A stretch of 64,000 nucleotides of DNA, from positions 1 through 64,000 of the forward strand of contig JAFQEY010000035.1 in the NCBI GenBank assembly GCA_017398765.1, in the 5' to 3' direction. This document shows positions 1 to 64,000 of the stretch, one piece after another. A model generated the notes under the pieces. The model was given only the letters and a program-made list of their open reading frames with translations. It was not told the DNA's origin and ran no database searches. How positions within the stretch are numbered: the first letter of the stretch is position 1; each line of letters starts with the position of its first letter. The translations under genes and the position numbers were made by a program. This stretch comes from Akkermansia sp. (GTDB taxonomy: Bacteria; Verrucomicrobiota; Verrucomicrobiia; Verrucomicrobiales; Akkermansiaceae).

Positions 1-215
1 ATGAGACCACGGCACGCGTCACGACCTTTTTCTTCCCTCTCTTTAGCCTCTCCGGCACCCCCTCATGGTAAGGTTTACCATTCGTTCCGCAATCGCTGCG
101 GTCCTGCGGTGCCACGGAAAGTCCGTGCATTGAAAACTGCCTTGCCCGGCTGAGCCCGCCCCGGTGTCGTTTCACCGTCGGCTTGCTCTTTCGAGCTGCC
201 CCGTAGTGGGTGCGG
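1..215 (-). ncRNA. Unidentified structured RNA or long mRNA leader (partial)
   Basis: A minus-strand transcript is predicted to start near 215 from the promoter at 221-249 and to leave the window at 1. No convincing reading frame fills it. The minus strand folds into successive short hairpins: CTC-GAAA-GAG, CGGTG-aaacga-CACCG, CACGGA-ctt-TCCGTG, CCGCA-gcgat-TGCGG and TGGTAA-acc-TTACCA. Fragments such as GGTAAACC and TCCGTGGCAC resemble parts of RNase P RNA, but the diagnostic GAGGAAAGTCC block is absent and spacing does not fit. It could be a divergent RNase P RNA, another ncRNA, or the leader of a gene beyond the edge. Confidence 0.4.
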
Positions 216-220
216 GGCAG

Positions 221-249
221 ACTATACACGAATCAAACCGAAACGTCAA
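221..249 (-). promoter_or_regulatory. Sigma70-type promoter
   Basis: On the minus strand TTGACG (249-244) and TATAGT (226-221) are separated by 17 bases. It points toward the structured RNA at the left edge. Confidence 0.7.
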
Positions 250-336
250 GCTCTTTTTTGAAGATTTTTTCATTTTTCTTTTCACAGGAGCACGATTCAT
301 TCTGATAAACTCTTGAAACACAGCTTGTTTGAAAAA

Positions 337-380
337 TAAAAAAAATTACTGCTCACCCCTCTTTTCCGAGAGATGAGCAG
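337..380 (-). terminator. Intrinsic terminator of the autotransporter gene
   Basis: On the minus strand the arm TGAGCAG pairs with CTGCTCA (outer arms 374-380 and 349-355), and the hairpin is followed by a T-rich run. It lies just past the autotransporter stop codon. Confidence 0.75.
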
Positions 381-404
381 CAAGCAATTCAGGAGATGAA
401 CGAT

Positions 405-3400
405 TTAGAAGTTGATTCGATAACCAATCGTACCGTTAACAGACGTGTACCCGGTGGAGAACTCCGCACTAACATCTGCAAAGACGGAAGAATGGTCAGC
501 CCCCAGCGGAATAACGATGCCGGCACCCAGCTCAATACCTACGGCACCCACCTCAGCACTTTCCACGGAAGCAGTGCCCATGGGTACTGCCGCAAAGCCA
601 ACATCCGCATCGGCATTGCGATCGCCCGCACGGAGTTTAGCAAGAGCGCGGCATTCGAAAATGGATGCGCGATTATACAGGTTCTCACCCACGATAGCCT
701 GAACTCGGGCACCGGCCCCCACCGTGAAGGTGGTCATCTCGATATCGCCCACCTTAAGCGCGGCATCGCTGCCGGTTTCCGTGTAGCCGTCAAGAGAAGC
801 CTTGGTAAGCGTGAAGTTCATGACGGGCTGAATACAGGCTGTTCCGGACTCGTTGAGCGCACGGACATACCCCAGTTCATACATGAGGCCAAGCCCCATG
901 CCGTCAGTCTCTCCCTTGGTGCGATAAGCTCCGTACTGATGGCTGACGGTACGTTCAAGTGTGGCATCTGCACGCCCGACACTGGCCACGAAGGTGTGCA
1001 CCCAGGAGCGGAAGCCATAGCGCACAAACGCGGTTACGTACTGCGTGTCGAAGTCACCCTCCGCACTGTCCGGCGAGTTGGATGAATAGTCACCATACAT
1101 GGCAGACACGGCAAGACCGGCCGTCACGCGGGGCGTAAAGTCGACATCAAAGCCAACGGTTCCGCCCCAGCTGCTCATGTCGTAACCGGAAGAAGTACCG
1201 TCTTCATCCAGATTACGGTTGCCGACCTCTGCATTGATCCAAGCGTTGAAGTAGGGGAGGTTCTCATTCACCTCACTCTGATCAACCCCCATGGTGGTGG
1301 TGCGGTTGCGAATAGCCTGCAGCTGGCGGTTAATATCATCAGCAAAGGCAACGCCCATGGCGGGGATGGAAGCACCCGCAACTGCGGCAAAGAGCTCATC
1401 CAACCCTTCCTTGCTGTTGTTAATCATGAGTTGCTGGTTAATAGCTTCAACCGTCAGCGCGAGGTCACCCTCCGGATAGAGCTCCAGAATGGTAGCGTCT
1501 TTGTAGAGCTCATCCAGAAGCTTAGCACCGGCAATACCATTGGTCGTTTCCGCAACCTTTTCTTCATAGAGGTGGGGATCTGTCAGGTCGGCCCTCAATA
1601 CAACGCCATTGTCGACAGCGTAGACGTAGTAGTCATAGCGATCGTTCTGGGTGAACAGCTCAGTAGTACCCTCTGCATCAAATACAACCTTAACATCACT
1701 CATGCCGCCCTCATCACACTTGAGCACATAATACGGTTTTCCGTCGCTCAGAATCTTGGTGGCAATCAATGTTGTGTTGATATTCATCAGCAACTGCTTA
1801 TCCTCGGCAGAGGAGTATACATTCCCCTCCACATCAATCATGGAATAGTTGCTCTTGAGGGTCAGTTTGTTGTAGGTGATAGAGCCGACCTCCAGAGCCC
1901 CGGTCACGGTTACGGAGTCGCTAATGGCCATGTCATTGGTCACACTGACACTGCCGGTGGACTGAAGAGTTCCGCCAAGAACGAGAGACTCTACATTCAA
2001 ATCACCTATCTGGCTATCCTCAGCAACTTCGAGCCTGTTCTTAGTCACCAGCGAGCCAAGCCCGCGCAGAGCCTTCAAACGGGTTGTTCCCGGGCTGCCG
2101 TCGGGGTTGATAGTCAACTCACCCCCCTTGAGCACACCCACAGCACCACCGTCAATGGAGCCAATGCTGCTGATACCGTCTGTGGTGAGAGTAAAGTCTT
2201 TATTGTTCAGCACAGCACCTTTCACCTGTAACTCAGCAAAGGTGGAATCACCGCCCACGGTCATGTTACCTTGCACAATGAGCGTTCCGCCGGAGGTAGT
2301 ACCTTCAGCCATTGCCATGTTCGCATTCACGATAACAGTACCTTTACTTTCGAGTCTGTTAATGCTGATACCGTTGTTCACAACGAGAGAACAGGCCGTA
2401 TCATCCAGATAGATTACCGTGCTGGAGGCGGAGGTTTTAAGTGTCACGTCCTCTGTGAACGTGGCCTTACCGGCATTAGAAAGAACGATACTGCCGTACG
2501 GCGTAATAACGGCTTCCTTACCTTCACCGGTAAAGGTGTACTGCCCGTTTTGGATATGGATATCATAGGGCATCACTTCCTGATTCACGATAATGGTAGC
2601 CTTTCCGTTGGAGAAGACCACATTATCCGAACCGGGTTCATTGTTGAACATCGTATCAGGAGCAGTCTGGTCTTTCTTGGCCCAGGCATTTTCAGACATC
2701 CAGTAGCCGGTACCGGAGCCGCCGTTGAATTCCCAATATACGGAACGACGCGGCGCACGGGTCAGCACAAGTTTATCTCCCTGGAGCAACAGGTAACTGT
2801 TGATGAGATCAACATTGCTGGTAATGTACTGGGAAGCGCGCACCCCGTAACCGACATCCAGCGTACGCATGTCCAAACCGACAATGTCTGCCTTGGTGAG
2901 ACCGGAGAAGAGTTCAACGACATAGGACTCAGCCCCGGTCGGAAGAGCACTGAGGGTGAGCGAGACCTTCTCAGAATCATCCCAGATGAGGCGTTCAATG
3001 GCCGTGGGTGCCAGACCGGTACCAATCACAATGCGAGAGCCGCCCTCCACAACCAAGTCACCATTGATACCGCAGTTACCGGCAGAGAGGTCGAGAGTCG
3101 CCCCCTTGCAGAGATTCAGCTGCTCAATCTTGGTTCCGCTTGCCGAATTACCGCTGCCAGCAGCCAGTCTCAGCTTACCCTCAGCGACGGTCAGCATATC
3201 CAGCTTATTCTGAACCCCGAGTTCAAGTGTACCGGCACCGCGCTTGGTGATGTAGTCACCCAGCAGCGTAGCGTTATGAGGCATCACCACATAACCCTGC
3301 GGGTCTGTAACCTTAACAACGTCGAAGAAGATAAAGTTCGTATTGGCAATGTTGCTGTATCGCGTCGGGCTGTGGAATTCCAGCGTTGTATCACCGTATA

Positions 3401-6400
3401 CGGCCGAGCTGCCGCTCCCCATGTAACCACCGCTGACTGTAACCTTGCTGCCGAACTTCACTTCATCCGAAACGCGAACCGTGGTACTCTCCGTATAGAG
3501 TTCCACACTGGATGCCTGACAGCCGGCGGCGTAAATATTGCCGTTGAAGGTACCGCTCACCAAATCGATGGTGATGTTACCCTGACGCACACCGCTGAGA
3601 CCGGGGGCAGCCATGGAACGGAAGATGTGGGAACCACCCAGGATGATACCGTTTATCGTCGAATTGCGGAATGTGAGATCGATATCACCAACCGTAGCGG
3701 AAAGCGTGGTAGAAGGACGCGCCGGGGATTCATACGGTCCGTTAACCTCTTCACCATGTAAGAATTCGTCAATATAATACCCACCGACCACAGCATAATT
3801 GTATGCATTGGTCGTACCTTTCAGCGTGGCATCCCCCATTTCAGAATTGGAGACGTTTATCTCTACGCCACCGGTATTCATGGTGAGATCATCCCAACCA
3901 TCATAGTACGAAGCACCCAAGACCATATTGCGATATGAGCCACCGGTCAGATCGATATGAGTGGTACCGGTAACGATGAGGGTATCCGGCTCAGTGAACT
4001 GACGCGGGTGTACCGGCACGGCACCGGACTTATCAGGGAGAGCATCATGAATGAAGTCCTCATAATAATGACCGCCCACCAATACACCTCTGTAAAGGCC
4101 GCTATCCGCCTCTATGAACGTATCACCGTTGATGGTGCTGACGTTGAGACGCTCAAACATGACATCCGCCGCAATATCCTCACCATGATAGGTTTTCTCA
4201 CGGGAAGTAGCATGACCGGCTACCATGTTGGCATTAAATACACCATTTTCCGCATTGGTCACGCGGATGTGCGTATTACCCGTAAGAGTAAACACACTAT
4301 TGGGAGTATATTTGACAGCTGTTGCCGGAATATTCAGAATCATGTGACCACCGGTCACAAATACATTATCGACATTGTAGCTCTTGCTGCCGATGTAGGT
4401 GAGCTTACCCATATTGGAGAACTCCACATAGGTATCCCCTGTCATATCGCTATTACCCATATTGATTAACAGGTCACCGCCGACAATATAGTTGGAGAAG
4501 AGGCGGGAATCAGCCTCCTGACAGGTGTTCCTGATAACCACGCGGTTATTGCCTACACGTGTGGCAATACCCTGATCCGACATTCCCTCAATGAAGTTAC
4601 CGCCGACAATGGATTTAGCCATACGGTCATCGCTTTTGTCACCGGCAAGGTCAACAATAATCCGACCGTCACCATTCCACTGGGAACTTCTTGCCATGTA
4701 CAAACCGGCAGCAATGGTGTTCTGATCAATTCTTTTACCTATACCCTGCTCCGTATCGCCGATGGTGTAGTCATAAACCATCGTGGGAGTATTTGTCGCG
4801 AGAGACTTATATACATATATACTGCTATCGCCCAAATGGCTGATAGAATCAAACCCGCCACCGAAAACAGAACCGGTAAGCTTGTTTGTCAGGACGGAGA
4901 TGAAACCATCCCCCGTCCAGTTCGGTTCGTAAGCGTTAAGGAAGTTACCGCCCACAACGGTGCCGATGGAATCAACCTCAGCCCCCACATAAATATGGGT
5001 ATCGCCTTCAAGGTTCCAGCCGGCTACTGCAGCAGTGCCGCCACACCGGCTACCACCGGCAACAAGGGCAAAGTTGCCATCCGCAACGTTCAGCCAGACA
5101 TCACGTACAATCTTGGCACCCTCTGAATCCACGCTGTCATAAGCACCGCCATATACGTTTACCGGAATAATCTTCGGCTTACCGGTGGCGGGGTCATTGG
5201 TCCCCGTGCCGGGAGCCCCCGTAGCATTACTGCCAACAAGTTTAGAGGCGATGAAATAGCCGTCATCGTCGTACGCGCTTTGGTACAAGCCCGTGTCATC
5301 GATGGACGTATATACCCACTCTCCCACGGTTTCCGGAGCGGAAGACACCTCTTCCCAGCCCCAGTTCACATCCCAAGTGGTGGTGGCTACCTGCCCTTTG
5401 AGCGTTTCGAGGTAGTAATAACCGTCAGCCCGAGTGACAATCCGATAATCTACATCTTTCACGCCCAGCGTGGAAGCATACAGATGCGACACACGGGAAC
5501 CGGCGGCCATCCCGGGGACAACGTCTGACTCAATGCCAAGATTAATACCCCGCGAGAGCTCCGCAGCACTCAACTCATGAACATCCACAAACATGTAACC
5601 AAGCAAAGTCTGAGCCGTGTTTCGCCCATAATCAAGTTTGATTACATTCTTTGCACCCGAAAGATACTTAAGCACAACACCGTTTCCGGGAGAAAGCACA
5701 GCAAAGTTACCGCCGTTAAACGAATCCGCAGTACCACCGTAATTCATGGTCAGGCTACGGGTAACGGACACGATATGAGAACGGTCCTCACCATACACGG
5801 GAAGATTGAGAACGGCTGCACCGAGTTTTTCCAGGGATTCGACGGTGACGCTGCCGTTCAGGGACACGGTGGTACCGGCATTGCCAACGATAGAAAGATT
5901 CCCGGCCTGAAGCGTGCCGTTAATGGTGGTTTTACCGCCGCTAATCACGACATCTCGCTCAGCCCGCAGAGTGGAGCCCTCGCCGCTCAGAATAAACTCA
6001 CCGCCGGTCACCCGCAACTCATCCGCCACGGCGAGAGTCTCAGTGCGGTTCCCCGTGCGGAAGCTGCCATTCCCGGAAACGAGCAGCGTCTGCAACTCGG
6101 CATCATGATCTGCCAACATGCGACCGGAGGAAACATCTACACCTTCCGCAACCAACTGACCTTTGACATTCAGATTACCGCCACGAACCACAACACTATC
6201 CTCTGAGGTCAGCTTGTTCGTGAACGTGACATCACCGGCACCCGTTTTGGTAAAGCCAAAGGCGTTGGTAGCCATATCCAGAGAAACGGCATACCCGGCA
6301 TCCTGGTGTACTGCGTCAACGCGGAACTGGTGGTCAGCACTCATGGCATCCAGTGAGGTAATGGTGCCATGGAAGTTCACAATTTTATCTATAATGGTTG

Positions 6401-7607
6401 AGGTAAGACTCGTGCCGTTACCGATATTGAGCGTGGTACTGTCCGGGGGATTACCGGCAGACCATGTTTCTGAGTTCAGGGAAGAGAGTACGGCAAAGCG
6501 ATGACCGCCGCTGAACTCAGCATCCACCGTACCGGAACCACGCACATAGAGAGCCTTATAGGTATTGACGGTCAAATCATCCCAAAAATCGCTTCTGAAC
6601 AGCCCCATGGCAAATGATTTGATGGTACCGTTGTTCAGGGTTACTGCTGTGGTATTCACCAGGCTGCGCCCCATGTGACTGTCAATAAAGGTGGCATCCT
6701 TGTTGACGATGATGTTGGCAAAAGAAAGCTTATTGGAGGGCGTAATCGGGTGTCCGTCATTATCCGTATCAACCGCATCAGCCCAGCGTACAACACCCTC
6801 ATCAACAACGAGATCACCATAGTGGTACTGATGGTTAGCTTTCAGCGTGAGTGTACCAACACCGGACTTAGTCAGAGAGCCGAAACCGGAGATCATACCG
6901 GTAACAGTGGTGGCATTTGCCCCAACGTTGATGAAAGTATCACCGACGGATACCAGAGGCATCGTATACGTGGCGGCGGCTGTCGCCAGAGCACCATTCC
7001 CCCCGGAGCCGTGAAGAATCAGCTTGGTGTAATAGGTCTCCTTCTCGCCCAGCACATAAGTCGTATCATTAACATCGAGCAAACCGGTAAAATTAGCGAG
7101 CTGTCCTGCCAGAGAACCGCTTGCGGTACCCCATGCGATTTCAACACGTCCGGAGTTGGAACGGAACACCTCTGCATTGCCATCCAACGCATCACTGGAA
7201 AGACGCAGCACACCGTCCTTGATATCAAAGGCAGCATCCAAAAGATAACCGTTGCTGCTGATATCCAACACCACGTCCTTACCCACACCGAAAATCCCGG
7301 CGATTACATTCCCCCCCAAAGTGATACTGGTATCGCCGAGGAAGGTAATGTTGTCATCGCGATTGAAGGAAGTATCACCTACAGAAGAGTTAGGGATGAC
7401 CGAACCATACTTGAACCCCTTCAGCTCACCACCTTCATAGACAATGGTGGCAGCGGAAACCTGTTGGGAGGACAACGCGGCAGCAGCCGTAGTTGCCAAA
7501 GCACCACCAACAAATGAGCCGGAGGAAATAGTCGTGACAAGCGAAGCACCGATGGCATAGCATGCCATAAGTGCTGCACGAAGTTTGCCGGGGAGATGTA
7601 ATTTCAT
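405..7607 (-). CDS. Giant autotransporter (type Va) with C-terminal beta-barrel
   Basis: A 2400-residue surface protein. The N-terminus is a long signal peptide (basic start MKLHLPGKLR, hydrophobic core, Ala-rich cleavage region near residues 40-53). Residues about 60-2050 form a passenger rich in G, T, S, N and V with short imperfect beta-strand repeats, including autotransporter-associated motifs such as KSGVGTLTLKA and KRGAGTLELG. The last roughly 270 residues look like an autotransporter barrel: YFNAWINAEVGNRN, then alternating strands, ending in YRINF with the terminal Phe expected of BAM substrates. It is probably displayed on or cleaved from the outer membrane; the ligand is unknown. 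It has its own promoter (7674-7702) and terminator, so it is monocistronic. The family call is secure; adhesion is an inference. Confidence 0.9.
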   Translation of the reverse strand: MKLHLPGKLRAALMACYAIGASLVTTISSGSFVGGALATTAAAALSSQQVSAATIVYEGGELKGFKYGSVIPNSSVGDTSFNRDDNITFLGDTSITLGGNVIAGIFGVGKDVVLDISSNGYLLDAAFDIKDGVLRLSSDALDGNAEVFRSNSGRVEIAWGTASGSLAGQLANFTGLLDVNDTTYVLGEKETYYTKLILHGSGGNGALATAAATYTMPLVSVGDTFINVGANATTVTGMISGFGSLTKSGVGTLTLKANHQYHYGDLVVDEGVVRWADAVDTDNDGHPITPSNKLSFANIIVNKDATFIDSHMGRSLVNTTAVTLNNGTIKSFAMGLFRSDFWDDLTVNTYKALYVRGSGTVDAEFSGGHRFAVLSSLNSETWSAGNPPDSTTLNIGNGTSLTSTIIDKIVNFHGTITSLDAMSADHQFRVDAVHQDAGYAVSLDMATNAFGFTKTGAGDVTFTNKLTSEDSVVVRGGNLNVKGQLVAEGVDVSSGRMLADHDAELQTLLVSGNGSFRTGNRTETLAVADELRVTGGEFILSGEGSTLRAERDVVISGGKTTINGTLQAGNLSIVGNAGTTVSLNGSVTVESLEKLGAAVLNLPVYGEDRSHIVSVTRSLTMNYGGTADSFNGGNFAVLSPGNGVVLKYLSGAKNVIKLDYGRNTAQTLLGYMFVDVHELSAAELSRGINLGIESDVVPGMAAGSRVSHLYASTLGVKDVDYRIVTRADGYYYLETLKGQVATTTWDVNWGWEEVSSAPETVGEWVYTSIDDTGLYQSAYDDDGYFIASKLVGSNATGAPGTGTNDPATGKPKIIPVNVYGGAYDSVDSEGAKIVRDVWLNVADGNFALVAGGSRCGGTAAVAGWNLEGDTHIYVGAEVDSIGTVVGGNFLNAYEPNWTGDGFISVLTNKLTGSVFGGGFDSISHLGDSSIYVYKSLATNTPTMVYDYTIGDTEQGIGKRIDQNTIAAGLYMARSSQWNGDGRIIVDLAGDKSDDRMAKSIVGGNFIEGMSDQGIATRVGNNRVVIRNTCQEADSRLFSNYIVGGDLLINMGNSDMTGDTYVEFSNMGKLTYIGSKSYNVDNVFVTGGHMILNIPATAVKYTPNSVFTLTGNTHIRVTNAENGVFNANMVAGHATSREKTYHGEDIAADVMFERLNVSTINGDTFIEADSGLYRGVLVGGHYYEDFIHDALPDKSGAVPVHPRQFTEPDTLIVTGTTHIDLTGGSYRNMVLGASYYDGWDDLTMNTGGVEINVSNSEMGDATLKGTTNAYNYAVVGGYYIDEFLHGEEVNGPYESPARPSTTLSATVGDIDLTFRNSTINGIILGGSHIFRSMAAPGLSGVRQGNITIDLVSGTFNGNIYAAGCQASSVELYTESTTVRVSDEVKFGSKVTVSGGYMGSGSSAVYGDTTLEFHSPTRYSNIANTNFIFFDVVKVTDPQGYVVMPHNATLLGDYITKRGAGTLELGVQNKLDMLTVAEGKLRLAAGSGNSASGTKIEQLNLCKGATLDLSAGNCGINGDLVVEGGSRIVIGTGLAPTAIERLIWDDSEKVSLTLSALPTGAESYVVELFSGLTKADIVGLDMRTLDVGYGVRASQYITSNVDLINSYLLLQGDKLVLTRAPRRSVYWEFNGGSGTGYWMSENAWAKKDQTAPDTMFNNEPGSDNVVFSNGKATIIVNQEVMPYDIHIQNGQYTFTGEGKEAVITPYGSIVLSNAGKATFTEDVTLKTSASSTVIYLDDTACSLVVNNGISINRLESKGTVIVNANMAMAEGTTSGGTLIVQGNMTVGGDSTFAELQVKGAVLNNKDFTLTTDGISSIGSIDGGAVGVLKGGELTINPDGSPGTTRLKALRGLGSLVTKNRLEVAEDSQIGDLNVESLVLGGTLQSTGSVSVTNDMAISDSVTVTGALEVGSITYNKLTLKSNYSMIDVEGNVYSSAEDKQLLMNINTTLIATKILSDGKPYYVLKCDEGGMSDVKVVFDAEGTTELFTQNDRYDYYVYAVDNGVVLRADLTDPHLYEEKVAETTNGIAGAKLLDELYKDATILELYPEGDLALTVEAINQQLMINNSKEGLDELFAAVAGASIPAMGVAFADDINRQLQAIRNRTTTMGVDQSEVNENLPYFNAWINAEVGNRNLDEDGTSSGYDMSSWGGTVGFDVDFTPRVTAGLAVSAMYGDYSSNSPDSAEGDFDTQYVTAFVRYGFRSWVHTFVASVGRADATLERTVSHQYGAYRTKGETDGMGLGLMYELGYVRALNESGTACIQPVMNFTLTKASLDGYTETGSDAALKVGDIEMTTFTVGAGARVQAIVGENLYNRASIFECRALAKLRAGDRNADADVGFAAVPMGTASVESAEVGAVGIELGAGIVIPLGADHSSVFADVSAEFSTGYTSVNGTIGYRINF

Positions 7608-7673
7608 GGTTTTTAGTAGGAAATCTTATAGATACGGAGACAGTGCTCGATAATGGTTCTGTGATTCCCTTAA

Positions 7674-7702
7674 TAGTTACAGCATCCGACGCGGGAAGTC
7701 AA
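7674..7702 (-). promoter_or_regulatory. Promoter of the autotransporter gene
   Basis: Minus-strand TTGACT (7702-7697) and TAACTA (7679-7674) have a 17-base spacer, giving a leader of about 60 bases before the ATG at 7607. Confidence 0.65.
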
Positions 7703-7793
7703 GGTGATTTTTCGGCTCAACGCACAAAAATCACGCCATAAGAAGAATGACCGAACGGAGAAAAAAAAAGCGCGGGGGATAGAGAAATTTTTC

Positions 7794-7821
7794 TTGCCAA
7801 AGAGGAAAAGGTGTGTATAAT
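7794..7821 (+). promoter_or_regulatory. Promoter of rpmI
   Basis: TTGCCA (7794-7799), 16-base spacer and TATAAT (7816-7821). The start codon lies only 9 bases after the -10 box, so the mRNA probably has almost no leader. Confidence 0.7.
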
Positions 7822-7830
7822 CCCCGCACC

Positions 7831-8040
7831 ATGACCCGCAAAGGTGGTATCAACAAGACACGTAAGGCTGTAGCCAAGCGTTTCAAGGTGACCGGCTCGG
7901 GCAAGGTCCTGCGCCGCAAGCAGGGTAAGCGTCACATTCTCCAGAAGAAATCCAGCAAGCGCAAGCGCGCCCTGGGCAAACCCGCTCTGGTAGACGCCAC
8001 CCAGGTTTGGGCTGTCAAGCAGAACCTGCCCTTCGCGTAA
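7831..8040 (+). CDS. rpmI: 50S ribosomal protein L35
   Basis: 69 residues, very basic, with the L35 core INKTRKAVAKRFKVTGSGKV and a conserved lysine/arginine-rich middle; normal length for the family. It binds 23S rRNA in the large subunit. The ATG at 7831 was chosen because an upstream in-frame ATG at 7813 falls in front of and across the -10 box. rplT follows 150 bases later, the usual partner, but infC, which often precedes rpmI, is not present upstream. Confidence 0.95.
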   Translation: MTRKGGINKTRKAVAKRFKVTGSGKVLRRKQGKRHILQKKSSKRKRALGKPALVDATQVWAVKQNLPFA

Positions 8041-8068
8041 ACCGAGGAACATGGCCACACGCCAAGCT

Positions 8069-8093
8069 CCGCCCGCATATCGGGCGGCCTTCT
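8069..8093 (+). terminator. Hairpin between rpmI and rplT (possible attenuator)
   Basis: The arms CCGCCCG and CGGGCGG enclose the loop CATAT and are followed by CCTTCTT. The position between L35 and L20 fits partial termination or L20 leader control; the latter is inference. Confidence 0.5.
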
Positions 8094-8190
8094 TGCAGCC
8101 TTCCTTTCACGATACAAGCAAAGGATAGAGCGAACGAGACTGCAGGGAGGTGAGGAAGAACAGTTCGTTTCACTATATATATAAGAAAAT

Positions 8191-8565
8191 ATGGCACGTG
8201 CTACAAATGGGCCGGCTTCACGCGCCCGCCGCAAGCGCATCCTGCTTCGCGCCAAGGGTTTCCGCGGTTTCCGCAGCAAACTCTTCCGCTACGCAAAGGA
8301 TGCTGTGTACAAGGCATGGCAGTATGAGTACCGTGATCGCAAGAGACGGAAAGGACAGTTCCGCCGTCTCTGGACTGCGCGTATCTCCGCTGCTGTGCGT
8401 CCTCTGGGCCTGACCTACTCCCGCTTTATGGAGGGGTTGAAGGCAGCAAACATTGATTTGGACCGCAAGTCCCTGTCCGAGCTGGCAATCGCCAACCCGG
8501 AGGCATTCAAGGCTGTGTTTGAGCAGGCCAAGAAGGCAATCGATGCAAAAGAGGGCGCCTGCTGA
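8191..8565 (+). CDS. rplT: 50S ribosomal protein L20
   Basis: 124 residues with the typical L20 basic N-terminal extension (ARRKRILLRAKGFRG), the long helix motif RDRKRRKGQFRRLWTARISAA and a C-terminal globular part (GLTYSRFMEGLKAANIDLDRK). It nucleates 50S assembly by binding 23S rRNA, and in other bacteria represses its own mRNA. It starts at ATG 8191 after an AT-rich stretch and is the second gene after rpmI. Confidence 0.96.
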   Translation: MARATNGPASRARRKRILLRAKGFRGFRSKLFRYAKDAVYKAWQYEYRDRKRRKGQFRRLWTARISAAVRPLGLTYSRFMEGLKAANIDLDRKSLSELAIANPEAFKAVFEQAKKAIDAKEGAC

Positions 8566-8595
8566 AGCGACTCCCACCACAGATAACGTTTAACA

Positions 8596-8623
8596 CAGGC
8601 TGCCGGGTCTTCCCGGCAGCCTG
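8596..8623. terminator. Strong hairpin between the convergent rplT and porin genes
   Basis: A perfect 12-bp stem, CAGGCTGCCGGG with CCCGGCAGCCTG, around a TCTT loop. Neither strand has a long T run, so it may act on both transcripts as a weak bidirectional terminator or a 3'-end stabiliser. Confidence 0.55.
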
Positions 8624-8646
8624 AATCATTGAAGCGCAGCCCCCCA

Positions 8647-10113
8647 TCAGAAAGAAAAGACACCTTGCAACTGGAACACGAGGGCCTGATCACGTGATTC
8701 CGCATGAACGGGGTTGAAAAGGTACTGAATATCCGGCTGCAGGTAGAAAGTGGGTGTAAGCTGAATAACCGCCGTAAGCTCCAGGCCATATTCATCTCTA
8801 TGAGCATAGGGGCGTTCTTTTCCAGCAGCCCGCATCCAGAGAAAACCGAAGCCTACTTGGTCATTATTGCGGCGGCTTCCCCAACCGGATGACGAGAAAG
8901 GAGCCTGCAACACCAAGCCTGCAGTGGCGGAGGCACGCACCCCGGTGACAGCGGAAGCATCATTATCCAAATAGCCGCAGCGGGTGAAAAAGCCCAGGCG
9001 CGAGCCCGGCCCCAATTGTTGTTGAATATTGCAGGCCACGCCATCTCCGGAGGCTCCGTCATTTCGTGTAAGAGAATACTGCAGGCGATAAACGCCCGGC
9101 CCCAGGCCCAAAGCATCATCAACAATGAAGCCGATTTCGCCCACATGTACCCAATAATCACTGTCAATGTGATTAAATGGATTCTGATTGATACCACCGT
9201 TGCAGCCTGTAGTAGCATACATGGCATAAAAGGACTCCGTGGGCTGCCAGGCAGTCATGTAGCCCCAATTTCCCCACTCCAAAGGCAGACAAGGATTACT
9301 ACCGAAAGCAGAGTTGGTGAGATTTCCGTGCCAGGAGGCGGCATAGGAATTCTGATCCAGATAGTTGGAGGCATCCAGTGTACCAATCATACCAACCCAC
9401 TTGCCATCAAACATGCTCAAGCCCAGAGCCAACTCCGGCAGGAACACGCCACTGCCGCCGCGCAGACTGCTCTGCGGCTGACTGAGAGTCCCCAGACTGC
9501 CCTGCACGCCCCCGCTCCGCTGGCTGAAATTTGCACCCAGTCCCAAATCCGCCTCAAATGACAGGAAGAAACTGTGAGCACCATCCTGCGTTTTAGCGAG
9601 GAACCATTTACCGGCAGCCTGAAAATTGAAGGCGGAAAAGTTGCTGTGATTACCGTGAACGGAGGGTGTGATACGAGCGTAGTTATAGGTAGCCACTGCA
9701 CTGTACTGCAAGCCCACAGTAGAGAGTGCATGCTTAACCCGCTGGGCAGAGGTAGAAATAATATCCTCATTCACAAAAGAGCAGGGTTCAGTGCAGGTAT
9801 TACCCGGCACAAAGATACTATCCAGATACGGCATGAAACGGGGTGCCGTATCCGGGAAGAAGTGCCAACGGCCCACGGTTCCGTTACGCCGGCGGCTCTG
9901 TTCCAACAGCAGTTCAGCTGTCGGCACACCGGTATGCCGGCGAGCCTGTTGCTGCTGCGGGGTCATGACTCGCCGCAGACTACCGGGAACCGTCTGTTCG
10001 GGCATCTGCTCGGCTAATCGCCCCAGAGCTGTATCCAAGTACGAGGAAAATGGCTCCTGCGCCACGGCAGCCATAGCCGTTACCAACAATACAAATGTGA
10101 TTCGGACTTTCAT
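8647..10113 (-). CDS. OprB-like carbohydrate-selective porin
   Basis: 488 residues. A signal peptide (MKVRITFVLLVTAMAAVAQ) is followed by a linker with ATPQQQQARR-like low complexity and then an outer-membrane barrel. The C-terminal half has the OprB signature layout: NDQVGFGFLW, then a Glu-containing strand GLELTAVIQLTPTFYLQPD, then QYLFNP and a terminal VFQLQGVFSF ending in Phe. OprB porins pass sugars across the outer membrane. Nearby genes give no substrate clue. The gene converges on rplT. Confidence 0.8.
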   Translation of the reverse strand: MKVRITFVLLVTAMAAVAQEPFSSYLDTALGRLAEQMPEQTVPGSLRRVMTPQQQQARRHTGVPTAELLLEQSRRRNGTVGRWHFFPDTAPRFMPYLDSIFVPGNTCTEPCSFVNEDIISTSAQRVKHALSTVGLQYSAVATYNYARITPSVHGNHSNFSAFNFQAAGKWFLAKTQDGAHSFFLSFEADLGLGANFSQRSGGVQGSLGTLSQPQSSLRGGSGVFLPELALGLSMFDGKWVGMIGTLDASNYLDQNSYAASWHGNLTNSAFGSNPCLPLEWGNWGYMTAWQPTESFYAMYATTGCNGGINQNPFNHIDSDYWVHVGEIGFIVDDALGLGPGVYRLQYSLTRNDGASGDGVACNIQQQLGPGSRLGFFTRCGYLDNDASAVTGVRASATAGLVLQAPFSSSGWGSRRNNDQVGFGFLWMRAAGKERPYAHRDEYGLELTAVIQLTPTFYLQPDIQYLFNPVHAESRDQALVFQLQGVFSF

Positions 10114-10218
10114 TGCAGCTCTATGACAACACCTATCACCCTAACCATAAATAACAGTCAGAACTATTTCACTTACGCCTACCCCAGCCCCTGCATCCCG
10201 GTTACCAAGCAGCTGAAA

Positions 10219-10248
10219 CAAAAAAAAACGCAGTGTCTAAACACTGCG
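10219..10248 (-). terminator. Intrinsic terminator after the 10274-11065 gene
   Basis: Minus-strand CGCAGTGT and ACACTGCG arms are followed by eight T. It ends the deacetylase and Lys/Pro-rich protein operon. Confidence 0.85.
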
Positions 10249-10273
10249 GGGTGAAAAGCAACAAAGACCCGGC

Positions 10274-11065
10274 TTATTCGCTCTCCGAGGCATCATCTGC
10301 GCCATCAGGAGCAGGCATCTCCACCGGAGTGGGAGCCGGGCGATGCCGGGCAGCCTCCAACAGGAAAATCTCTGCGACCTTGAACGCTCTGCGAGACGCT
10401 TCGGCCGCGGTACGGTCATCCATGAGGGCCAGACCTTCCTCCGTCACTTCTCCCAGAAAAATCTTCCAGGCGCGGCGGTTAAGCTCATCGGGGTCAACCC
10501 GAGCAGGGAGCGTATTCAGCTGTTGGTCACGGTTGTTATCCTCACGATTGCGGTTACGGTTGCGGCGGCGCTTGCGGCGGTTGTTGCCACCTCCTTCATT
10601 GCCGCCTACCACCTCCGGCATGGCAAAACCGGGCACGGGATCCGGTTTGCGGAATTCCGCCGGGGGCACCGGGACATCCTCTTCATCGCGCACGGCGGGT
10701 GCTTTCCGCACCTCTGTGCGAGGAGCCGGTTCGGGTTGGGGCATCGGAGCAGCAGCAGGTGCGGGTATATCCTTTTTACTGCTTTCCTCCGCGCGGGCTT
10801 CCGGTTGCTCTGTCGCCACGGGAGCAGGCTGCACTGCGGGAACCGGCTCCGCTGCCGGAACCGTGGGTTCTGCTGCGGGTGCGTCAACTTTCCTGCGGCG
10901 GGGAGCACGCGGCTTTCTCACTTTCTCGGGAGCGAGGGAGGCGGCGGGGGTGCCGGCATCTCCCTCGGGAGCCACTGCGGGAGTCTTGCTGCGGGTGCTC
11001 TTGCGGGGAGCACGCTTCCTGGCAGACTTCACCGGGGCATCTGTCTTGGGTTCTTCCTGATCCAT
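10274..11065 (-). CDS. Lys/Pro/Ala-rich hypothetical protein
   Basis: 263 residues, not recognised. The first 180 are low complexity: basic AKR/PRK clusters (SARKRAPRKSTRSK), acidic and proline segments, then an Arg/Asn tract (NNRRKRRRNRNRNRED) that could bind nucleic acid or polyphosphate. The final roughly 75 residues (from NTLPARVDPDELNRR) look folded and helical. It has no signal peptide or membrane segment. It follows the polysaccharide deacetylase gene by 13 bases, so the two are probably co-transcribed and stop at the terminator 10219-10248. Confidence 0.7.
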   Translation of the reverse strand: MDQEEPKTDAPVKSARKRAPRKSTRSKTPAVAPEGDAGTPAASLAPEKVRKPRAPRRRKVDAPAAEPTVPAAEPVPAVQPAPVATEQPEARAEESSKKDIPAPAAAPMPQPEPAPRTEVRKAPAVRDEEDVPVPPAEFRKPDPVPGFAMPEVVGGNEGGGNNRRKRRRNRNRNREDNNRDQQLNTLPARVDPDELNRRAWKIFLGEVTEEGLALMDDRTAAEASRRAFKVAEIFLLEAARHRPAPTPVEMPAPDGADDASESE

Positions 11066-11078
11066 ATATTAAGTATTG

Positions 11079-12338
11079 TCAGTGTTGAGACGTTGCGTAC
11101 GGGTCAATACAGAACGACCACTCTGCCTTGTGGGCGGTGCCGTCTGTGCTCTTCCACGTTACGTGAACGGAGATATTCGGCATGTAGATGCGCACCGGGA
11201 GCATCCACTGCACAGAGCGCGTATTCCTGTCCACACGGGCAGGCACGCGCCCAAAACCACTCACGGCCATGTGAACGGTTGAGAAATCCACCCCGGACAT
11301 TTGACTCATATCGATAGAAATGATACCGAAATCACGGGGAACCGTTTCATTCGGCGCGGGGCGGACAGGGAACGGTGGCAGCGGTGTAGATGACGGCAAG
11401 GTTCCGGGAGAAGCCCCGGTTGCCGCAGCGGTGCCAAGTTGGGTCATGCGAAAATCCATCGCATGGCGAAAAATGGAATGATTATTACCAAAGACCATGT
11501 AACGGCGAATCTGCAAGGGATTTTCCGTCACGGTCACTTTGCCGGGAATCACGGTAAAAGCCGCCTTGCATCCATAGCCGGGCAACCGCTCCTCCATAGC
11601 CGGGGTGTGGTATCCTCCGGGGTAGCAATAGGTATCCACCGTGCCGAAGAGCTTCGAGAGCTTCGGGAAAGTTGAACCGATTTCGCGTTCAACCATGGCG
11701 GCTTCCTCCTCCGGGCCCTTGGCAGCAGCAGATTTCCAGGCACGTGGGTAAGCATGGCTGGCAGAGTGGCTGCCCACGGTGGCACCGTGCTGCTGCATTT
11801 CCCGAATCATCGCCGGGGACATGCTATCACCGCGACCGCTGAGAAACTGGGTATAGAGGAAAAGGTGGAACGGGTAACCAAACTCGTGTAAAATGGGGTA
11901 AGCCTCCGTATACACGCTTCGCCAACCGTCATCCAGCGTAATCAAGACACACTTAGCGGGCAGTTCCCGGGTACCGAAGCGCCACTCAAGAAACTCCGGC
12001 ATGCTGATGACGGTAAGCCCGGCATTGCGGATATACTCCATCTGCTTGCGAAAATCGCTCGTGCGCATAAGCATATCCGACACCGGTGCCGTTTTACTGA
12101 AATTATGGTATCCCAGAATCGCCACGCGGGTTTGATCCCGCGGCACCAGCAGCCGCGAATCAGTGCTCTGCTCCGGAGCCTCCTCCACCTCTTCCGCAAA
12201 ATCATCATCCATAAACGGCGAGTATGTGGCCAAATCCTCAGCCAAAGGGTCGGGATTGAGCGGCATCGGGGCTGCGTCCTGACCAAAAGCCGGGCCGACC
12301 ATAACCAGTAGCAACAGCATGTGCAAAAATGCTCTCAC
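11079..12338 (-). CDS. Polysaccharide deacetylase (carbohydrate esterase 4)
   Basis: 419 residues starting at GTG. Signal peptide MRAFLHMLLLLVMVGPAFGQ. The NodB/CE4 domain spans about 70-280, with the metal and catalytic motifs TLDDGW (134-139), HSASH (191-195) and YCYPGGY (237-243). Such enzymes remove N- or O-acetyl groups from peptidoglycan, chitin-like or poly-GlcNAc polymers in the envelope; the substrate here is unknown. The last 90 residues form an extra beta-rich domain of unknown function. The start codon lies about 8-10 bases after a TAGTCT/GATAGT -10 box. It is the first gene of a two-gene operon. Confidence 0.85.
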   Translation of the reverse strand: MRAFLHMLLLLVMVGPAFGQDAAPMPLNPDPLAEDLATYSPFMDDDFAEEVEEAPEQSTDSRLLVPRDQTRVAILGYHNFSKTAPVSDMLMRTSDFRKQMEYIRNAGLTVISMPEFLEWRFGTRELPAKCVLITLDDGWRSVYTEAYPILHEFGYPFHLFLYTQFLSGRGDSMSPAMIREMQQHGATVGSHSASHAYPRAWKSAAAKGPEEEAAMVEREIGSTFPKLSKLFGTVDTYCYPGGYHTPAMEERLPGYGCKAAFTVIPGKVTVTENPLQIRRYMVFGNNHSIFRHAMDFRMTQLGTAAATGASPGTLPSSTPLPPFPVRPAPNETVPRDFGIISIDMSQMSGVDFSTVHMAVSGFGRVPARVDRNTRSVQWMLPVRIYMPNISVHVTWKSTDGTAHKAEWSFCIDPYATSQH

Positions 12339-12346
12339 GCGGGGCT

Positions 12347-12375
12347 AGACTATCAGGATTATCGCAACATAGCAA
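12347..12375 (-). promoter_or_regulatory. Promoter of the deacetylase operon
   Basis: Minus-strand TTGCTA and TAGTCT with a 17-base spacer, immediately upstream of the GTG start at 12338. The -10 could alternatively be GATAGT with a shorter spacer. Confidence 0.5.
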
Positions 12376-12562
12376 GCCTTTATTCTGCCATATCAGAACC
12401 GCTCGGAGACAACGAATATAATAAGCATTGAACAGTTGGCGGCGCAGCGTGCCCCCACCGCAGTCATGCCGACTTATCTGCTCATCAGATGCCGCAGTAG
12501 CGGCAATACGCCTCCCCCCCCCTGCCGCAACGAGCCTGGGAGTGGAGCCGATAAGCAAACGA

Positions 12563-13339
12563 TTATTTTAACTGGGTCGGGTAGATGACGCGATGCAGGT
12601 AAAGCCCCTCTGCCGGAGCGCAGAAACGGGTTTTCGGTGCATGAATATCCAACAGCATGGCAGATAACGCCTCCGGGGTCATACGCCCCCGTGCTACCTG
12701 ATGCGCCGTACCGACAAGCATGCGCACCATGCGGTACATGAAGCCGTTGCCGTGGAAACGCAGGCGGAGCATACCCTGCCCCTCCCGCTGCAGCTCAGCG
12801 GCATGAATGGTGCGCTCATAAAAACCGGGCGGCGGCGGTTCCGGCTCATTGCCGCGCCGTGCCGCAAAGCGGCGGAAATCATGCGTGCCTACATACACGC
12901 GGAGAGCCGCTTCCAACAGTTCCTCCGAAAACGCATGCGGTATATGCCACGCTCTCCCGCACAAAAAGGGGTTCAGCACCGCATCCCGACAAATGAGGTA
13001 CTCATAGACCTTCCCCTCAGCACTGAACCTCGCGTGAACATCTGCCGAGACATAACGCGCCGCCAGCATGCGGATACTGCCGGGCAAGTGCGCATTGAGG
13101 GCTGCAACCCAGTTTTCCGCGCTCATGCGGCAGCTTTCCGGCAAATCTGCATGAAACACCTGAGCCAGAGCATGCACCCCGGCATCCGTACGCCCGGAGG
13201 CGGCTATGCGCACCGGCTCCCGGACTATACGCCCCATTGCTTCCTCTATGGTATCCTGAAGCGTCTGGCCGCCACGCTGGCTCTGCCAACCGCGGTAAGG
13301 CGCACCGTCGTACGCGCAGGTGAAAAGGATACGAGCCAT
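12563..13339 (-). CDS. truA: tRNA pseudouridine(38-40) synthase
   Basis: 258 residues. TruA isomerises uridines 38-40 in the tRNA anticodon arm. The catalytic Asp52 sits in SGRTDAGVHALAQVFH; other family blocks are YDGAPYRGWQSQ, FSAEGKVYEYLI, HDFRRFAARR and GFMYRMVRMLVGTA. The ATG at 13339 was chosen because it gives the canonical ARILFTCAYDG start. An earlier in-frame ATG at 13387 would place the start beyond the terminator of the upstream gene (13351-13385). Confidence 0.95.
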   Translation of the reverse strand: MARILFTCAYDGAPYRGWQSQRGGQTLQDTIEEAMGRIVREPVRIAASGRTDAGVHALAQVFHADLPESCRMSAENWVAALNAHLPGSIRMLAARYVSADVHARFSAEGKVYEYLICRDAVLNPFLCGRAWHIPHAFSEELLEAALRVYVGTHDFRRFAARRGNEPEPPPPGFYERTIHAAELQREGQGMLRLRFHGNGFMYRMVRMLVGTAHQVARGRMTPEALSAMLLDIHAPKTRFCAPAEGLYLHRVIYPTQLK

Positions 13340-13350
13340 GCAAAGTGAGT

Positions 13351-13385
13351 AAAAAGCCGCAGCTCCGTGGTGCAGAAGCTGCGGC
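13351..13385 (-). terminator. Intrinsic terminator of the acidic lipoprotein gene
   Basis: Minus-strand arms GCCGCAGCT and AGCTGCGGC followed by TTTTT, lying between the lipoprotein stop (13412) and truA. Confidence 0.85.
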
Positions 13386-13411
13386 AATGATGTAAACTTG
13401 GCAAGACGGAA

Positions 13412-14362
13412 TCAGATTTCGATATCAATCATATCATCACCACCGTCATCGGATGCTTCTTCGCTGCTGTCATCCGTTGTTTCACCGGAGTCAGAGCTGT
13501 CATCGGCAGCGGCATCGGAACCGGCATCACCGCCGTCATCATCCAGAGAAAGGTCATCATCTCCACCCTCAGAGGAATCGTCCGTCGTCTCCTCAGCAGA
13601 CGAATCAGAGCTGCCATCCGTCGTCTCCTCAGCAGATGAATCAGAGCTGCCATCCGTTGTCTCTTCAGCAGAGGCATCATCGCCGGGCTCCTCAGCAGCC
13701 TCTTCCTGAGCGGCCTCGCGGTCATCAGGCGGCACGGGGATAGACACTTCCTCCTCAGCAGCCACCTCTGCAGCCTCAGGAATGGCGGGGCAATCTTCAG
13801 CCTTATCAAAGCGGGCCATGGGGAACTCCGCCGGGTCAGCCACATATTCCAAGGCAGCCTTGAGCTTGGCGGAGCCATAGCACTCTGCGAAGTTGGGCGG
13901 ATTATTGGCGTTCTGATCTTCCGGGTTGTATATGTACTTGGCACCGGCTTCCACCTGCTCCTGGGGAGAAGCATCCGCGGCAGCACCGGAGTTGGCCCCC
14001 ACTGCACGCACCAGCAGGGAATCCACCACCTCACCGTCATGCTCGGCTACGGGCTTACTGGCACGCACGCGACCAATCTGGCGGGCAAGACGGCAAGTAG
14101 CATCGGCGTATGCTTCTGCCTCACTGTTCACCAGAGCATTCCCGCCCATGCTGAACACACGCACGCTGGCATTCTGGTAACGCTTATTAAGTGCTTCCAC
14201 ACGAGGCGCAGCGGCTTCTGCTGTCTTGTAGCTGGTCACCTTCTGCAGCTCGGCAGTCAATTCTTCAGCCAGCTGTGTAGCCGACATTTCTTCCTTCTGG
14301 CAGGAAGTAAGCGCACCCATAACCGCCAGGGCGCAAGTGGGAATGAAGAGAAAACGTTTCAT
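13412..14362 (-). CDS. Acidic repeat lipoprotein
   Basis: 316 residues, function unknown. Lipoprotein signal MKRFLFIPTCALAVMGALTSC with a lipobox ending LTSC. Residues about 25-200 look globular and helical. The C-terminal roughly 110 residues are Asp/Glu/Ser/Thr-rich and include tandem copies of a 12-residue unit like SSAEETTDGSSD. Such acidic tails may bind cations or act as extended spacers (inference). The ATG at 14362 was chosen because an upstream ATG at 14419 lies in the -35 element of the promoter and the lipobox fits only this start. It is a single gene with its own promoter and terminator. Confidence 0.8.
   Translation of the reverse strand: MKRFLFIPTCALAVMGALTSCQKEEMSATQLAEELTAELQKVTSYKTAEAAAPRVEALNKRYQNASVRVFSMGGNALVNSEAEAYADATCRLARQIGRVRASKPVAEHDGEVVDSLLVRAVGANSGAAADASPQEQVEAGAKYIYNPEDQNANNPPNFAECYGSAKLKAALEYVADPAEFPMARFDKAEDCPAIPEAAEVAAEEEVSIPVPPDDREAAQEEAAEEPGDDASAEETTDGSSDSSAEETTDGSSDSSAEETTDDSSEGGDDDLSLDDDGGDAGSDAAADDSSDSGETTDDSSEEASDDGGDDMIDIEI
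13582..13680 (-). repeat. 36-bp tandem repeat in the lipoprotein tail
   Basis: Two full 36-bp units (13582-13617, 13618-13653) differing at very few bases, and a third partial diverged unit to 13680. Each encodes 12 residues, so copy-number change keeps the reading frame. Confidence 0.85.
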
Positions 14363-14390
14363 GGAGGAAATAAGATAATCTACGTTATGA

Positions 14391-14419
14391 AAATTAGCAG
14401 GATTTAACGCTTCTGTCAA
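14391..14419 (-). promoter_or_regulatory. Promoter of the acidic lipoprotein gene
   Basis: Minus-strand consensus TTGACA (14419-14414), 17-base spacer, TAATTT (14396-14391). This fixes the start codon at 14362. Confidence 0.75.
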
Positions 14420-14510
14420 GGTAAAGTATCAGGTTTGAGGACTTTTTTTCGCTTTCTGTGCACGAAATGGGGTGAACTCTCTCCGGAAGCATCCTTCAGG
14501 TGAAAAAAAA

Positions 14511-14996
14511 TCAGACGTTCGGTGGGTCAGGGAGAATATCCTCATAAATACCGGGAGAGGAATCCTCAATCACGGTTGCCCCCACACAGCGGGAGTAAAA
14601 ATCCGCCGGCCCCACGCCGCCGATAACGGCATAGGCATAGCCGAGCGCACGCATCTGCTCCAGAGCAGTCACCAGCAAAGCCCTGCCGATTCCGCCCTGG
14701 CGTGCAGCCGGGTCCACCCCCATGGGGCCAACAAAGCCGCGAGCCGTGGCATCATAGCACACAAACCCAATGATTTTTTTGTCCAGTGTTGCAATGAAGC
14801 AGCCGACAGGTTGATGCCCCATGGCCACCTTGCACTCACTCACCCACTTGGGACTGAAGGTACGCGCCACCCAATCCGCCACAATATGCCGCTCAAAGGG
14901 ATTACAAAGGCGCACACGAATTCCCTGTTCAAGCAGGGTTCTGCGCAGGGCTGCCCCCTCCGGCAGCTTCCAAAGCCTGACAAGCATATCTGTCAT
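14511..14996 (-). CDS. GNAT-family acetyltransferase
   Basis: 161 residues. The GNAT acetyl-CoA loop is visible as GVDPAARQGGIGRALLVTAL (motif A, Q-x-x-G-x-G/A type), preceded by the strand KIIGFVCYDATARGFVGPMG. The substrate cannot be told from sequence; the family acetylates amino groups of proteins, amino acids or small amines. The ATG at 14996 was taken because the reading frame upstream of it passes through the terminator at 15028-15070 that ends the preceding operon. It lies downstream of the Exb/TPR operon on the same strand but appears transcriptionally separate. Confidence 0.8.
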   Translation of the reverse strand: MTDMLVRLWKLPEGAALRRTLLEQGIRVRLCNPFERHIVADWVARTFSPKWVSECKVAMGHQPVGCFIATLDKKIIGFVCYDATARGFVGPMGVDPAARQGGIGRALLVTALEQMRALGYAYAVIGGVGPADFYSRCVGATVIEDSSPGIYEDILPDPPNV

Positions 14997-15027
14997 ATCG
15001 GCATTTCTACAGGTGTGGTTCAAATCA

Positions 15028-15070
15028 TAAAAAACGGGGCGGGAAACTCTGAAACGAATTCCCCGCCCCT
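15028..15070 (-). terminator. Intrinsic terminator of the Exb/TPR operon
   Basis: Minus-strand GGGGCGGG pairs with CCCGCCCC and is followed by GTTTTTT. It closes the operon exbB-exbD-exbD-TPR-15083. Confidence 0.85.
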
Positions 15071-15082
15071 GCATTCTGCAAG

Positions 15083-16078
15083 TTAATCCTCTTTCTTGCG
15101 ATCCTTGGCGGCGTTGTAGTAGTAAGTGGCAATCTTATCCACCACCTCATCCTTAGCCTCCGGGGCATACACTGTCTTGAGCAGGTACGCCATGGCCGCA
15201 GCATCGCGGAAATTGGCAGGAGCACCGGCCCATGCCTTGGCGTCCAGCGGAGCCTTGGCGGACTTGGCGTAATCCTGCACACCCGGCATGTTCCAGAGCA
15301 GGTTCATGGCACGCTTCATCGCATCCAGCGGCAGCTCCGGAGCCACGCCATGGTGGCTCACCACACACTGGCAGAAACGGTCAATTGCCTCATTGGCAGT
15401 CTTAGCGTTTTCGGCGGTTACCCCGCCCTTGAGTTTAGCCTCCAGCGCACAGGCGTGAGCATAGCAAAGCCAGCCATAAACCTCAGAGGACACCGACTTG
15501 AGCAATTCCTTATCAGCCAGCATGGCCTCCACGGGAGCGGCATCTCCGCCTGCTGCGGCAGCGGCCACCACGGGAGCAACCTTAGCCATGGTCAGGTCAA
15601 AATCATTCAGCGTGGGGTCATCCTTGGGCAGGCTGTCTGCCAGTCCGGGCACAGCAGCCCAGTCCTTCTGGCGCACAGCGGTCTTGAGCTCGTACACCGC
15701 CGCAATGGCAGCCGGATTTTCCGGCAGACCAAGGTAGTGGTCATACTTCTTCCTCACACCGGCCAGCTCCTTGCGGGCGGCATCCAGGTCATTGGCGCGA
15801 AACTCACCCAGCGCATCCACCAAATCCGCCGGAGTCATCAGTTTGAAAACGGTGCAGTTCTTGACATCGTCTTCCACTTTCTGATCCACCGAACCTCTGG
15901 GGATATACTGGAACTTATTCTTACCGCCGGCATTCTCAATGAGCAGATAGCCACTGCTCTTACCTTTCACGACAAAAGCACGAAGCTTATCCTGCTTAGC
16001 CCCGTCTTCCTGCGCGCCCGCAAAGGGGGCGCAGCAGAGAAGAACAGCGGCAAATCCGATTAAGTTGGTCAATTTCAT
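15083..16078 (-). CDS. Secreted hypothetical protein, last gene of the Exb/TPR operon
   Basis: 331 residues, no family recognised. Clear signal peptide (MKLTNLIGFAAVLLCCAPFAGAQ). The mature part is helical, with Ala/Lys/Asp-rich segments that resemble loose TPR-like helix pairs (for example DALGEFRANDLDAARKELAG). It starts 18 bases after the TPR gene stop and ends at a strong terminator, so it is the last gene of the ExbBD-TPR operon and probably a periplasmic partner of that complex (inference). Confidence 0.75.
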   Translation of the reverse strand: MKLTNLIGFAAVLLCCAPFAGAQEDGAKQDKLRAFVVKGKSSGYLLIENAGGKNKFQYIPRGSVDQKVEDDVKNCTVFKLMTPADLVDALGEFRANDLDAARKELAGVRKKYDHYLGLPENPAAIAAVYELKTAVRQKDWAAVPGLADSLPKDDPTLNDFDLTMAKVAPVVAAAAAGGDAAPVEAMLADKELLKSVSSEVYGWLCYAHACALEAKLKGGVTAENAKTANEAIDRFCQCVVSHHGVAPELPLDAMKRAMNLLWNMPGVQDYAKSAKAPLDAKAWAGAPANFRDAAAMAYLLKTVYAPEAKDEVVDKIATYYYNAAKDRKKED

Positions 16079-16096
16079 AGCTTGAATATGGTAAGG

Positions 16097-19000
16097 TTAG
16101 CGTTTCTTGAGCTGGCTCTGGAAATCCCGGTTGGCCTTATCCTCCTTCTGCACTCCGGCATCCGCCTTGTATTTGTTGAGAAGGTTTTCCACGGCGTTGT
16201 ATGCGTCACGCTCAGCCGGGGTAATCTTATCCAACAGGTTGCTGCGCTTGATAAGAGTGACGTACTGCTGACCGGTGTTCCATGCATTCCAGCGGTCGGA
16301 AGCCTTGAAGTTACCTTTCAGGCGATCACCGGAGGCCGGCGCGTTACGCTCCCAGAAGAGCTCCATGATAGCCTTACATGCCGGAGCAGAGTAACTGATA
16401 TTGCCCTTATTCTGGTTGTAGAGGTTCATGTAGGTCTGGAGTGCTTCCTTCACCTTACCGGACTTGGCATACGCCTCACCCAGCATCAAGAGCATATCCA
16501 GTCGGTCATTGTTCTTGGTACGATTCACAGCCACATACTTGCTGGCCGTTTCCACGGCAGCAGCGGCATTACCGGAGCTCAGGTGCAGCTTGGTCAGCCC
16601 CATAAGAGCCGGAGCAGATACTGCGGCGGACGGAGAGCTGGCAATCTGCGTGTAGAGCACTTCGGCTTCCTTCTGCTTGTCAGCTTCCCCGGAGAACGCC
16701 AGTGCATTTGCCTTACCCAGCTGAGCCTCGCCCTGCATATCACCCTTGCGCTCCAACACCTTATCATAGTAGGTGGTGGCCAGGTTGATTTCATCTTTCC
16801 TCTCCGACGGTTTCGGGAACTCAGAGACATAGCGAACCAGGTAATCACCCACCTGCACGCAGATGAAGTTGGTGAGGTCATCCGGGCGGAACTCACGTGT
16901 CATCTCACGGAAGGTGGCCTGAATATCATTTGTCATCTTATTCTTAGCGGTCTCATCCTCAAGCCCCTTGAGTTCTTCGTTCATGGCACGGATCTGTGCC
17001 ATGCGGAAGATAGCGCGGGCATACTTGTCAGTCGGCTGAATCCCCGGGAAGTTGGTGAAGTGCTGCGTCTTCTCTTCCAGCGTCAGTTCCTTACCATCGT
17101 AGGTCTTGGAGCCGGCCACATAAGACTTCACATAGGCGTTGATGGTCTTTTCCAGCTCAGGCTCAGCCTGATTCTGATTGTGGTTGTAGGTAGCCTCTCG
17201 CCCAATGACAGTGCGGGCACGCTCCACCGCTGCGGCAAAGCTTTCCTTGTCCTTGACAGTGGCCAGCATTTCGGAAACCATCTGCAGAGCAAAGGAATTG
17301 CCCTCATAGTCAGCCTCCTTCCAGAAGCGGTCTACGTAGCCCTTGACACGGGCAGCCTGAGCATCATCAGATTCGCCTTCATTTTTGATTTCCTTACCAT
17401 AGCTGGCAAGCCAGTAGAGGGCGTTGGCAGCCGTGCTCTTACCATCTTCCATGGCAAGTGCAGCATCCGTGGCGCGTTCCAGAGCCGCGATAGCACTCTG
17501 CTTCACCGCCATATCATCCTTCATAATGTTGACGCTGGCCGTCAGCAACTCAGCCGTGGGGTAGTAGTCACACTTCGGCCAGTTATCCGTGATAACTTTC
17601 AGGTAAGAAAGAGCCTGCTCCTTCAACTTCTCCTGAGCGGCTTCATCTACAGTACGCTCGGCTTTCTTGAGGTAGGCATCAGCCACATTGTAGTGCATGT
17701 GGTGCACCATGACATTCTCCTCCATGCTGAGAGAGGGGAAGGTCTTGGCAAATTCCTCAAACACGGCAATGGCTTCATCATACAACTTCGCATCCTGGCG
17801 CGCCTTCTTCATGTAGGCATCAATCAGGAAGTAATACCCCTGGCTGCCATAGGTAGCAACTTCCTTGGCGGTAAGGGCATCCTTACCTTCTCCGGCCACC
17901 AGAATCTTACCGCCGAGCAACTCCCGTGCGGCAGGAATCAGCTCATCATACATCTGCTGCTTATAGTAAGCCGCAACGATAGAGTACTGAGCCGTGGCGT
18001 AGAACTTATTGGAGGGGTTGTCCTTGTACTCATTTTTCACCGCTTCGGCGGCGGGAATGACCTCTGCCCATTGCTGTTGACTGAGAATACGGCGCAGCTT
18101 GTTGAACGCAAGGCTCTTGCTCTGCCCGCCCTCCAGGCTCGCACCATCCACGCGTTTCTCATACTTGGCACCACCTTCATCATCTCCGGTAGCATAGCAG
18201 AGCTGAGAAAGTTGCATGAAGATGGTATTGCGAAGCTCATTCAGCACAGGCTTACCATCCTTTTCCATGGGCTTACCATCCTTATCCTTCTTCACACCAC
18301 TGCTGAGATTCGGATAGCGGTCAGCCAGCACCTGGAAACCGGCCTTACCCAAGCGGGTGGAGCCAACGTTGAGAGCCGTATTACCCGTATACATGATAGC
18401 GAGCCCTTCCAGATTCTGGTTATTACCCAGCATGTTCTTATAGGAGGCAAAGGTCTTTTTCTGACGTGCGGCTGAATAGGATGTCCCCGGTATGGGGTCA
18501 GAAATCACACCCGTGTACTTGCCGAGGCCCTTGATATTGTCCACCAGATTGACACTCACCTCACGAACATCCGGCACAAGCCCCAGGAGCGCATTGGCTG
18601 AGCGCAAAGCCTCCAACGCCATCTCAGGATTAGTCCCCATGCTCTTGCCGGCAACCGAAGCAGCCTTCACACCGTGGTTCAGGAACTTGGCTGCATGCGT
18701 GGCTGCACGCAGGGGCTCCATGCGGTAACTGGCGGGGCTGGATTCTATCACCTTGTAAATCCACCCGGCATTCTCAGGGTTCTGTGTAGCCACCTTGACA
18801 ATGGTACCCAACCCGGTCATGGCCAAATCATCCGGCACTCGCCCCTTGGACTTGCGGGACAGATCCAGATACTGGCCGGCTTTTTTGAAATCCGGCTGCG
18901 GCTTGAGCAGATAAGACTGCACCAGCAGGAAACACACACGGCCGTCCAGCTTCAACTGACGCTCCGTGCGGCTTACCTTATTCTTCTTTAACAGGTCAAG

Positions 19001-19498
19001 GTACTCCTCCAACAGCGGAATAGCCTCATCAAACTTGGCCGCAACACCGGGAGTCTTGGCATCACCGGCACCCTGCAAGTAGCGGCAATGCCCCATCTGG
19101 AAGATACACTGAGTCAAGTACGGAGCGTATGCCTCCGGCATTCTGTCCTTCAGCATTGCCTTTGCTTTTTCCAACAAAGCCTTGTCTTTCCACTTGGCAC
19201 TGTCGCGGAACTCCTTGTACGCGTTGTACGCCTCATCATATCGTTTGGCGGTGCGCAGAATCTCACCCTTTTCGTATGCATAGAAAGGCATGAGGTAGGC
19301 AAACTGCTTTGCCATGGCACCATTGCCACTGTAGCGCTTCAACACCTGTTCACAGAGAGCCAATGCCTCATCCGCCCTGCCGGCTCCGGAGAGCTTCTTC
19401 ACCTGCCCCAGAGAAGACAGGGGATCCTGTGCATGGCTCACCATGGGTGCGGTCAGTGCCAGCGCCGCCATCACGGTTGCTATGGAATAATTGTTCAT
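16097..19498 (-). CDS. Large periplasmic TPR protein of the ExbBD operon
   Basis: 1133 residues. Signal peptide MNNYSIATVMAALALTAPMVSHA, then helix-pair repeats of TPR type through the whole protein (for example RADEALALCEQVLKRYSGN near the N-terminus, GKVKEALQTYMNLYNQNKG near the C-terminus). TPR arrays are protein-binding scaffolds. The order ExbB-ExbD-ExbD-TPR suggests it couples the proton-driven motor to an envelope substrate, a layout I associate with PVC-group bacteria; no TonB is encoded here. A long hairpin (19543-19606) separates it from exbD and may set its expression level. Confidence 0.8.
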   Translation of the reverse strand: MNNYSIATVMAALALTAPMVSHAQDPLSSLGQVKKLSGAGRADEALALCEQVLKRYSGNGAMAKQFAYLMPFYAYEKGEILRTAKRYDEAYNAYKEFRDSAKWKDKALLEKAKAMLKDRMPEAYAPYLTQCIFQMGHCRYLQGAGDAKTPGVAAKFDEAIPLLEEYLDLLKKNKVSRTERQLKLDGRVCFLLVQSYLLKPQPDFKKAGQYLDLSRKSKGRVPDDLAMTGLGTIVKVATQNPENAGWIYKVIESSPASYRMEPLRAATHAAKFLNHGVKAASVAGKSMGTNPEMALEALRSANALLGLVPDVREVSVNLVDNIKGLGKYTGVISDPIPGTSYSAARQKKTFASYKNMLGNNQNLEGLAIMYTGNTALNVGSTRLGKAGFQVLADRYPNLSSGVKKDKDGKPMEKDGKPVLNELRNTIFMQLSQLCYATGDDEGGAKYEKRVDGASLEGGQSKSLAFNKLRRILSQQQWAEVIPAAEAVKNEYKDNPSNKFYATAQYSIVAAYYKQQMYDELIPAARELLGGKILVAGEGKDALTAKEVATYGSQGYYFLIDAYMKKARQDAKLYDEAIAVFEEFAKTFPSLSMEENVMVHHMHYNVADAYLKKAERTVDEAAQEKLKEQALSYLKVITDNWPKCDYYPTAELLTASVNIMKDDMAVKQSAIAALERATDAALAMEDGKSTAANALYWLASYGKEIKNEGESDDAQAARVKGYVDRFWKEADYEGNSFALQMVSEMLATVKDKESFAAAVERARTVIGREATYNHNQNQAEPELEKTINAYVKSYVAGSKTYDGKELTLEEKTQHFTNFPGIQPTDKYARAIFRMAQIRAMNEELKGLEDETAKNKMTNDIQATFREMTREFRPDDLTNFICVQVGDYLVRYVSEFPKPSERKDEINLATTYYDKVLERKGDMQGEAQLGKANALAFSGEADKQKEAEVLYTQIASSPSAAVSAPALMGLTKLHLSSGNAAAAVETASKYVAVNRTKNNDRLDMLLMLGEAYAKSGKVKEALQTYMNLYNQNKGNISYSAPACKAIMELFWERNAPASGDRLKGNFKASDRWNAWNTGQQYVTLIKRSNLLDKITPAERDAYNAVENLLNKYKADAGVQKEDKANRDFQSQLKKR

Positions 19499-19542
19499 AT
19501 CTTTATTCTGAAATTATATAAGAGAAAATTTGCGGTTACAAT

Positions 19543-19606
19543 CGAACAAAGAAGGGGAGCTAACGGGCACCGGCATGTGCCCCAGCAGCTCCCCTTGATT
19601 TGTTCG
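19543..19606 (-). other. 64-base long hairpin between exbD and the TPR gene
   Basis: Nested arms CGAACAAA/TTTGTTCG, AAGGGGAGCT/AGCTCCCCTT and GGGCAC/GTGCCC form a nearly continuous stem. There is no T run after it on either strand, so it looks like an RNase III-type processing site or partial attenuator inside the operon. Confidence 0.7.
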
Positions 19607-19622
19607 GAGAAAACTGTCTGCG

Positions 19623-20114
19623 TTATTCCGAGGCAGTAGTATTCAGACCAACGGTGTGAATATCCGCCTCAGCCAGAGCAGCCATCACATCCACAATGCG
19701 CTGGTGCGGCGTGGTGGGGTCACCATTTACCATCACTATCGGCTCTGTGTCCACGGCCTGCGCCTGCTCCTTGAGCGTCTTGAGAACTTCTACCAGCTGC
19801 TCGAGATTTCTCTGCGCGCGGTACGCATCTGTACCGGGCTGAGCACTCGGGTCATAAGCATCCCCCACCGGCATGTCATCATTCCAGGTAACTGAGCCAT
19901 TGGCTGCCACCTGAATGCGCCCCGGTTCCACGGGGGGCGGGGCTCCGCCGGAAGCCGGCTTACCGGGGATGTTGACATCGAGCTTCTTCTCACTCACGAG
20001 AGAAGTAGCCACGAGGAAGTAAATAAGCAGAAGGAAGCAGCAGTCAATCATGGACGAGATTTCCATCTCAGGCTCACCCTGTTCCTCTACGGGACGACTT
20101 TTGTGTCTTGCCAT
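19623..20114 (-). CDS. exbD: ExbD/TolR-family biopolymer transport protein (second copy)
   Basis: 163 residues. Short cytoplasmic N-terminus, one membrane helix (SSMIDCCFLLLIYFLVATSLV) holding the conserved proton-path Asp in MIDCCF, and a periplasmic domain ending TPHQRIVDVMAALAEADIHTVGL, typical of ExbD/TolR. With ExbB it forms an inner-membrane proton-driven motor. A proline/glycine-rich segment (GAPPPVEPGR) follows the membrane helix. It starts 21 bases after the first exbD. Confidence 0.88.
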   Translation of the reverse strand: MARHKSRPVEEQGEPEMEISSMIDCCFLLLIYFLVATSLVSEKKLDVNIPGKPASGGAPPPVEPGRIQVAANGSVTWNDDMPVGDAYDPSAQPGTDAYRAQRNLEQLVEVLKTLKEQAQAVDTEPIVMVNGDPTTPHQRIVDVMAALAEADIHTVGLNTTASE

Positions 20115-20135
20115 ATCAGTAAACGTGTTAAAGGA

Positions 20136-20669
20136 TTAGTTGCGAGCCGGCAATGTACCGAACACCATATTGCTCACCCCGGCGGCAGCTGCACAGCGAA
20201 TCGCCGCAGCAGTGCGCTCCCACGGAGCATCCATGTCACCGCGCAGGTAGATACGGATTGCCTTTTCGTCCAGATTCTTGTTCTTGTAGAACTCTTTCTG
20301 TTTGGAGATGTAATCCGTGAGCCCTTGCGTTTCCTCCATCGAGAAACCGCGAGAGCCGGACGGATCCGTGCTATCAGCCACACCCCAGACAACACCCGAG
20401 CGCTTGTAGGTCTGCTGGTACTTCTTGAGGGCATTGGGAGCCATCTTCTCGGCATCCGCAAAGATGTTCACCACGATACAGCCGTTGGCATCCTTCAGCT
20501 CAGAGCAGGATACTGCACTGGGCATGTTGATGCTGGGGTCCTTCGATACCGTCAGAGCCGTGGCGTTCACCACGAAGAAGATAAGCAGAAGGAAACAGCA
20601 GTCAATCATGGGAGACATATTCGGATTCCCATTGACCTCTTCCACCGGTCTGGATTTTTTCTTACCCAT
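20136..20669 (-). CDS. exbD: ExbD/TolR-family biopolymer transport protein (first copy)
   Basis: 177 residues with the same plan as the next gene: basic N-terminus, NPNMSPMIDCCFLLLIFFVV membrane helix with the conserved Asp, and a periplasmic domain. The periplasmic part is diverged, with a Cys-containing loop (SCSELKDANGCIVVNIF) that could form a disulfide. The two ExbD paralogs may form a mixed dimer inside the ExbB pentamer (inference). Confidence 0.88.
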   Translation of the reverse strand: MGKKKSRPVEEVNGNPNMSPMIDCCFLLLIFFVVNATALTVSKDPSINMPSAVSCSELKDANGCIVVNIFADAEKMAPNALKKYQQTYKRSGVVWGVADSTDPSGSRGFSMEETQGLTDYISKQKEFYKNKNLDEKAIRIYLRGDMDAPWERTAAAIRCAAAAGVSNMVFGTLPARN

Positions 20670-20767
20670 GGTAATGAAAGTTGGTTAAGTTATTGTCTGC
20701 TCCCGGGGGGCACCGCTGCAGCGGAGACTCGTTACCACAGAGAGCAGACCCGGACTCACATCAGGCC

Positions 20768-21616
20768 TTATGCCTGCTCCTCATCTTCGTCCTCTTCTTC
20801 CTCGTATTCCTCACCTTCCTCATCATCGTCACCGGAGAGGCCTTCAGGAATACGGGCAAGCTGAGCCTCAGCGTTAATGACGTTGATGGAGGTGTTCACC
20901 ATCTCCTCAATGGCATTCACGCAGTCAGCCTCACGCCCCTGAGCAGCTTTCTTCAGGAAGAAGAATGCAGGCAGAGCAATCAGGGAAATAATCAGACCCC
21001 AGAACGTGGTAAGAAGAGCCACGGAAATATCACCTGCGAGCTGGGAGGGGTCAGCCTGGCCGGCTTCAGCCAGCGTGGCGAATGCGCCCACCATACCCTG
21101 AATCGTACCGAACAGACCGATGGACGGAGCCACGGAACCGGAAAGTGCCAGCATGTCGATGCAGAACATCATACCGGGGCGTTCGTTGTTGGTGAAGTCA
21201 GCAATTGAGTCCTCAATGGCATCCTTACCCAGATCTTCGGGGCGGTTGGCATCAATATTCGGCAGAGCGTATGCCACCAGACGGCCCAGATAGGTCGGGC
21301 TCTCGGAAGCAAGCTTAATGGCAGACTGCACACGGCACTCATTCATGAGAGCAATCAGCTCATCACGCAGGGGAGCCGGGCAGAACTTGTCCTTCTTGAG
21401 ATTCAGCATGCAATACACCACAAGACAAAGCGTAATGGCAAGAAGGACAACGAGCGGAATCATAGTCCAGCCACCGTCAATCACCCACTTGTCCAGCATG
21501 CTCTTCTGGGTTGCACCACCGGAACCGGCTTCCTGAGCAAATGCAGAACCGGCAAACATCGCCATCGTCACAAGGGACATGGCCCGTACAGCGAAACGAG
21601 TAATCGTTGATTTCAT
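20768..21616 (-). CDS. exbB: MotA/TolQ/ExbB proton channel family protein
   Basis: 282 residues. Unusually it begins with a cleavable-looking signal peptide (MKSTITRFAVRAMSLVTMAMFAGSAFAQ), seen in some ExbB of this type, then a membrane helix (GGWTMIPLVVLLAITLCLVV), a cytoplasmic loop and two further helices with SGSVAPSIGLFGTIQGMVGAF and SVALLTTFWGLIISLIALPAF, the conserved TolQ/ExbB core. The tail is Glu/Asp-rich. The ATG at 21616 was chosen for the signal peptide and because the promoter at 21646-21674 excludes the longer frame from 21811. First gene of a five-gene operon. Confidence 0.9.
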   Translation of the reverse strand: MKSTITRFAVRAMSLVTMAMFAGSAFAQEAGSGGATQKSMLDKWVIDGGWTMIPLVVLLAITLCLVVYCMLNLKKDKFCPAPLRDELIALMNECRVQSAIKLASESPTYLGRLVAYALPNIDANRPEDLGKDAIEDSIADFTNNERPGMMFCIDMLALSGSVAPSIGLFGTIQGMVGAFATLAEAGQADPSQLAGDISVALLTTFWGLIISLIALPAFFFLKKAAQGREADCVNAIEEMVNTSINVINAEAQLARIPEGLSGDDDEEGEEYEEEEDEDEEQA

Positions 21617-21645
21617 AACTACGAGAATGCAGAATTGACGCCCTC

Positions 21646-21674
21646 CATTTAACCAAATTTTTCCGCTTTTGCAA
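21646..21674 (-). promoter_or_regulatory. Promoter of the Exb/TPR operon
   Basis: Minus-strand TTGCAA (21674-21669), 17-base spacer, TAAATG (21651-21646). Confidence 0.5.
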
Positions 21675-21836
21675 GAAAGATTTATCGGGAGCATCTTTTT
21701 TTCCCTCAAAAAAAGCTTATTTCCGACAAACACCCCCGCCAAACAACACAGAATCAGCACTTCATTCTTCGCAGTGCACCTCTGTGCGCTTTGGCTGCAC
21801 CGGCATGCCATTCTTCAACTTTTCCGAACTGTTTGG

Positions 21837-21873
21837 AAAGAAAAAACAGGCTGTCGATACAATCGACAGCCTG
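21837..21873 (-). terminator. Intrinsic terminator of the small lipoprotein gene
   Basis: Perfect 12-bp stem (arms beginning CAGGCTGTCGAT) with a 3-base loop, followed on the minus strand by TTTTTTCTTTCC. Confidence 0.9.
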
Positions 21874-21896
21874 CGAATCAAAATGAAACGGGAGTT

Positions 21897-22061
21897 TTAC
21901 TTACCCTTGACATCCAGCACCTTCACCGGAGCCTGAGGTAAATCAATCTGCTGGCAATCCTTGGGGAAGGGGCGAAGCTTGGGCATGGCCTGTGTCTGGC
22001 AGCAGCAGGAACTGAACCCCACGGAGCACACAACAGCGAGAATGAGAGCGGTAAATTTCAT
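21897..22061 (-). CDS. Small lipoprotein, 54 residues
   Basis: A short gene. The product starts MKFTALILAVVCSVGFSSCC, a lipoprotein signal with candidate lipid-bearing Cys at 19-21, followed by about 34 residues including PKLRPFPKDCQQIDLP. It has its own promoter (22097-22125) and a perfect terminator (21837-21873), which makes it a real transcription unit although no family is recognised. It is probably anchored in the envelope; whether it serves the neighbouring Exb operon is unknown. Confidence 0.75.
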   Translation of the reverse strand: MKFTALILAVVCSVGFSSCCCQTQAMPKLRPFPKDCQQIDLPQAPVKVLDVKGK

Positions 22062-22096
22062 GTTATCAGAAGTTTGGTTGGCTATTTCCGGTAGCC

Positions 22097-22125
22097 ATTG
22101 AAGCAGATTCAGGCGAAAGAGTCAA
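22097..22125 (-). promoter_or_regulatory. Promoter of the small lipoprotein gene
   Basis: Minus-strand TTGACT (22125-22120), 17-base spacer, TTCAAT (22102-22097). Confidence 0.55.
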
Positions 22126-22218
22126 CACCAAACTGCCAATCTCGGCTGTTTTTGTGAAAAAAAACAGAGAAAAGAGGCTCCGTGCAACCGATTTTTGTCA
22201 CCACGCATGAATATAAAC

Positions 22219-22247
22219 TTGAAAAGGAGAAACGGGGCTGATATAAG
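22219..22247 (+). promoter_or_regulatory. Promoter of the AsmA-like gene
   Basis: TTGAAA (22219-22224), 17-base spacer, TATAAG (22242-22247), with the ATG 12 bases later. Confidence 0.6.
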
Positions 22248-22259
22248 AGCGAAGAACCC

Positions 22260-23864
22260 ATGGCAAGAAAGAGGAAGAGGGATATATTCAGCGACAGGGG
22301 AGCCGGCAAGGCACGCCTGGTGCGGCGTATTATCCTGCTCAGCTGCGCGTGCATCGGCATCTTTCTGACTGCCGGAATCCTTGCCTGGTACCAACTCCTG
22401 GCCTACCTGCAAGGAGACACCTTTCGGCACAAACTCTGCCGGGAGCTCCAATCTGCCACCCATGCAGAGTCCGTCAGCATGCGAGAAAATCTGCGAATCA
22501 ACGGCAACACCATCGCGCAGAGTGAACTTCAACTGACGGGAATCGGCAACATCAGCACCGTTGGGGCAGAACGCATACTGGCTCACATAGAGCGCGGGGA
22601 ACTGCTGGACAGAAAACTCCGCATCCGCAAATTAACCATGGAGGAAGGCAACATCGTGTTCCGCACAGAAAGCCCCGGAGCCACAGCCTCTGCGCCGACG
22701 GCCACCCCCGCCCCCTCACCCCGTCTCCCCATACCAACACACCATAGTACACAAGAACCCGCAACCGCCGGCTCACGCCCTGCCTCAGTCAGCGACCGCA
22801 GCTTCATGCCAAACAGTTTTCAGCTGGATTTTGCAGAGTGTCGGGATGCGAGCATCACCCTGCAACGCGGCGAGAAACACTACAGCCTGAGCGGCTGCAA
22901 CATCACCGCGCGCCCCGTAGGCAAGAAAAAAAACTGGAACATTGAGCTGGTGGACGGTCGCCTGCACACACCCTTCAGCCAACTGAAAGACACCAACCTC
23001 AAAACCGCTACCCTGTTCTGCCACGACAACGCGATTGATTTGACCGAGTGTCGGCTCATGCTCACCCCCGGCGAGCTTCGCGCCAGAGCCTCTTACCGGC
23101 AGGACACAGAACAGTGGTCAGGCAACCTGCAACTCCACAAAGCAAACATCTCACGCCTTCTCAAGAGCGATTGGCAGAAACGCCTGGCGGGAGAACTGTT
23201 CGGCTCCTGCATCCTGCGGGGGGTCCAAAACTCCTTGCAACACGCAGAAGGCAGCCTCTCTCTGCGCAACGGCACCCTGGAAGGTCTGCCCTTCCTTTCC
23301 GAACTGAGCATAGACAACACCCGCCCCTACCGCCGCATTGAGCTGGAGAAAGCCGAGTGCAACATCTACTACCCCTACTCTGCCCCGGAGCGCAACCTGC
23401 GCAACGCCTGGCTCTTCGATAAAGTCAACATACAGTCACGCGGCAGCACCCTCCTGCTCCGCGGGCACGTCATCATTGCAGATGATGGCGCACTGGGCGG
23501 GCAACTCACCGTCGGCATACCCCAACACCTGGCAGAGCGTCTGCCACTGCCGGGAAAACGCTTCACACAAACCCTATTCAACGGCCAGGGCTCCCCAGGG
23601 TATGCCTGGGTCAACATCAACCTGAGCGGCACAGTCAACTCCCCGGAGGAGGATTTGAGCGTCCGGCTCAGCACCCTCATCTCCCGTGAGATTCCCGATG
23701 CCGTGCTGGATTCCGCCGGCAACATGCTCCGGAATATCTTTGACACCAGCAACAAAAAGAAAAACTCCCCCACGGGGAGCACACCGGAGGCATTGCCCCC
23801 GGCGGACACCATCATCAACGGAGCATCAGACCTCATCAACCGCGGCATTCAAACCCTTTTCTGA
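22260..23864 (+). CDS. AsmA-like inner-membrane-anchored periplasmic protein
   Basis: 534 residues. Basic cytoplasmic start (MARKRKRDIF), one membrane helix at about 23-45 (RRIILLSCACIGIFLTAGIL), then a long periplasmic beta-rich region. A Pro/Ala/Thr-rich linker lies at about 138-180. The C-terminal part (GYAWVNINLSGTVNSPEEDLSVRLSTLI) resembles the ends of AsmA-like proteins, which move phospholipid or assist outer-membrane assembly. The family call is tentative. It begins a plus-strand group with the IF-1-like and U32 genes, 10 and 15 bases apart. Confidence 0.65.
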   Translation: MARKRKRDIFSDRGAGKARLVRRIILLSCACIGIFLTAGILAWYQLLAYLQGDTFRHKLCRELQSATHAESVSMRENLRINGNTIAQSELQLTGIGNISTVGAERILAHIERGELLDRKLRIRKLTMEEGNIVFRTESPGATASAPTATPAPSPRLPIPTHHSTQEPATAGSRPASVSDRSFMPNSFQLDFAECRDASITLQRGEKHYSLSGCNITARPVGKKKNWNIELVDGRLHTPFSQLKDTNLKTATLFCHDNAIDLTECRLMLTPGELRARASYRQDTEQWSGNLQLHKANISRLLKSDWQKRLAGELFGSCILRGVQNSLQHAEGSLSLRNGTLEGLPFLSELSIDNTRPYRRIELEKAECNIYYPYSAPERNLRNAWLFDKVNIQSRGSTLLLRGHVIIADDGALGGQLTVGIPQHLAERLPLPGKRFTQTLFNGQGSPGYAWVNINLSGTVNSPEEDLSVRLSTLISREIPDAVLDSAGNMLRNIFDTSNKKKNSPTGSTPEALPPADTIINGASDLINRGIQTLF

Positions 23865-23874
23865 CCTTTCTCTC

Positions 23875-24102
23875 ATGAGCACATCACCATATCCCTCCCA
23901 ATTCATTGATGCCGTCTGCACCATCCGTGAGCGTTTTGCGCCCACAGCATACCACGCCACCCTGCCCAACGGCAAAGAAACCGTAGCTTTTCTTCAGAAA
24001 AAAGAAGCGCATCTTGCCGCTATCATCAAACCCGGAGACCGCGTAACAGTCACCATCTGCCCGGCGGATTTTGACCGAGCCCGCATCCGCAGCATAGTGT
24101 AA
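23875..24102 (+). CDS. IF-1-like S1/OB-fold protein
   Basis: 75 residues, close to the 72 of translation initiation factor IF-1. Family features visible: the strand HATLPNGKETVAFLQKKEAH, the basic turn IIKPGDRVTVTICPADFDRARI matching the IF-1 PGD-V-V-x-P-D-x-x-R-x-RI pattern. It lacks the usual IF-1 N-terminus and the conserved KMRK-type loop, so it is either a diverged IF-1 paralog or another small OB-fold RNA-binding protein. It sits 10 bases after the AsmA-like gene and 15 before the U32 gene, so all three are probably one operon. Confidence 0.7.
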   Translation: MSTSPYPSQFIDAVCTIRERFAPTAYHATLPNGKETVAFLQKKEAHLAAIIKPGDRVTVTICPADFDRARIRSIV

Positions 24103-24117
24103 CCCACCATCATAACC

Positions 24118-26574
24118 ATGTCACCCTCCACCCGACAAGCGGAAGTACTGGCACCGGCAGGCAATTGGGACTGCGTGCGTGCTGCCGTTGCCAACGGCGC
24201 AGATGCCGTCTACTTCGGGCTGGATCAGTTCAACGCGCGCATGCGCGCGGACAACTTCACCCGGGCTGACCTGACCGCACTCGTCCCCTTCCTGCACAGC
24301 CACGGCGTGCGTGCCTACGTCACCATGAACGTCCTCATCTTCCCCGCTGAATTTGCAGAAGCAGAGGCGTACCTGAACACGCTGAATGACGCCGGAGTAG
24401 ACGGCGTTATCGTGCAGGATACCGGGCTTGCCGCCCTCATCTCCCGCCGCAGAAAAAGCGGCCATTGGCAACTGGAGCTCCACATCTCCACCCAAATGAC
24501 CATCACCTCCCCGGAAGCCGTGCGCTGGGTAGACGAACAGTTTGACCCGCAGCAAATCGTGCTCGCAAGGGAACTTTCTCTCAGGGAAATAGAAGCCTGC
24601 GCCAAAGCAACAGACAAACCCATCGAGGTATTCTGCCACGGAGCCCTCTGCGTAGCCTACTCCGGGCAATGCCTCACCAGCGAAAGCCTGGGGCAGCGCA
24701 GTGCCAACCGCGGAGAGTGCGCCCAGGCCTGCCGCATGCCCTACCGGCTGGAGGTAGACGGCCGCATGCTCCGGCTGGGAGAACGCCGCTATCTGTTTTC
24801 CCCTCAGGATTTGTGTGCTCTGGATCTGGTGCCGCAAATGCTGGAAGCCGGCGTACACAGCTTCAAAATAGAAGGCCGACTCAAAAGCCCGGAATACGTG
24901 GCAGCCACCACCCGAGCCTACCGCCATGCCATCGATGCCGCCATGCAGCAACGCAGCATCCCCCACCGCCGCCGCGCGGCAGATCTTTACGCCATGCAAA
25001 TGGCATTCTCCCGCGGCTTCTCTGCCGGCTGGCTCAACGGCACAGACCATCCCCTGCTCACCCACGGACGCTTCGGCAAAAAACGCGGAGCCCTCGCCGG
25101 CCGCATCATCCGCTGCGGAGAAGGCTGGGTGGAGCTGGAGAGCGAGCCGGTCATCCCCATTGCCCCGGGAGACGGCTTCGTCATCGATGCCGGCCAGGAC
25201 AGAAACGAGGAGCAGGGAGGGCGCATCTGGCGCGTGCAGGGCACCAGACTCTACTTCCACGGCAAAGGTAGCCGCATCAACTGGCAGAGCGTGCGCCCCG
25301 GAAACCTCCTCTGGAAAACCGCAGACCCGGCATTGGACAAAGCATTACACACCACGTGGAGCAACTTTGCCCGCCACGCCGCAGACACAGCGCAACCGCT
25401 TGACCTCACCATCAGCGGGCGTCTGGGAGCACAACTCACCATCAGCTGCGGCGGCATCACCATCGGCAGCGGTCAACCGCTCGAACCGGCAGAAAACCGC
25501 CCCCTGACTGAAGAAGTACTCCGCTCCCAGCTCGGCAGACTCGGCGGCACCGGCTACAGCTTGAGACACTGCCACATAGAGCTGGAAAGCGGACTCATGC
25601 TCCCCCTCTCCATCCTCAACCGCATGCGCCGTGAACTGGTGCAACAACTCCCCAACACCCCGGCTCAGCCAATCAGCTCCCGCCACCCTGCCCCACCCAC
25701 TGAAAACCGTCCCCTCTTCCCACCCATGACCCCGGCAGAGGGCTACCACCTCTCCATACTCTGCCGAGAAAAAGAACAGGCCCTCGCCGCCGCACAAGCC
25801 GGCATCCGCCGCATTTATCTGGATCTCAAAAACCTCCGCGAGCTGGCTGACTTAACCGCCCAAATCAGAGCCACCGCGCCGGAAACAGAAGTCTGGATTG
25901 CCACCCTGCGCATCCTGAAACCGCATGAAACCGGCTATTTCAAATACATCAACACCGCCGCCCCGGACGGCGTGCTGGTGCGCAACCCCGGGGCTGCACT
26001 CTACTTCCGACAAAAAGGCATCCCCATGGTGGGTGATTTCTCACTCAACACCGCCAATCCGGAAAGCATCGCACTCTGGCAACGCTTCGGCATGCAGCTC
26101 TGCACCCCCTCCTATGATTTGAACGCCACACAACTGGCAGATTTACTGCGCAGCGGCTGCGGCCCCGCGCTGGAGCTGACCCTGCACCAGCACATCCCCA
26201 TGTTCCACACAGAGCACTGCGTATTCTGCACATTCCTCTCACAGGGTCACAGCTTCAAGGACTGCGGACACCCCTGCGATCACCACCGAGTCCGCGTCAT
26301 GGACCGCACCCACGCCATGCACTACCTGCGCAGCGATGAGGGCTGCCGCAACACCCTCTTCAACGGGCGTGCACAAAGTGCCGCTCGCTACACAGACAGC
26401 ATGCGCCGCTGCGGACTCAACCACTTCCGCCTTGAACTGTTAGAGGAAAACGCTGAGCAGACCACCCACCTCATCTCACTCTATCTTCTGCTTCTGCAGG
26501 GAAAAATACCCGCCTCAGACCTCTTGCAACGCCTCAACCTGCTAGACCGCATCGGAGTCGTCACCCAGGCTTGA
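24118..26574 (+). CDS. U32 peptidase-family protein, long form (RlhA-like)
   Basis: 818 residues. The N-terminal U32 core starts EVLAPAGNWDCVRAAVANGADAVYFG and contains the signature EVFCHGALCVAYSGQCLTSE with the Cys cluster (SANRGECAQACRMPY) used for Fe-S binding in RlhA/TrhP enzymes. A middle domain (about 380-520) resembles the DUF3656 region of long U32 proteins, and a C-terminal domain carries further Cys (HCVFCTFLSQGHSFKDCGHPCD). Members of this family hydroxylate rRNA or tRNA rather than acting as proteases; the 23S rRNA hydroxylation role of RlhA is the closest known function, not proven here. The IF-1-like gene directly upstream strengthens a translation link. Confidence 0.85.
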   Translation: MSPSTRQAEVLAPAGNWDCVRAAVANGADAVYFGLDQFNARMRADNFTRADLTALVPFLHSHGVRAYVTMNVLIFPAEFAEAEAYLNTLNDAGVDGVIVQDTGLAALISRRRKSGHWQLELHISTQMTITSPEAVRWVDEQFDPQQIVLARELSLREIEACAKATDKPIEVFCHGALCVAYSGQCLTSESLGQRSANRGECAQACRMPYRLEVDGRMLRLGERRYLFSPQDLCALDLVPQMLEAGVHSFKIEGRLKSPEYVAATTRAYRHAIDAAMQQRSIPHRRRAADLYAMQMAFSRGFSAGWLNGTDHPLLTHGRFGKKRGALAGRIIRCGEGWVELESEPVIPIAPGDGFVIDAGQDRNEEQGGRIWRVQGTRLYFHGKGSRINWQSVRPGNLLWKTADPALDKALHTTWSNFARHAADTAQPLDLTISGRLGAQLTISCGGITIGSGQPLEPAENRPLTEEVLRSQLGRLGGTGYSLRHCHIELESGLMLPLSILNRMRRELVQQLPNTPAQPISSRHPAPPTENRPLFPPMTPAEGYHLSILCREKEQALAAAQAGIRRIYLDLKNLRELADLTAQIRATAPETEVWIATLRILKPHETGYFKYINTAAPDGVLVRNPGAALYFRQKGIPMVGDFSLNTANPESIALWQRFGMQLCTPSYDLNATQLADLLRSGCGPALELTLHQHIPMFHTEHCVFCTFLSQGHSFKDCGHPCDHHRVRVMDRTHAMHYLRSDEGCRNTLFNGRAQSAARYTDSMRRCGLNHFRLELLEENAEQTTHLISLYLLLLQGKIPASDLLQRLNLLDRIGVVTQA

Positions 26575-26687
26575 TACCGCTCCACACCACATATCCGCAG
26601 TACCATTTATCTGCCCGGCTTATTGCTCAGGCAATTTTTAATGGCTGCTCAAGCTGAGCGCAAAATGGGATATTGTCGGGGGAGATG
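26575..26687. other. Non-coding flank of the hairpin array
   Basis: Between the U32 stop and the hairpin array. It contains a weak hairpin (TGCC/GGCA arms followed by ATTTTT near 26613-26640) that may end the U32 transcript. No gene is seen. Confidence 0.4.
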
Positions 26688-26930
26688 TTCGCTCTGAAGA
26701 GCGAAGTGAATTTCTCGCCTGCGGCTCGAGTTAAATTCGGCTTTCGCCGAGCGAAATTGCTGCCTCCGGCAGCAGTGATAGAGTTCCGCAGCCCTGCGGG
26801 CTGCCATTCTTTTTCACTACCGCCGGAACGGCGGTAATTTCACTATCCACGTAGTGGATAATTTCACTCGAGCCGCAGGCGAGGATTTCACTGCACGTCA
26901 GGGCAATTTCACGTGCGGGCTTGCCCGTAC
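26688..26930. repeat. Array of about nine different short hairpins joined by AATTTCAC/GTGAAATT linkers
   Basis: Stems found by eye: 26688-26705 (TTCGCTCT), 26737-26750 (TCGGC), 26758-26774 (TGCTGCC), 26788-26804 (GCAGCCC), 26818-26836 (TACCGCCG), 26844-26860 (TATCCAC) and 26913-26930 (GTGCGGGC with one G-U pair), plus a weaker one near 26892-26905. Stem sequences all differ, but linkers are conserved: GTGAATTT or GCGAAATT on the left half, AATTTCAC or GATTTCAC on the right. A 17-base segment at 26714-26730 is the exact reverse complement of 26867-26883, enclosing the middle hairpins, so the whole could fold into one multibranched structure. No ORF and no transposase are seen. Confidence 0.85.
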
Positions 26931-27001
26931 ATCTTCCCATTTATCGCGCTCTATCCGAGAATAATGCGACTATTTTCTATCGCCAAACCAATAATATCCG
27001 G

Positions 27002-27040
27002 CAAAAAAAAACGCTGCCACCCATTACAGGCAGCAACGTT
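27002..27040 (-). terminator. Terminator of PEP-CTERM gene A
   Basis: Minus-strand GCTGCC/GGCAGC hairpin with loop TGTAATGGGT, followed by G and nine T. The loop and arm are shared with the terminator of copy C (31647-31678). Confidence 0.85.
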
Positions 27041-27067
27041 GAGAATTGACTTAACATCACCAACTCT

Positions 27068-27694
27068 TTACTTGCGGCGACGGCGGGCTGCCAGACCGGC
27101 AAGAGCCAGCAGGCTCAGCGTAGCCGTGGTCGGCTCCGGAACGGCAGGAGTGTAGCCGTACTGGGCGTTCACTACGGATCTCATCGTTGTATCGGCATTG
27201 CCGCCATTCATATTACCGTTATAGTTTACGGTTTCCAGAGCCACACCGTTAGCAGATACTCCGGAGTACAGAGAAACGGTCTGATTTCCATCGCCGCCCA
27301 CATTCACCAGAGTGTAAGTCTCACCCATGCTAAGCTTCGTACCGAACGTTGCTCCGCGCAAACCATTGAACGATGTATTTTCTGTAATGTTTGCACCCTC
27401 GTCTCCACCGGCTACACTAGCCATAGCACCGTCACCAATATACAGCGACACTTCGCTATCGGAAGACCATGTGAGGGTAATACCGTTTGCATAGTAATCG
27501 CCAGTGGAGAAAGTACCCCAGTAGAGAGCCAACACGTCCGTAGTGTCAGTTGCGGAAAGAGCACCTTCATTAAGGGTAAATGTCAGGGTGAAGTCACCAC
27601 CCCAGAAATTACCACCGGTGGAGATACCAAGTTCATTCGGAGCAGCCGCAGCCACACCGGCGAGAGCCATAAGAGCGATAATCGTCTTCTTCAT
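27068..27694 (-). CDS. PEP-CTERM sorting-domain protein (copy A)
   Basis: 208 residues. Signal peptide MKKTIIALMALAGVAAA; exported beta-rich middle of unknown function; C-terminal sorting signal starting VPEPTTATLSLLAL followed by a hydrophobic stretch and the tail AARRRRK, the substrate form for an exosortase. The product should be secreted and anchored or released at the surface, often with extracellular polysaccharide. The ATG at 27694 was chosen because it fits the signal peptide; the longer frame upstream is the conserved leader. The middle domain differs from copies B and C. The exosortase gene is not in this window. Confidence 0.88.
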   Translation of the reverse strand: MKKTIIALMALAGVAAAAPNELGISTGGNFWGGDFTLTFTLNEGALSATDTTDVLALYWGTFSTGDYYANGITLTWSSDSEVSLYIGDGAMASVAGGDEGANITENTSFNGLRGATFGTKLSMGETYTLVNVGGDGNQTVSLYSGVSANGVALETVNYNGNMNGGNADTTMRSVVNAQYGYTPAVPEPTTATLSLLALAGLAARRRRK

Positions 27695-27829
27695 TTTTAT
27701 TGTATTTTCTATATGTTTATTGTTTTTTGCGGCAAGCTGCCCGGGGATACCCGGTTCTTCGCGCGTCGGAATGCCGAGAGACCCGAGTCGGACTCGCCGG
27801 GCGTGAGTATATCGCATTTCGAATGCGAT
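27695..27829 (-). promoter_or_regulatory. Conserved palindrome, -10 box and 5' leader (copy A)
   Basis: From upstream on the minus strand: a perfect 8-bp palindrome with 3-base centre (27811-27829), TATACT (27811-27806), then about 110 bases of leader ending in an A-rich SD-less stretch before the ATG. The same block occurs at 28309-28444 and 30875-31010 with only one or two differences. Confidence 0.85.
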
Positions 27830-28308
27830 GCTGCGGGAGTGTAGCATTGTTGATTTGAAATGCTAACAGTATCAGTGTAATATAAAATGGAAAAGATTGT
27901 GTGTTTTGAATAGAATGCAGCTATTCCTCTTTTGAAGAGAATACAGATTTGATGCCGAATGTGCCGAAAGTAAATTTTTCCGAAACATTTATTAGCGAGG
28001 GTCTCCATTTTCGTCCGATTTATCTGGTTGGGTAATAATTTGAGAGTTCTAAACCCTCCCATTTTACAGTTGGAGGAATGTTGCGCAGTAATTCGAGCTT
28101 TTCTCGAAATTTCGTCCGATATATGGTGTTTCAATAAATTTGTTATACTAATTTCGTAATTTTTTTGATGATTGAATATAACTTAAACATAGAATGGAAG
28201 AATATTGATATAAAAAAATCCAAAAGGCAAACTTTGGAGACTGAAAAAATGAACTCAGATTGATCGGTAGTCAATTTTTTTCAACATTTTAAACAAAAAA
28301 GTCTGTAC
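27830..28308. other. AT-rich intergenic spacer between divergent PEP-CTERM cassettes
   Basis: About 480 bases, visibly richer in A/T than the surroundings, without a supportable gene. The decamer TTCGTCCGAT occurs twice (28010-28019 and 28111-28120). It may be the remains of inserted DNA. Confidence 0.5.
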
Positions 28309-28444
28309 ATCGCATTCGAAATGCGATATACTCACGCCCGGCGAGTCCGACTCGGGTCTCTCGGCATTCCGACGCGCGAAGAACCGGGTATCCCCGGGCA
28401 GCTTGCCGCAAAAAAACAATAAACATATAGAAAATACAATAAAA
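28309..28444 (+). promoter_or_regulatory. Conserved palindrome, -10 box and 5' leader (copy B)
   Basis: Palindrome ATCGCATT-CGA-AATGCGAT (28309-28327) overlaps TATACT (28327-28332). No TTGACA-like -35 is seen in any copy, so the palindrome occupies the position where a regulator would bind. The leader can form GAGT-ccg-ACTC, CCGGG-tatc-CCCGG and GGCA-gct-TGCC hairpins. Confidence 0.85.
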
Positions 28445-29050
28445 ATGAAGAAGACGATTATCGCTCTTATGGCTCTCGCCGGTGTGGCTTCCGCTACAAC
28501 GGTGTGGGAAGACACGACTCTCCCCAAAGGTGGTGACCTGTATGCCGGTGCCTTTGATTTCCAGTTCGTTATCACGGAAGGTAACACTGTCAGCGGTGAC
28601 TATGATGTTCTGTTGGCCTACTACCAGACCAACGGCAGCAGCTACAACGTGAATGCCTTTGAGCTGAGCAACGCCGGCGTGCTGACGCTGAATCGCGGTG
28701 GTAGCGTGTCTCTGACGGATGGTGTTCTCACCAGCGATTCCACGATGGGTACCACAGACAAGTCCACTTTCGTTGACGCTGAGGGTGCTGCCTATGTGCT
28801 GAGCACTCCCGGTCTCTACACTGTGGATTATCTGGGTGGCACGAATGGTTCTGCTGCTGCTGATCTGTACCTTGATGGTGTGAAAGTTGCCGGTTTCACC
28901 GGTGGTAACCACAACATGAATGGTGCTCAGAATGGTGGTGCTAATCTGACATTCAAGGTGAACAGTGCTTACGTTGTTCCCGAGCCGACCACGGCTACGC
29001 TGAGCCTGCTGGCTCTGGCCGGTCTGGCTGCCCGCCGTCGCCGCAAGTAA
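28445..29050 (+). CDS. PEP-CTERM sorting-domain protein (copy B)
   Basis: 201 residues. Signal peptide MKKTIIALMALAGVASA, beta-rich exported domain, and a PEP-CTERM anchor from VPEPTTATLS to the RRRRK end. Middle-domain blocks such as GLYTVDYLGGTNGSAAADLYL and HNMNG are shared with copy C, so B and C are close paralogs with a more divergent N-terminal half. The function of the exported domain is unknown. Its leader is the conserved module; its terminator differs from those of A and C. Confidence 0.88.
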   Translation: MKKTIIALMALAGVASATTVWEDTTLPKGGDLYAGAFDFQFVITEGNTVSGDYDVLLAYYQTNGSSYNVNAFELSNAGVLTLNRGGSVSLTDGVLTSDSTMGTTDKSTFVDAEGAAYVLSTPGLYTVDYLGGTNGSAAADLYLDGVKVAGFTGGNHNMNGAQNGGANLTFKVNSAYVVPEPTTATLSLLALAGLAARRRRK

Positions 29051-29079
29051 TTTATTACTTGTTCGTTTACAAGTCAAAC

Positions 29080-29119
29080 AAGACCGCTGCCTTTATCCGG
29101 CAGCGGTCTTATTTTCTTT
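29080..29119 (+). terminator. Terminator of PEP-CTERM gene B
   Basis: Arms AAGACCGCTGCC and GGCAGCGGTCTT (29080-29110) followed by ATTTTCTTT. It may also serve the convergent hipT transcript. Confidence 0.85.
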
Positions 29120-29132
29120 ATTGAATAGGTGG

Positions 29133-30086
29133 TTACAGTCCTTTCTGCAGCCGCAAAAAACGCTCGCGGATGTGGTACAGGTAGGAATGAAGTGCCTTCC
29201 TACTGAGCAGAGAAGCATGTATTTGTTGTTCTAATTTATTCTGTTGAGAGAGCGCTTTTCTCAAATAACGAATCGCAGCTTTACGGGGGAGTCCTATTCT
29301 TTCTGCCCAATCAAGAAAATGAGCTCCCATACCCGCTCGAGAAACAGGTTGACCATTGGCAAATAAACCGTGGCTTAAAGCAAAGTCAGAATCTTCCACA
29401 TGCAGGCGAGTGTTCATGACATCATAGGCCGGAGCCAGCACCATTCCTCCAGTATCGTTCTCCAGAAGGGCAAAATTTTTCATGTGTGCATCACCGTTGC
29501 ACAGCAGATAATTCACCACTACATACTGAAAGAAGAGCATGAGCTGAATACGCGGTGCAATGGCGTAACGAGCAATGATGGAGGCAAGTTCCTCATAGCT
29601 TCCTTCATATTTACTGCCACTGTTTTCCTGTGTGAGAACATTTCCTAACGCAGCCAAATCTTCCATTCTGCGCTTGCTGCCGTCCGGTTTCACATCGAAG
29701 CGTCTCACCAGATACGCCGGTTCACCATCCCCATAAAAACAGAGAGTACATTCTGCTACGGGAAGCCCGAATAATTCACTTGCCCAGCGCATGCTCTGCC
29801 ACTCATTCACCGGCATATCCGTCCGCAGCTTCATACGGTGCGGACGCGGCTTCAACATATAGAGCCCTTGCTCCCCTTGTTTTGCGTAGCGCAGGAAATG
29901 TCCATCCGTTATCAGAGAGTATTTTTCTTGTGCTCCGGATACAGATATGCAGCCGGGACTATCAGCCTCACTTTCCTCATCGTTAAAAGGAGAGCTTTCG
30001 TACGGCAAAATCGGGCTGATATTCTGCCCGTCAAACAACCGCCGGCACTCAGCCGGACTATACCTTGAAAAAAGAGGGGCATTCAT
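29133..30086 (-). CDS. hipT: HipT-like Ser/Thr kinase toxin of a HipBST system
   Basis: 317 residues, the HipA kinase body without the N-terminal subdomain, which is a separate gene here. Visible: the Gly-rich loop with an S48-V-S50 pair (CISVSGAQEK), like the two autophosphorylated serines of HipT; the lysine strand LYMLKPRP; the catalytic loop NGDAHMKNFAL (Asp199); and the metal-binding APAYDVMNT (Asp222). In the E. coli HipBST system HipT phosphorylates tryptophanyl-tRNA synthetase; the target here is not known. It overlaps hipS by 4 bases (ATGA), indicating translational coupling. It converges on PEP-CTERM gene B. Confidence 0.85.
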   Translation of the reverse strand: MNAPLFSRYSPAECRRLFDGQNISPILPYESSPFNDEESEADSPGCISVSGAQEKYSLITDGHFLRYAKQGEQGLYMLKPRPHRMKLRTDMPVNEWQSMRWASELFGLPVAECTLCFYGDGEPAYLVRRFDVKPDGSKRRMEDLAALGNVLTQENSGSKYEGSYEELASIIARYAIAPRIQLMLFFQYVVVNYLLCNGDAHMKNFALLENDTGGMVLAPAYDVMNTRLHVEDSDFALSHGLFANGQPVSRAGMGAHFLDWAERIGLPRKAAIRYLRKALSQQNKLEQQIHASLLSRKALHSYLYHIRERFLRLQKGL

Positions 30087-30421
30087 TGTTTATCCTCCCT
30101 AACCGTAACGGCACCAATGGAATCATATTGAGCCAAGGCTAACAGTAAACCGAAAGCATCAGACTCATCCAAACGAAGCCGCAGACAGATACCGCGTCTG
30201 TACTCCCCTTCCGGTAACATGTTATCAAAAATAGGAAACAGGCAATCACTATAATAAGGTTCGCTTCGTAGAGGCAGCCGCAAACTTATGGCTGTTGCCT
30301 GCGGAAGTGTCAGGTAGTCCGGCAGGTAACGCAATTCATATCTCCGCGAATCAGCTTTTTCATGTTTGAAAAGTGTTGCAGCTGCTATTCTATTGACAAA
30401 AACAGTAGCTCGGCGTTCCAT
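30083..30421 (-). CDS. hipS: HipS-like antitoxin (stand-alone HipA N-terminal subdomain)
   Basis: 112 residues matching the N-terminal subdomain 1 of HipA: AAATLFKHEKADSRRYELRYLPDYL, then ISLRLPLRSEPYYSDCLFPIFDNMLPEGEYRRG. In HipBST this split-off domain is the antitoxin that blocks HipT. The gene order B-S-T and the short spacings (5 bases from hipB, 4-base overlap with hipT) match that system. It starts at ATG 30421. Confidence 0.83.
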   Translation of the reverse strand: MERRATVFVNRIAAATLFKHEKADSRRYELRYLPDYLTLPQATAISLRLPLRSEPYYSDCLFPIFDNMLPEGEYRRGICLRLRLDESDAFGLLLALAQYDSIGAVTVREDKQ

Positions 30422-30426
30422 TTATC

Positions 30427-30645
30427 TCAGCTCCTTTCTACTTCCATTCTTAATTTTAAGCCCAGTGTTTGCATCACCGCAAGCAGTGTTTTCAGAGTAA
30501 CTCCGCCCACCCCTCGCTCCAGACGGCTAAGTGTATTGATGCCGATTCCTGTCAAATCTGCCAGTTGTTGCAGCGTTACCCCCAATGATTCTCGCCGCGT
30601 GCGTATTTCTTTTCCTATTTCTGCAGCATTACTAAAAATCACCAT
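30427..30645 (-). CDS. hipB: HipB-like HTH repressor
   Basis: 72 residues with an Xre-type helix-turn-helix: EIGKEIRTRRESLGVTLQQL and LADLTGIGINTLSRLERGVG. It likely binds the inverted repeats around its own start and represses the operon, and augments HipS/HipT control. The ATG at 30645 was chosen because a promoter (TTGCAA 30681-30676, 16-base spacer, TAAAAT 30659-30654) lies just upstream; in-frame ATGs at 30663 and 30705 would lie inside or before that promoter. Confidence 0.82.
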   Translation of the reverse strand: MVIFSNAAEIGKEIRTRRESLGVTLQQLADLTGIGINTLSRLERGVGGVTLKTLLAVMQTLGLKLRMEVERS

Positions 30646-30681
30646 ACATGGTGATTTTAGCATTATTTTTATATTTTGCAA
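30635..30681 (-). promoter_or_regulatory. hipBST promoter and operator
   Basis: A perfect 11-bp inverted repeat AAAATCACCAT/ATGGTGATTTT with a 2-base centre (30635-30658) overlaps the -10 TAAAAT (30654-30659), the expected start site and the hipB ATG. The -35 is TTGCAA (30676-30681). Confidence 0.75.
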
Positions 30682-30697
30682 GCAATTTTCTTCTAAA

Positions 30698-30715
30698 TTC
30701 ACCATTTATGATGAA
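30698..30715 (-). promoter_or_regulatory. Second putative HipB operator
   Basis: TTCACCAT-tt-ATGATGAA, one mismatch from a perfect repeat and sharing the TCACCAT half-site with the first operator; centres are 60 bp apart. Confidence 0.6.
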
Positions 30716-30874
30716 CCATTCAAACAGGTGCCTCAATTGTGCCACAGATGAGGCCACAATGGCAAGCCATGTATGTTCGCTACAAGATATACAGGTTTTA
30801 CAGCAGAGATTCATAAGAGTATAGGCTTTTTCTCAAAACACATGGGAGACATCCTATTCATATCCCCTCGCAGC

Positions 30875-31010
30875 ATCGCATTCGAAATGCGATATACTCA
30901 CGCCCGGCGAGTCCGACTCGGGTCTCTCGGCATTCCGACGCGCGAAGAACCGGGTATCCCCGGGCAGCTTGCCGCAAAAAAACAATAAACATATAGAAAA
31001 TACAACAAAA
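30875..31010 (+). promoter_or_regulatory. Conserved palindrome, -10 box and 5' leader (copy C)
   Basis: The same module as copies A and B: palindrome 30875-30893, TATACT 30893-30898, structured leader, A-rich SD-less start region. It shares five further bases (CGCAG) upstream of the palindrome with copy A but not B. Confidence 0.85.
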
Positions 31011-31616
31011 ATGAAGAAGACGATTATCGCTCTTATGGCTCTCGCCGGTGTGGCTTCCGCTGTTACCATTCAGGAAGACACCACCATGGCTCCCGGTGGC
31101 AACTACTATGCCGGTGCTTTCGATTTCACGTTTGTGCTGGATGAAGTTCTGCCGACTTCCACCCAGTACCTTCTGGGTTACTATGCCAACCCTGCTGCCA
31201 GCGGCAACTATTCCGCTAACGTGTTCACCCTGGATTACAACGCACAGAACGGCCTTACGCTGCGTCTTGATCGTGTAGCCAGTGTGACGGTGACAGATGG
31301 TGATATCAGTGCAGTGGGTAACATCCACAACTCTTCAACGTTTGCCGGCACATCCGGTGCTTACATTCTTGGTGCCGGCACATACACGGTGGAGTACCTT
31401 GGTGGCGGCAACGGTTCTGCTGCTGCTGATCTGTACCTTGACGGTACGAAGGTTGCTTCTTTCACCGGCGGCAGTCATAACATGAACGGTGGTGGTGACG
31501 GCACCGCAACTCTCAATGTTAAAGTGAGCGATGCTTATGTTGTTCCTGAACCGACCACGGCTACGCTGAGTCTGCTGGCTCTGGCCGGTCTGGCTGCCCG
31601 CCGTCGCCGCAAGTAA
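31011..31616 (+). CDS. PEP-CTERM sorting-domain protein (copy C)
   Basis: 201 residues, same length as copy B. Signal peptide MKKTIIALMALAGVASA, middle blocks GTYTVEYLGGGNGSAAADLYL and GGSHNMNGGGDG shared with B, and the PEP-CTERM anchor from VPEPTTATLS. The first 100 residues of the mature protein differ clearly from B, suggesting diversification of the exposed part while signal and anchor stay fixed. Probably exosortase-processed. Function of the exposed domain unknown. Confidence 0.88.
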   Translation: MKKTIIALMALAGVASAVTIQEDTTMAPGGNYYAGAFDFTFVLDEVLPTSTQYLLGYYANPAASGNYSANVFTLDYNAQNGLTLRLDRVASVTVTDGDISAVGNIHNSSTFAGTSGAYILGAGTYTVEYLGGGNGSAAADLYLDGTKVASFTGGSHNMNGGGDGTATLNVKVSDAYVVPEPTTATLSLLALAGLAARRRRK

Positions 31617-31646
31617 AGCTTGCCTGACAGCTGAGTCAATTTCCAA

Positions 31647-31678
31647 CGCTGCCGCCTGTAATGGGTGGCAGCGTTTTT
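31647..31678 (+). terminator. Terminator of PEP-CTERM gene C
   Basis: CGCTGCC/GGCAGCG hairpin followed by TTTTT; the CTGTAATGGGTGGCAGCG segment is identical to the terminator of copy A. Confidence 0.85.
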
Positions 31679-31806
31679 GCATCCGGTTGCGAACACTCCG
31701 AAAAAAAGGGAAATTGAGCGCAACAGCACTGTACTTCCCTGTCACATACGGTGCTTCCGGGATTCCCTTATCAGCATTTGCCGGGAAGACAGTTCCCGCA
31801 GCCTGT

Positions 31807-32769
31807 TTATGGCTGCATGCAGTTGAGAATGACCGAGATGATAGTCTCCATCTCATCCGGTCGGGACTCGGCAATAAGAATGACAAGTGCCACCAGTGTA
31901 GCATCTGCCAGCCGTTTTTCACCATCAATAAAGAGGGCGTTGTTGCAATCCAGAAAATACAGGAACACGGCAGCGGCAATGCGTTTGTTACCGTCGTAAA
32001 ATCCGTGATTTTTGACGGCAAAATACAGCAGGCGGGCTGCTTTTTCCTCCATGGTAGGATAGATATCCACACCACCGAAGCTTTGGTAGATATTCCCCAG
32101 AGAGCCGCGAAAGGAATCATCCTTTTCGCGCCCGAAAAGGTCGGATTCCGCGCCGAAACTCATGCTGTCTATGAGTCTGCGGCATTCATCGTAGCTGAGC
32201 ACATAGCAGTCAGAGCGGCCTTCGGGGCGGGTAAGACACTGGTGGTCATACGCATCCAACAGATTCAAACCGGTGCTGTAATGCTCTATCACATCCAGCA
32301 CCTGCCGGGCATCCGAACGGTCTGCGGCGCGGCGCATCAGCCGCACCACCTGTCCCAGCTGCTGCAGGCGGCGCTCATGCACCACATAGCCGCGCAGCAG
32401 ATACTCCCGCAAACGGCGCGTTGCCCAGATTCGGAACTGCGTACCCCGCCGCGTATTCACACGGTAGCCCACGGAGAGTATCATGTCCAGGTTGTAAAAT
32501 CGGACGGGACGACTGACCTGTCGATTCCCTTCCCGCCGAACTTGTAAAAATTCCTTACAAGTTCCCTCTCGTTGAAGCTCAAGCTCTTGGTATATATTAC
32601 CAACATGCATGATGATATTCTGAACCGTTGTCTGAAACAGCTCAGACATCATCTGCTGCGTCATCCACAGCGTTTCATCCTGCAGGCGGATATCCAGCTG
32701 CACCTCACCATCGGGAGTGGTGTAGAGCAGTATCTCGCTCTCAGGTTCCTGTGGAATATCGGCTTTCAT
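31807..32769 (-). CDS. RhuM-like protein fused to a Fic/Doc domain
   Basis: 320 residues. The N-terminal half matches RhuM/KilA-type virulence proteins (LQDETLWMTQQMMSELFQTTVQNI, then FYNLDMILSVGYRVNTRRGTQFRIWATRRL). The C-terminal part is a Fic/Doc domain with the active motif HGFYDGNKR (255-263). Fic enzymes transfer AMP or phosphate to target hydroxyls; the RhuM part may direct DNA or protein binding. These fusions occur in bacterial accessory regions; host target unknown. It has its own promoter (32782-32810), giving a leader of about 6 bases. Confidence 0.85.
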   Translation of the reverse strand: MKADIPQEPESEILLYTTPDGEVQLDIRLQDETLWMTQQMMSELFQTTVQNIIMHVGNIYQELELQREGTCKEFLQVRREGNRQVSRPVRFYNLDMILSVGYRVNTRRGTQFRIWATRRLREYLLRGYVVHERRLQQLGQVVRLMRRAADRSDARQVLDVIEHYSTGLNLLDAYDHQCLTRPEGRSDCYVLSYDECRRLIDSMSFGAESDLFGREKDDSFRGSLGNIYQSFGGVDIYPTMEEKAARLLYFAVKNHGFYDGNKRIAAAVFLYFLDCNNALFIDGEKRLADATLVALVILIAESRPDEMETIISVILNCMQP

Positions 32770-32781
32770 TACGTCTCACTC

Positions 32782-32810
32782 GGTATACTACATCCGGGAG
32801 AGACATTCAA
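32782..32810 (-). promoter_or_regulatory. Promoter of the RhuM-Fic gene
   Basis: Minus-strand TTGAAT (32810-32805), 17-base spacer, TATACC (32787-32782), with 12 bases to the ATG. Confidence 0.6.
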
Positions 32811-32865
32811 GCCTAATCAGACTTTTTTCTCAGCTGCTCCACCATACAAGCGGAGGGATATCTTC

Positions 32866-33273
32866 TCATGGGAGAGTATAGACAAAGGGTACTGCGTCAA
32901 ATGAATTCACAACAGTTATATAGGAAATGGGTATGCCGACCTCTTTCAGAGGCTGTACAGCCTGACTAATCATTTTCCCGGTGGAGAGATAGGTGACATG
33001 CACCGCCACGGGTTCTGTGCAAACAAGCACTTCCCTGACCTCCTGGGCGGAGCGGCAAACGATATAGCCATTGACCAGATAGGCAATCCCATCATCCGCC
33101 GTGCGGCAGACATGCACAGCGGCTGATTCTTTCATCCGCTGTGCATGCGCCGCCGGCATCTTACAGTCCTGAGGCAGCACCGGGGCGGGGTGGGATACAC
33201 ACCCGCAGCATAAAGCAGCGCACAAGAAAGCAAGGGGCAACTGTTTCACAGTGTGATGGAGAATGGCGGACAT
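32866..33273 (-). CDS. Small lipoprotein, hypothetical
   Basis: 135 residues. The N-terminus is a lipoprotein signal (QLPLAFLCAALCCGC; likely lipid-bearing Cys near 25). The mature part has no family I recognise; a repeated alternation of strands and a Thr/Val-rich end (YITVVNSFDAVPFVYTLP) suggest a small beta domain. Its start overlaps the stop of the upstream gene (TAATG), so the two are translationally coupled. Confidence 0.7.
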   Translation of the reverse strand: MSAILHHTVKQLPLAFLCAALCCGCVSHPAPVLPQDCKMPAAHAQRMKESAAVHVCRTADDGIAYLVNGYIVCRSAQEVREVLVCTEPVAVHVTYLSTGKMISQAVQPLKEVGIPISYITVVNSFDAVPFVYTLP

Positions 33274-33737
33274 TACCCGCGGCTGAGCAGCTGCGTGAGC
33301 TCAAACTGGAAAGCCTGCAGCTCTTCCTGTGTGGGAGTGCCGCTCAGGTCATTCCATGCGAATCGTCCCATCTGGTCAATCATCCATGCACCGTGTGTGC
33401 CGGAGGGGAAATCCACCTTGCCGGATATCAGCGCGCCGGGTAATTGCAGGTCATCCAGCGTCACTTTCGGCTTGCCGGGAGCGGCACCCGGCGCGGGAGC
33501 TGCGGGCTGCTGCGGCTCAGGAGCCGGTTCCGGGGCTTTCGGGGTCTCCTTTTTCGGTGCAGGAGCAGCGGAGGCAATTTCAATACCGTTGTCCAACAGC
33601 AGGAAACGGACATCCATGTAGGTAAGGTGCACGCCGCACTCCGTCACCAGTTTCTTCTGAATGCCATTCAAATCCACCCCGCCGGATGCCCAGCTGCGTA
33701 CCATCTCCAGTTGTTCTGCCGTTACCTTTGAGCTCAT
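33273..33737 (-). CDS. Conserved verrucomicrobial hypothetical protein
   Basis: 154 residues. The N-terminal roughly 60 residues (TAEQLEMVRSWASGGVDLNG, then IQKKLVTECGVHLTYMDVRFLLLDNGI) look like a short helical, DNA-binding-like or coiled domain that I associate with Verrucomicrobia. It is followed by a Pro/Ala/Gln-rich linker and a C-terminal beta domain (GKVDFPSGTHGAWMIDQMGRFAW). No signal peptide. The ATG at 33737 was preferred over one 14 codons earlier because family members start at this point; this is from memory. First gene of a two-gene operon with the lipoprotein. Confidence 0.65.
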   Translation of the reverse strand: MSSKVTAEQLEMVRSWASGGVDLNGIQKKLVTECGVHLTYMDVRFLLLDNGIEIASAAPAPKKETPKAPEPAPEPQQPAAPAPGAAPGKPKVTLDDLQLPGALISGKVDFPSGTHGAWMIDQMGRFAWNDLSGTPTQEELQAFQFELTQLLSRG

Positions 33738-33905
33738 GTCACCATCATACTCCCTGCCCCGCTCTCCTGCAAGCGGCAATCGTGGCTTACGCGCCTAATT
33801 TTTCAGCAGCCGAAAACATTAGAATCTTTCTTATTGTTTGTTTTAACTAACCTTAAATACAGCAGGGCAAGCATGGATTTTCGGCAGACAGAGAACACTT
33901 TAGGC

Positions 33906-33934
33906 TTGAACTTTACAAGTGAAAGGTGTTTAAT
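33906..33934 (+). promoter_or_regulatory. Promoter of the nuo operon
   Basis: TTGAAC (33906-33911), 17-base spacer, TTTAAT (33929-33934). The roughly 40-base leader contains GGCC-ggaggt-GGCC with an SD-like GGAGG in the loop. Confidence 0.6.
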
Positions 33935-33980
33935 ATCTCCGCGCGATAATGGCCGGAGGTGGCCTCGAATATAACCGGTT

Positions 33981-35225
33981 ATGAAGACAACAAAGATTTT
34001 ACAAGTGCCTGATACATCAGCCACAGCGGTGGACTATCTGAAGAACGATGCCGAAGACCAGGGCGAGCTGGTGTCCCTGAACATGGGACCCTCCCACCCT
34101 GCCACACACGGCGTTCTTCGCTTAAAGTTAGTGATTGACGGTGAGGAGATTGTATCCTGCGACCCCGTTATTGGCTACCTGCACCGCGGCATGGAAAAGA
34201 TTGCGGAGAACTGCCATTACAACCAGTTTGTGACCTACACGGACCGCATGGACTATCTGGCACCGATGAGCAACAACATCGCCTATGCCTGCGCGGTGGA
34301 GAAGCTGATGGGCTGGGAGCTACCGGAACGCGGTCAGGCCATCCGCGTGCTGTGCTGTGAGCTTTCCCGCATCTCCTCCTGCTTCCTGGGCACGGGCGTG
34401 TATGCCATGGACACCGGCGCCATGACCGCTTTCCTGTATGCATTCGAGGAGAAGGAGCGCGTCCACAACATCTATGAGCAGATCTGCGGCGCCCGCTTCA
34501 CCTCCAGTTACACCCGCATCGGCGGCATGACCCGTGATTTGCCGAAGGGAATCGAGAAACAGATTCTTGCTTTCTGCGACAGTGCCCTGCGCACCGTGGA
34601 TGAGATGGAAAAACTGCTGCTGCACAATAAGGTATTCATCGACCGTCTGGTCGGCGTGGGTGTCATCACCAAGGAGATGGCCCTGCAGAACGGCATGACC
34701 GGCAACAACCTGCGCGCCAGCGGCATCCGGCGCGACCTGCGCAAAACCAACCCCTATCTGGGCTACGAGCAGTATGAATTCGACATCCCCGTAGCGGAGG
34801 AGGGCGACTGCTACGCCCGCTTCCAGGTGCGCATGGAAGAAATCCGCCAGTCCGTCCGCATCATCCGCCAGGTACTGGCCAAGATGCCCGGCGGTCCCAT
34901 CTGGGTGCAGAACGACAAGGGCATCCTGCCCAACAAACAGGCTGCCATGGAGGGCATAGAGGAACTCATCCGCCAGTTCATGGTCAGCACAGAGTGCGTG
35001 AACGCCCCGGTCGGTCAGGTCTACTTTGCCGCAGAAAACCCGAAGGGCGAGCTGGGCTTCTTCCTGGATTCCAAGGGCGGCGGCATAGCCAACCGCCTGA
35101 AGATGCGCAGCCCCTCCTACTGCACTCTTTCCATCCTGCCGGAGCTGCTGCCGGGTCACCTGGTCAGTGACGTACCCGCCATTCTGGGTTCCTTCGACTT
35201 CGTGCAGGGCGAATGCGACCGCTAA
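33981..35225 (+). CDS. nuoD: NADH-quinone oxidoreductase subunit D (49 kDa)
   Basis: 414 residues. Signature [20 protein letters not shown], then [39 protein letters not shown], and the C-terminal D-V[15 protein letters not shown]. It carries the quinone-site residues of the peripheral arm (NiFe-hydrogenase-like fold). It is the first gene of the operon: nuoA, nuoB and nuoC do not precede it. The N-terminal 30 residues are an extension before the family block. Confidence 0.97.
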
Positions 35226-35258
35226 CCACCTTTCAAAGACAAACACTTCTGAACACAC

Positions 35259-35840
35259 ATGTCTGAACAACCCAATGCGATTGATGCCCTGACGGCAGCC
35301 AAACCTTCTCCCGGTGAGAAGTACTTCCCCAAGTTTGCGGTAACGCCGGAGCTGACGGAGGAGGCAGCCAAGCTGGTGGCACTGTACCCGGAAGGCAAAG
35401 AGCAATCCGCCGTACTCCCCATCATCCACATGATTCAGGAAAAGCACGGCTACATCTGCCCGGAAGCCATGCCCTGGATTGCGGAAATGTGCAAGAGCAC
35501 CCCCATCCATGTGGCGGGTGTGGTCACTTTCTACCCCGGCATCCACACGCACTGCCCCGGCAAGTACCACTTCCGCGTGTGCCGCACCATCGCCTGCTCC
35601 CTTTCCGGCGGCGAGGAGCTGATTCCCTACATCTGCGGCAAGATTGGAGTGGATCCCGCCTCCATCACCGATGAGCACCCCATGGCAGTGAGCCCGGACG
35701 GTCTGTGGAGCATTGAGCCGGTAGAATGCCTTGCCAACTGCGGCTTTGGGCCCAATATCATGATTAACGATACACTGTATTCGCAGGTCACGCCGAAGAT
35801 GATTGACAAGCTGATTAACGAATACAGCAAGAATGCCTAA
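35259..35840 (+). CDS. nuoE: NADH-quinone oxidoreductase subunit E (24 kDa, 2Fe-2S)
   Basis: 193 residues. The thioredoxin-like 2Fe-2S domain has its four ligands in CRTIAC (first pair) and ECLANCGFGPNI (second pair). It passes electrons from the FMN of NuoF. An N-terminal extension of about 30 residues precedes the helical bundle. The gene follows nuoD by 33 bases. Confidence 0.96.
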   Translation: MSEQPNAIDALTAAKPSPGEKYFPKFAVTPELTEEAAKLVALYPEGKEQSAVLPIIHMIQEKHGYICPEAMPWIAEMCKSTPIHVAGVVTFYPGIHTHCPGKYHFRVCRTIACSLSGGEELIPYICGKIGVDPASITDEHPMAVSPDGLWSIEPVECLANCGFGPNIMINDTLYSQVTPKMIDKLINEYSKNA

Positions 35841-35856
35841 CCCCCCTCTGCGAAAC

Positions 35857-37266
35857 ATGAGCGAAATCACCTATATCCGCGGTCGCGAGCCGCACCCGCG
35901 TGAAACGCGCCGCATTTTCCGTAACATTGACCGCGAGGGATACAATCCCTCCATCAAATGTTTCATGGAGGACGGCGGTTACGAGACGCTGAAGAAGGCT
36001 ATCAAGATGGAGCCTGCCGACGTCATCAATGAAGTGAAGAAGAGCGGACTGCGCGGACGCGGCGGTGCCGGCTTCCCCACCGGTGTGAAGTGGACCTTCA
36101 TTCCCAAGGGCAACACCAAGCCCGTTTACCTGGTCTGCAACTGCGACGAATCCGAGCCCGGCACCTTCAAAGACCGCTTTGTAGTACACCAGGACCCGCA
36201 CCAGCTGCTGGAGGGCATGATTATTGCCTGCTATGCCGTGCAGGCTCACTTTGGTGTCATCTACATGCGCGAGGAGTTCCCGGAGGCCGCTAAAATCATG
36301 CAAAACGCCATTGAGGAAGCCAAGAAAAAGAAATTCCTGGGCAAGAACATCCTCAAGAGCGGCTTTGACCTGGAAATCATCGTCCACCGCGGAGCCGGGG
36401 CCTATATCTGCGGTGAAGAAACCGGTCTCATCAACTCCATTGAGGGACTGCGCCCCTATCCGCGCATCAAGCCGCCCTTCTTCCCCGCCGCCATCGGTCT
36501 GTATGGCTGCCCGACCATCGTGAACAACGTGGAATCTCTCTGCCAGGTGCGTCAGGTGCTCATGCGCGGAGCTGAAGCCTACGCCGCAGAGGGTGCGCAG
36601 CGTTCCCCCGGCACCCGAATCATCGGCGTGTCCGGCGATGTGAAGCGCCCGGGTTACTACGAAATCATTTCCGGCTCGCTGACCTACGGTGAGTTGCTCT
36701 ACGACATCTGCGGCGGCCCGAAGCGAGGCCGCAAGTTCAAGGCCATCATCCCCGGTGGAGCCTCTGCCAAAGTGATGCGCTGTGATGAGGTGCTCAAGGA
36801 CCGCAACCCTGACGGCACCGTGCGCGAGATGAGCGTGTTTGATATCCCGCTGGATTTGGACTCCATCGCCAAGTTCGGTTCCATGAGCGGTTCCGGCGGC
36901 GTGATTGTGATGGATGATTCCCGCAGCATGCCCAAGATGCTCAACAACCTCAACCGCTTCTTTGCCTGGGAATCCTGCGGCCAGTGCTCCCCCTGCCGCG
37001 AGGGCAACCCGTGGATGCTCAAACTCTCCACCCGCATCTGTGAGGGTAAGGGCTCTCCTGAGGATGTCGATTTGCTCAAATCCGTGGCAGACAACATCTG
37101 CGGTCGCACCGTCTGTGCTTTCGGTGAGGCCTGCTCCTGGCCCACCCAGGCATTCACCACCAAGTTCCGGGAAGAGTTCCTGGCGCTCACCAAGCCCATC
37201 AACGCCCTCAAGGCACACTCTCCGGAGACAGCCGAGGCCCGCAAGTACCTGATTCGCGAAGACTAA
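35857..37266 (+). CDS. nuoF: NADH-quinone oxidoreductase subunit F (51 kDa, FMN and NADH site)
   Basis: 469 residues. NADH/FMN site: GLRGRGGAGFPTGVKWTF and CNCDESEPGTFKDR; NADH-binding HRGAGAYICGEETGLINSIEG; 4Fe-4S ligands in ESCGQCSPCREG and the later CAFGEACSWP. The ATG at 35857 gives a 16-base gap after nuoE; an alternative in-frame ATG at 35833 would overlap nuoE by 8 bases. Confidence 0.96.
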   Translation: MSEITYIRGREPHPRETRRIFRNIDREGYNPSIKCFMEDGGYETLKKAIKMEPADVINEVKKSGLRGRGGAGFPTGVKWTFIPKGNTKPVYLVCNCDESEPGTFKDRFVVHQDPHQLLEGMIIACYAVQAHFGVIYMREEFPEAAKIMQNAIEEAKKKKFLGKNILKSGFDLEIIVHRGAGAYICGEETGLINSIEGLRPYPRIKPPFFPAAIGLYGCPTIVNNVESLCQVRQVLMRGAEAYAAEGAQRSPGTRIIGVSGDVKRPGYYEIISGSLTYGELLYDICGGPKRGRKFKAIIPGGASAKVMRCDEVLKDRNPDGTVREMSVFDIPLDLDSIAKFGSMSGSGGVIVMDDSRSMPKMLNNLNRFFAWESCGQCSPCREGNPWMLKLSTRICEGKGSPEDVDLLKSVADNICGRTVCAFGEACSWPTQAFTTKFREEFLALTKPINALKAHSPETAEARKYLIRED

Positions 37267-37283
37267 ACCTCTCTCTAAACTTC

Positions 37284-39017
37284 ATGAGCTCTATTCCCGC
37301 AATACTGCCGAAGGACGCCGCTGCCGCTGCCGGCAAGGTCAATGTCCAGATAAACGGCACCTGGTATCAATTCCCCAAGGGCACCCGTATCGTGGATGCC
37401 TGCAACTCCGTGGGTGCGCACGTGCCCACCTTCTGCTATCACCCGAAGCTCTCCGTGGTGGGTTCCTGCCGCATGTGCCTGGTGGAACAGGGCATGCCCC
37501 CCCGCCTGGCTCCCGGTGCCGCCCCTACCTATGATGAGAACGGCTACCAGCCCATCTCCTGGATGCCCCGCGCCGTCATCGCCTGCGCCAACACCGTGGC
37601 AGAGAACATGGGTATCCGCACCAACAGCAAGATGACCGAAGAGGCCCGCAAGGGCGTGCTGGAGTTCCTGCTGACCAACCACCCGCTGGACTGCCCCATC
37701 TGCGACCAGGCCGGTGAGTGCAAGCTCCAGGAATACACCGCCGACTACGGTCGCGGCACGCACCGCTTCACCGAAGCCAAGACCAAGAAGGGCAAGAACC
37801 TTCCCATCGGCCCGCGTGTGAATCTGGACCAGGAGCGCTGCGTACTCTGCCGCCGCTGCGTTCGCTTCATGAAAGAAATCGTGGGCGAGGAAGTGTTGGG
37901 GGTCGTGAACCGCGGCACCCACAACGCCATCTCCTGCTACCCCGGCACCACACTGGACAGCAATTACTCCATGAACACCGTGGACCTCTGCCCCGTGGGT
38001 GCGCTCACCAGCAAGGATTTCCGCTTCCAGATGCGCGTCTGGTTCCTGAAGAGCACGCCTACCATCGACGTGAACTGCGGCACCGGCACCAACATCAACA
38101 TCTGGACCCGCGAGAGCAAGGTATACCGCATCACCCCGCGCCAGAATGACGAGGTGAACAGCTGCTGGATGCCGGACAGCCACCGCCTTAACTACAAATA
38201 CATCAACGCTCCCGAGCGTCTGCTCACTCCGCTGGTCAAGACCGATGCCAAGGCACCGCAGCGTCCCACCACCTGGGACTCTGCCCTCAACCTCGTGGTC
38301 GAGCAGCTGCACAAGTGCGCCCCCACAGAAACCGCCATCGTGGCATCCGCCCGCATGACCAATGAGGAGCTCTACATGGTGCGCGCCCTGGCTCGTCAGC
38401 TCGGCATCACGAAGCTCGACATCGTTTCCCGCAAAGGAACGGGCGACAACATGCTGGTGAGCGAAGACCGCAACCCGAACACCAACGGCGTGAAGATGAT
38501 TCTGGGCAAGACCGGCACCGGTCTGAACGCCATCCGCCGCGGCGTGCGCAACGGCACCGTCCGTTTCGTCATTGCTCTGGGAGAAGACCTGACCTCCCCG
38601 GAAGCCGGCTTCACCAAGGAGGATTTGGAAGGACTGGACTACCTGCTCACCATCCACCACAGCGAAAACGAAACCACCCGCATGTCCGACGTGGTGCTGC
38701 CCGGTGTGACCTTTGCAGAGAAATACGGCACCATGATTAACGTGGCAGGCCGTATCCAGCGTCTGAACAAAGCCATCGAACCGCTGGGCGAGTCCCGCTC
38801 CGACTGGGCCATCTTCCGCGATGTGTCCGAGCGTCTGGGCTGCGACTGCGTGAAAGTCATTGCCTGCCCCACACCGATGATGGTGCTGGAGGAAATGGCA
38901 CAGGAGTTCGAGCCGATGAAGGGTCTCACCTGGGGCAACATCGGCAATGAGGGCAAGGTGATACTCAACACGGGCGTGACCATCCCCCTCATCGAACGCG
39001 AAAAAGCCAAGAAATAA
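37284..39017 (+). CDS. nuoG: NADH-quinone oxidoreductase subunit G (short form)
   Basis: 577 residues, much shorter than the roughly 900 of E. coli NuoG. Fe-S ligands are all present: 2Fe-2S FCYHPKLSVVGSCRMC, the His/Cys site HPLDCPICDQAGEC, and the 4Fe-4S CVLCRRCVRF. The molybdopterin-oxidoreductase-like C-terminal part is kept only up to about residue 550. It carries the Fe-S chain through the peripheral arm. Gap to nuoF 17 bases. Confidence 0.94.
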   Translation: MSSIPAILPKDAAAAAGKVNVQINGTWYQFPKGTRIVDACNSVGAHVPTFCYHPKLSVVGSCRMCLVEQGMPPRLAPGAAPTYDENGYQPISWMPRAVIACANTVAENMGIRTNSKMTEEARKGVLEFLLTNHPLDCPICDQAGECKLQEYTADYGRGTHRFTEAKTKKGKNLPIGPRVNLDQERCVLCRRCVRFMKEIVGEEVLGVVNRGTHNAISCYPGTTLDSNYSMNTVDLCPVGALTSKDFRFQMRVWFLKSTPTIDVNCGTGTNINIWTRESKVYRITPRQNDEVNSCWMPDSHRLNYKYINAPERLLTPLVKTDAKAPQRPTTWDSALNLVVEQLHKCAPTETAIVASARMTNEELYMVRALARQLGITKLDIVSRKGTGDNMLVSEDRNPNTNGVKMILGKTGTGLNAIRRGVRNGTVRFVIALGEDLTSPEAGFTKEDLEGLDYLLTIHHSENETTRMSDVVLPGVTFAEKYGTMINVAGRIQRLNKAIEPLGESRSDWAIFRDVSERLGCDCVKVIACPTPMMVLEEMAQEFEPMKGLTWGNIGNEGKVILNTGVTIPLIEREKAKK

Positions 39018-39048
39018 CGAATCAACACCAACGTAACATAAACCTGAT

Positions 39049-40314
39049 ATGATGGACGCTATCTTAAATTGGTGCGACAACCTGCTGGAAAACGACATCT
39101 GGTTCTACCTGATTACCACGGTAATCAAGTTGGTGCTGATGTTTGCCGTGATTCTGGCATTTGTTGTCCTTTCCGTGTGGATTGAGCGCCGCGTAGCCGG
39201 CTGGATTCAGGATCGCCCCGGTCCCAACCGCGCCGGCATTCCGCTGACGCTCTTCAAACGCTACGGCAGCAAGGAGAAGCAGCCGCTCAAGAACGTGCTG
39301 CACTACTTCGGCATTCCGGAGACCTGCTGGATTGCCAAACTCTGCACCTGGCTGAAGCTCGACCGCGACATCCCGACTTTCGGTCTGATGCAGCCCTGTC
39401 TGGACGGCGGCAAGCTCTTCCTCAAGCAGGAAAACACCCCCTCCTACGTGCGTAAAATCTATTTCATCATCGCTCCCATGCTGGTGCTGGGGCCGCCCAT
39501 GGTGGCAGCAGCGGTGGTGCCTTTCGCCTCCTCTGCCTCCACCTGCTGGGGTGATATCAACATGGTGGTGGCCAACATCGGCATCGGCCCGCTGTGGATT
39601 TTTGCCATCTCCGGGCTCTCCGTCTACGGTATCACCATGGCCGGCTGGTCCTCCAACTCCAAGTTCCCCTTCCTGGGAGGTCTGCGCGCCACGGCTCAGC
39701 TCATCTCCTATGAGGTGGCCATGGGGCTTTCCATCATCCCGCTGCTGATGATGTTCGGTACGCTCAACATGCAGGACATCGTGAGCAACCAGGCCGCCAA
39801 CGGCTGGACACTGCTGCCGCTGTGGGGTGAGGGTCTGAGCCTCCAGCGCTGGGCGCTCATGGTCCCCATGGTGCTCAGCTTCATCATCTTCGTGACCTGC
39901 GTCTTTGCAGAGGCCAACCGTACGCCCTTCGATATGGCGGAGTGTGAAACCGACCTGGTGGGCGGTTACCACACGGAATACTCCTCCATGAAGTTTGCCT
40001 CATTCTTCATGGGAGAATACGCCGCCATGGTCATCGGCTCCGCACTGGTGGTCACGCTCTTCCTGGGTGGCTGGTCCATCGGCTTCGGCGCGGATGAAGC
40101 ACTCCACGCCTGGTGCGACTGGGTGGCCGTCATCTGCCAGTTCCTCATGTTCATCATCAAGCTGCTGGCTTTCATCTTCTTCTTCGTGTGGGTGCGCTGG
40201 ACACTGCCGCGCTTCCGCTGGGACCAGGTAATGAAGCTGGGTTGGCTCGTCTTCCTGGAGCTGGCAGTAGCCAACATCTTCCTGACCGCCGCCATTCTGT
40301 ATTTCATCAAGTAA
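39049..40314 (+). CDS. nuoH: NADH-quinone oxidoreductase subunit H with an extra loop
   Basis: 421 residues, about 95 longer than E. coli NuoH. Typical blocks: IERRVAGWIQDRPGPNRAG, FGLMQPCLDGGKLFLKQE, EANRTPFDMAECETDLVGGYHTEY and several membrane helices. Between GPNRAG (residue 63) and FGLMQP (111) lies an insertion of about 47 residues with basic and aromatic patches. It is in frame, so not an error or frameshift. NuoH connects the quinone site to the proton-pumping arm. ATG at 39049 or 39052 are equally possible. Confidence 0.94.
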   Translation: MMDAILNWCDNLLENDIWFYLITTVIKLVLMFAVILAFVVLSVWIERRVAGWIQDRPGPNRAGIPLTLFKRYGSKEKQPLKNVLHYFGIPETCWIAKLCTWLKLDRDIPTFGLMQPCLDGGKLFLKQENTPSYVRKIYFIIAPMLVLGPPMVAAAVVPFASSASTCWGDINMVVANIGIGPLWIFAISGLSVYGITMAGWSSNSKFPFLGGLRATAQLISYEVAMGLSIIPLLMMFGTLNMQDIVSNQAANGWTLLPLWGEGLSLQRWALMVPMVLSFIIFVTCVFAEANRTPFDMAECETDLVGGYHTEYSSMKFASFFMGEYAAMVIGSALVVTLFLGGWSIGFGADEALHAWCDWVAVICQFLMFIIKLLAFIFFFVWVRWTLPRFRWDQVMKLGWLVFLELAVANIFLTAAILYFIK

Positions 40315-40329
40315 CCCTTTACACTCATC

Positions 40330-40896
40330 ATGTCTTACATCAAAATCAAACGGCCCAAGTTCTCCATCCTGGACAAGGTCTACGTGGTGGAGCTCGTGAA
40401 GGGGCTCTGCATCACCTTCAAGCACCTGGTGCTTTCCCTGCTGGGCAAAACACCCGCCAAAAAGGAATTCAACGGCAAAGGCGTGGGTGCCTGCATGCCC
40501 TTCCCCGAACAACGCTGGGATGACCGCCTGCCGGAATACTACCGCGGTGCCCCCACCCTGGTGCGCGGCGAGGACGGACGCGAGCGCTGCGTCTCCTGCC
40601 AGCTCTGCGAGTTCATCTGCCCGGCACGCGCCATCACCGTGACCCCCGGTGAGGTATCCCCGGACAGTGGCTGTCAGAAACAGGAAAAAGCCCCCAAGGA
40701 GTTCGAGATTGACATGCTGCGCTGCATCTACTGCGGCATGTGCCAGGAAGTCTGCCCGGAGCAGGCCATCTTCCTCTCCAAGGAATACCTCATCACCATG
40801 ACCGATCGCAAGAACGCCGTCCGCAACAAGGAGACGCTCTACCGCCTGGGCGGCACGCGCAAGGGTCTGGTCAACAAGTGGAACCAATACAAATAA
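40330..40896 (+). CDS. nuoI: NADH-quinone oxidoreductase subunit I (two 4Fe-4S)
   Basis: 188 residues with two ferredoxin motifs, CVSCQLCEFICP and CIYCGMCQEVCP, that carry electrons toward NuoB (encoded elsewhere). The N-terminal amphipathic stretch (FKHLVLSLLGK) probably contacts the membrane. Gap to nuoH 15 bases. Confidence 0.96.
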   Translation: MSYIKIKRPKFSILDKVYVVELVKGLCITFKHLVLSLLGKTPAKKEFNGKGVGACMPFPEQRWDDRLPEYYRGAPTLVRGEDGRERCVSCQLCEFICPARAITVTPGEVSPDSGCQKQEKAPKEFEIDMLRCIYCGMCQEVCPEQAIFLSKEYLITMTDRKNAVRNKETLYRLGGTRKGLVNKWNQYK

Positions 40897-40905
40897 TATA
40901 CCGCC

Positions 40906-41583
40906 ATGTTTGAATCCGCCATTTGTCAGATTATCTTTTACGTGTTTGCGGCACTGGCAGCTCTCTGCGCCATCGGCGTGGTTGCCTTCCGCAACCCCGT
41001 GGCTTCGGCCATGAACATGGCTCTGAGCTTCGGTTTCACCGCTGCCATCCTCTTCGGCATGGGAGCCCAGTTCCTGGGCATTGTGCAGCTCATCGTCTAC
41101 GCCGGTGCCATCCTGGTGCTCTTCCTCTTCGTCGTGATGATGCTCGACGTGAAAGCAGAGGAGCACTCCGGGCTGATGCCCATGGTGGTGGGCGTTGTGG
41201 TGGCCTCCATCTTTGCCGGCATCGTCACGCACGTTGCCCTGCACCTGCCGGGTGCTCAGGACGGAGCCTGCCCGGTCATCACCGCCTGTGAGAATATAGA
41301 TGCGCTGGCCGTGACAGATACCCCCAAGGCAGAAACAGCCGCTCCGCAGCAGACCGGTTTCGGCGGCTCCCTGCCGCAGCTGGACAGCAAGGCCGCCAAT
41401 CAGGCAGCCAATCCCGGCATGAGACCGGAGGCCGCAGCCGCAGCCACCGGTTACCCGGACGTGAAGCTGCTGGGCAAGACTCTGTTCACTCAGTATAACA
41501 TCGCCTTTGTCATCCTGAGCTTTGCCCTGCTTTCCGGCACGGTGGGCGCTGTGGCTCTGGCCCGCAAGATTCGCAAAGACTAA
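40906..41583 (+). CDS. nuoJ: NADH-quinone oxidoreductase subunit J
   Basis: 225 residues, membrane subunit. The conserved glycine/alanine-rich helix with the Tyr-containing VQLIVYAGAILVLFLFVVMMLD is clear. A hydrophilic Ala/Pro/Gln-rich segment (about 135-190) lengthens the loop before the last helix. Gap to nuoI 9 bases. Confidence 0.94.
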   Translation: MFESAICQIIFYVFAALAALCAIGVVAFRNPVASAMNMALSFGFTAAILFGMGAQFLGIVQLIVYAGAILVLFLFVVMMLDVKAEEHSGLMPMVVGVVVASIFAGIVTHVALHLPGAQDGACPVITACENIDALAVTDTPKAETAAPQQTGFGGSLPQLDSKAANQAANPGMRPEAAAAATGYPDVKLLGKTLFTQYNIAFVILSFALLSGTVGAVALARKIRKD

Positions 41584-41601
41584 CCCCTTTCACTCACACC
41601 C

Positions 41602-41922
41602 ATGACAATTCCGTTAGCACATTACCTGATTCTCTCAGGAATCCTGTTCTCCATCGGGCTGGCCGGGGTACTCATCCGCCGCAACATCCTCGTGGTGTTC
41701 ATGTGTCTGGAGATGATGCTCAGCGCGGCCAATATCTCACTGGTGGCATTCTCTCGCGCCCAGGGTACAGCAGGTATCCCGGTGTATGATGCCCAGGTTC
41801 TCTCCCTCTTCATCGTGGCCATTGCCGCGGCTGAGGTTTCCATCGGCCTGGCACTTATCGTAGCCATGTTCCGCGCCCGCCGCACGGTGGACAGCACCTC
41901 CCTCAACTCACTCAAAGACTAA
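41602..41922 (+). CDS. nuoK: NADH-quinone oxidoreductase subunit K
   Basis: 106 residues, three membrane helices. The conserved Glu pair of the proton path is visible in CLEMMLSAANISLVAFSR and in AAAEVSIGLALIVAMFR. Normal family length (about 100). Confidence 0.95.
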   Translation: MTIPLAHYLILSGILFSIGLAGVLIRRNILVVFMCLEMMLSAANISLVAFSRAQGTAGIPVYDAQVLSLFIVAIAAAEVSIGLALIVAMFRARRTVDSTSLNSLKD

Positions 41923-41939
41923 CCCCACAGCATACAGAT

Positions 41940-43775
41940 ATGATACAGAATCTTCCCTGGCTCTTCCTCGTACTGCCGCTGCTGGTGGCAGCCATTGACT
42001 GGGTGATCTTCCACAAGTGCCCCAAGACGGCAGCCACGCTCTCCATCCTGTCCGCACTGGGCACCTTTGCCCTGTGTATCGCTTATCTCACGGGCTGGCA
42101 GACCGGCACAGCGGACATCTACACATGGATGCCCACCGGCAGCGCTGCCACATCGCTGCATCTGGGTCTGACCATGGATGAGCTTGCCATGCGCATGATG
42201 CTGGTAGTCACCGGTATCGGTCTGCTGGTGCACATCTTCTCCATCGGCTACATGAAGGGGGACAACTCCAACCTGAGCCGCTACTTTGCCGGGCTGAGCA
42301 TCTTCATGTTCAGCATGAGCACCATCGTGCTGGCTGACAATCTGGCCATGACCTTCATCGGCTGGGAAATGGTAGGTTTCTCCTCCTACCTGCTCATTGG
42401 TCACTGGTTCCACAAGGCCAGTGCTGCAGATGCAGCCAAGAAAGCATTTATCACCAACCGCGTGGGTGACTTCGGCTTCCTGCTGGGCATCCTGCTCACC
42501 CTCGGTGTGTTCGGCACCCTCACCTTTGACAAAATGGGTACCGCCGCTGCCGGCGTGGCTCCCTGCCTGCTGACGGTGACCGTCATCTGCCTCTTCTGCG
42601 GAGCCATCGGTAAATCCGCCCAGTTCCCGCTGCATGTGTGGCTGCCGGATGCCATGGAGGGTCCGACCCCCGTTTCCGCCCTCATCCACGCGGCAACCAT
42701 GGTGGCAGCCGGTGTGTACATGATGGTGCGTCTGCAAATCAGCATGGGTACGGAAGTCTTCACGGAGACCGCCCGCATGGTTATTGCCACCGTGGGTGCC
42801 ATCACCGCCGTAATGGCGGCCATCATCGCCACCCAGCAGGATGACATCAAGCGCGTGCTGGCCTACTCCACCCTGTCTCAGCTGGGCTACATGGTCATGG
42901 CCGTGGGTCTGCTGGCAGGAGAAGCCGCCATGTTCCACCTGTACACGCACGCCTGGTTCAAGGCTCTGCTCTTCCTGGGAGCCGGTGCCGTCATCGTCTG
43001 CTGCCACCACGAGCAGGACATCTGGAAGATGGGCGGTCTGGCACGCCGCATGCCGGTAACCGTTCTCTGCTTCCTCATGGGCACCTTCGCTCTCATCGCC
43101 GTACCGGGCTTCTCCGGCTTCTTCTCCAAGGAGGCGATACTGGATGCAGCCGTTGTCAAGCACCCCACCTTCTTCTGGATTGGGGTAGGTGTGGCCGTGC
43201 TTACCACCTTCTACATGACCCGCCTCTGCCTGGTGGCCTTCTTCGGTCCGGCACGCGCTCACGGTGCAGCGGAGGCACGGGAGGCATCTCCCAGCATGCT
43301 GCTGCCTCTGCTGGCACTGGCCGTCATGGCTATCATCTCCGGCTACGGATTTGTGGCTGACTATCTGGTACCCGCTAAGGGCTTCCACGCCCACGGCTTC
43401 CACTTTGGCTTTACCTTCTACGTGAGCCTGGGAGCACTGGTGCTGGGTCTGCTTGCAGCCGTTGTCATCTACGGTTTCGGCAAGCGCAGTGCAGACCCGC
43501 TGAGCAACAACTTCATCTCCACCGCTCTCCGCAAGCGTCTCTACATTGATGCCATCTATGACAAGGGACTCGTCGGCGGCCTGCAGCAATGCGGGGCACA
43601 CATCATCGAGTTCATCGACTCCGCCCTCATACGCGGTCTTCTGGTTCAGGGCTCAGCCTGGCTGGTAAGATGCATTGGGGTCCTGCTCAGCCGGATTCAG
43701 TGCGGCTCGCTGCGTGCCTACTCCTGCGTGGCAGGTCTGGGTCTGCTCATCATTATCGTTCTCATCGCCCTCTAA
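41940..43775 (+). CDS. nuoL: NADH-quinone oxidoreductase subunit L
   Basis: 611 residues, Mrp-like antiporter subunit. Family blocks: SRYFAGLSIFMFSM, TFIGWEMVGFSSYLLIGHW, GKSAQFPLHVWLPDAMEGPT, VSALIHAATMVAAGVYM, and the GFSGFFSKEAIL loop. The C-terminal lateral helix is shorter than in E. coli NuoL. Gap to nuoK 17 bases. Confidence 0.96.
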   Translation: MIQNLPWLFLVLPLLVAAIDWVIFHKCPKTAATLSILSALGTFALCIAYLTGWQTGTADIYTWMPTGSAATSLHLGLTMDELAMRMMLVVTGIGLLVHIFSIGYMKGDNSNLSRYFAGLSIFMFSMSTIVLADNLAMTFIGWEMVGFSSYLLIGHWFHKASAADAAKKAFITNRVGDFGFLLGILLTLGVFGTLTFDKMGTAAAGVAPCLLTVTVICLFCGAIGKSAQFPLHVWLPDAMEGPTPVSALIHAATMVAAGVYMMVRLQISMGTEVFTETARMVIATVGAITAVMAAIIATQQDDIKRVLAYSTLSQLGYMVMAVGLLAGEAAMFHLYTHAWFKALLFLGAGAVIVCCHHEQDIWKMGGLARRMPVTVLCFLMGTFALIAVPGFSGFFSKEAILDAAVVKHPTFFWIGVGVAVLTTFYMTRLCLVAFFGPARAHGAAEAREASPSMLLPLLALAVMAIISGYGFVADYLVPAKGFHAHGFHFGFTFYVSLGALVLGLLAAVVIYGFGKRSADPLSNNFISTALRKRLYIDAIYDKGLVGGLQQCGAHIIEFIDSALIRGLLVQGSAWLVRCIGVLLSRIQCGSLRAYSCVAGLGLLIIIVLIAL

Positions 43776-43796
43776 CACTAACCTGACATTACAATC

Positions 43797-45395
43797 ATGC
43801 TTATCTGGCTTATTCTTATACCTGTGATTGCGGCCGCACTGATCGGTCTGCTGCGCACGCCGGGTCGCTTAACGGCGATAACGGCAGCCGCCGTCATGCT
43901 TGTGTTGGGCGTGGGAGCCATACTGTGCTCCATCCTCTGCCCGGAATGCAGCAAAGCCTGCCTCTCCACCGTCTGCGGCACGAAGATTCAGTTCACGCTC
44001 GGGCTGCCTTTCAGCAAAATCATGGTGCTGCTGGCACTGCTGGTGACCCTGGCAGCCACCATCGGTATGAAAGCACCGAACAAGGACGCCGAGCGCAGCT
44101 GGAGCATTTCCTCCCTGCTGCTTTCCGCCGGTGCCATCGGCGCATTCATGTCCGACAACATCATCGCCTTCTACGGCTTCCACGAGCTGGCACTCATCCC
44201 CACCTTCATCATGATTGGCTGCTATGGGCGCGGCGACCGCCGCTCCATCGCCTGGACCGCTACGGTGTATCTGGGTCTTGCCTCCATGGTGCTGCTGGCA
44301 GGTCTGCTGCTGCTCTGCACCCAGATGAACGCCTGGACCTTCACAGCTTTGAAAACATCCGTGGCTTCCGGCATGCCCAGCACGCCCTGCCTGATTGCCG
44401 GGCTGCTGATAGTGGGCTTCGGCACACTGGTGTCGCTCTTCCCCTTCCACACTTGGGCAGCTCCGGCCTACGCCAGTGCTCCGGCCCCCATCGCCATGCT
44501 GCATGCGGGTGTGCTCAAGAAGTTCGGTCTGTACGGACTCTTCACGCTGGCAGAAGCTTTCGGTTCCCGCTGCGGGGAGCTCTTCGGCAGCTGGAACAAC
44601 CTGCTGCTGTTGCTTCTGCTGGGCAACATCCTGTGGGTGGGCTACGTGACCGTCTCTCAGACGCGGCTGGATGACATGCTCGGTAACTCCTCCGTCATGC
44701 ACATGGGCTACATCTTCCTGGCCTTTGCCGCCGTCATCGCTGACAAGGGCAACAACATCCTGGCCTATCAGGGTGCAGCCGTGCTGATGCTGGCACACGG
44801 TCTGACCATCGCCATGCTCTTCCTGCTCACCGGGCAGATTGAGAGCCAGACCCGCACACTGGAGCTCGACTCCATGGGTGGGCTTGCCCGCAAGCTGCCG
44901 CTGCTGGGCTTCCTGTTCGGGCTGGCCGGCATGGCTTCCATCGGTCTGCCGCTGCTCGCCAACTTCGCCGGGGAGTACACCATCTTTGTCTCCTGTTTCG
45001 CGAACTGGAAGACGGGAGCCACCGCCGCCACAGCCGGCTGTGATGTGCTCACCTGCTGCATTAACTGGCTCAATGCTCTTCCCTGGGGCATTGGCTGCGT
45101 GTTTACCTGGATGTTCAACGGAATCAGCAGCGGACTGAGTGCCATTGCCTCCGTGTTCGGCGGACTGGGAGCCGTGCAGCTGACACTGGTATTTGCCCTG
45201 TGGGGTCTGGTCATCAGTGCCATCTACATGCTGCGAGCTTTCCGCAACATCTTTGAGAGCGAGATTGGGCACACCTCCGAACGCGCCACGAAGCTGAGCT
45301 GCGCTGATATCATCTCTGCCGGATTCCTGGCACTCTTCATCGTGCTGTTCGGCATCGCCCCGCAGCTGCTTAAGCCGCTTATGAACCTCATCTGA
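43797..45395 (+). CDS. nuoM: NADH-quinone oxidoreductase subunit M
   Basis: 532 residues, antiporter-type membrane subunit. Blocks seen: FHELALIPTFIMIGCYG (proton-path Glu), VSLFPFHTWAAPAYASAPAP and VLKKFGLYGLF. A hydrophilic segment around residues 400-440 (NWKTGATAATAGCDVLTCC) is longer than usual. It is in the expected place between nuoL and nuoN. Confidence 0.94.
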   Translation: MLIWLILIPVIAAALIGLLRTPGRLTAITAAAVMLVLGVGAILCSILCPECSKACLSTVCGTKIQFTLGLPFSKIMVLLALLVTLAATIGMKAPNKDAERSWSISSLLLSAGAIGAFMSDNIIAFYGFHELALIPTFIMIGCYGRGDRRSIAWTATVYLGLASMVLLAGLLLLCTQMNAWTFTALKTSVASGMPSTPCLIAGLLIVGFGTLVSLFPFHTWAAPAYASAPAPIAMLHAGVLKKFGLYGLFTLAEAFGSRCGELFGSWNNLLLLLLLGNILWVGYVTVSQTRLDDMLGNSSVMHMGYIFLAFAAVIADKGNNILAYQGAAVLMLAHGLTIAMLFLLTGQIESQTRTLELDSMGGLARKLPLLGFLFGLAGMASIGLPLLANFAGEYTIFVSCFANWKTGATAATAGCDVLTCCINWLNALPWGIGCVFTWMFNGISSGLSAIASVFGGLGAVQLTLVFALWGLVISAIYMLRAFRNIFESEIGHTSERATKLSCADIISAGFLALFIVLFGIAPQLLKPLMNLI

Positions 45396-45414
45396 ACCAC
45401 CACCCGATAACAAT

Positions 45415-46920
45415 ATGAACGACATTGCAACATACTGCTCGGCAACCTACACCTGGGCTCAGTTCACGCCGGCCTTCATCCTCATCGGGGTGGCTGCGGT
45501 TCTGCTCATGGCAGATACCTTTATCAAAGCCCTGCCCAAGCGCGCCTATGCGGTTACAGCCGCCCTGAGTGTTCTGCTGGTAGGCTGCTACACCGTCAGC
45601 GGTGAGCACACCAATGCTTACAGCTTCCTGGCATGCCTTGCCACCGGGCTGAGCATCCTGGTTGCCTATGACTACACCAAAGTAAGCTGCGCCTCCATCG
45701 CCGGGGGAACAAGTGACGAAGGCACGGGCGAATTTTACGCCCTGCCGCTGGTGGCATGCGCCGGCATCCTCTGCCTCACGCAGGCTGCCGACCTCATTAT
45801 GATCTTTGTAAGTCTGGAGGTGGTCACGCTGACCTCCTACGTGCTGGCGGGTTATTTCCGCCGCAATCAGGGTTCCATTGAGGCCGGCATCAAGTATCTG
45901 GTGCTGGGTGCCATGAGCACGGGTATCCTCGTATTCGGCGCAGCCTGGTATTTCGGCATGACCGGCACGTTTATTCTGGATTCCGACGTTGTCATCAAAA
46001 CACTCAGTGGCAGCGTAGCCTCCGGCACGGTCGCCATCGGCTTCCTGATGTCCGTGGCACTGCTCTTCCTGGGGGCTTTCTTCAAGGTGGGTGCCGCGCC
46101 CATGCACGTGTGGATTCCCGATGTGTACCAGGGTGCCCCCACCCCCACCACTACATTCCTGGCAGTTGCCTCCAAGACAGCGGGTTTTGCCCTGCTCTGC
46201 GCATTGGTAGTGCCTTTCCGTAGTAAGTTGTTGGCCATTCCCGGTACACACGTGGCAGACATGCTCGTGAACGTCTTTGCCGTCGTGGCAGGTGCCACCC
46301 TGCTGATTGGTAACCTTGGGGCTCTTTTCCAGAGCAACGCCAAGCGCCTGCTGGGCTACTCCTCCATCGGGCAGGCCGGGTTCATTCTCGTGTTCTTCTT
46401 GAATCTGAATCCGCCTGATTTCCTTAAGATAAGCGAGCATCTGAGTGGGCCTGTGGAAGTGCTCACCTACAAATACCTGCTGGCCTACACCCTGGCTACT
46501 GTGGCAGCTTTCTTCGCCATCGCCATGGTACGTACTCAGCGCGGCAGTGAGGAAATCTCCGCATTCCGCGGGCTGGGCAAAACCAACCCCCGCACAGCTT
46601 TCCTCATCGTTGTCAGCTTTGCCTCTCTGGCAGGTGTACCGCTGACCATGGGCTTCATGGTGAAGATGGCCTCGTTCTTTGCGCTGGTGGGAGCCATGCA
46701 GTCCTGGACGTATCTGGTGTGGTTGCTGCCCATTATGATACTGACCGCCACTGCCGGCTTCTACTACTACTTCAAGATTATCCGCGCCATGTACTGGGAA
46801 AAGCCGCAGTCCGGAGACAAACCGCTCTGCGTGCCTTTCTGCACGGCCTGTGTGATGACCGCCTGCGCCATTGCCCTCATCGTATTGGGCACATGGCCGC
46901 TCCTCACTGCGTTCAAATAA
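45415..46920 (+). CDS. nuoN: NADH-quinone oxidoreductase subunit N
   Basis: 501 residues, antiporter-type subunit and last gene of the operon. Blocks: FVSLEVVTLTSYVLAGYFRRN, LGAMSTGILVFGAAW, GAAPMHVWIPDVYQGAPTPTT and GYSSIGQAGFIL. It ends 25 bases before a strong terminator. Confidence 0.95.
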   Translation: MNDIATYCSATYTWAQFTPAFILIGVAAVLLMADTFIKALPKRAYAVTAALSVLLVGCYTVSGEHTNAYSFLACLATGLSILVAYDYTKVSCASIAGGTSDEGTGEFYALPLVACAGILCLTQAADLIMIFVSLEVVTLTSYVLAGYFRRNQGSIEAGIKYLVLGAMSTGILVFGAAWYFGMTGTFILDSDVVIKTLSGSVASGTVAIGFLMSVALLFLGAFFKVGAAPMHVWIPDVYQGAPTPTTTFLAVASKTAGFALLCALVVPFRSKLLAIPGTHVADMLVNVFAVVAGATLLIGNLGALFQSNAKRLLGYSSIGQAGFILVFFLNLNPPDFLKISEHLSGPVEVLTYKYLLAYTLATVAAFFAIAMVRTQRGSEEISAFRGLGKTNPRTAFLIVVSFASLAGVPLTMGFMVKMASFFALVGAMQSWTYLVWLLPIMILTATAGFYYYFKIIRAMYWEKPQSGDKPLCVPFCTACVMTACAIALIVLGTWPLLTAFK

Positions 46921-46944
46921 GAGAAGAACCAGAACCATTCTCCG

Positions 46945-46982
46945 CTCCCCGCCGTATACTGAATACGGCGGGGAGTTTTTCT
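46945..46982 (+). terminator. Terminator of the nuo operon
   Basis: Arms CTCCCCGCCGTAT and ATACGGCGGGGAG (46945-46975) followed by TTTTTCT. Confidence 0.92.
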
Positions 46983-47321
46983 AACGACACCCCCGCCCGG
47001 CGCATCGCATACCTTATGCGCAAATTACTTCTCCTCACCGGCGTTCCATTGTGAGCCAATGGCTGCTCTCTTCAGCCCACAGAAGTGCCTCCTGCGCAAC
47101 TGAGCCGCTGTGGCTGACCCGCATCAGCCCGCTCCTGGCCTTGGAGGGCTTATTTCTGCACACGAGGACACCCTGCGCAGCCTGCGGCACATGGATGGGC
47201 CGTTTAATTTCTCCCAAGCCCTTTTCTGTAGCATTACCCTGACCGCCCCTCTTGCCCCGGGCACCCTGATTCCCAATGTTCTGTTCTCCTTTTTACCTAC
47301 TTCTCCACACCGGACTTAAAC
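46983..47321. other. Non-coding stretch after the nuo operon
   Basis: About 340 bases without a supportable gene. Short frames of about 60 codons exist on both strands but show no family, start signal or terminator. One hairpin, CCATTG/CAATGG near 47046-47062, is seen. Confidence 0.4.
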
Positions 47322-48812
47322 TCAATGCATCCACCCCATCATGAGGAAATTCTGAGAGTTGACACACTGCGGCTCTCCGCCCTCTTTCCCGGTAAACCAA
47401 ATTTGCCAACGAGAGCCATAATACTCACTCCAATCACCACTATACACCGTATTCCAACGATCCGAAGAGATGATACGGCAGACATTTCCCAGACGCTTCT
47501 CCGGGAGGAAACGTTTGCTGAAACGAATTCTTTTCCCCGTGGTGTATTCCTCGGCACGCAGCTCAAAAGTTCCCTCCGGGTAATCAGCCGGAATCACCAT
47601 CAACATCTTGTATGTACCGGCACCATCGTCCCAAAGACAGACAAAAGGCTGATCCGGTAGCGGCGGCAACAAAGAATCCAACTGCCCGCGCGTAGGATTC
47701 TGTGCCAGCGGAGACAATTCCGCATCCAAACGCTTGAGCAACGGCTTCACACTTCGTAACCACTTGGGCAGCGTTTCCGCCTCCGGATGGCTCGTGGCAT
47801 AATGCCAGGGCTTGTAGGCCACCCCCCATCCATTGGGCAGTTCCACCCGCCACTTTCCTTCCGGTGTATCAGCATAGGTATATGTACCGGAGGGAGTAGA
47901 AAACTTATCTTGCAGCTCAGCCCGGCAGAGGCAGGACTGCGGGTCATTTTCATGGAACAGATAGATATTGCTATGATGCGCCAACGCCGCCGACTGGAAT
48001 CGTGGATTCACCGCCTCCGCATACAGGGCTCTGAGCAAATACTCCTGCAGCAGCTCCGGATATTCCTGAGCCAGCTTCCACAGATGCGGTGCCTCCGCTC
48101 CGGCATCCACCCCTCGCTCCGTGAGCTCTCGCAGGTTTTCCTGCTCCAGCTTATCTTCCTCTTTCCACATCAGCTCACAATATCGAACGAACAAGTCGTG
48201 ACGCAGCAACGCCTCTGCTTTATTCTGCTCCCCCACCGGTTCATCTAGTTTTTGTTTCAACTGTTTCAATTCCTCACTCATTCGCTCCTCCGTCAGCAAG
48301 GGTTCCGGATCCGGCAGCGGTGGCAGTTCCGGGCGCAGGGCCCGCAGCTGTTGCACCCTTTCAGAAAACTCTTCATCATCAAAAAACGTCATATCCCGCG
48401 GCACCACAAAATCCACATCTTCCGGGATATCCAGCCCCTTGGCAAAGGTATCCCCCGGTCCGGCAAGAGCAAGCATAAACAGCCCTATCGCCACCAAACA
48501 CGCCACGATTGCGGCGCAAGCACTGCTCCCCCACCCCAGTGCCAAACTCCCCCACTTTTTCGCACGAATCCACTTCACGGTCATGACAATAAGCCACACC
48601 GGCACCATCAACCCCAGTAGAACGGAACCCAAAAACTCCACCGCTGCCACATACGACAGCCATGCCGGGACATCCACATCTGCATTCATCTCGGCATAGC
48701 TCAGCCCCCAGGATAAGCCCAGAAACAGCAGAACACCCACCGCTGCCACCGTTGGCAGCTTCCAACTACTACGCAGAAACCCACCCACTACCTTTCCTAT
48801 TGAATGCCACAT
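47322..48812 (-). CDS. Membrane-anchored hypothetical protein
   Basis: 496 residues, no family recognised. The N-terminal part has about three membrane helices (LPTVAAVGVLLFLGLSWGL near 19-38; FLGSVLLGLMVPVWLIVMTV near 60-79; SACAAIVACLVAIGLFMLAL near 97-116). The large C-terminal region is acidic, with Pro/Glu-rich and helical segments (120-250) and a beta-rich end (about 400-496). It diverges from the 48911 gene. The exposed domain is probably periplasmic; role unknown. Confidence 0.7.
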   Translation of the reverse strand: MWHSIGKVVGGFLRSSWKLPTVAAVGVLLFLGLSWGLSYAEMNADVDVPAWLSYVAAVEFLGSVLLGLMVPVWLIVMTVKWIRAKKWGSLALGWGSSACAAIVACLVAIGLFMLALAGPGDTFAKGLDIPEDVDFVVPRDMTFFDDEEFSERVQQLRALRPELPPLPDPEPLLTEERMSEELKQLKQKLDEPVGEQNKAEALLRHDLFVRYCELMWKEEDKLEQENLRELTERGVDAGAEAPHLWKLAQEYPELLQEYLLRALYAEAVNPRFQSAALAHHSNIYLFHENDPQSCLCRAELQDKFSTPSGTYTYADTPEGKWRVELPNGWGVAYKPWHYATSHPEAETLPKWLRSVKPLLKRLDAELSPLAQNPTRGQLDSLLPPLPDQPFVCLWDDGAGTYKMLMVIPADYPEGTFELRAEEYTTGKRIRFSKRFLPEKRLGNVCRIISSDRWNTVYSGDWSEYYGSRWQIWFTGKEGGEPQCVNSQNFLMMGWMH

Positions 48813-48872
48813 ACTGATATTCTAAATCAAAGCATTTGCAATAACAAGTCAAATTCAACGCCTAACTTTATC

Positions 48873-48901
48873 TTGATTCTGTATTACCAAGCTGCTATAC
48901 T
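48873..48901 (+). promoter_or_regulatory. Promoter of the 48911 gene
   Basis: TTGATT (48873-48878), 17-base spacer, TATACT (48896-48901). The ATG lies 9 bases after the -10 box. Confidence 0.7.
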
Positions 48902-48910
48902 GAGCGCGCC

Positions 48911-49654
48911 ATGAATAAACTCCCTTTATGCATTACCCTGTTGATGAGCATTTCCGGTTTCGGCATAGCTGCAGATGCTCCCACTGCTACCCTGTACTCA
49001 CTTACTCGAGTGTTTGAGGAAAAGAAAGAAGCTGCTCAGAAGTCCGAGAGCATGTTCCATTTCTTCAAAGAACAACCTGCACTCCAAATTACATGGAAAC
49101 TCCATGCCCCGCCAGAACAGAGCATCATCAGTGTTAAACCCGGAGATATCAGCATTACTGACACCTCCGGCACCACGCTGGAATGGAGCTCCGGCAATCT
49201 TCCTTTCTCCAACAAGGAGGGTAAACTTGTATCCATCGACATCGATACCCAACCCAAGGGAGATTGGATTGAAATCAAGGGAAATCTTTCTGCTTCTGTA
49301 GCCAAAGGCTCCACCAAACAGCCGGCACAGACGGTTAAATCCGGCGAAAAAGGCAAACTCAACATTAAAGGGCTTAACATTTCCTATGAATGGGAAGAAG
49401 ATGAAAATATTCAGTTCTCCATGTCCGACAAAGACAACGCCAGGGTGGCCGATATCCGATTCAGAACTAAATCCGGTCAGATAGTCAAGGTAAACGGAAC
49501 CACCCTATGGAGCGGCATGAAAGAAATAACATTAGGCTACAGCCTTGACACCGATGAAAAAGAAGTCAGTGTCGTTGTCACCACTTACGAAGATCCCACC
49601 ACCATCACCATTCCGCTCAATATGAAGGTTGGGTTCAGTGGCGTGCAAAAGTAA
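48911..49654 (+). CDS. Secreted hypothetical protein
   Basis: 247 residues, not recognised. Signal peptide MNKLPLCITLLMSISGFGIA, then a beta-rich mature part with many alternating Ser/Thr/Ile strands and acidic segments (YEWEEDENIQFSMSDKDNAR), probably a periplasmic or outer-membrane-associated domain. It is a single gene with its own promoter. The divergent partner (47322) is also an envelope protein. Confidence 0.72.
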   Translation: MNKLPLCITLLMSISGFGIAADAPTATLYSLTRVFEEKKEAAQKSESMFHFFKEQPALQITWKLHAPPEQSIISVKPGDISITDTSGTTLEWSSGNLPFSNKEGKLVSIDIDTQPKGDWIEIKGNLSASVAKGSTKQPAQTVKSGEKGKLNIKGLNISYEWEEDENIQFSMSDKDNARVADIRFRTKSGQIVKVNGTTLWSGMKEITLGYSLDTDEKEVSVVVTTYEDPTTITIPLNMKVGFSGVQK

Positions 49655-49981
49655 ATATCCCCACCTCCGCTCACGCAAAACCGTGGCGGTAAAATAGCGG
49701 TCGGCAGAATCCGGCAGCAAGGCCACAATGGTTCTGCCCGCATTCTCCGACCGCTCGCTTTATTCAGCGATATTGTCACCCGAATAATTCTTCTACAGAA
49801 CATAAACAAATATAAAGCTATATAAGATAATTTTATTGAATTTCATTATATTTTACTTAATTTGCATGGGTGTACAATACCATGGGACAGGGCATACTGA
49901 GCATCATTCCCTTAACAATTAGTCTGTTTGCCCATTAACATCTCGACTAACCCGGCAGATTCCGGCAGGATATAGCGCGGC
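49655..49981 (+). other. Intergenic region with a long hairpin upstream of catalase
   Basis: About 327 bases. A nested hairpin spans 49696-49755: arms AGCGGTCGG/CCGACCGCT, inner AGAAT/ATTCT and GGCAG/CTGCC, without a T run. It might end the 48911 transcript or be a small RNA. The rest is AT-rich; a clear catalase promoter was not found. Confidence 0.5.
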
Positions 49982-51433
49982 ATGAAGCAAAATCAGAAAT
50001 TAACCACAGCAGCCGGAGTTCCGGTGCCGGATAACAACAACAGCCTGACCGCCGGAGCCCGCGGGCCACAACTGATGCAGGACGTGTGGTATCTGGAGAA
50101 GATTGGACATTTCAACCGAGAGGTCATACCGGAACGCCGCATGCACGCCAAGGGAGCCGGGGCATTCGGCATCTTTCGCGTCACACAGGACATCACGCGC
50201 TACACTCGCGCCGCCCTGTTCAATCGTATCGGCAAGGAAACACCCGTCTTTGCCCGATTCTCCACCGTGGCGGGTGAACGCGGAGCGGCGGACGCAGAAC
50301 GGGATATCCGCGGCTTTGCCGTCAAATTCTACACAGAAGAAGGAAACTGGGACCTGGTAGGCAACAACACCCCCGTCTTTTTTCTCCGCGACCCGCTCAA
50401 GTTTCCGGATCTGAACCACGCCATCAAGCGAGACCCCCGCACCGGGCTCACCAACCCCACGTCCAACTGGGATTTCTGGACAAGTCTGCCGGAAGCCTTT
50501 CACCAGATTACCATCTCCATGAGTGACCGAGGCATACCGGACGGCTACCGCCACATGCACGGCTTCGGCAGTCACGCCTTTTCCATGGTCAATGCAAAAC
50601 AGCAACGGGTGTGGGTCAAGTTCCACTGGGTATGCCAACAGGGTATCCGCAATCTTACCGATGCCCAGGCCGCTGAAATCATTGCCCATGACCGCGACAG
50701 CTCCACACGCGACCTCTTCAACGCCATTGAGCGCGGTGACTACCCGCGTTGGAAACTCTGTATTCAGGTCATGACTCAGGAGCAGGCCCGGCATACGGCA
50801 TACAATCCTTTTGACCTCACTAAAGTCTGGCCTCATACGGATTTCCCGCTCATCGAAGTCGGGGAAATGGAGCTCAACCGCAACCCGGAAAACTACTTTG
50901 CCGATGTGGAGCAGGCTGCATTCAACCCGGCCAACATTGTACCCGGTATCGGCTTTTCACCGGACAAGATGCTGCAGGGGCGGCTCTTTGCCTATGGTGA
51001 TGCCCAGCGATACCGGCTTGGGGTCAACCACATGCAAATTCCGGTCAACCGCCCGCGCTGCCCCTACCACTCATACCACAAAGACGGACAAATGCGCACG
51101 GATGGCAACAACGGAGCCGCCGTCAACTATGAACCCAACAGCTTCGGTGAGTGGCAGGAACAGCCGGAATTCCGCGAGCCCCCCATCCCGGTGGACGGAG
51201 AGGGAGAGCACTGGGATTTTCACGCAGATGATGCGGACTACTACTCCCAGCCCCGCACCCTGTTCCGGCTCATGACCCTCGCCCAACAGCAGGCCCTCTT
51301 CGCCAACACCGCCCGCGCCATGGCCACCGTGCCGGAGTTCATCAAACGCCGCCACATCGACCACTGCCTCGCCTGCGACCCGGCCTACGGCAAAGGCGTT
51401 GCCAAGGCGATGGGTATCACTCTGCCGCTGTAA
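49982..51433 (+). CDS. katA: Catalase (monofunctional, clade 3-like)
   Basis: 483 residues, small-subunit heme catalase converting hydrogen peroxide to water and oxygen. Active-site His55 in [13 protein letters not shown], Asn128 in [14 protein letters not shown], and heme-ligand Tyr338 in [14 protein letters not shown]; all key residues are present. It likely protects against peroxide and fits with the complex I and aconitase genes nearby. It appears monocistronic. Confidence 0.96.
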
Positions 51434-51454
51434 CAAGCTCAGGCATACATGAAC

Positions 51455-53869
51455 TCAAAACCCACGCGGTTCTGAGTTCATGCTTTCTGCCACCGTTGGC
51501 CAATCCACAAACTCGAAAGCTTCATTCTTTACAATTTTCTCACGGAAGGAATACACCCTCCCGGCATGATTCAGGAGCTTGATATAAGACATGCAATCTG
51601 CCGGGGTAAGCCCCAAAACACGCAGATTAGCGTAAATGTGGTAAAATTCATTTTTAATATCTGTAACAAAGATACCGGGGTCATCTGACCCTATGCACAC
51701 CGTCATCACTTCATCTCCCGGCAAGGCATGCCCCTTCAACCCCAACCACCGTAAAATGTGGTGCTGCCGCATGTCCCGATACTGGCTGATGCGCACATTG
51801 CTGACCGGCAAAGCCTCCAGCACCACATCACGCTCATTGATGAGTTTCTGCACTCTCTGCTGCAGAAGCAACAGAATTTCCGTATTCAGGAAATCCCGTT
51901 TCACCTCCACCAGCTTATCCTGTTCCGCTATGGAATCCCTATCATACAGCCAGTGGCGGAATAATTTTAACCCACATATCCCCCGCTCCTTACGAAACGT
52001 CATGGCGTACATGTCCTCCGGATCCGGCGACCAGCAATCATCGCTTGATGCGTCAAGCGCAAAGTCCAAACTCTTCGGGTCCAGACATCTCGCACTGTAA
52101 AAAGCCGAAAGAGAGTGGACATGAACATCCAAATCAGTATTCTCCCGCTTAAAAATCTTCATCGCAACATGCAGCATCGCCTGCTCGATTTTGAGAATAT
52201 CCATGTGGTTGCACTCCAGCAATAACTTCCGCACAAAAATGAGATCCAGCAACCAATCCCCCTGCCGCATTACCACCATCTCCGGCATATCCTCTCGCCA
52301 CCTATCCGGCGAGATACCAATAGCCGTGGCATGACCTATGCGATTTCCCTGCCTGAGCTCCAGAAATTCAAGTCCCTCATGAACAGCGCGTATCCCACTG
52401 ATAAGATGGTAAAAATCCTCCCCGCAATGGTAAGTTCTGTAGCTGATACCCGTCTCCCTTTCAAACAAACGAAACACCGGGGCCATCACATCTGGCGGGC
52501 ACTGCATCTCATTCCCGGCACCGTCAATACTTATCCCCACATCACACAATTGGCTTATATGCTCCACATACCACACCAAGCGCCTGCACTCCATTTCCAG
52601 CCGGCGGCGTACACCGCCATAGCGCTCCACACAGACACAATTATCATGCATCACGACCACACGGCTCGCTCTTTTCAGAAAGTGAATTGTCACGATGAAC
52701 CTGGGGGTCACCCCTGCCCTTTCCGCACAACATTCTCTCCATATCTTCTCCAGGCGCACCCCCATCCGGCAGAAAATATCCGGGCTGATGCGAATCTCAA
52801 TACATGATTTATCAGTAACAGAGCAGCGGTCCAACACCTGCCGGAACGCATTGTGATAATACACATCCAAAGAAGTTCCGAGACAGGCATAGTGCGCACG
52901 AACCTGAAAATACTCAAACCCTTTGTTTGCTTCATTCATGCGGCACAACTGCAAATAGTCATTTTGAATGAGCAAATATAAGTGCGCAAAAAACAGAATA
53001 CCCTCAATATCCTGAATATTCTTATCCACCAACTCAAACAGCGTTTCCCACAAAACCAACTCCTGCTGCGCCAGTTCATCCCCACTTACATGATGCACAC
53101 ATGCAGGGATAACTGCCGGTGCAAGACCATCATCATTCACAAAATCACGGTAAAGCTGATGCATCCGTTCAACCACCCGCGGGGCATCATTCTCATCATT
53201 CAGGCTCAACAGCTCATAACGCAGCAACCTGGCCAGCCTCATCCGCCGGCTCATCTCCGTCATGGTCAACTCCGGATGAACAGCTGTGTAAAGCACCTGC
53301 ATATTTCTCTTCTTAAACCGCATGATATGGTGCTCGTATGCCGAAAGATTATTCAACGCCTCCAACCATGAAATCTCCGGAGGCATGCAGGCATGCAAAT
53401 GCAGGTGACACTCACTCAATCCCTCGCGCTGGATGTAATCCGCCATACAAGAGGAATAGGGATGCACCGGCGTACGCCGCAAATGCATACCCTCCCGGTG
53501 CAGTACCCAGAACTTCACAGGCTGCATCGACATCCGACCTCTTAAATTTTGCCAACGGGCAAAGATTTCATGAGAACGAATGTAAAGGTGCCTGTTGCGC
53601 ACACACAGGTACTCATTGCCCACAAAATCAAGAGCACTCAGAAGAATGTGCACAGATTCCTCACAAAACTTCCGCCAACGCTGAACAAACACATGCCGGG
53701 GGCGGCGCGAATCATGTTGCAGACTCGCCACTTCCGCCCATTCCTGCCAGAAATCATGCGGCGTTTTTCTTCCCGTAAAAAACTCCTTATAATAATCTTT
53801 CCGCAACAAAGCATTGGTTGCGACGGGGTTGGACAACAGGAATACGGATAAGGTTGAAATAATGGACAT
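51455..53869 (-). CDS. rdrB: RADAR system adenosine deaminase RdrB
   Basis: 804 residues. A long, diverged adenosine deaminase: HLHLHA (155-160) for the metal site, SIDGAGNE (447-454), HCGEDF (481-486), RIGHA (510-514), SNVRIS (690-695) and GSDDPG (727-732), the order of the deaminase family but spread over a protein about twice normal length, as in RdrB. In characterised systems RdrB forms a large assembly that deaminates adenosine or ATP upon phage infection. It follows rdrA by 25 bases. Assignment rests on these motifs and the RdrA partner. Confidence 0.88.
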   Translation of the reverse strand: MSIISTLSVFLLSNPVATNALLRKDYYKEFFTGRKTPHDFWQEWAEVASLQHDSRRPRHVFVQRWRKFCEESVHILLSALDFVGNEYLCVRNRHLYIRSHEIFARWQNLRGRMSMQPVKFWVLHREGMHLRRTPVHPYSSCMADYIQREGLSECHLHLHACMPPEISWLEALNNLSAYEHHIMRFKKRNMQVLYTAVHPELTMTEMSRRMRLARLLRYELLSLNDENDAPRVVERMHQLYRDFVNDDGLAPAVIPACVHHVSGDELAQQELVLWETLFELVDKNIQDIEGILFFAHLYLLIQNDYLQLCRMNEANKGFEYFQVRAHYACLGTSLDVYYHNAFRQVLDRCSVTDKSCIEIRISPDIFCRMGVRLEKIWRECCAERAGVTPRFIVTIHFLKRASRVVVMHDNCVCVERYGGVRRRLEMECRRLVWYVEHISQLCDVGISIDGAGNEMQCPPDVMAPVFRLFERETGISYRTYHCGEDFYHLISGIRAVHEGLEFLELRQGNRIGHATAIGISPDRWREDMPEMVVMRQGDWLLDLIFVRKLLLECNHMDILKIEQAMLHVAMKIFKRENTDLDVHVHSLSAFYSARCLDPKSLDFALDASSDDCWSPDPEDMYAMTFRKERGICGLKLFRHWLYDRDSIAEQDKLVEVKRDFLNTEILLLLQQRVQKLINERDVVLEALPVSNVRISQYRDMRQHHILRWLGLKGHALPGDEVMTVCIGSDDPGIFVTDIKNEFYHIYANLRVLGLTPADCMSYIKLLNHAGRVYSFREKIVKNEAFEFVDWPTVAESMNSEPRGF

Positions 53870-53894
53870 ATACCTGTATTATTTCGTCTCAGCC

Positions 53895-56276
53895 TCAATC
53901 AGCGTCAGGATTTCCCGCCGTCGAAATATTTACAGCACTCATCAAAGCGGCAAGCTTCTCCGGCGGTGTAACAATGGATTTATACAACGGGAAATCGATT
54001 AAGGGCAATGCTTCAAGGTTGTTTTCAATCACTAATGAATCATATAATGCATTATCAAAGGCTATCAGATACTTTTCGATGAGCGTATCCGCACGCACCA
54101 AATCATCACATTTGACAGCACGTATTCTGGCAGACTCTGTCACCTCTCCGCACTTGCGCATAAAGCATTCCCAACACATGTACAGTGACTGTGTACTATA
54201 ACGCAATTCTTCCGTGTAACTCAAATTTTTAATAATTTCCTTCACCACTCCCTTGCATGCCGACAAACTGCGCAGATGCAGCACGAATCGATACACCAGA
54301 ATCTCCTTATTATCATAAGATTGAAGCTCTTCCATTGCGGACAGCTTTGGAGCCAGTTTCCGGAATTTTTCAGCATCTCGAATATCCACGGTTATTTCCT
54401 TGAATTCGAATAGAATATCTTCCACCATGGTATCCGTTGCATCCGGCGCGCATGCCATCAGCCGCTGAATCGTCGCAAGTATATTATAAATGGATAAACA
54501 ACTTACACTCAATTCATCTATCCTGGAGCGACTCAACAAATGGTATACAGCCAGAAAATACATGATATTGTCGAGAATCGGTTCATTCAACACCGTCTCC
54601 ATCAGCTGCAGCATAAAATCATCAAAAGAAACACGCTCTATGCCTAAATTGCAGTTTTTGTACGCCTGACTGAATACCGGCATGACTCCATAGGCAAACG
54701 GTCTGGTTTCCCTATCTTTCCGATTATTCATGTGCAGCATGATATCAGTACACTCCGCGCCTATCCGCTGCACTGAGGTTACGCTCAAATGATTCACCAG
54801 CACGTCGCTGTGTCCCTCATATTCACCATACTTATTGTAATACGGGAAAATGTTCAGAATGCAGGCTATAATATCTGAACGACGGTTCACCAGACGGTAA
54901 AACTCAGCAGATAGATAAAAGGAAACCATCTGTAACAAATCATCACCCATCCCTGGTCGCATACACAATCCGCACAACCCCTGTTTCAGATGCTGAATAT
55001 GCAGCAGAATGAAGCGCAACAGACCATAGGGTGCGTTGCGGCGCACGGCGTTCACCTCCACCCCATATTTAATCAATGCATGAGACACAACGTGCTGTAC
55101 ACCATCGCAAAAAAACAGCATGTTGTTTTTTTGAGCCTCAGCACATAAATTCATGTGCCGAACCCAATACGCCAGTAATTGCAACGCACTCCGAACAGAT
55201 AACAGCGACAGGAATCTTGTTATCGCTTCTCCGTCATCTACCACCTTGAGCTCTTCCAATTGTTTTATGAACTCTTTGATACCAATGGCTTGAAATTTTG
55301 GCTTACCATGGTGCTTAATTTGCGGGTTTTTGCTCAATATCCCGCCGAAATCCGACAAAACAATGCGATTCTCTGCCGGAAACAGCTTGATGATGTATTG
55401 TTCCTCCAGATTATCCAACAAATGTATGATTTGACTTTTTCGCTCCTCATCATAATCCAGAGAATATTTGCCGAAATGCCTCATCTGCATCCCACGCACC
55501 ACCATTGTGTACAATTTTTGATCTCCGGCAAACACATACACCATACGTGGTGTTAAAAGATATTTCCGAACCGTTTCAAACACCTCACTGCATTTGTTGA
55601 AATTCATATCCCCATCATCTACCGTAACAAGTAGTGCATCCACCCCCAGCAACTTGCACAAACTATCCACCAACTCCGCAAACTTTGCCTTCAAATGTGC
55701 CCCGCTTATGCATTCTACTATGCTGTCCTGAACAAAAAACTCTGCATCTGACAAATGCTCTATATTTTCTGTTTTCTTCGCAATCAACGCCAAACCCCTG
55801 GACATTTTGTGAAGCGTATCATAGACCTTCTTCCTCTCAAATTTGTAATCATTCCTATAACAATCTCCCTTTGTTGACTCGTTCAGGCATTTCTGCACAT
55901 GTCCCAGTAAATGAATAAAGAAACTCTCCGCGTCTGACAATTCCGTTGGATCAATGCTCGCCAGCAGACGCATCTTCACATCATGATTTTTATTACACAG
56001 GGCGTCTTGCAAGGCAAACAAAATTGTGCTTTTACCGGATCCTCTTCCGCCATTAACAAAATAACACGGCTTATGCACATAGGTCACAACATCCTTATTT
56101 CTTATATGGCTGACATTTGTGCTGGTCTTCCGAATAATCTGTTCCTTAAAATCGTTAAACGTATCCGCATAGAACAGCCTTTCTTCCGGCAGTGCCCCGG
56201 TTTTCTCCAGTTCATCCAAATCTATAACAAGAGTTTCTTCCTTTTCCATGGCAGTCAAGTATATCCTTTTATTCAT
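53895..56276 (-). CDS. rdrA: RADAR system ATPase RdrA
   Basis: 793 residues, large P-loop NTPase: Walker A GGRGSGKST (76-84) and Walker B LLVTVDDGD (215-223), then a long helical C-terminal region. Together with the deaminase-like neighbour this is the RdrA-RdrB pair of RADAR. It is upstream of rdrB, 25 bases apart, with an AGGAG Shine-Dalgarno site 7-8 bases before the ATG, unusual for this genome. Base composition is visibly more A/T-rich than the surrounding core genes, consistent with transfer. No accessory rdrC/rdrD is seen. Confidence 0.88.
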   Translation of the reverse strand: MNKRIYLTAMEKEETLVIDLDELEKTGALPEERLFYADTFNDFKEQIIRKTSTNVSHIRNKDVVTYVHKPCYFVNGGRGSGKSTILFALQDALCNKNHDVKMRLLASIDPTELSDAESFFIHLLGHVQKCLNESTKGDCYRNDYKFERKKVYDTLHKMSRGLALIAKKTENIEHLSDAEFFVQDSIVECISGAHLKAKFAELVDSLCKLLGVDALLVTVDDGDMNFNKCSEVFETVRKYLLTPRMVYVFAGDQKLYTMVVRGMQMRHFGKYSLDYDEERKSQIIHLLDNLEEQYIIKLFPAENRIVLSDFGGILSKNPQIKHHGKPKFQAIGIKEFIKQLEELKVVDDGEAITRFLSLLSVRSALQLLAYWVRHMNLCAEAQKNNMLFFCDGVQHVVSHALIKYGVEVNAVRRNAPYGLLRFILLHIQHLKQGLCGLCMRPGMGDDLLQMVSFYLSAEFYRLVNRRSDIIACILNIFPYYNKYGEYEGHSDVLVNHLSVTSVQRIGAECTDIMLHMNNRKDRETRPFAYGVMPVFSQAYKNCNLGIERVSFDDFMLQLMETVLNEPILDNIMYFLAVYHLLSRSRIDELSVSCLSIYNILATIQRLMACAPDATDTMVEDILFEFKEITVDIRDAEKFRKLAPKLSAMEELQSYDNKEILVYRFVLHLRSLSACKGVVKEIIKNLSYTEELRYSTQSLYMCWECFMRKCGEVTESARIRAVKCDDLVRADTLIEKYLIAFDNALYDSLVIENNLEALPLIDFPLYKSIVTPPEKLAALMSAVNISTAGNPDAD

Positions 56277-56370
56277 GATGATACTCCTTGACCACTGATT
56301 GTCAACCTATTTTTAACCGTTTGATTCTTAGATGCCTGCTAAACTCTAAGCACACTCACCATACAACTTT

Positions 56371-56410
56371 CTAACAAATATAATTTCATAAAATTAACTA
56401 CATTTGTTAG
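56371..56410 (-). promoter_or_regulatory. Inverted repeat upstream of rdrA
   Basis: Perfect 9-bp arms CTAACAAAT and ATTTGTTAG separated by 22 AT-rich bases, about 95 bases upstream of the rdrA start. It could be a regulator site or a stem in a long leader. Confidence 0.55.
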
Positions 56411-56463
56411 TTATTCGCAATCGGATTATTTTTAATAAGTTTCGCAGAGAATATATTTTAACG

Positions 56464-56501
56464 GAAAAAAAGCGGCACTCGCCAAGAGCAACGAGCACCG
56501 C
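56464..56501 (-). terminator. Terminator of the 56536 U32 gene
   Basis: Minus-strand GCGGTGCTCG pairs with CGAGTGCCGC, followed by seven T. Confidence 0.9.
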
Positions 56502-56535
56502 GAAAGCACAGAAATGGGAGCCCACCGCAGGAAAC

Positions 56536-57795
56536 TCAGCTGAGTTTTCTGCGGGTGACCAGATAAACCTTGTCACCATGGCGAACTTTTTGCGGCACGG
56601 CGATGAGTGCGGTAGCCCCCTTGGGAGCGGTGGGGACAATTTGCGTCACCCCCTGCTCATCATCACAGCGAACCTCGGAAACAAGCACACGCACAATACC
56701 GGTGGTACAACCGGTAATCTCAATCTTATCACCGGGAGAAAGGGGTTCGGCCTCCAGCCGGATTTCCGCCACACCGGCTTTGGCATACCAACGCATCACG
56801 CGGCCCAAATGCCGCCGCTGCTCCAAGGCAAGGCTGTTGGAACAACCACTCCAAGTATCCCACTCCTCACCCAGGTAATATCCCCCATGCCAGAAGTGGC
56901 GGTTGAACACATGCAGCAGCCGCTCCTCCCAAGCGGCGACTTTCTCCGGGCTCCAGGTTCCGGCAGCACAATCAGACACCGCCTCCTTATACACCTGAGT
57001 CACAGTGGAAACATACGCCTCCGAGCGGCCTCGCCCCTCCAGCTTAAAGACGGAAACACCCGCCTCTACCAGCTGGTCAACCACGCGTATGGTGCAGATA
57101 TCCTTCGGGGACATGATATATTGGTTATCGATATCCATCTCAAACCCGGTTTCCGTGTCCGTAACACGGTATTTACGGCGGCAGAGCTGGAAGCACTGCC
57201 CGCGGTTCGCACTGCGGTTGTATGCCGCAAGACTCATACCACATTTGCCGGAAATACCAATGCAGAGCGCACCATGGGCAAAAATTTCGATACGCACCGG
57301 CTTCCCGGACGGGCCGGTAATGTTTTCCCTGCGGATGGTATCAATAATATGGCGAATCTGGCTGAGCTTCAGCTCACGCGCCAGCACCATCACATCTGCA
57401 TAAGCAGCAAAGAAACGCACTGCACCCACGTTGCACACATTGGCCTGTACTGAGATATGAACCTCCAAACCTATGCTGTGAGCGTAAGAAATGACAGACA
57501 AATCTGCCGCAATCACAGCATCCACCCCGGCAGCTTTGGCCGCCAGCAGCAACTGCTGCATGGCCTCCAGCTCCTCATCATAGATAATGACATTGCAGGT
57601 CAGATAAGCCTTTGCACCACAGGCGTGGCAAAGGCGCGCCACCTTCGGCAAATCCTCCGGCTGAAAATTGACTGTAGAGCGGGCCCGCATATTGAACACA
57701 CCCACCCCGAAATACACACTGTCCGCACCGGCGCGCAACGCTGCCGCCAATGATTCATACGACCCGGCCGGTGCCATAATCTCCAATTCCTGCAT
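56536..57795 (-). CDS. U32 peptidase-family protein, short form (TrhP/YegQ-like)
   Basis: 419 residues. The U32 core starts ELEIMAPAGSYESLAAALRAGADSVYFG and has the signature IEIFAHGALCIGISGKCGMS, plus the Cys set SANRGQCFQLCRRKY used for Fe-S binding. The C-terminal beta domain (AEIRLEAEPLSPGDKIEITG) is typical of the short form. TrhP (YegQ) makes 5-hydroxyuridine in tRNA wobble positions; a paralog of the long U32 gene at 24118-26574. The ATG at 57795 was chosen over one 12 codons earlier because the family begins at this point. Confidence 0.85.
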   Translation of the reverse strand: MQELEIMAPAGSYESLAAALRAGADSVYFGVGVFNMRARSTVNFQPEDLPKVARLCHACGAKAYLTCNVIIYDEELEAMQQLLLAAKAAGVDAVIAADLSVISYAHSIGLEVHISVQANVCNVGAVRFFAAYADVMVLARELKLSQIRHIIDTIRRENITGPSGKPVRIEIFAHGALCIGISGKCGMSLAAYNRSANRGQCFQLCRRKYRVTDTETGFEMDIDNQYIMSPKDICTIRVVDQLVEAGVSVFKLEGRGRSEAYVSTVTQVYKEAVSDCAAGTWSPEKVAAWEERLLHVFNRHFWHGGYYLGEEWDTWSGCSNSLALEQRRHLGRVMRWYAKAGVAEIRLEAEPLSPGDKIEITGCTTGIVRVLVSEVRCDDEQGVTQIVPTAPKGATALIAVPQKVRHGDKVYLVTRRKLS

Positions 57796-57896
57796 GCGCG
57801 GGAGTGTAGCTCGTATTCCACATCCGGTCAAGACATTTCAGCACTTATCGCTCACCGAAGATTGCCGCGATTAAAAATTTTAAAAAAAATTTGAAC

Positions 57897-58045
57897 GAAT
57901 TCCCACGCCTCCATGTCCACACATTCAGATATCCCGCGAGCGTGGGTTCACCCCCACAAAGAGTGCAGGTGTTCTTTTTCATGTAGTTTCAGAGTTGATT
58001 GTGCAATAACGGGCATCGGGAGATGCCCGTTATTGTTTTATTATA
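57897..58045 (+). ncRNA. Candidate small RNA ending at an intrinsic terminator
   Basis: A perfect 13-bp terminator stem (arms AATAACGGGCATC and GATGCCCGTTATT, 58005-58034) followed by GTTTTATTATATT lies in the intergenic region upstream of tRNA-Arg, with no gene to terminate on the plus strand. Upstream, CCCACGC (57902-57908) can pair with GCGTGGG (57940-57946). The start (about 57897) is inferred from a weak promoter (TTGCCG, 17 bases, AAAAAT). The terminator is well supported; the RNA identity is not. Confidence 0.45.
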
Positions 58046-58172
58046 TTCTACCACCAACAACACACGGCATGATTTACCCGAAATATCCCCGACATATAGC
58101 CTGCACCGCCCCGGCTGATTCACCACCAGAACCCGTTTTTGACTCTTTTTTTCAAAAAAATTAAAAAAAAGC

Positions 58173-58200
58173 TTGACTCTCACAAAAACCCTGCTATAAT
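58173..58200 (+). promoter_or_regulatory. Promoter of tRNA-Arg
   Basis: TTGACT (58173-58178), 16-base spacer, TATAAT (58195-58200). Confidence 0.8.
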
Positions 58201-58238
58201 TCGCTCACCGCAACACAACGCGGCAAAAAAAAGAAAAC

Positions 58239-58312
58239 GCGCCTGTAGCTCAATTGGATAGAGCATCTGACTACGGATCAGAAGGTTTGGGGTTCGAATC
58301 CCTACGGGCGTG
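58239..58312 (+). tRNA. tRNA-Arg (anticodon ACG)
   Basis: Complete cloverleaf: acceptor GCGCCTG/CGGGCGT, D-arm TAGCTCAATTGGATAGAGC, anticodon stem TCTGA/TCAGA with loop CTACGGA (anticodon ACG), T-arm GGGTTCGAATCCC, discriminator G. The 3' CCA is not encoded. It reads CGN codons, with A34 probably edited to inosine. Confidence 0.93.
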
Positions 58313-58343
58313 CTACTTCTTAAATAATCTTAAAAACAAAAAG

Positions 58344-58376
58344 AGTCGGTTTTCTTGAACGAAGCCGGCTTTTTTG
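58344..58376 (+). terminator. Terminator of tRNA-Arg
   Basis: GTCGGTTTTC pairs with GAAGCCGGC (with G-U pairs), followed by TTTTTT. Confidence 0.7.
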
Positions 58377-58407
58377 TTCTCTAAGCATAAAAAGAAGCAT
58401 ACTGCAC

Positions 58408-58765
58408 GGGGGCGTCCCGGTTTCGACTGAACATTAGAGACGCCGGCTGCATGTGGAGGTTGATCGGCTGGCCTCCTTAAAAGCCGCTCAAAAGATTAAG
58501 TGCCTATTCTGATAACGAATACGCCATGGCTGCGTAACATACGCGCCGGATCCGATTCCTGACGCCTGCTGGGGATGACGATCTTAGCTTAGCAGGCAGG
58601 TGCCGCGTGGGGGAACCGCGCGCGGCATGACACCCACAGGTTCCTGGCCAGAGTGGAAGGCTGACGCGGAGCGGACCACCGGTAAGATGCAGCAATCCGC
58701 GTCTGAACATGGAGATGCTTGCGTCAACAGTGTCCAGGACAGGGGTTCAATTCCCCTCGCCTCCA
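58408..58765 (+). ncRNA. ssrA: tmRNA
   Basis: Starts GGGGGCGTCCCGGTTTCGAC and ends with the T-arm GGGGTTCAATTCCCC and CGCCTCCA, so the tRNA-like acceptor stem closes; CCA is not encoded. The tag open frame begins at GCC 58502 and reads AYSDNEYAMAA before TAA (58535-58537), the hydrophobic AA end being a protease tag. A promoter (TTGTTC 58374-58379, 18 bases, CATACT 58398-58403) precedes it. It rescues stalled ribosomes. Confidence 0.95.
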
Positions 58766-58884
58766 GCGTTAGAATAATGAGAAATCCCGCGTAAAGTGTC
58801 GACTTTGCGCGGGATTTTGTTTACAATACCGGGGATTCCAGGGGAAAGTATTTTGCAAGTTTGTTACAAGTTTCTTTACAACTT

Positions 58885-59217
58885 ATGAAGATGTTTGATG
58901 GGCAGGTTTCGATTAATAAGGCGGATAATTCTCCGTTCTGGATGGTGAGTTTCCGGTCGGCTGATGGGAAGCAGAAGAGGCGTAGTACTAAGGTGCCGGT
59001 GGCGGGTGGGTTGTTCCAGGGGAAGAGGCACAGTTTGCATAGTAAGTCATTCCATTCTATCCGGGCGACGGCTGCGACGTTTTTGCAGTCAGCGGGGGTG
59101 GCTCAGGGTATGGCAATAAAGTTGGTGGGGCATGATTCGGAGTCGATTCATGAGGTGTATGTGAAGCCGGATGCGGAGTTACTGCGCCGGGCGGCGGAGG
59201 TGCTGCCGGAGATTTGA
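58885..59217 (+). pseudogene. Internally deleted tyrosine recombinase (integrase) at the tmRNA 3' end
   Basis: 110 residues. The N-terminus (MKMFDGQVSINKADNSPFWM) reads like the start of a phage/ICE integrase, then after GGLFQG it jumps directly to the catalytic C-terminus: HSIRATAATFLQSAGV (Box II-like His/Arg), LVGH and the Tyr nucleophile in EVYVKP. About 250-300 residues between these, including the first catalytic Arg, are missing, so it cannot be active. Its position 120 bases after the tmRNA end fits an element that integrated at ssrA. An earlier TTG start at 58861 is also in frame. Confidence 0.82.
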
Positions 59218-59349
59218 GAAGTACGATTTACGAATTACGAGGGACGAAGTGGAATAATGGCGGGCTTTGCCCGCGTGGTTATTCGTGTTGCATGGCGTCT
59301 GCGCTGTATTATCGGCTCATTTAGCTGATGTTTAGCTGTGATTGGCCGA
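59218..59349. other. Non-coding stretch after the integrase remnant
   Basis: No gene is seen. TTATCGGC and GCCGATAA at about 59314-59352 are reverse complements around AGCT repeats, so on the minus strand they form a further hairpin directly after the small RNA of 59350-59462. Confidence 0.4.
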
Positions 59350-59462
59350 TAAAGACGAACGCTCGCAGGTGCGGAGGCTGCGAGCGTTCAGAAAATCAAT
59401 CGGGGGCGATTGATGGTGGCAAGCTTCACCGTTGACGGCGGTTTGGCTTGCTTGGATGTACT
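59350..59462 (-). ncRNA. Candidate small RNA downstream of the integrase remnant
   Basis: A consensus-like promoter (59469-59497) predicts a start near 59462. The transcript has three stacked hairpins: GCAAGC/GCTTGC enclosing ACCGCCG/CGGT, ATCAATCG/CGATTGAT, and a perfect 12-bp stem (arms starting GAACGCTCGCAG, 59357-59368 and 59378-59389) followed by GTCTTTATC, a modest terminator. No reading frame fits. It does not match 4.5S, 6S or riboswitch motifs I know. Confidence 0.6.
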
Positions 59463-59468
59463 GACCTT

Positions 59469-59497
59469 AGATAAGCAGGTTTCGGTGGGAATGTCAA
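59469..59497 (-). promoter_or_regulatory. Promoter of the candidate small RNA
   Basis: Minus-strand TTGACA (59497-59492), 17-base spacer, TTATCT (59474-59469). Confidence 0.8.
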
Positions 59498-59539
59498 GCG
59501 AATTCTGATTTTTTTTGCCCGAATACAGGGAAGATACAA

Positions 59540-59565
59540 GAGCCCGCCCCCGAAAGGGCGGGCTC
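59540..59565 (-). terminator. Hairpin after the 28-residue peptide frame
   Basis: Perfect 10-bp GC-rich stem GAGCCCGCCC/GGGCGGGCTC, then TTGTATCTT on the minus strand. Confidence 0.7.
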
Positions 59566-59576
59566 AGGGCTACGCA

Positions 59577-59663
59577 CTATTGCTTGTCGAATAGCTTTCT
59601 TGCGAAAACCAGACTACCCAGCAAGTAGTACGTGGCTTTCACTATACAAATGAGTACATCCAT
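59577..59663 (-). CDS. Candidate 28-residue membrane peptide
   Basis: A short frame from ATG 59663. The product begins MDVLICIVKATYYLLG and ends with the charged ARKLFDKQ: one hydrophobic helix and a basic tail, the layout of small membrane peptides such as type I toxins. A strong hairpin (59540-59565) follows 11 bases after the stop and a small-RNA promoter lies just beyond. No Shine-Dalgarno site or good promoter is seen, so this is speculative. Confidence 0.35.
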   Translation of the reverse strand: MDVLICIVKATYYLLGSLVFARKLFDKQ

Positions 59664-59943
59664 ATACGGTTTTTGTATAATGTGGGTTGATAAGGCGCAG
59701 GGTGTCAGTCTGTGCCGGGCGGATGCCCGCTCGCCGGGGGATTTGCTGCACCTTTCGGCGCACCGGGAGCGGGTGGATTGTAGCAGGTAGCAGGTGGATG
59801 TGCAAGGTGTGGTGTGTGTTATGCCGTAGTTATTCGAGTTGCATTGCTAAGATGGTGCATGGGTGGTTGCCGGTGCATTGGATGCCGATGTAGGGCATGC
59901 GGAATAGGCATACAAGGATAAATCTTGCCATTTGATAACATGT

Positions 59944-61026
59944 ATGCTAGCATCTGAGCCAGACATGATAGCCGATGCCGAGTCTCTGTTCGATTGGAAA
60001 CAGCGTGCCTCCCGCCAACCGCAGGGGCGCACTGTTCTGGATCTGGAGGCAGACAGCCTGCACCGCCACCGCGAGAAGCTTTGCCTCATCCAATACGGAG
60101 ATGCAGACGGGGTGGAGATTATCGACCCTCTGGCAATTGAGGATATGTCTCTCTTCTCCCTCTGGATGGAAGAGGCAGAGGTGTGGATGCACGGGGCTGA
60201 CTATGACATGAGCCTGCTGCAACAGACCTTCGGTCTACTGCCACACATGATTCTGGACACGCAGATTGCCGCTCGCCTGTTAGGCTTCCGCCAATTCGGG
60301 CTGGCGGCACTGGTGGAGCATTTCTACGGTGTTACGCTGAGCAAAAACAACCAGAAAGCAGACTGGGGGCGCCGCCCGATTCCCCCCGCAATGCAGGAAT
60401 ACGCGCAGGGTGACGTAAAATATATGCTTGGCATGGCGGACAAACTGGTAGCACAACTGCAAGAGCTGGGGCGCTATGAGTGGTTTCTGGAGAGCTGTGC
60501 CACCAACCTGAAACACGGCTACGAGCGCTTCCGCTCTGCAGCGCAGGATCCCTGGCGCATCAAAGGCAGCGGCAAATTTGAGCCACGCGGGCTGGCCGCC
60601 CTCCGCGCTCTCTGGACATGGCGGGATAAAGAAGCGGCTCTCATGGACAAACCCTCATTCATGGTCTGCTCCAACAATGATTTGCTGCGCTGGAGCCTGG
60701 CCCTCCAGGAGTTCCGCACAGTCTCTCCGCTGCACGGTTTCCACAACCACCGTGCTGCCCGTTTCCGCAAGGCTGTAGAACATTTCCAGCTACTGGATGA
60801 GGAGGAATACCCTGCCCTGCCCAAAAAGGAAAGACACGAACAGGCACCCGATTTTGATGTCAAGCTGGCACACTGGTCTGCCATACGCAACACGCTGGCC
60901 GAAGAACTGAATCTGGAGGGCTCCCTCATCGCCTCCCGTGCCCAGCTGGAATCCATATCCAACCACGAGGAAGAAGGTCTCAATCGGCTCATGGTCTGGC
61001 AGCGCAATCTGTTACTGCGGCAATAA
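59944..61026 (+). CDS. rnd: Ribonuclease D
   Basis: 360 residues, a DEDD 3'-5' exoribonuclease involved in tRNA 3' maturation. Exo motifs: VLDLEADSLHRHREKLCLIQY (first Asp and Glu), HGADYDMSLL (second Asp) and YAQGDVKYML (Tyr/Asp). An HRDC-like RNA-binding helical domain follows (about 215-290), and the C-terminus is a further helical part. The start is uncertain: ATG 59944 was chosen; a TTG at 59932 and an ATG 7 codons later are alternatives. Its position near tRNA and tmRNA genes fits RNA processing. Confidence 0.88.
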   Translation: MLASEPDMIADAESLFDWKQRASRQPQGRTVLDLEADSLHRHREKLCLIQYGDADGVEIIDPLAIEDMSLFSLWMEEAEVWMHGADYDMSLLQQTFGLLPHMILDTQIAARLLGFRQFGLAALVEHFYGVTLSKNNQKADWGRRPIPPAMQEYAQGDVKYMLGMADKLVAQLQELGRYEWFLESCATNLKHGYERFRSAAQDPWRIKGSGKFEPRGLAALRALWTWRDKEAALMDKPSFMVCSNNDLLRWSLALQEFRTVSPLHGFHNHRAARFRKAVEHFQLLDEEEYPALPKKERHEQAPDFDVKLAHWSAIRNTLAEELNLEGSLIASRAQLESISNHEEEGLNRLMVWQRNLLLRQ

Positions 61027-61197
61027 ATCAGCGTTGAATAAACCATAAGCACCTGCTGAGGCAGTCGCCGGTCTCCGCCGCGAAATCGGCAAGTCTCTGA
61101 GCAAGCGCAGGAAGCCCGCAAACAACTCAGAGCTTTCCTTAACATCTCAGCCAGGGTAAAATTCTTGACCGGGACGCAAGAAAAACGCTTTTCCTGC

Positions 61198-61225
61198 TTG
61201 CAATTTCGCACTGATAGTGTATACT
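61198..61225 (+). promoter_or_regulatory. Promoter of acnA
   Basis: TTGCAA (61198-61203), 16-base spacer, TATACT (61220-61225), giving a leader of about 45 bases. Confidence 0.7.
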
Positions 61226-61277
61226 CCGCGCGTATTTTAATCCGGTTTCATCACACAACAAAGCTACGGCGCACACT

Positions 61278-63995
61278 ATGGACACAAAACGCACATTTAC
61301 CACCGGGCACGGAACTGAGGGGCACTATTACTCTCTGCCGGCACTGGCAGAGGCGGGGTATCCCGGCATCAGCCGCATGCCGGTTTCTCTCCGCATTGTA
61401 CTGGAAAGCCTGCTGCGCAACTGTGACGGGCTCAAGGTCACAGAAAAAGATGTCACTAATCTGGCAGGCTGGAATGCCCAAAACCCCGGCAATTATGAGA
61501 TACCCTTCACCGTGGCTCGCATCATCCTGCAGGATTTGACGGGCGTTCCCCTGCTGGTGGATTTGGCAGCCATGCGTTCCGCCGTTCAGGATTTGGGTGC
61601 CGACCCCAACAAAATGGAACCGCTGGTGCCCGTGGATTTGGTGGTTGACCACTCCGTGCAGGTGGACTGGTCCGGGTTCCCGGAAGCCTACCAGAAGAAT
61701 CTCACGCGCGAGTTTGAGCGCAACACGGAGCGCTACGAGTTCCTGAAATGGGGCCAGCAAGCCTTCAAGACCTTCTCCGTGGTTCCGCCCAGCACCGGTA
61801 TTGTCCACCAGGTGAATCTGGAATATCTGGCACGCGGTGTCATGGAGAAAGACGGCGTTTACTACCCGGACACTCTGGTGGGCACCGACTCCCACACCAC
61901 CATGATTAACGGTCTGGGCATCGTGGCCTGGGGCGTAGGCGGCATTGAGGCAGAGGCCGGCATGCTCGGCCAGCCTGTCACCTTCCTGGTGCCGGAGGTC
62001 GTGGGTGTCCACCTGAGCGGCAAACTGCGAGAGGGTGTCACCGCTACCGATTTGGCCCTGCACGTCACCCAGATGCTGCGCAAGCAGGGCGTGGTGGGCA
62101 AGTTCGTGGAATTCTTCGGTGAAGGTGCAGCCAGCCTTTCCCTGCCCGACCGCTCCACCGTGGCCAACATGGCTCCGGAATACGGTGCTACCATGGGCTT
62201 CTTCCCCTTCGATGAAACCTCTGCCGCCTACCTGCGCACCACCGGCCGCAGCGAGGAACACGCCGCCACCTGCGAGTCCTACCTGCGTGCTCAGGGGCTC
62301 TTCGGCATGCCGAAAAAAGGCGATATTGACTACACCATCGAGCTGGAGCTCGACCTCTCCACCATCGAGCCTGCCGTGGCAGGCCCCAAGCGTCCGCAGG
62401 ATCGCATCCCGCTGGCCACGCTCAAGGAGAGCTTTGGCAGCATCTGCCGCGACACCTACGGAGCGGAGCAGAACACCACACCCGTTCCCGTCACCATGAA
62501 GGGAGATGCCGGCAACCCCGATGCCGACACCACGCATGATGTGGAGCTGAAGGACGGCTCCATCCTGGTGGCGGCCATCACCAGCTGCACCAACACCAGC
62601 AACGACGGGCTCATGCTTGCCGCCGGGCTGCTGGCCAAGAAAGCCGCCGCGCTCGGACTGAAAGTTCCGGCCTACGTCAAGACCAGCATCGCCCCGGGCT
62701 CCCGCATTGCCGCCCGATATTTCTCCAACAACGGGCTCACGGAAGCGCTGGACAGCATCGGCTTCTCCATCGTGGGTTACGGCTGCACCACCTGCATCGG
62801 CAATTCCGGCCCCATCAACACCGCCATTGAGGAAGCAGTGGTGAAGCACAACCTCGTCTCCTGCTCCGTCCTCTCCGGCAACCGCAACTTTGAGGCCCGC
62901 ATTCACTCCCACGTCAAGGCAAACTTCCTCATGTCGCCCCCGCTGGTCATCGCCTTTGCCCTCGCCGGACGCGTGGACATCGATATGGACAGCGAGCCGC
63001 TGGGCACGGCTACGGACGGCACCCCGGTCTACCTGCGCGACATCTGGCCCACGGGCGAGGAAATTGCCGCAGCTCAGGCCCGCGCCGCCACCCCGGAGGA
63101 CTATGCCGCCTGCTACGCCGGACACGTGCCGGAATGGGACGGCGTGAAAGCCCCCACCGGCGCCACCTTCAGCTGGAACCCGGAATCCACCTACATCCAC
63201 CGCCCGCCCTTCTTCGACGGTTTCACCGGCACCCGGGGCGATATCACCGACATCACCGATGCCCGGCCGCTGGGTATCTTTGGTGACTGCGTGACCACGG
63301 ATCACATCTCCCCCGCCGGAGCCATCAAACCCACCGGTCCGGCCGGCACATTCCTGGCCGCCAACGGTGTGCAGCGTCGTGATTTCAACACCTTCGGCTC
63401 CCGCCGCGGCAACGACCTCGTGATGGCGCGCGGCACCTTTGCCAACGTGCGCATCAAGAACCTGCTCACGGAAGGAGTGGAAGGCGGTTACACGCTCTAC
63501 TTCGGCAATGCTGAGGTCAGCGCTCCGGATGCGGACATCTGCGCCCCCTGCGGCAAGCCCACCTTCATCTACGATGCAGGTATGGCCTACCGCGCCACCG
63601 GGATTCCCACCATCATCATCGGCGGTGAGGACTACGGCATGGGCTCCAGCCGCGACTGGGCCGCCAAGGGCACAAACCTGCTGGGCGTGCGTGCCGTCGT
63701 CACCAAGAGCTTTGAACGCATCCACCGCAGCAACCTCATCGGCATGGGCGTGCTGCCCCTCAACTTTGCCAATCCCGCAGACTACGACCGCGTGAAGGGG
63801 CTCAAGGATGTGACCTTCTCCATCACCGGGCTGAGCAACGACATGGCTCCGCGCAGTGCCGCCACCCTCGTGGTGAAGCCCGCCGGAGAAGAGGCCTTCG
63901 AGCTGCCGCTCATCGTGCGCATCGATACGCCCATCGAGAAGGAATATTTCCGCGCCGGGGGCATCCTGCAGTACGTGCTGACCAACTATTGCTGA
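61278..63995 (+). CDS. acnA: Aconitate hydratase A
   Basis: 905 residues, the usual AcnA length. It interconverts citrate and isocitrate in the TCA cycle using a 4Fe-4S cluster. Motifs: [27 protein letters not shown], first cluster Cys in ITSCTNTSN, second pair in [11 protein letters not shown], substrate loop [13 protein letters not shown], and a C-terminal swivelling domain with [12 protein letters not shown]. The gene is complete and ends at TGA 63993-63995. Confidence 0.97.
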
Positions 63996-64000
63996 TATCG

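Follow-up and report, generated by a model that had tools for sequence, protein, structure and literature searches.

Gene pair and surroundings

Within the 64,000-nucleotide stretch of an Akkermansia sp. contig analyzed here (JAFQEY010000035.1; referred to as the window), two large genes lie in tandem on the minus strand between a catalase gene and a U32-family gene. The pair and the signals around it are as follows:

51455-53869, minus strand: rdrB, 804 aa, frame open without internal stops
53895-56276, minus strand: rdrA, 793 aa, frame open without internal stops
56284-56289, minus strand: Shine-Dalgarno sequence AAGGAG, 7 nt before the rdrA ATG, read directly from the sequence
56472-56501, minus strand: intrinsic-terminator-like hairpin with T-run, 3' of the upstream U32 gene
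51448-51482, no strand assigned: near-perfect palindrome where the rdrB and catalase genes end

The initial annotation had described two adjacent genes in the order rdrA-rdrB and regarded them as a RADAR anti-phage system. Both reading frames are indeed present and in this order, with a spacing of only 25 bp and no third gene in between. The lack of accessory genes, which had been highlighted as a special feature of a minimal RADAR, is thus correct as an observation but not remarkable, because the two-gene form is the usual one and RADAR has been introduced as a "two-protein bacterial defense system" (PMC9994260). The claimed A/T-rich codon usage was also evident, as rdrA (GC 43%, GC3 49%) and rdrB (GC 49.5%, GC3 58%) both lie below the measured core-type neighbors (GC3 62-83%). 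Similarly low values were found in a few genes of the window that are small or variable, namely 48911-49654, a gene for a HipA-like C-terminal-domain protein (29133-30086, minus strand), and a gene for a RhuM/Fic fusion protein (31807-32769, minus strand). PEP-CTERM-like small proteins with near-identical C-termini are encoded around the latter two genes (27068, 28403, and 30969), and a 2400-aa autotransporter is encoded at 405-7607 on the minus strand. About 2 kb from the RADAR genes, a tRNA-Arg (58239-58313), a tmRNA (58408-58765), and a 118-aa C-terminal fragment of a tyrosine recombinase (58861-59217) follow one another, which is likely an old integration site.

The Shine-Dalgarno site proposed for rdrA was found as AAGGAG at a 7-nt spacing. 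A start at the internal Met-10 was rejected, as the first ATG has the better Shine-Dalgarno sequence. A promoter-like TTGACA/TATCAT arrangement (56305-56278) overlaps the Shine-Dalgarno sequence and ends just before the rdrA ATG, and we do not claim it; promoter matches in the region were hardly above chance (12 versus 9.2 expected). The hairpin behind the U32 gene has a folding energy of -20 kcal/mol (z -3.6) and, on this consensus-type evidence, rdrAB would be a transcription unit of its own. The palindrome at the other end folds with -30.6 kcal/mol on the minus strand and -23.2 kcal/mol on the plus strand and could serve as a two-way terminator between the converging rdrB and catalase genes.

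The deaminase is an RdrB

The 804-aa protein gave RdrB as its best match in PADLOC and NCBIfam, with 91.5 bits for the NCBIfam RdrB model versus 29.8 bits for the best adenosine deaminase (ADA) model. A sequence search of the PDB retrieved E. coli RdrB (E=6.5e-85, 289 bits, in two stretches), and ordinary deaminases there reached 29.5 bits. The Pfam adenosine deaminase match was at 23.9 bits, under the Pfam cut-off. The NCBIfam and Pfam matches to ADA models did not exceed 30 bits and were confined to the C-terminal ~70-90 residues, with no ADA model matching over the full length. The NCBIfam scores of both proteins are far below the curated cut-offs (91.5 versus 800 bits for RdrB and 125.6 versus 600 bits for RdrA), which are thresholds for annotation and not biological defining features. 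In the genus alignment, all 12 RdrBs matched the NCBIfam RdrB model with the best E-value of the families listed.

An AlphaFold2 model built on 76 family members (mean pLDDT 90.8) superimposed on E. coli RdrB (8fnv) with Z 40.3 and an rmsd of 2.7 Å over 708 residues, whereby residues 7-778 of the model aligned to 1-798 of 8fnv. The predicted structure comprises the ADA core, the N-terminal extension, and the two shell-building insertions of RdrB. The next structural matches were Cad1 and ADA/AMP deaminases (Z ~25 over mostly 300-370 residues), so that the protein is clearly closer to RdrB than to ordinary deaminases. Cad1/CARF-ADA of type III CRISPR systems shares the deaminase core fold (Z ~26 over ~325 residues), but only Cad1 has a CARF domain, and only the protein examined here has the RdrB insertions and an RdrA partner.

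All deaminase motifs that had been noted in the sequence (HLHLH, SIDGAGNE, HCGEDF, GHA, and GSDD) are present and provide the following residues:

RdrB zinc/catalytic residues: H155, H157, H481, E484, H513, D729, D730

The roles of the catalytic residues of E. coli RADAR were taken from PMC9994260, and positions were mapped through close relatives of the E. coli system in our alignments. H152, H154, H498, E501, and H530 of E. coli RdrB correspond to H155, H157, H481, E484, and H513, and the zinc histidine tetrad and the catalytic glutamate are therefore kept; none of these five residues varies among the 76 aligned RdrBs. The glutamates E595-597 at the 3-fold interface, which are essential in E. 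coli (PMC9994260), align with E576, N577, and T578 in a gappy region whose columns vary across the 76 RdrBs.

The ATPase is an RdrA

RdrA was likewise the best match of the 793-aa ATPase in PADLOC and NCBIfam (125.6 bits in the latter). In the PDB sequence search, E. coli RdrA was found with E=1.5e-36 in the ATPase part only. This weak point was resolved by the whole-chain structure match: an AlphaFold2 model built on 69 family members (mean pLDDT 84.2) aligned to the E. coli RdrA ring (8hr8) with Z 27.4 over 683 residues, spanning model residues 15-791 and including the C-terminal lobe. The match to S. suis RdrA had Z 21.9, and that to Cdc6/ORC only Z ~12, which speaks against the ATPase belonging to an unrelated family.

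The Walker motifs are where they had been described, with Walker A at residues 76-84 (GGRGSGKST, K82) and Walker B at 215-223 (LLVTVDDGD, D220/D221), and two further ATPase positions could be assigned:

RdrA sensors: sensor 1, D252; sensor 2, R362

Altogether, G81, K82, T83, D221, D222, D253, and R377 of E. coli RdrA correspond to G81, K82, S83, D220, D221, D252, and R362. The predicted structure also contains a C-terminal helical lobe and a crown-type four-helix insertion at ~119-210 (helices 119-134, 142-166, 178-193, and 195-210), which sits between the strands 102-108 and 214-220. Of the E. coli crown residues K150, E151, and R162, which align with R148, K149, and R160, E151 is thus replaced by a lysine. 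The crown and 3-fold interface positions differ among family members, and RADAR membership does not hinge on them.

With 793 aa, the protein is shorter than every other RdrA of its subclade (793 to 1048 aa); the E. coli protein has 947 aa. A truncation was considered and rejected: the alignment reaches residue 929 of the 947-residue E. coli chain and only 25 bp separate the gene from rdrB, and we therefore take the protein as a naturally shorter form.

Overall, the Akkermansia and E. coli systems (RdrA 8fnt/8hr8, RdrB 8fnv/8hr7; PMC9994260) share the gene order, near-whole-length folds, all catalytic residues tested, and the crown-type helical insertion of RdrA. They differ in sequence (28% identity for RdrB and 20% for RdrA over the aligned structures) and in two of the three interface glutamates of RdrB and crown residue E151, which the Akkermansia pair has not kept.

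RADAR family survey

A scan of genome contigs with the single RdrB sequence found nothing, whereas an alignment-based scan, which covered one genome per species, yielded 330 RdrB relatives. We fetched 80 of these and, together with 4 viral contigs, examined 84 loci. In all but 5 of the 84, rdrA preceded rdrB on the same strand, in nearly every case as its immediate neighbor; the 5 exceptions include contigs that are short or loci that end close to rdrB. In a tree of 76 RdrBs calculated by a quick method, the window RdrB grouped in a four-row clade (support 100) with two Akkermansia RdrBs and one RdrB from a clostridial MAG. This clade next joined other Akkermansia RdrBs (support 96), in the half of the tree that also holds the enterobacterial RdrBs. 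As judged by this tree, the window RdrB sits inside the RADAR family.

Both Akkermansia members of the clade have the same gene order but lie at chromosomal sites that differ from that of the window. Their RdrBs are 44% (Akkermansia sp. RGIG6177; L031/L048) and 36% (Akkermansia sp. S38M_St_6; L030/L049) identical to the window RdrB, and their RdrAs, with 1002 and 1048 aa, carry long C-terminal extensions of 200 or more residues that are missing here. In RGIG6177 (L031), transposase-like genes flank the pair at 5458-6537 and 13011-14159, which by eye are IS630-like and IS30-like. The closest RdrB by sequence (45-46% identity) is from Clostridia bacterium RGIG7280 (L047), a MAG labeled as another phylum; as this copy is on a 3.7-kb contig without rdrA, transfer and mis-binning are indistinguishable.

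Phage carriage of RADAR was also considered and found no support: none of 50,697 phage records contained RdrB, and only RdrB-like genes in the 4 viral contigs and distant RdrB-like genes in 7 plasmid records were detected.

Distribution, gain, and loss in Akkermansia

Full-length rdrB was present in 10 of 76 Akkermansia species genomes, two of which have two copies, and an eleventh genome had only a remnant. In other genera among 143 relatives, no rdrB match was found. RADAR is therefore fairly common in Akkermansia; it has been reported in <1% of genomes overall (PMC9994260), although the two samplings differ. We found no paper on RADAR in Akkermansia in the open literature. The Akkermansia RADARs form two lineages, the second of which has RdrBs of ~890-930 aa and is mostly located inside polysaccharide-type gene clusters. 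At four second-lineage loci (L036-L039), rdrAB is in glycosyltransferase/polysaccharide-type clusters, and the genes beside it are shared by several Akkermansia genomes labeled Lapin. At another locus (L032 in G060), a 908-aa ORF at 9410-12136 (plus strand) directly follows rdrB and has an N-terminal hydrophobic region and the P-loop GVVGSWGVGKT; it is possibly an accessory gene, in this locus only.

The patchy distribution suggests that RADAR was probably horizontally gained and lost in the genus, and a related species (G022) has the corresponding empty site:

51434-56535, no strand assigned: segment of 5,102 bp that holds the RADAR pair and is missing from G022

In G022, the catalase and U32 genes are only 7 bp apart, and the encoded catalase and U32 protein are 92% and 94% identical to those of the window. 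In another Akkermansia species (G008), the last ~20 rdrB codons (reading GYEFADWPTLAETMKSEPEWL-stop) lie beside the catalase gene, with unrelated sequence beyond them, which indicates that RADAR was probably once present there. Three such rdrB 3'-end remnants were found:

L046 (G008), about 2163-2250
L131 (G015), 6946-7203, minus strand
L132 (G007), 7054-7314, plus strand

These remnants of the same rdrB end in three Akkermansia genomes represent repeated loss. At the junction of rdrB end and catalase, G008 has a hairpin whose sequence differs from that of the window, and the hairpins are strong in both. We can only guess that the rdrB end was retained for a role in terminating the converging catalase transcript.

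Alternative explanations

Could the deaminase be a common purine-salvage enzyme acting on adenosine or AMP that stands by chance beside an unrelated ATPase? The weak C-terminal ADA-model matches mentioned above would fit this view, and as the 84%-complete assembly of the source genome gave no Pfam A_deaminase match, no other, housekeeping ADA was found beside RdrB. However, the protein has 804 aa instead of ~330, its whole chain including the insertions aligns with RdrB at Z 40.3 over 708 residues, compared with Z ~25 over ~310-370 residues for ADA-type enzymes, its partner corresponds to RdrA over the whole length, and, unlike a housekeeping gene, it is missing from most genomes of the genus. 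Whole-chain structure and sequence thus rule out this explanation for practical purposes.

The other alternatives accept a relationship to RADAR. The pair could descend from RADAR but have lost its function in this species, through recent decay or because the RdrB shell no longer forms. This would be in line with the repeated losses in the genus, as seen from the rdrB remnants in G008, G015, and G007, and with the only partial conservation of the interface glutamates. Against it, neither frame is interrupted over its ~800 codons, every catalytic residue tested is intact, and model confidence is high along almost the entire chains. We therefore regard decay as improbable. A RADAR-like fold with another effector chemistry, e.g., a different nucleotide substrate or trigger, appears if anything slightly less probable. 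The ~28% identity to E. coli RdrB, the differing interface residues, and an RdrA that is the shortest of its subclade next to two long relatives could point to it; on the other hand, the complete zinc/catalytic set is kept, and RADARs of E. coli, C. rodentium, and S. suis with 22-28% identity in conserved parts all protect against T-even phages (PMC9994260). Given the RADAR identity, retention of function is in our judgement very likely.

Proposed function and significance

In agreement with the initial annotation, we conclude, with a probability of about 95%, that the pair is an intact RADAR system of this Akkermansia species, probably horizontally gained and lost. It would act like E. coli RADAR, for which biochemistry and phage protection have been demonstrated (PMC9994260). 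The E. coli system needs both active sites, assembly of the RdrB shell, and contact between RdrA and RdrB, and no robust RNA editing was observed (PMC9994260). By analogy, the Akkermansia pair most likely acts as known RADARs do. The AAA+ ATPase RdrA would assemble into a ring, respond to phage infection, and dock with its crown on RdrB, whose subunits would assemble into a deaminase shell. RdrB would convert ATP and dATP to ITP and dITP, and this nucleotide poisoning would halt phage replication. Expression, assembly, substrate, trigger, and phage protection of the pair are thus presumed to correspond to those in E. coli. A wider view, in which the Akkermansia RADARs are lineages of their own that, given the variable length of the RdrA C-terminus (793 to 1048 aa in the subclade of the window), may sense other phage cues than E. 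coli RADAR and may use another RdrB 3-fold interface, and in which the genus is a hotspot of fast turnover, is speculative and in our opinion rather unlikely.

The known mechanism of RADAR is unchanged by these data. They document an intact RADAR of divergent sequence in a gut genus that is of broad interest, and the empty site in a neighboring species shows gain and loss of the system. As the scores of both proteins are under the NCBIfam cut-offs, automatic annotation would leave rdrA and rdrB unnamed, and RADAR is therefore probably under-counted. The additions are modest: how often RADAR occurs in the genus, the empty site together with the remnant, the differing lengths of the RdrA C-terminus, and this annotation gap.
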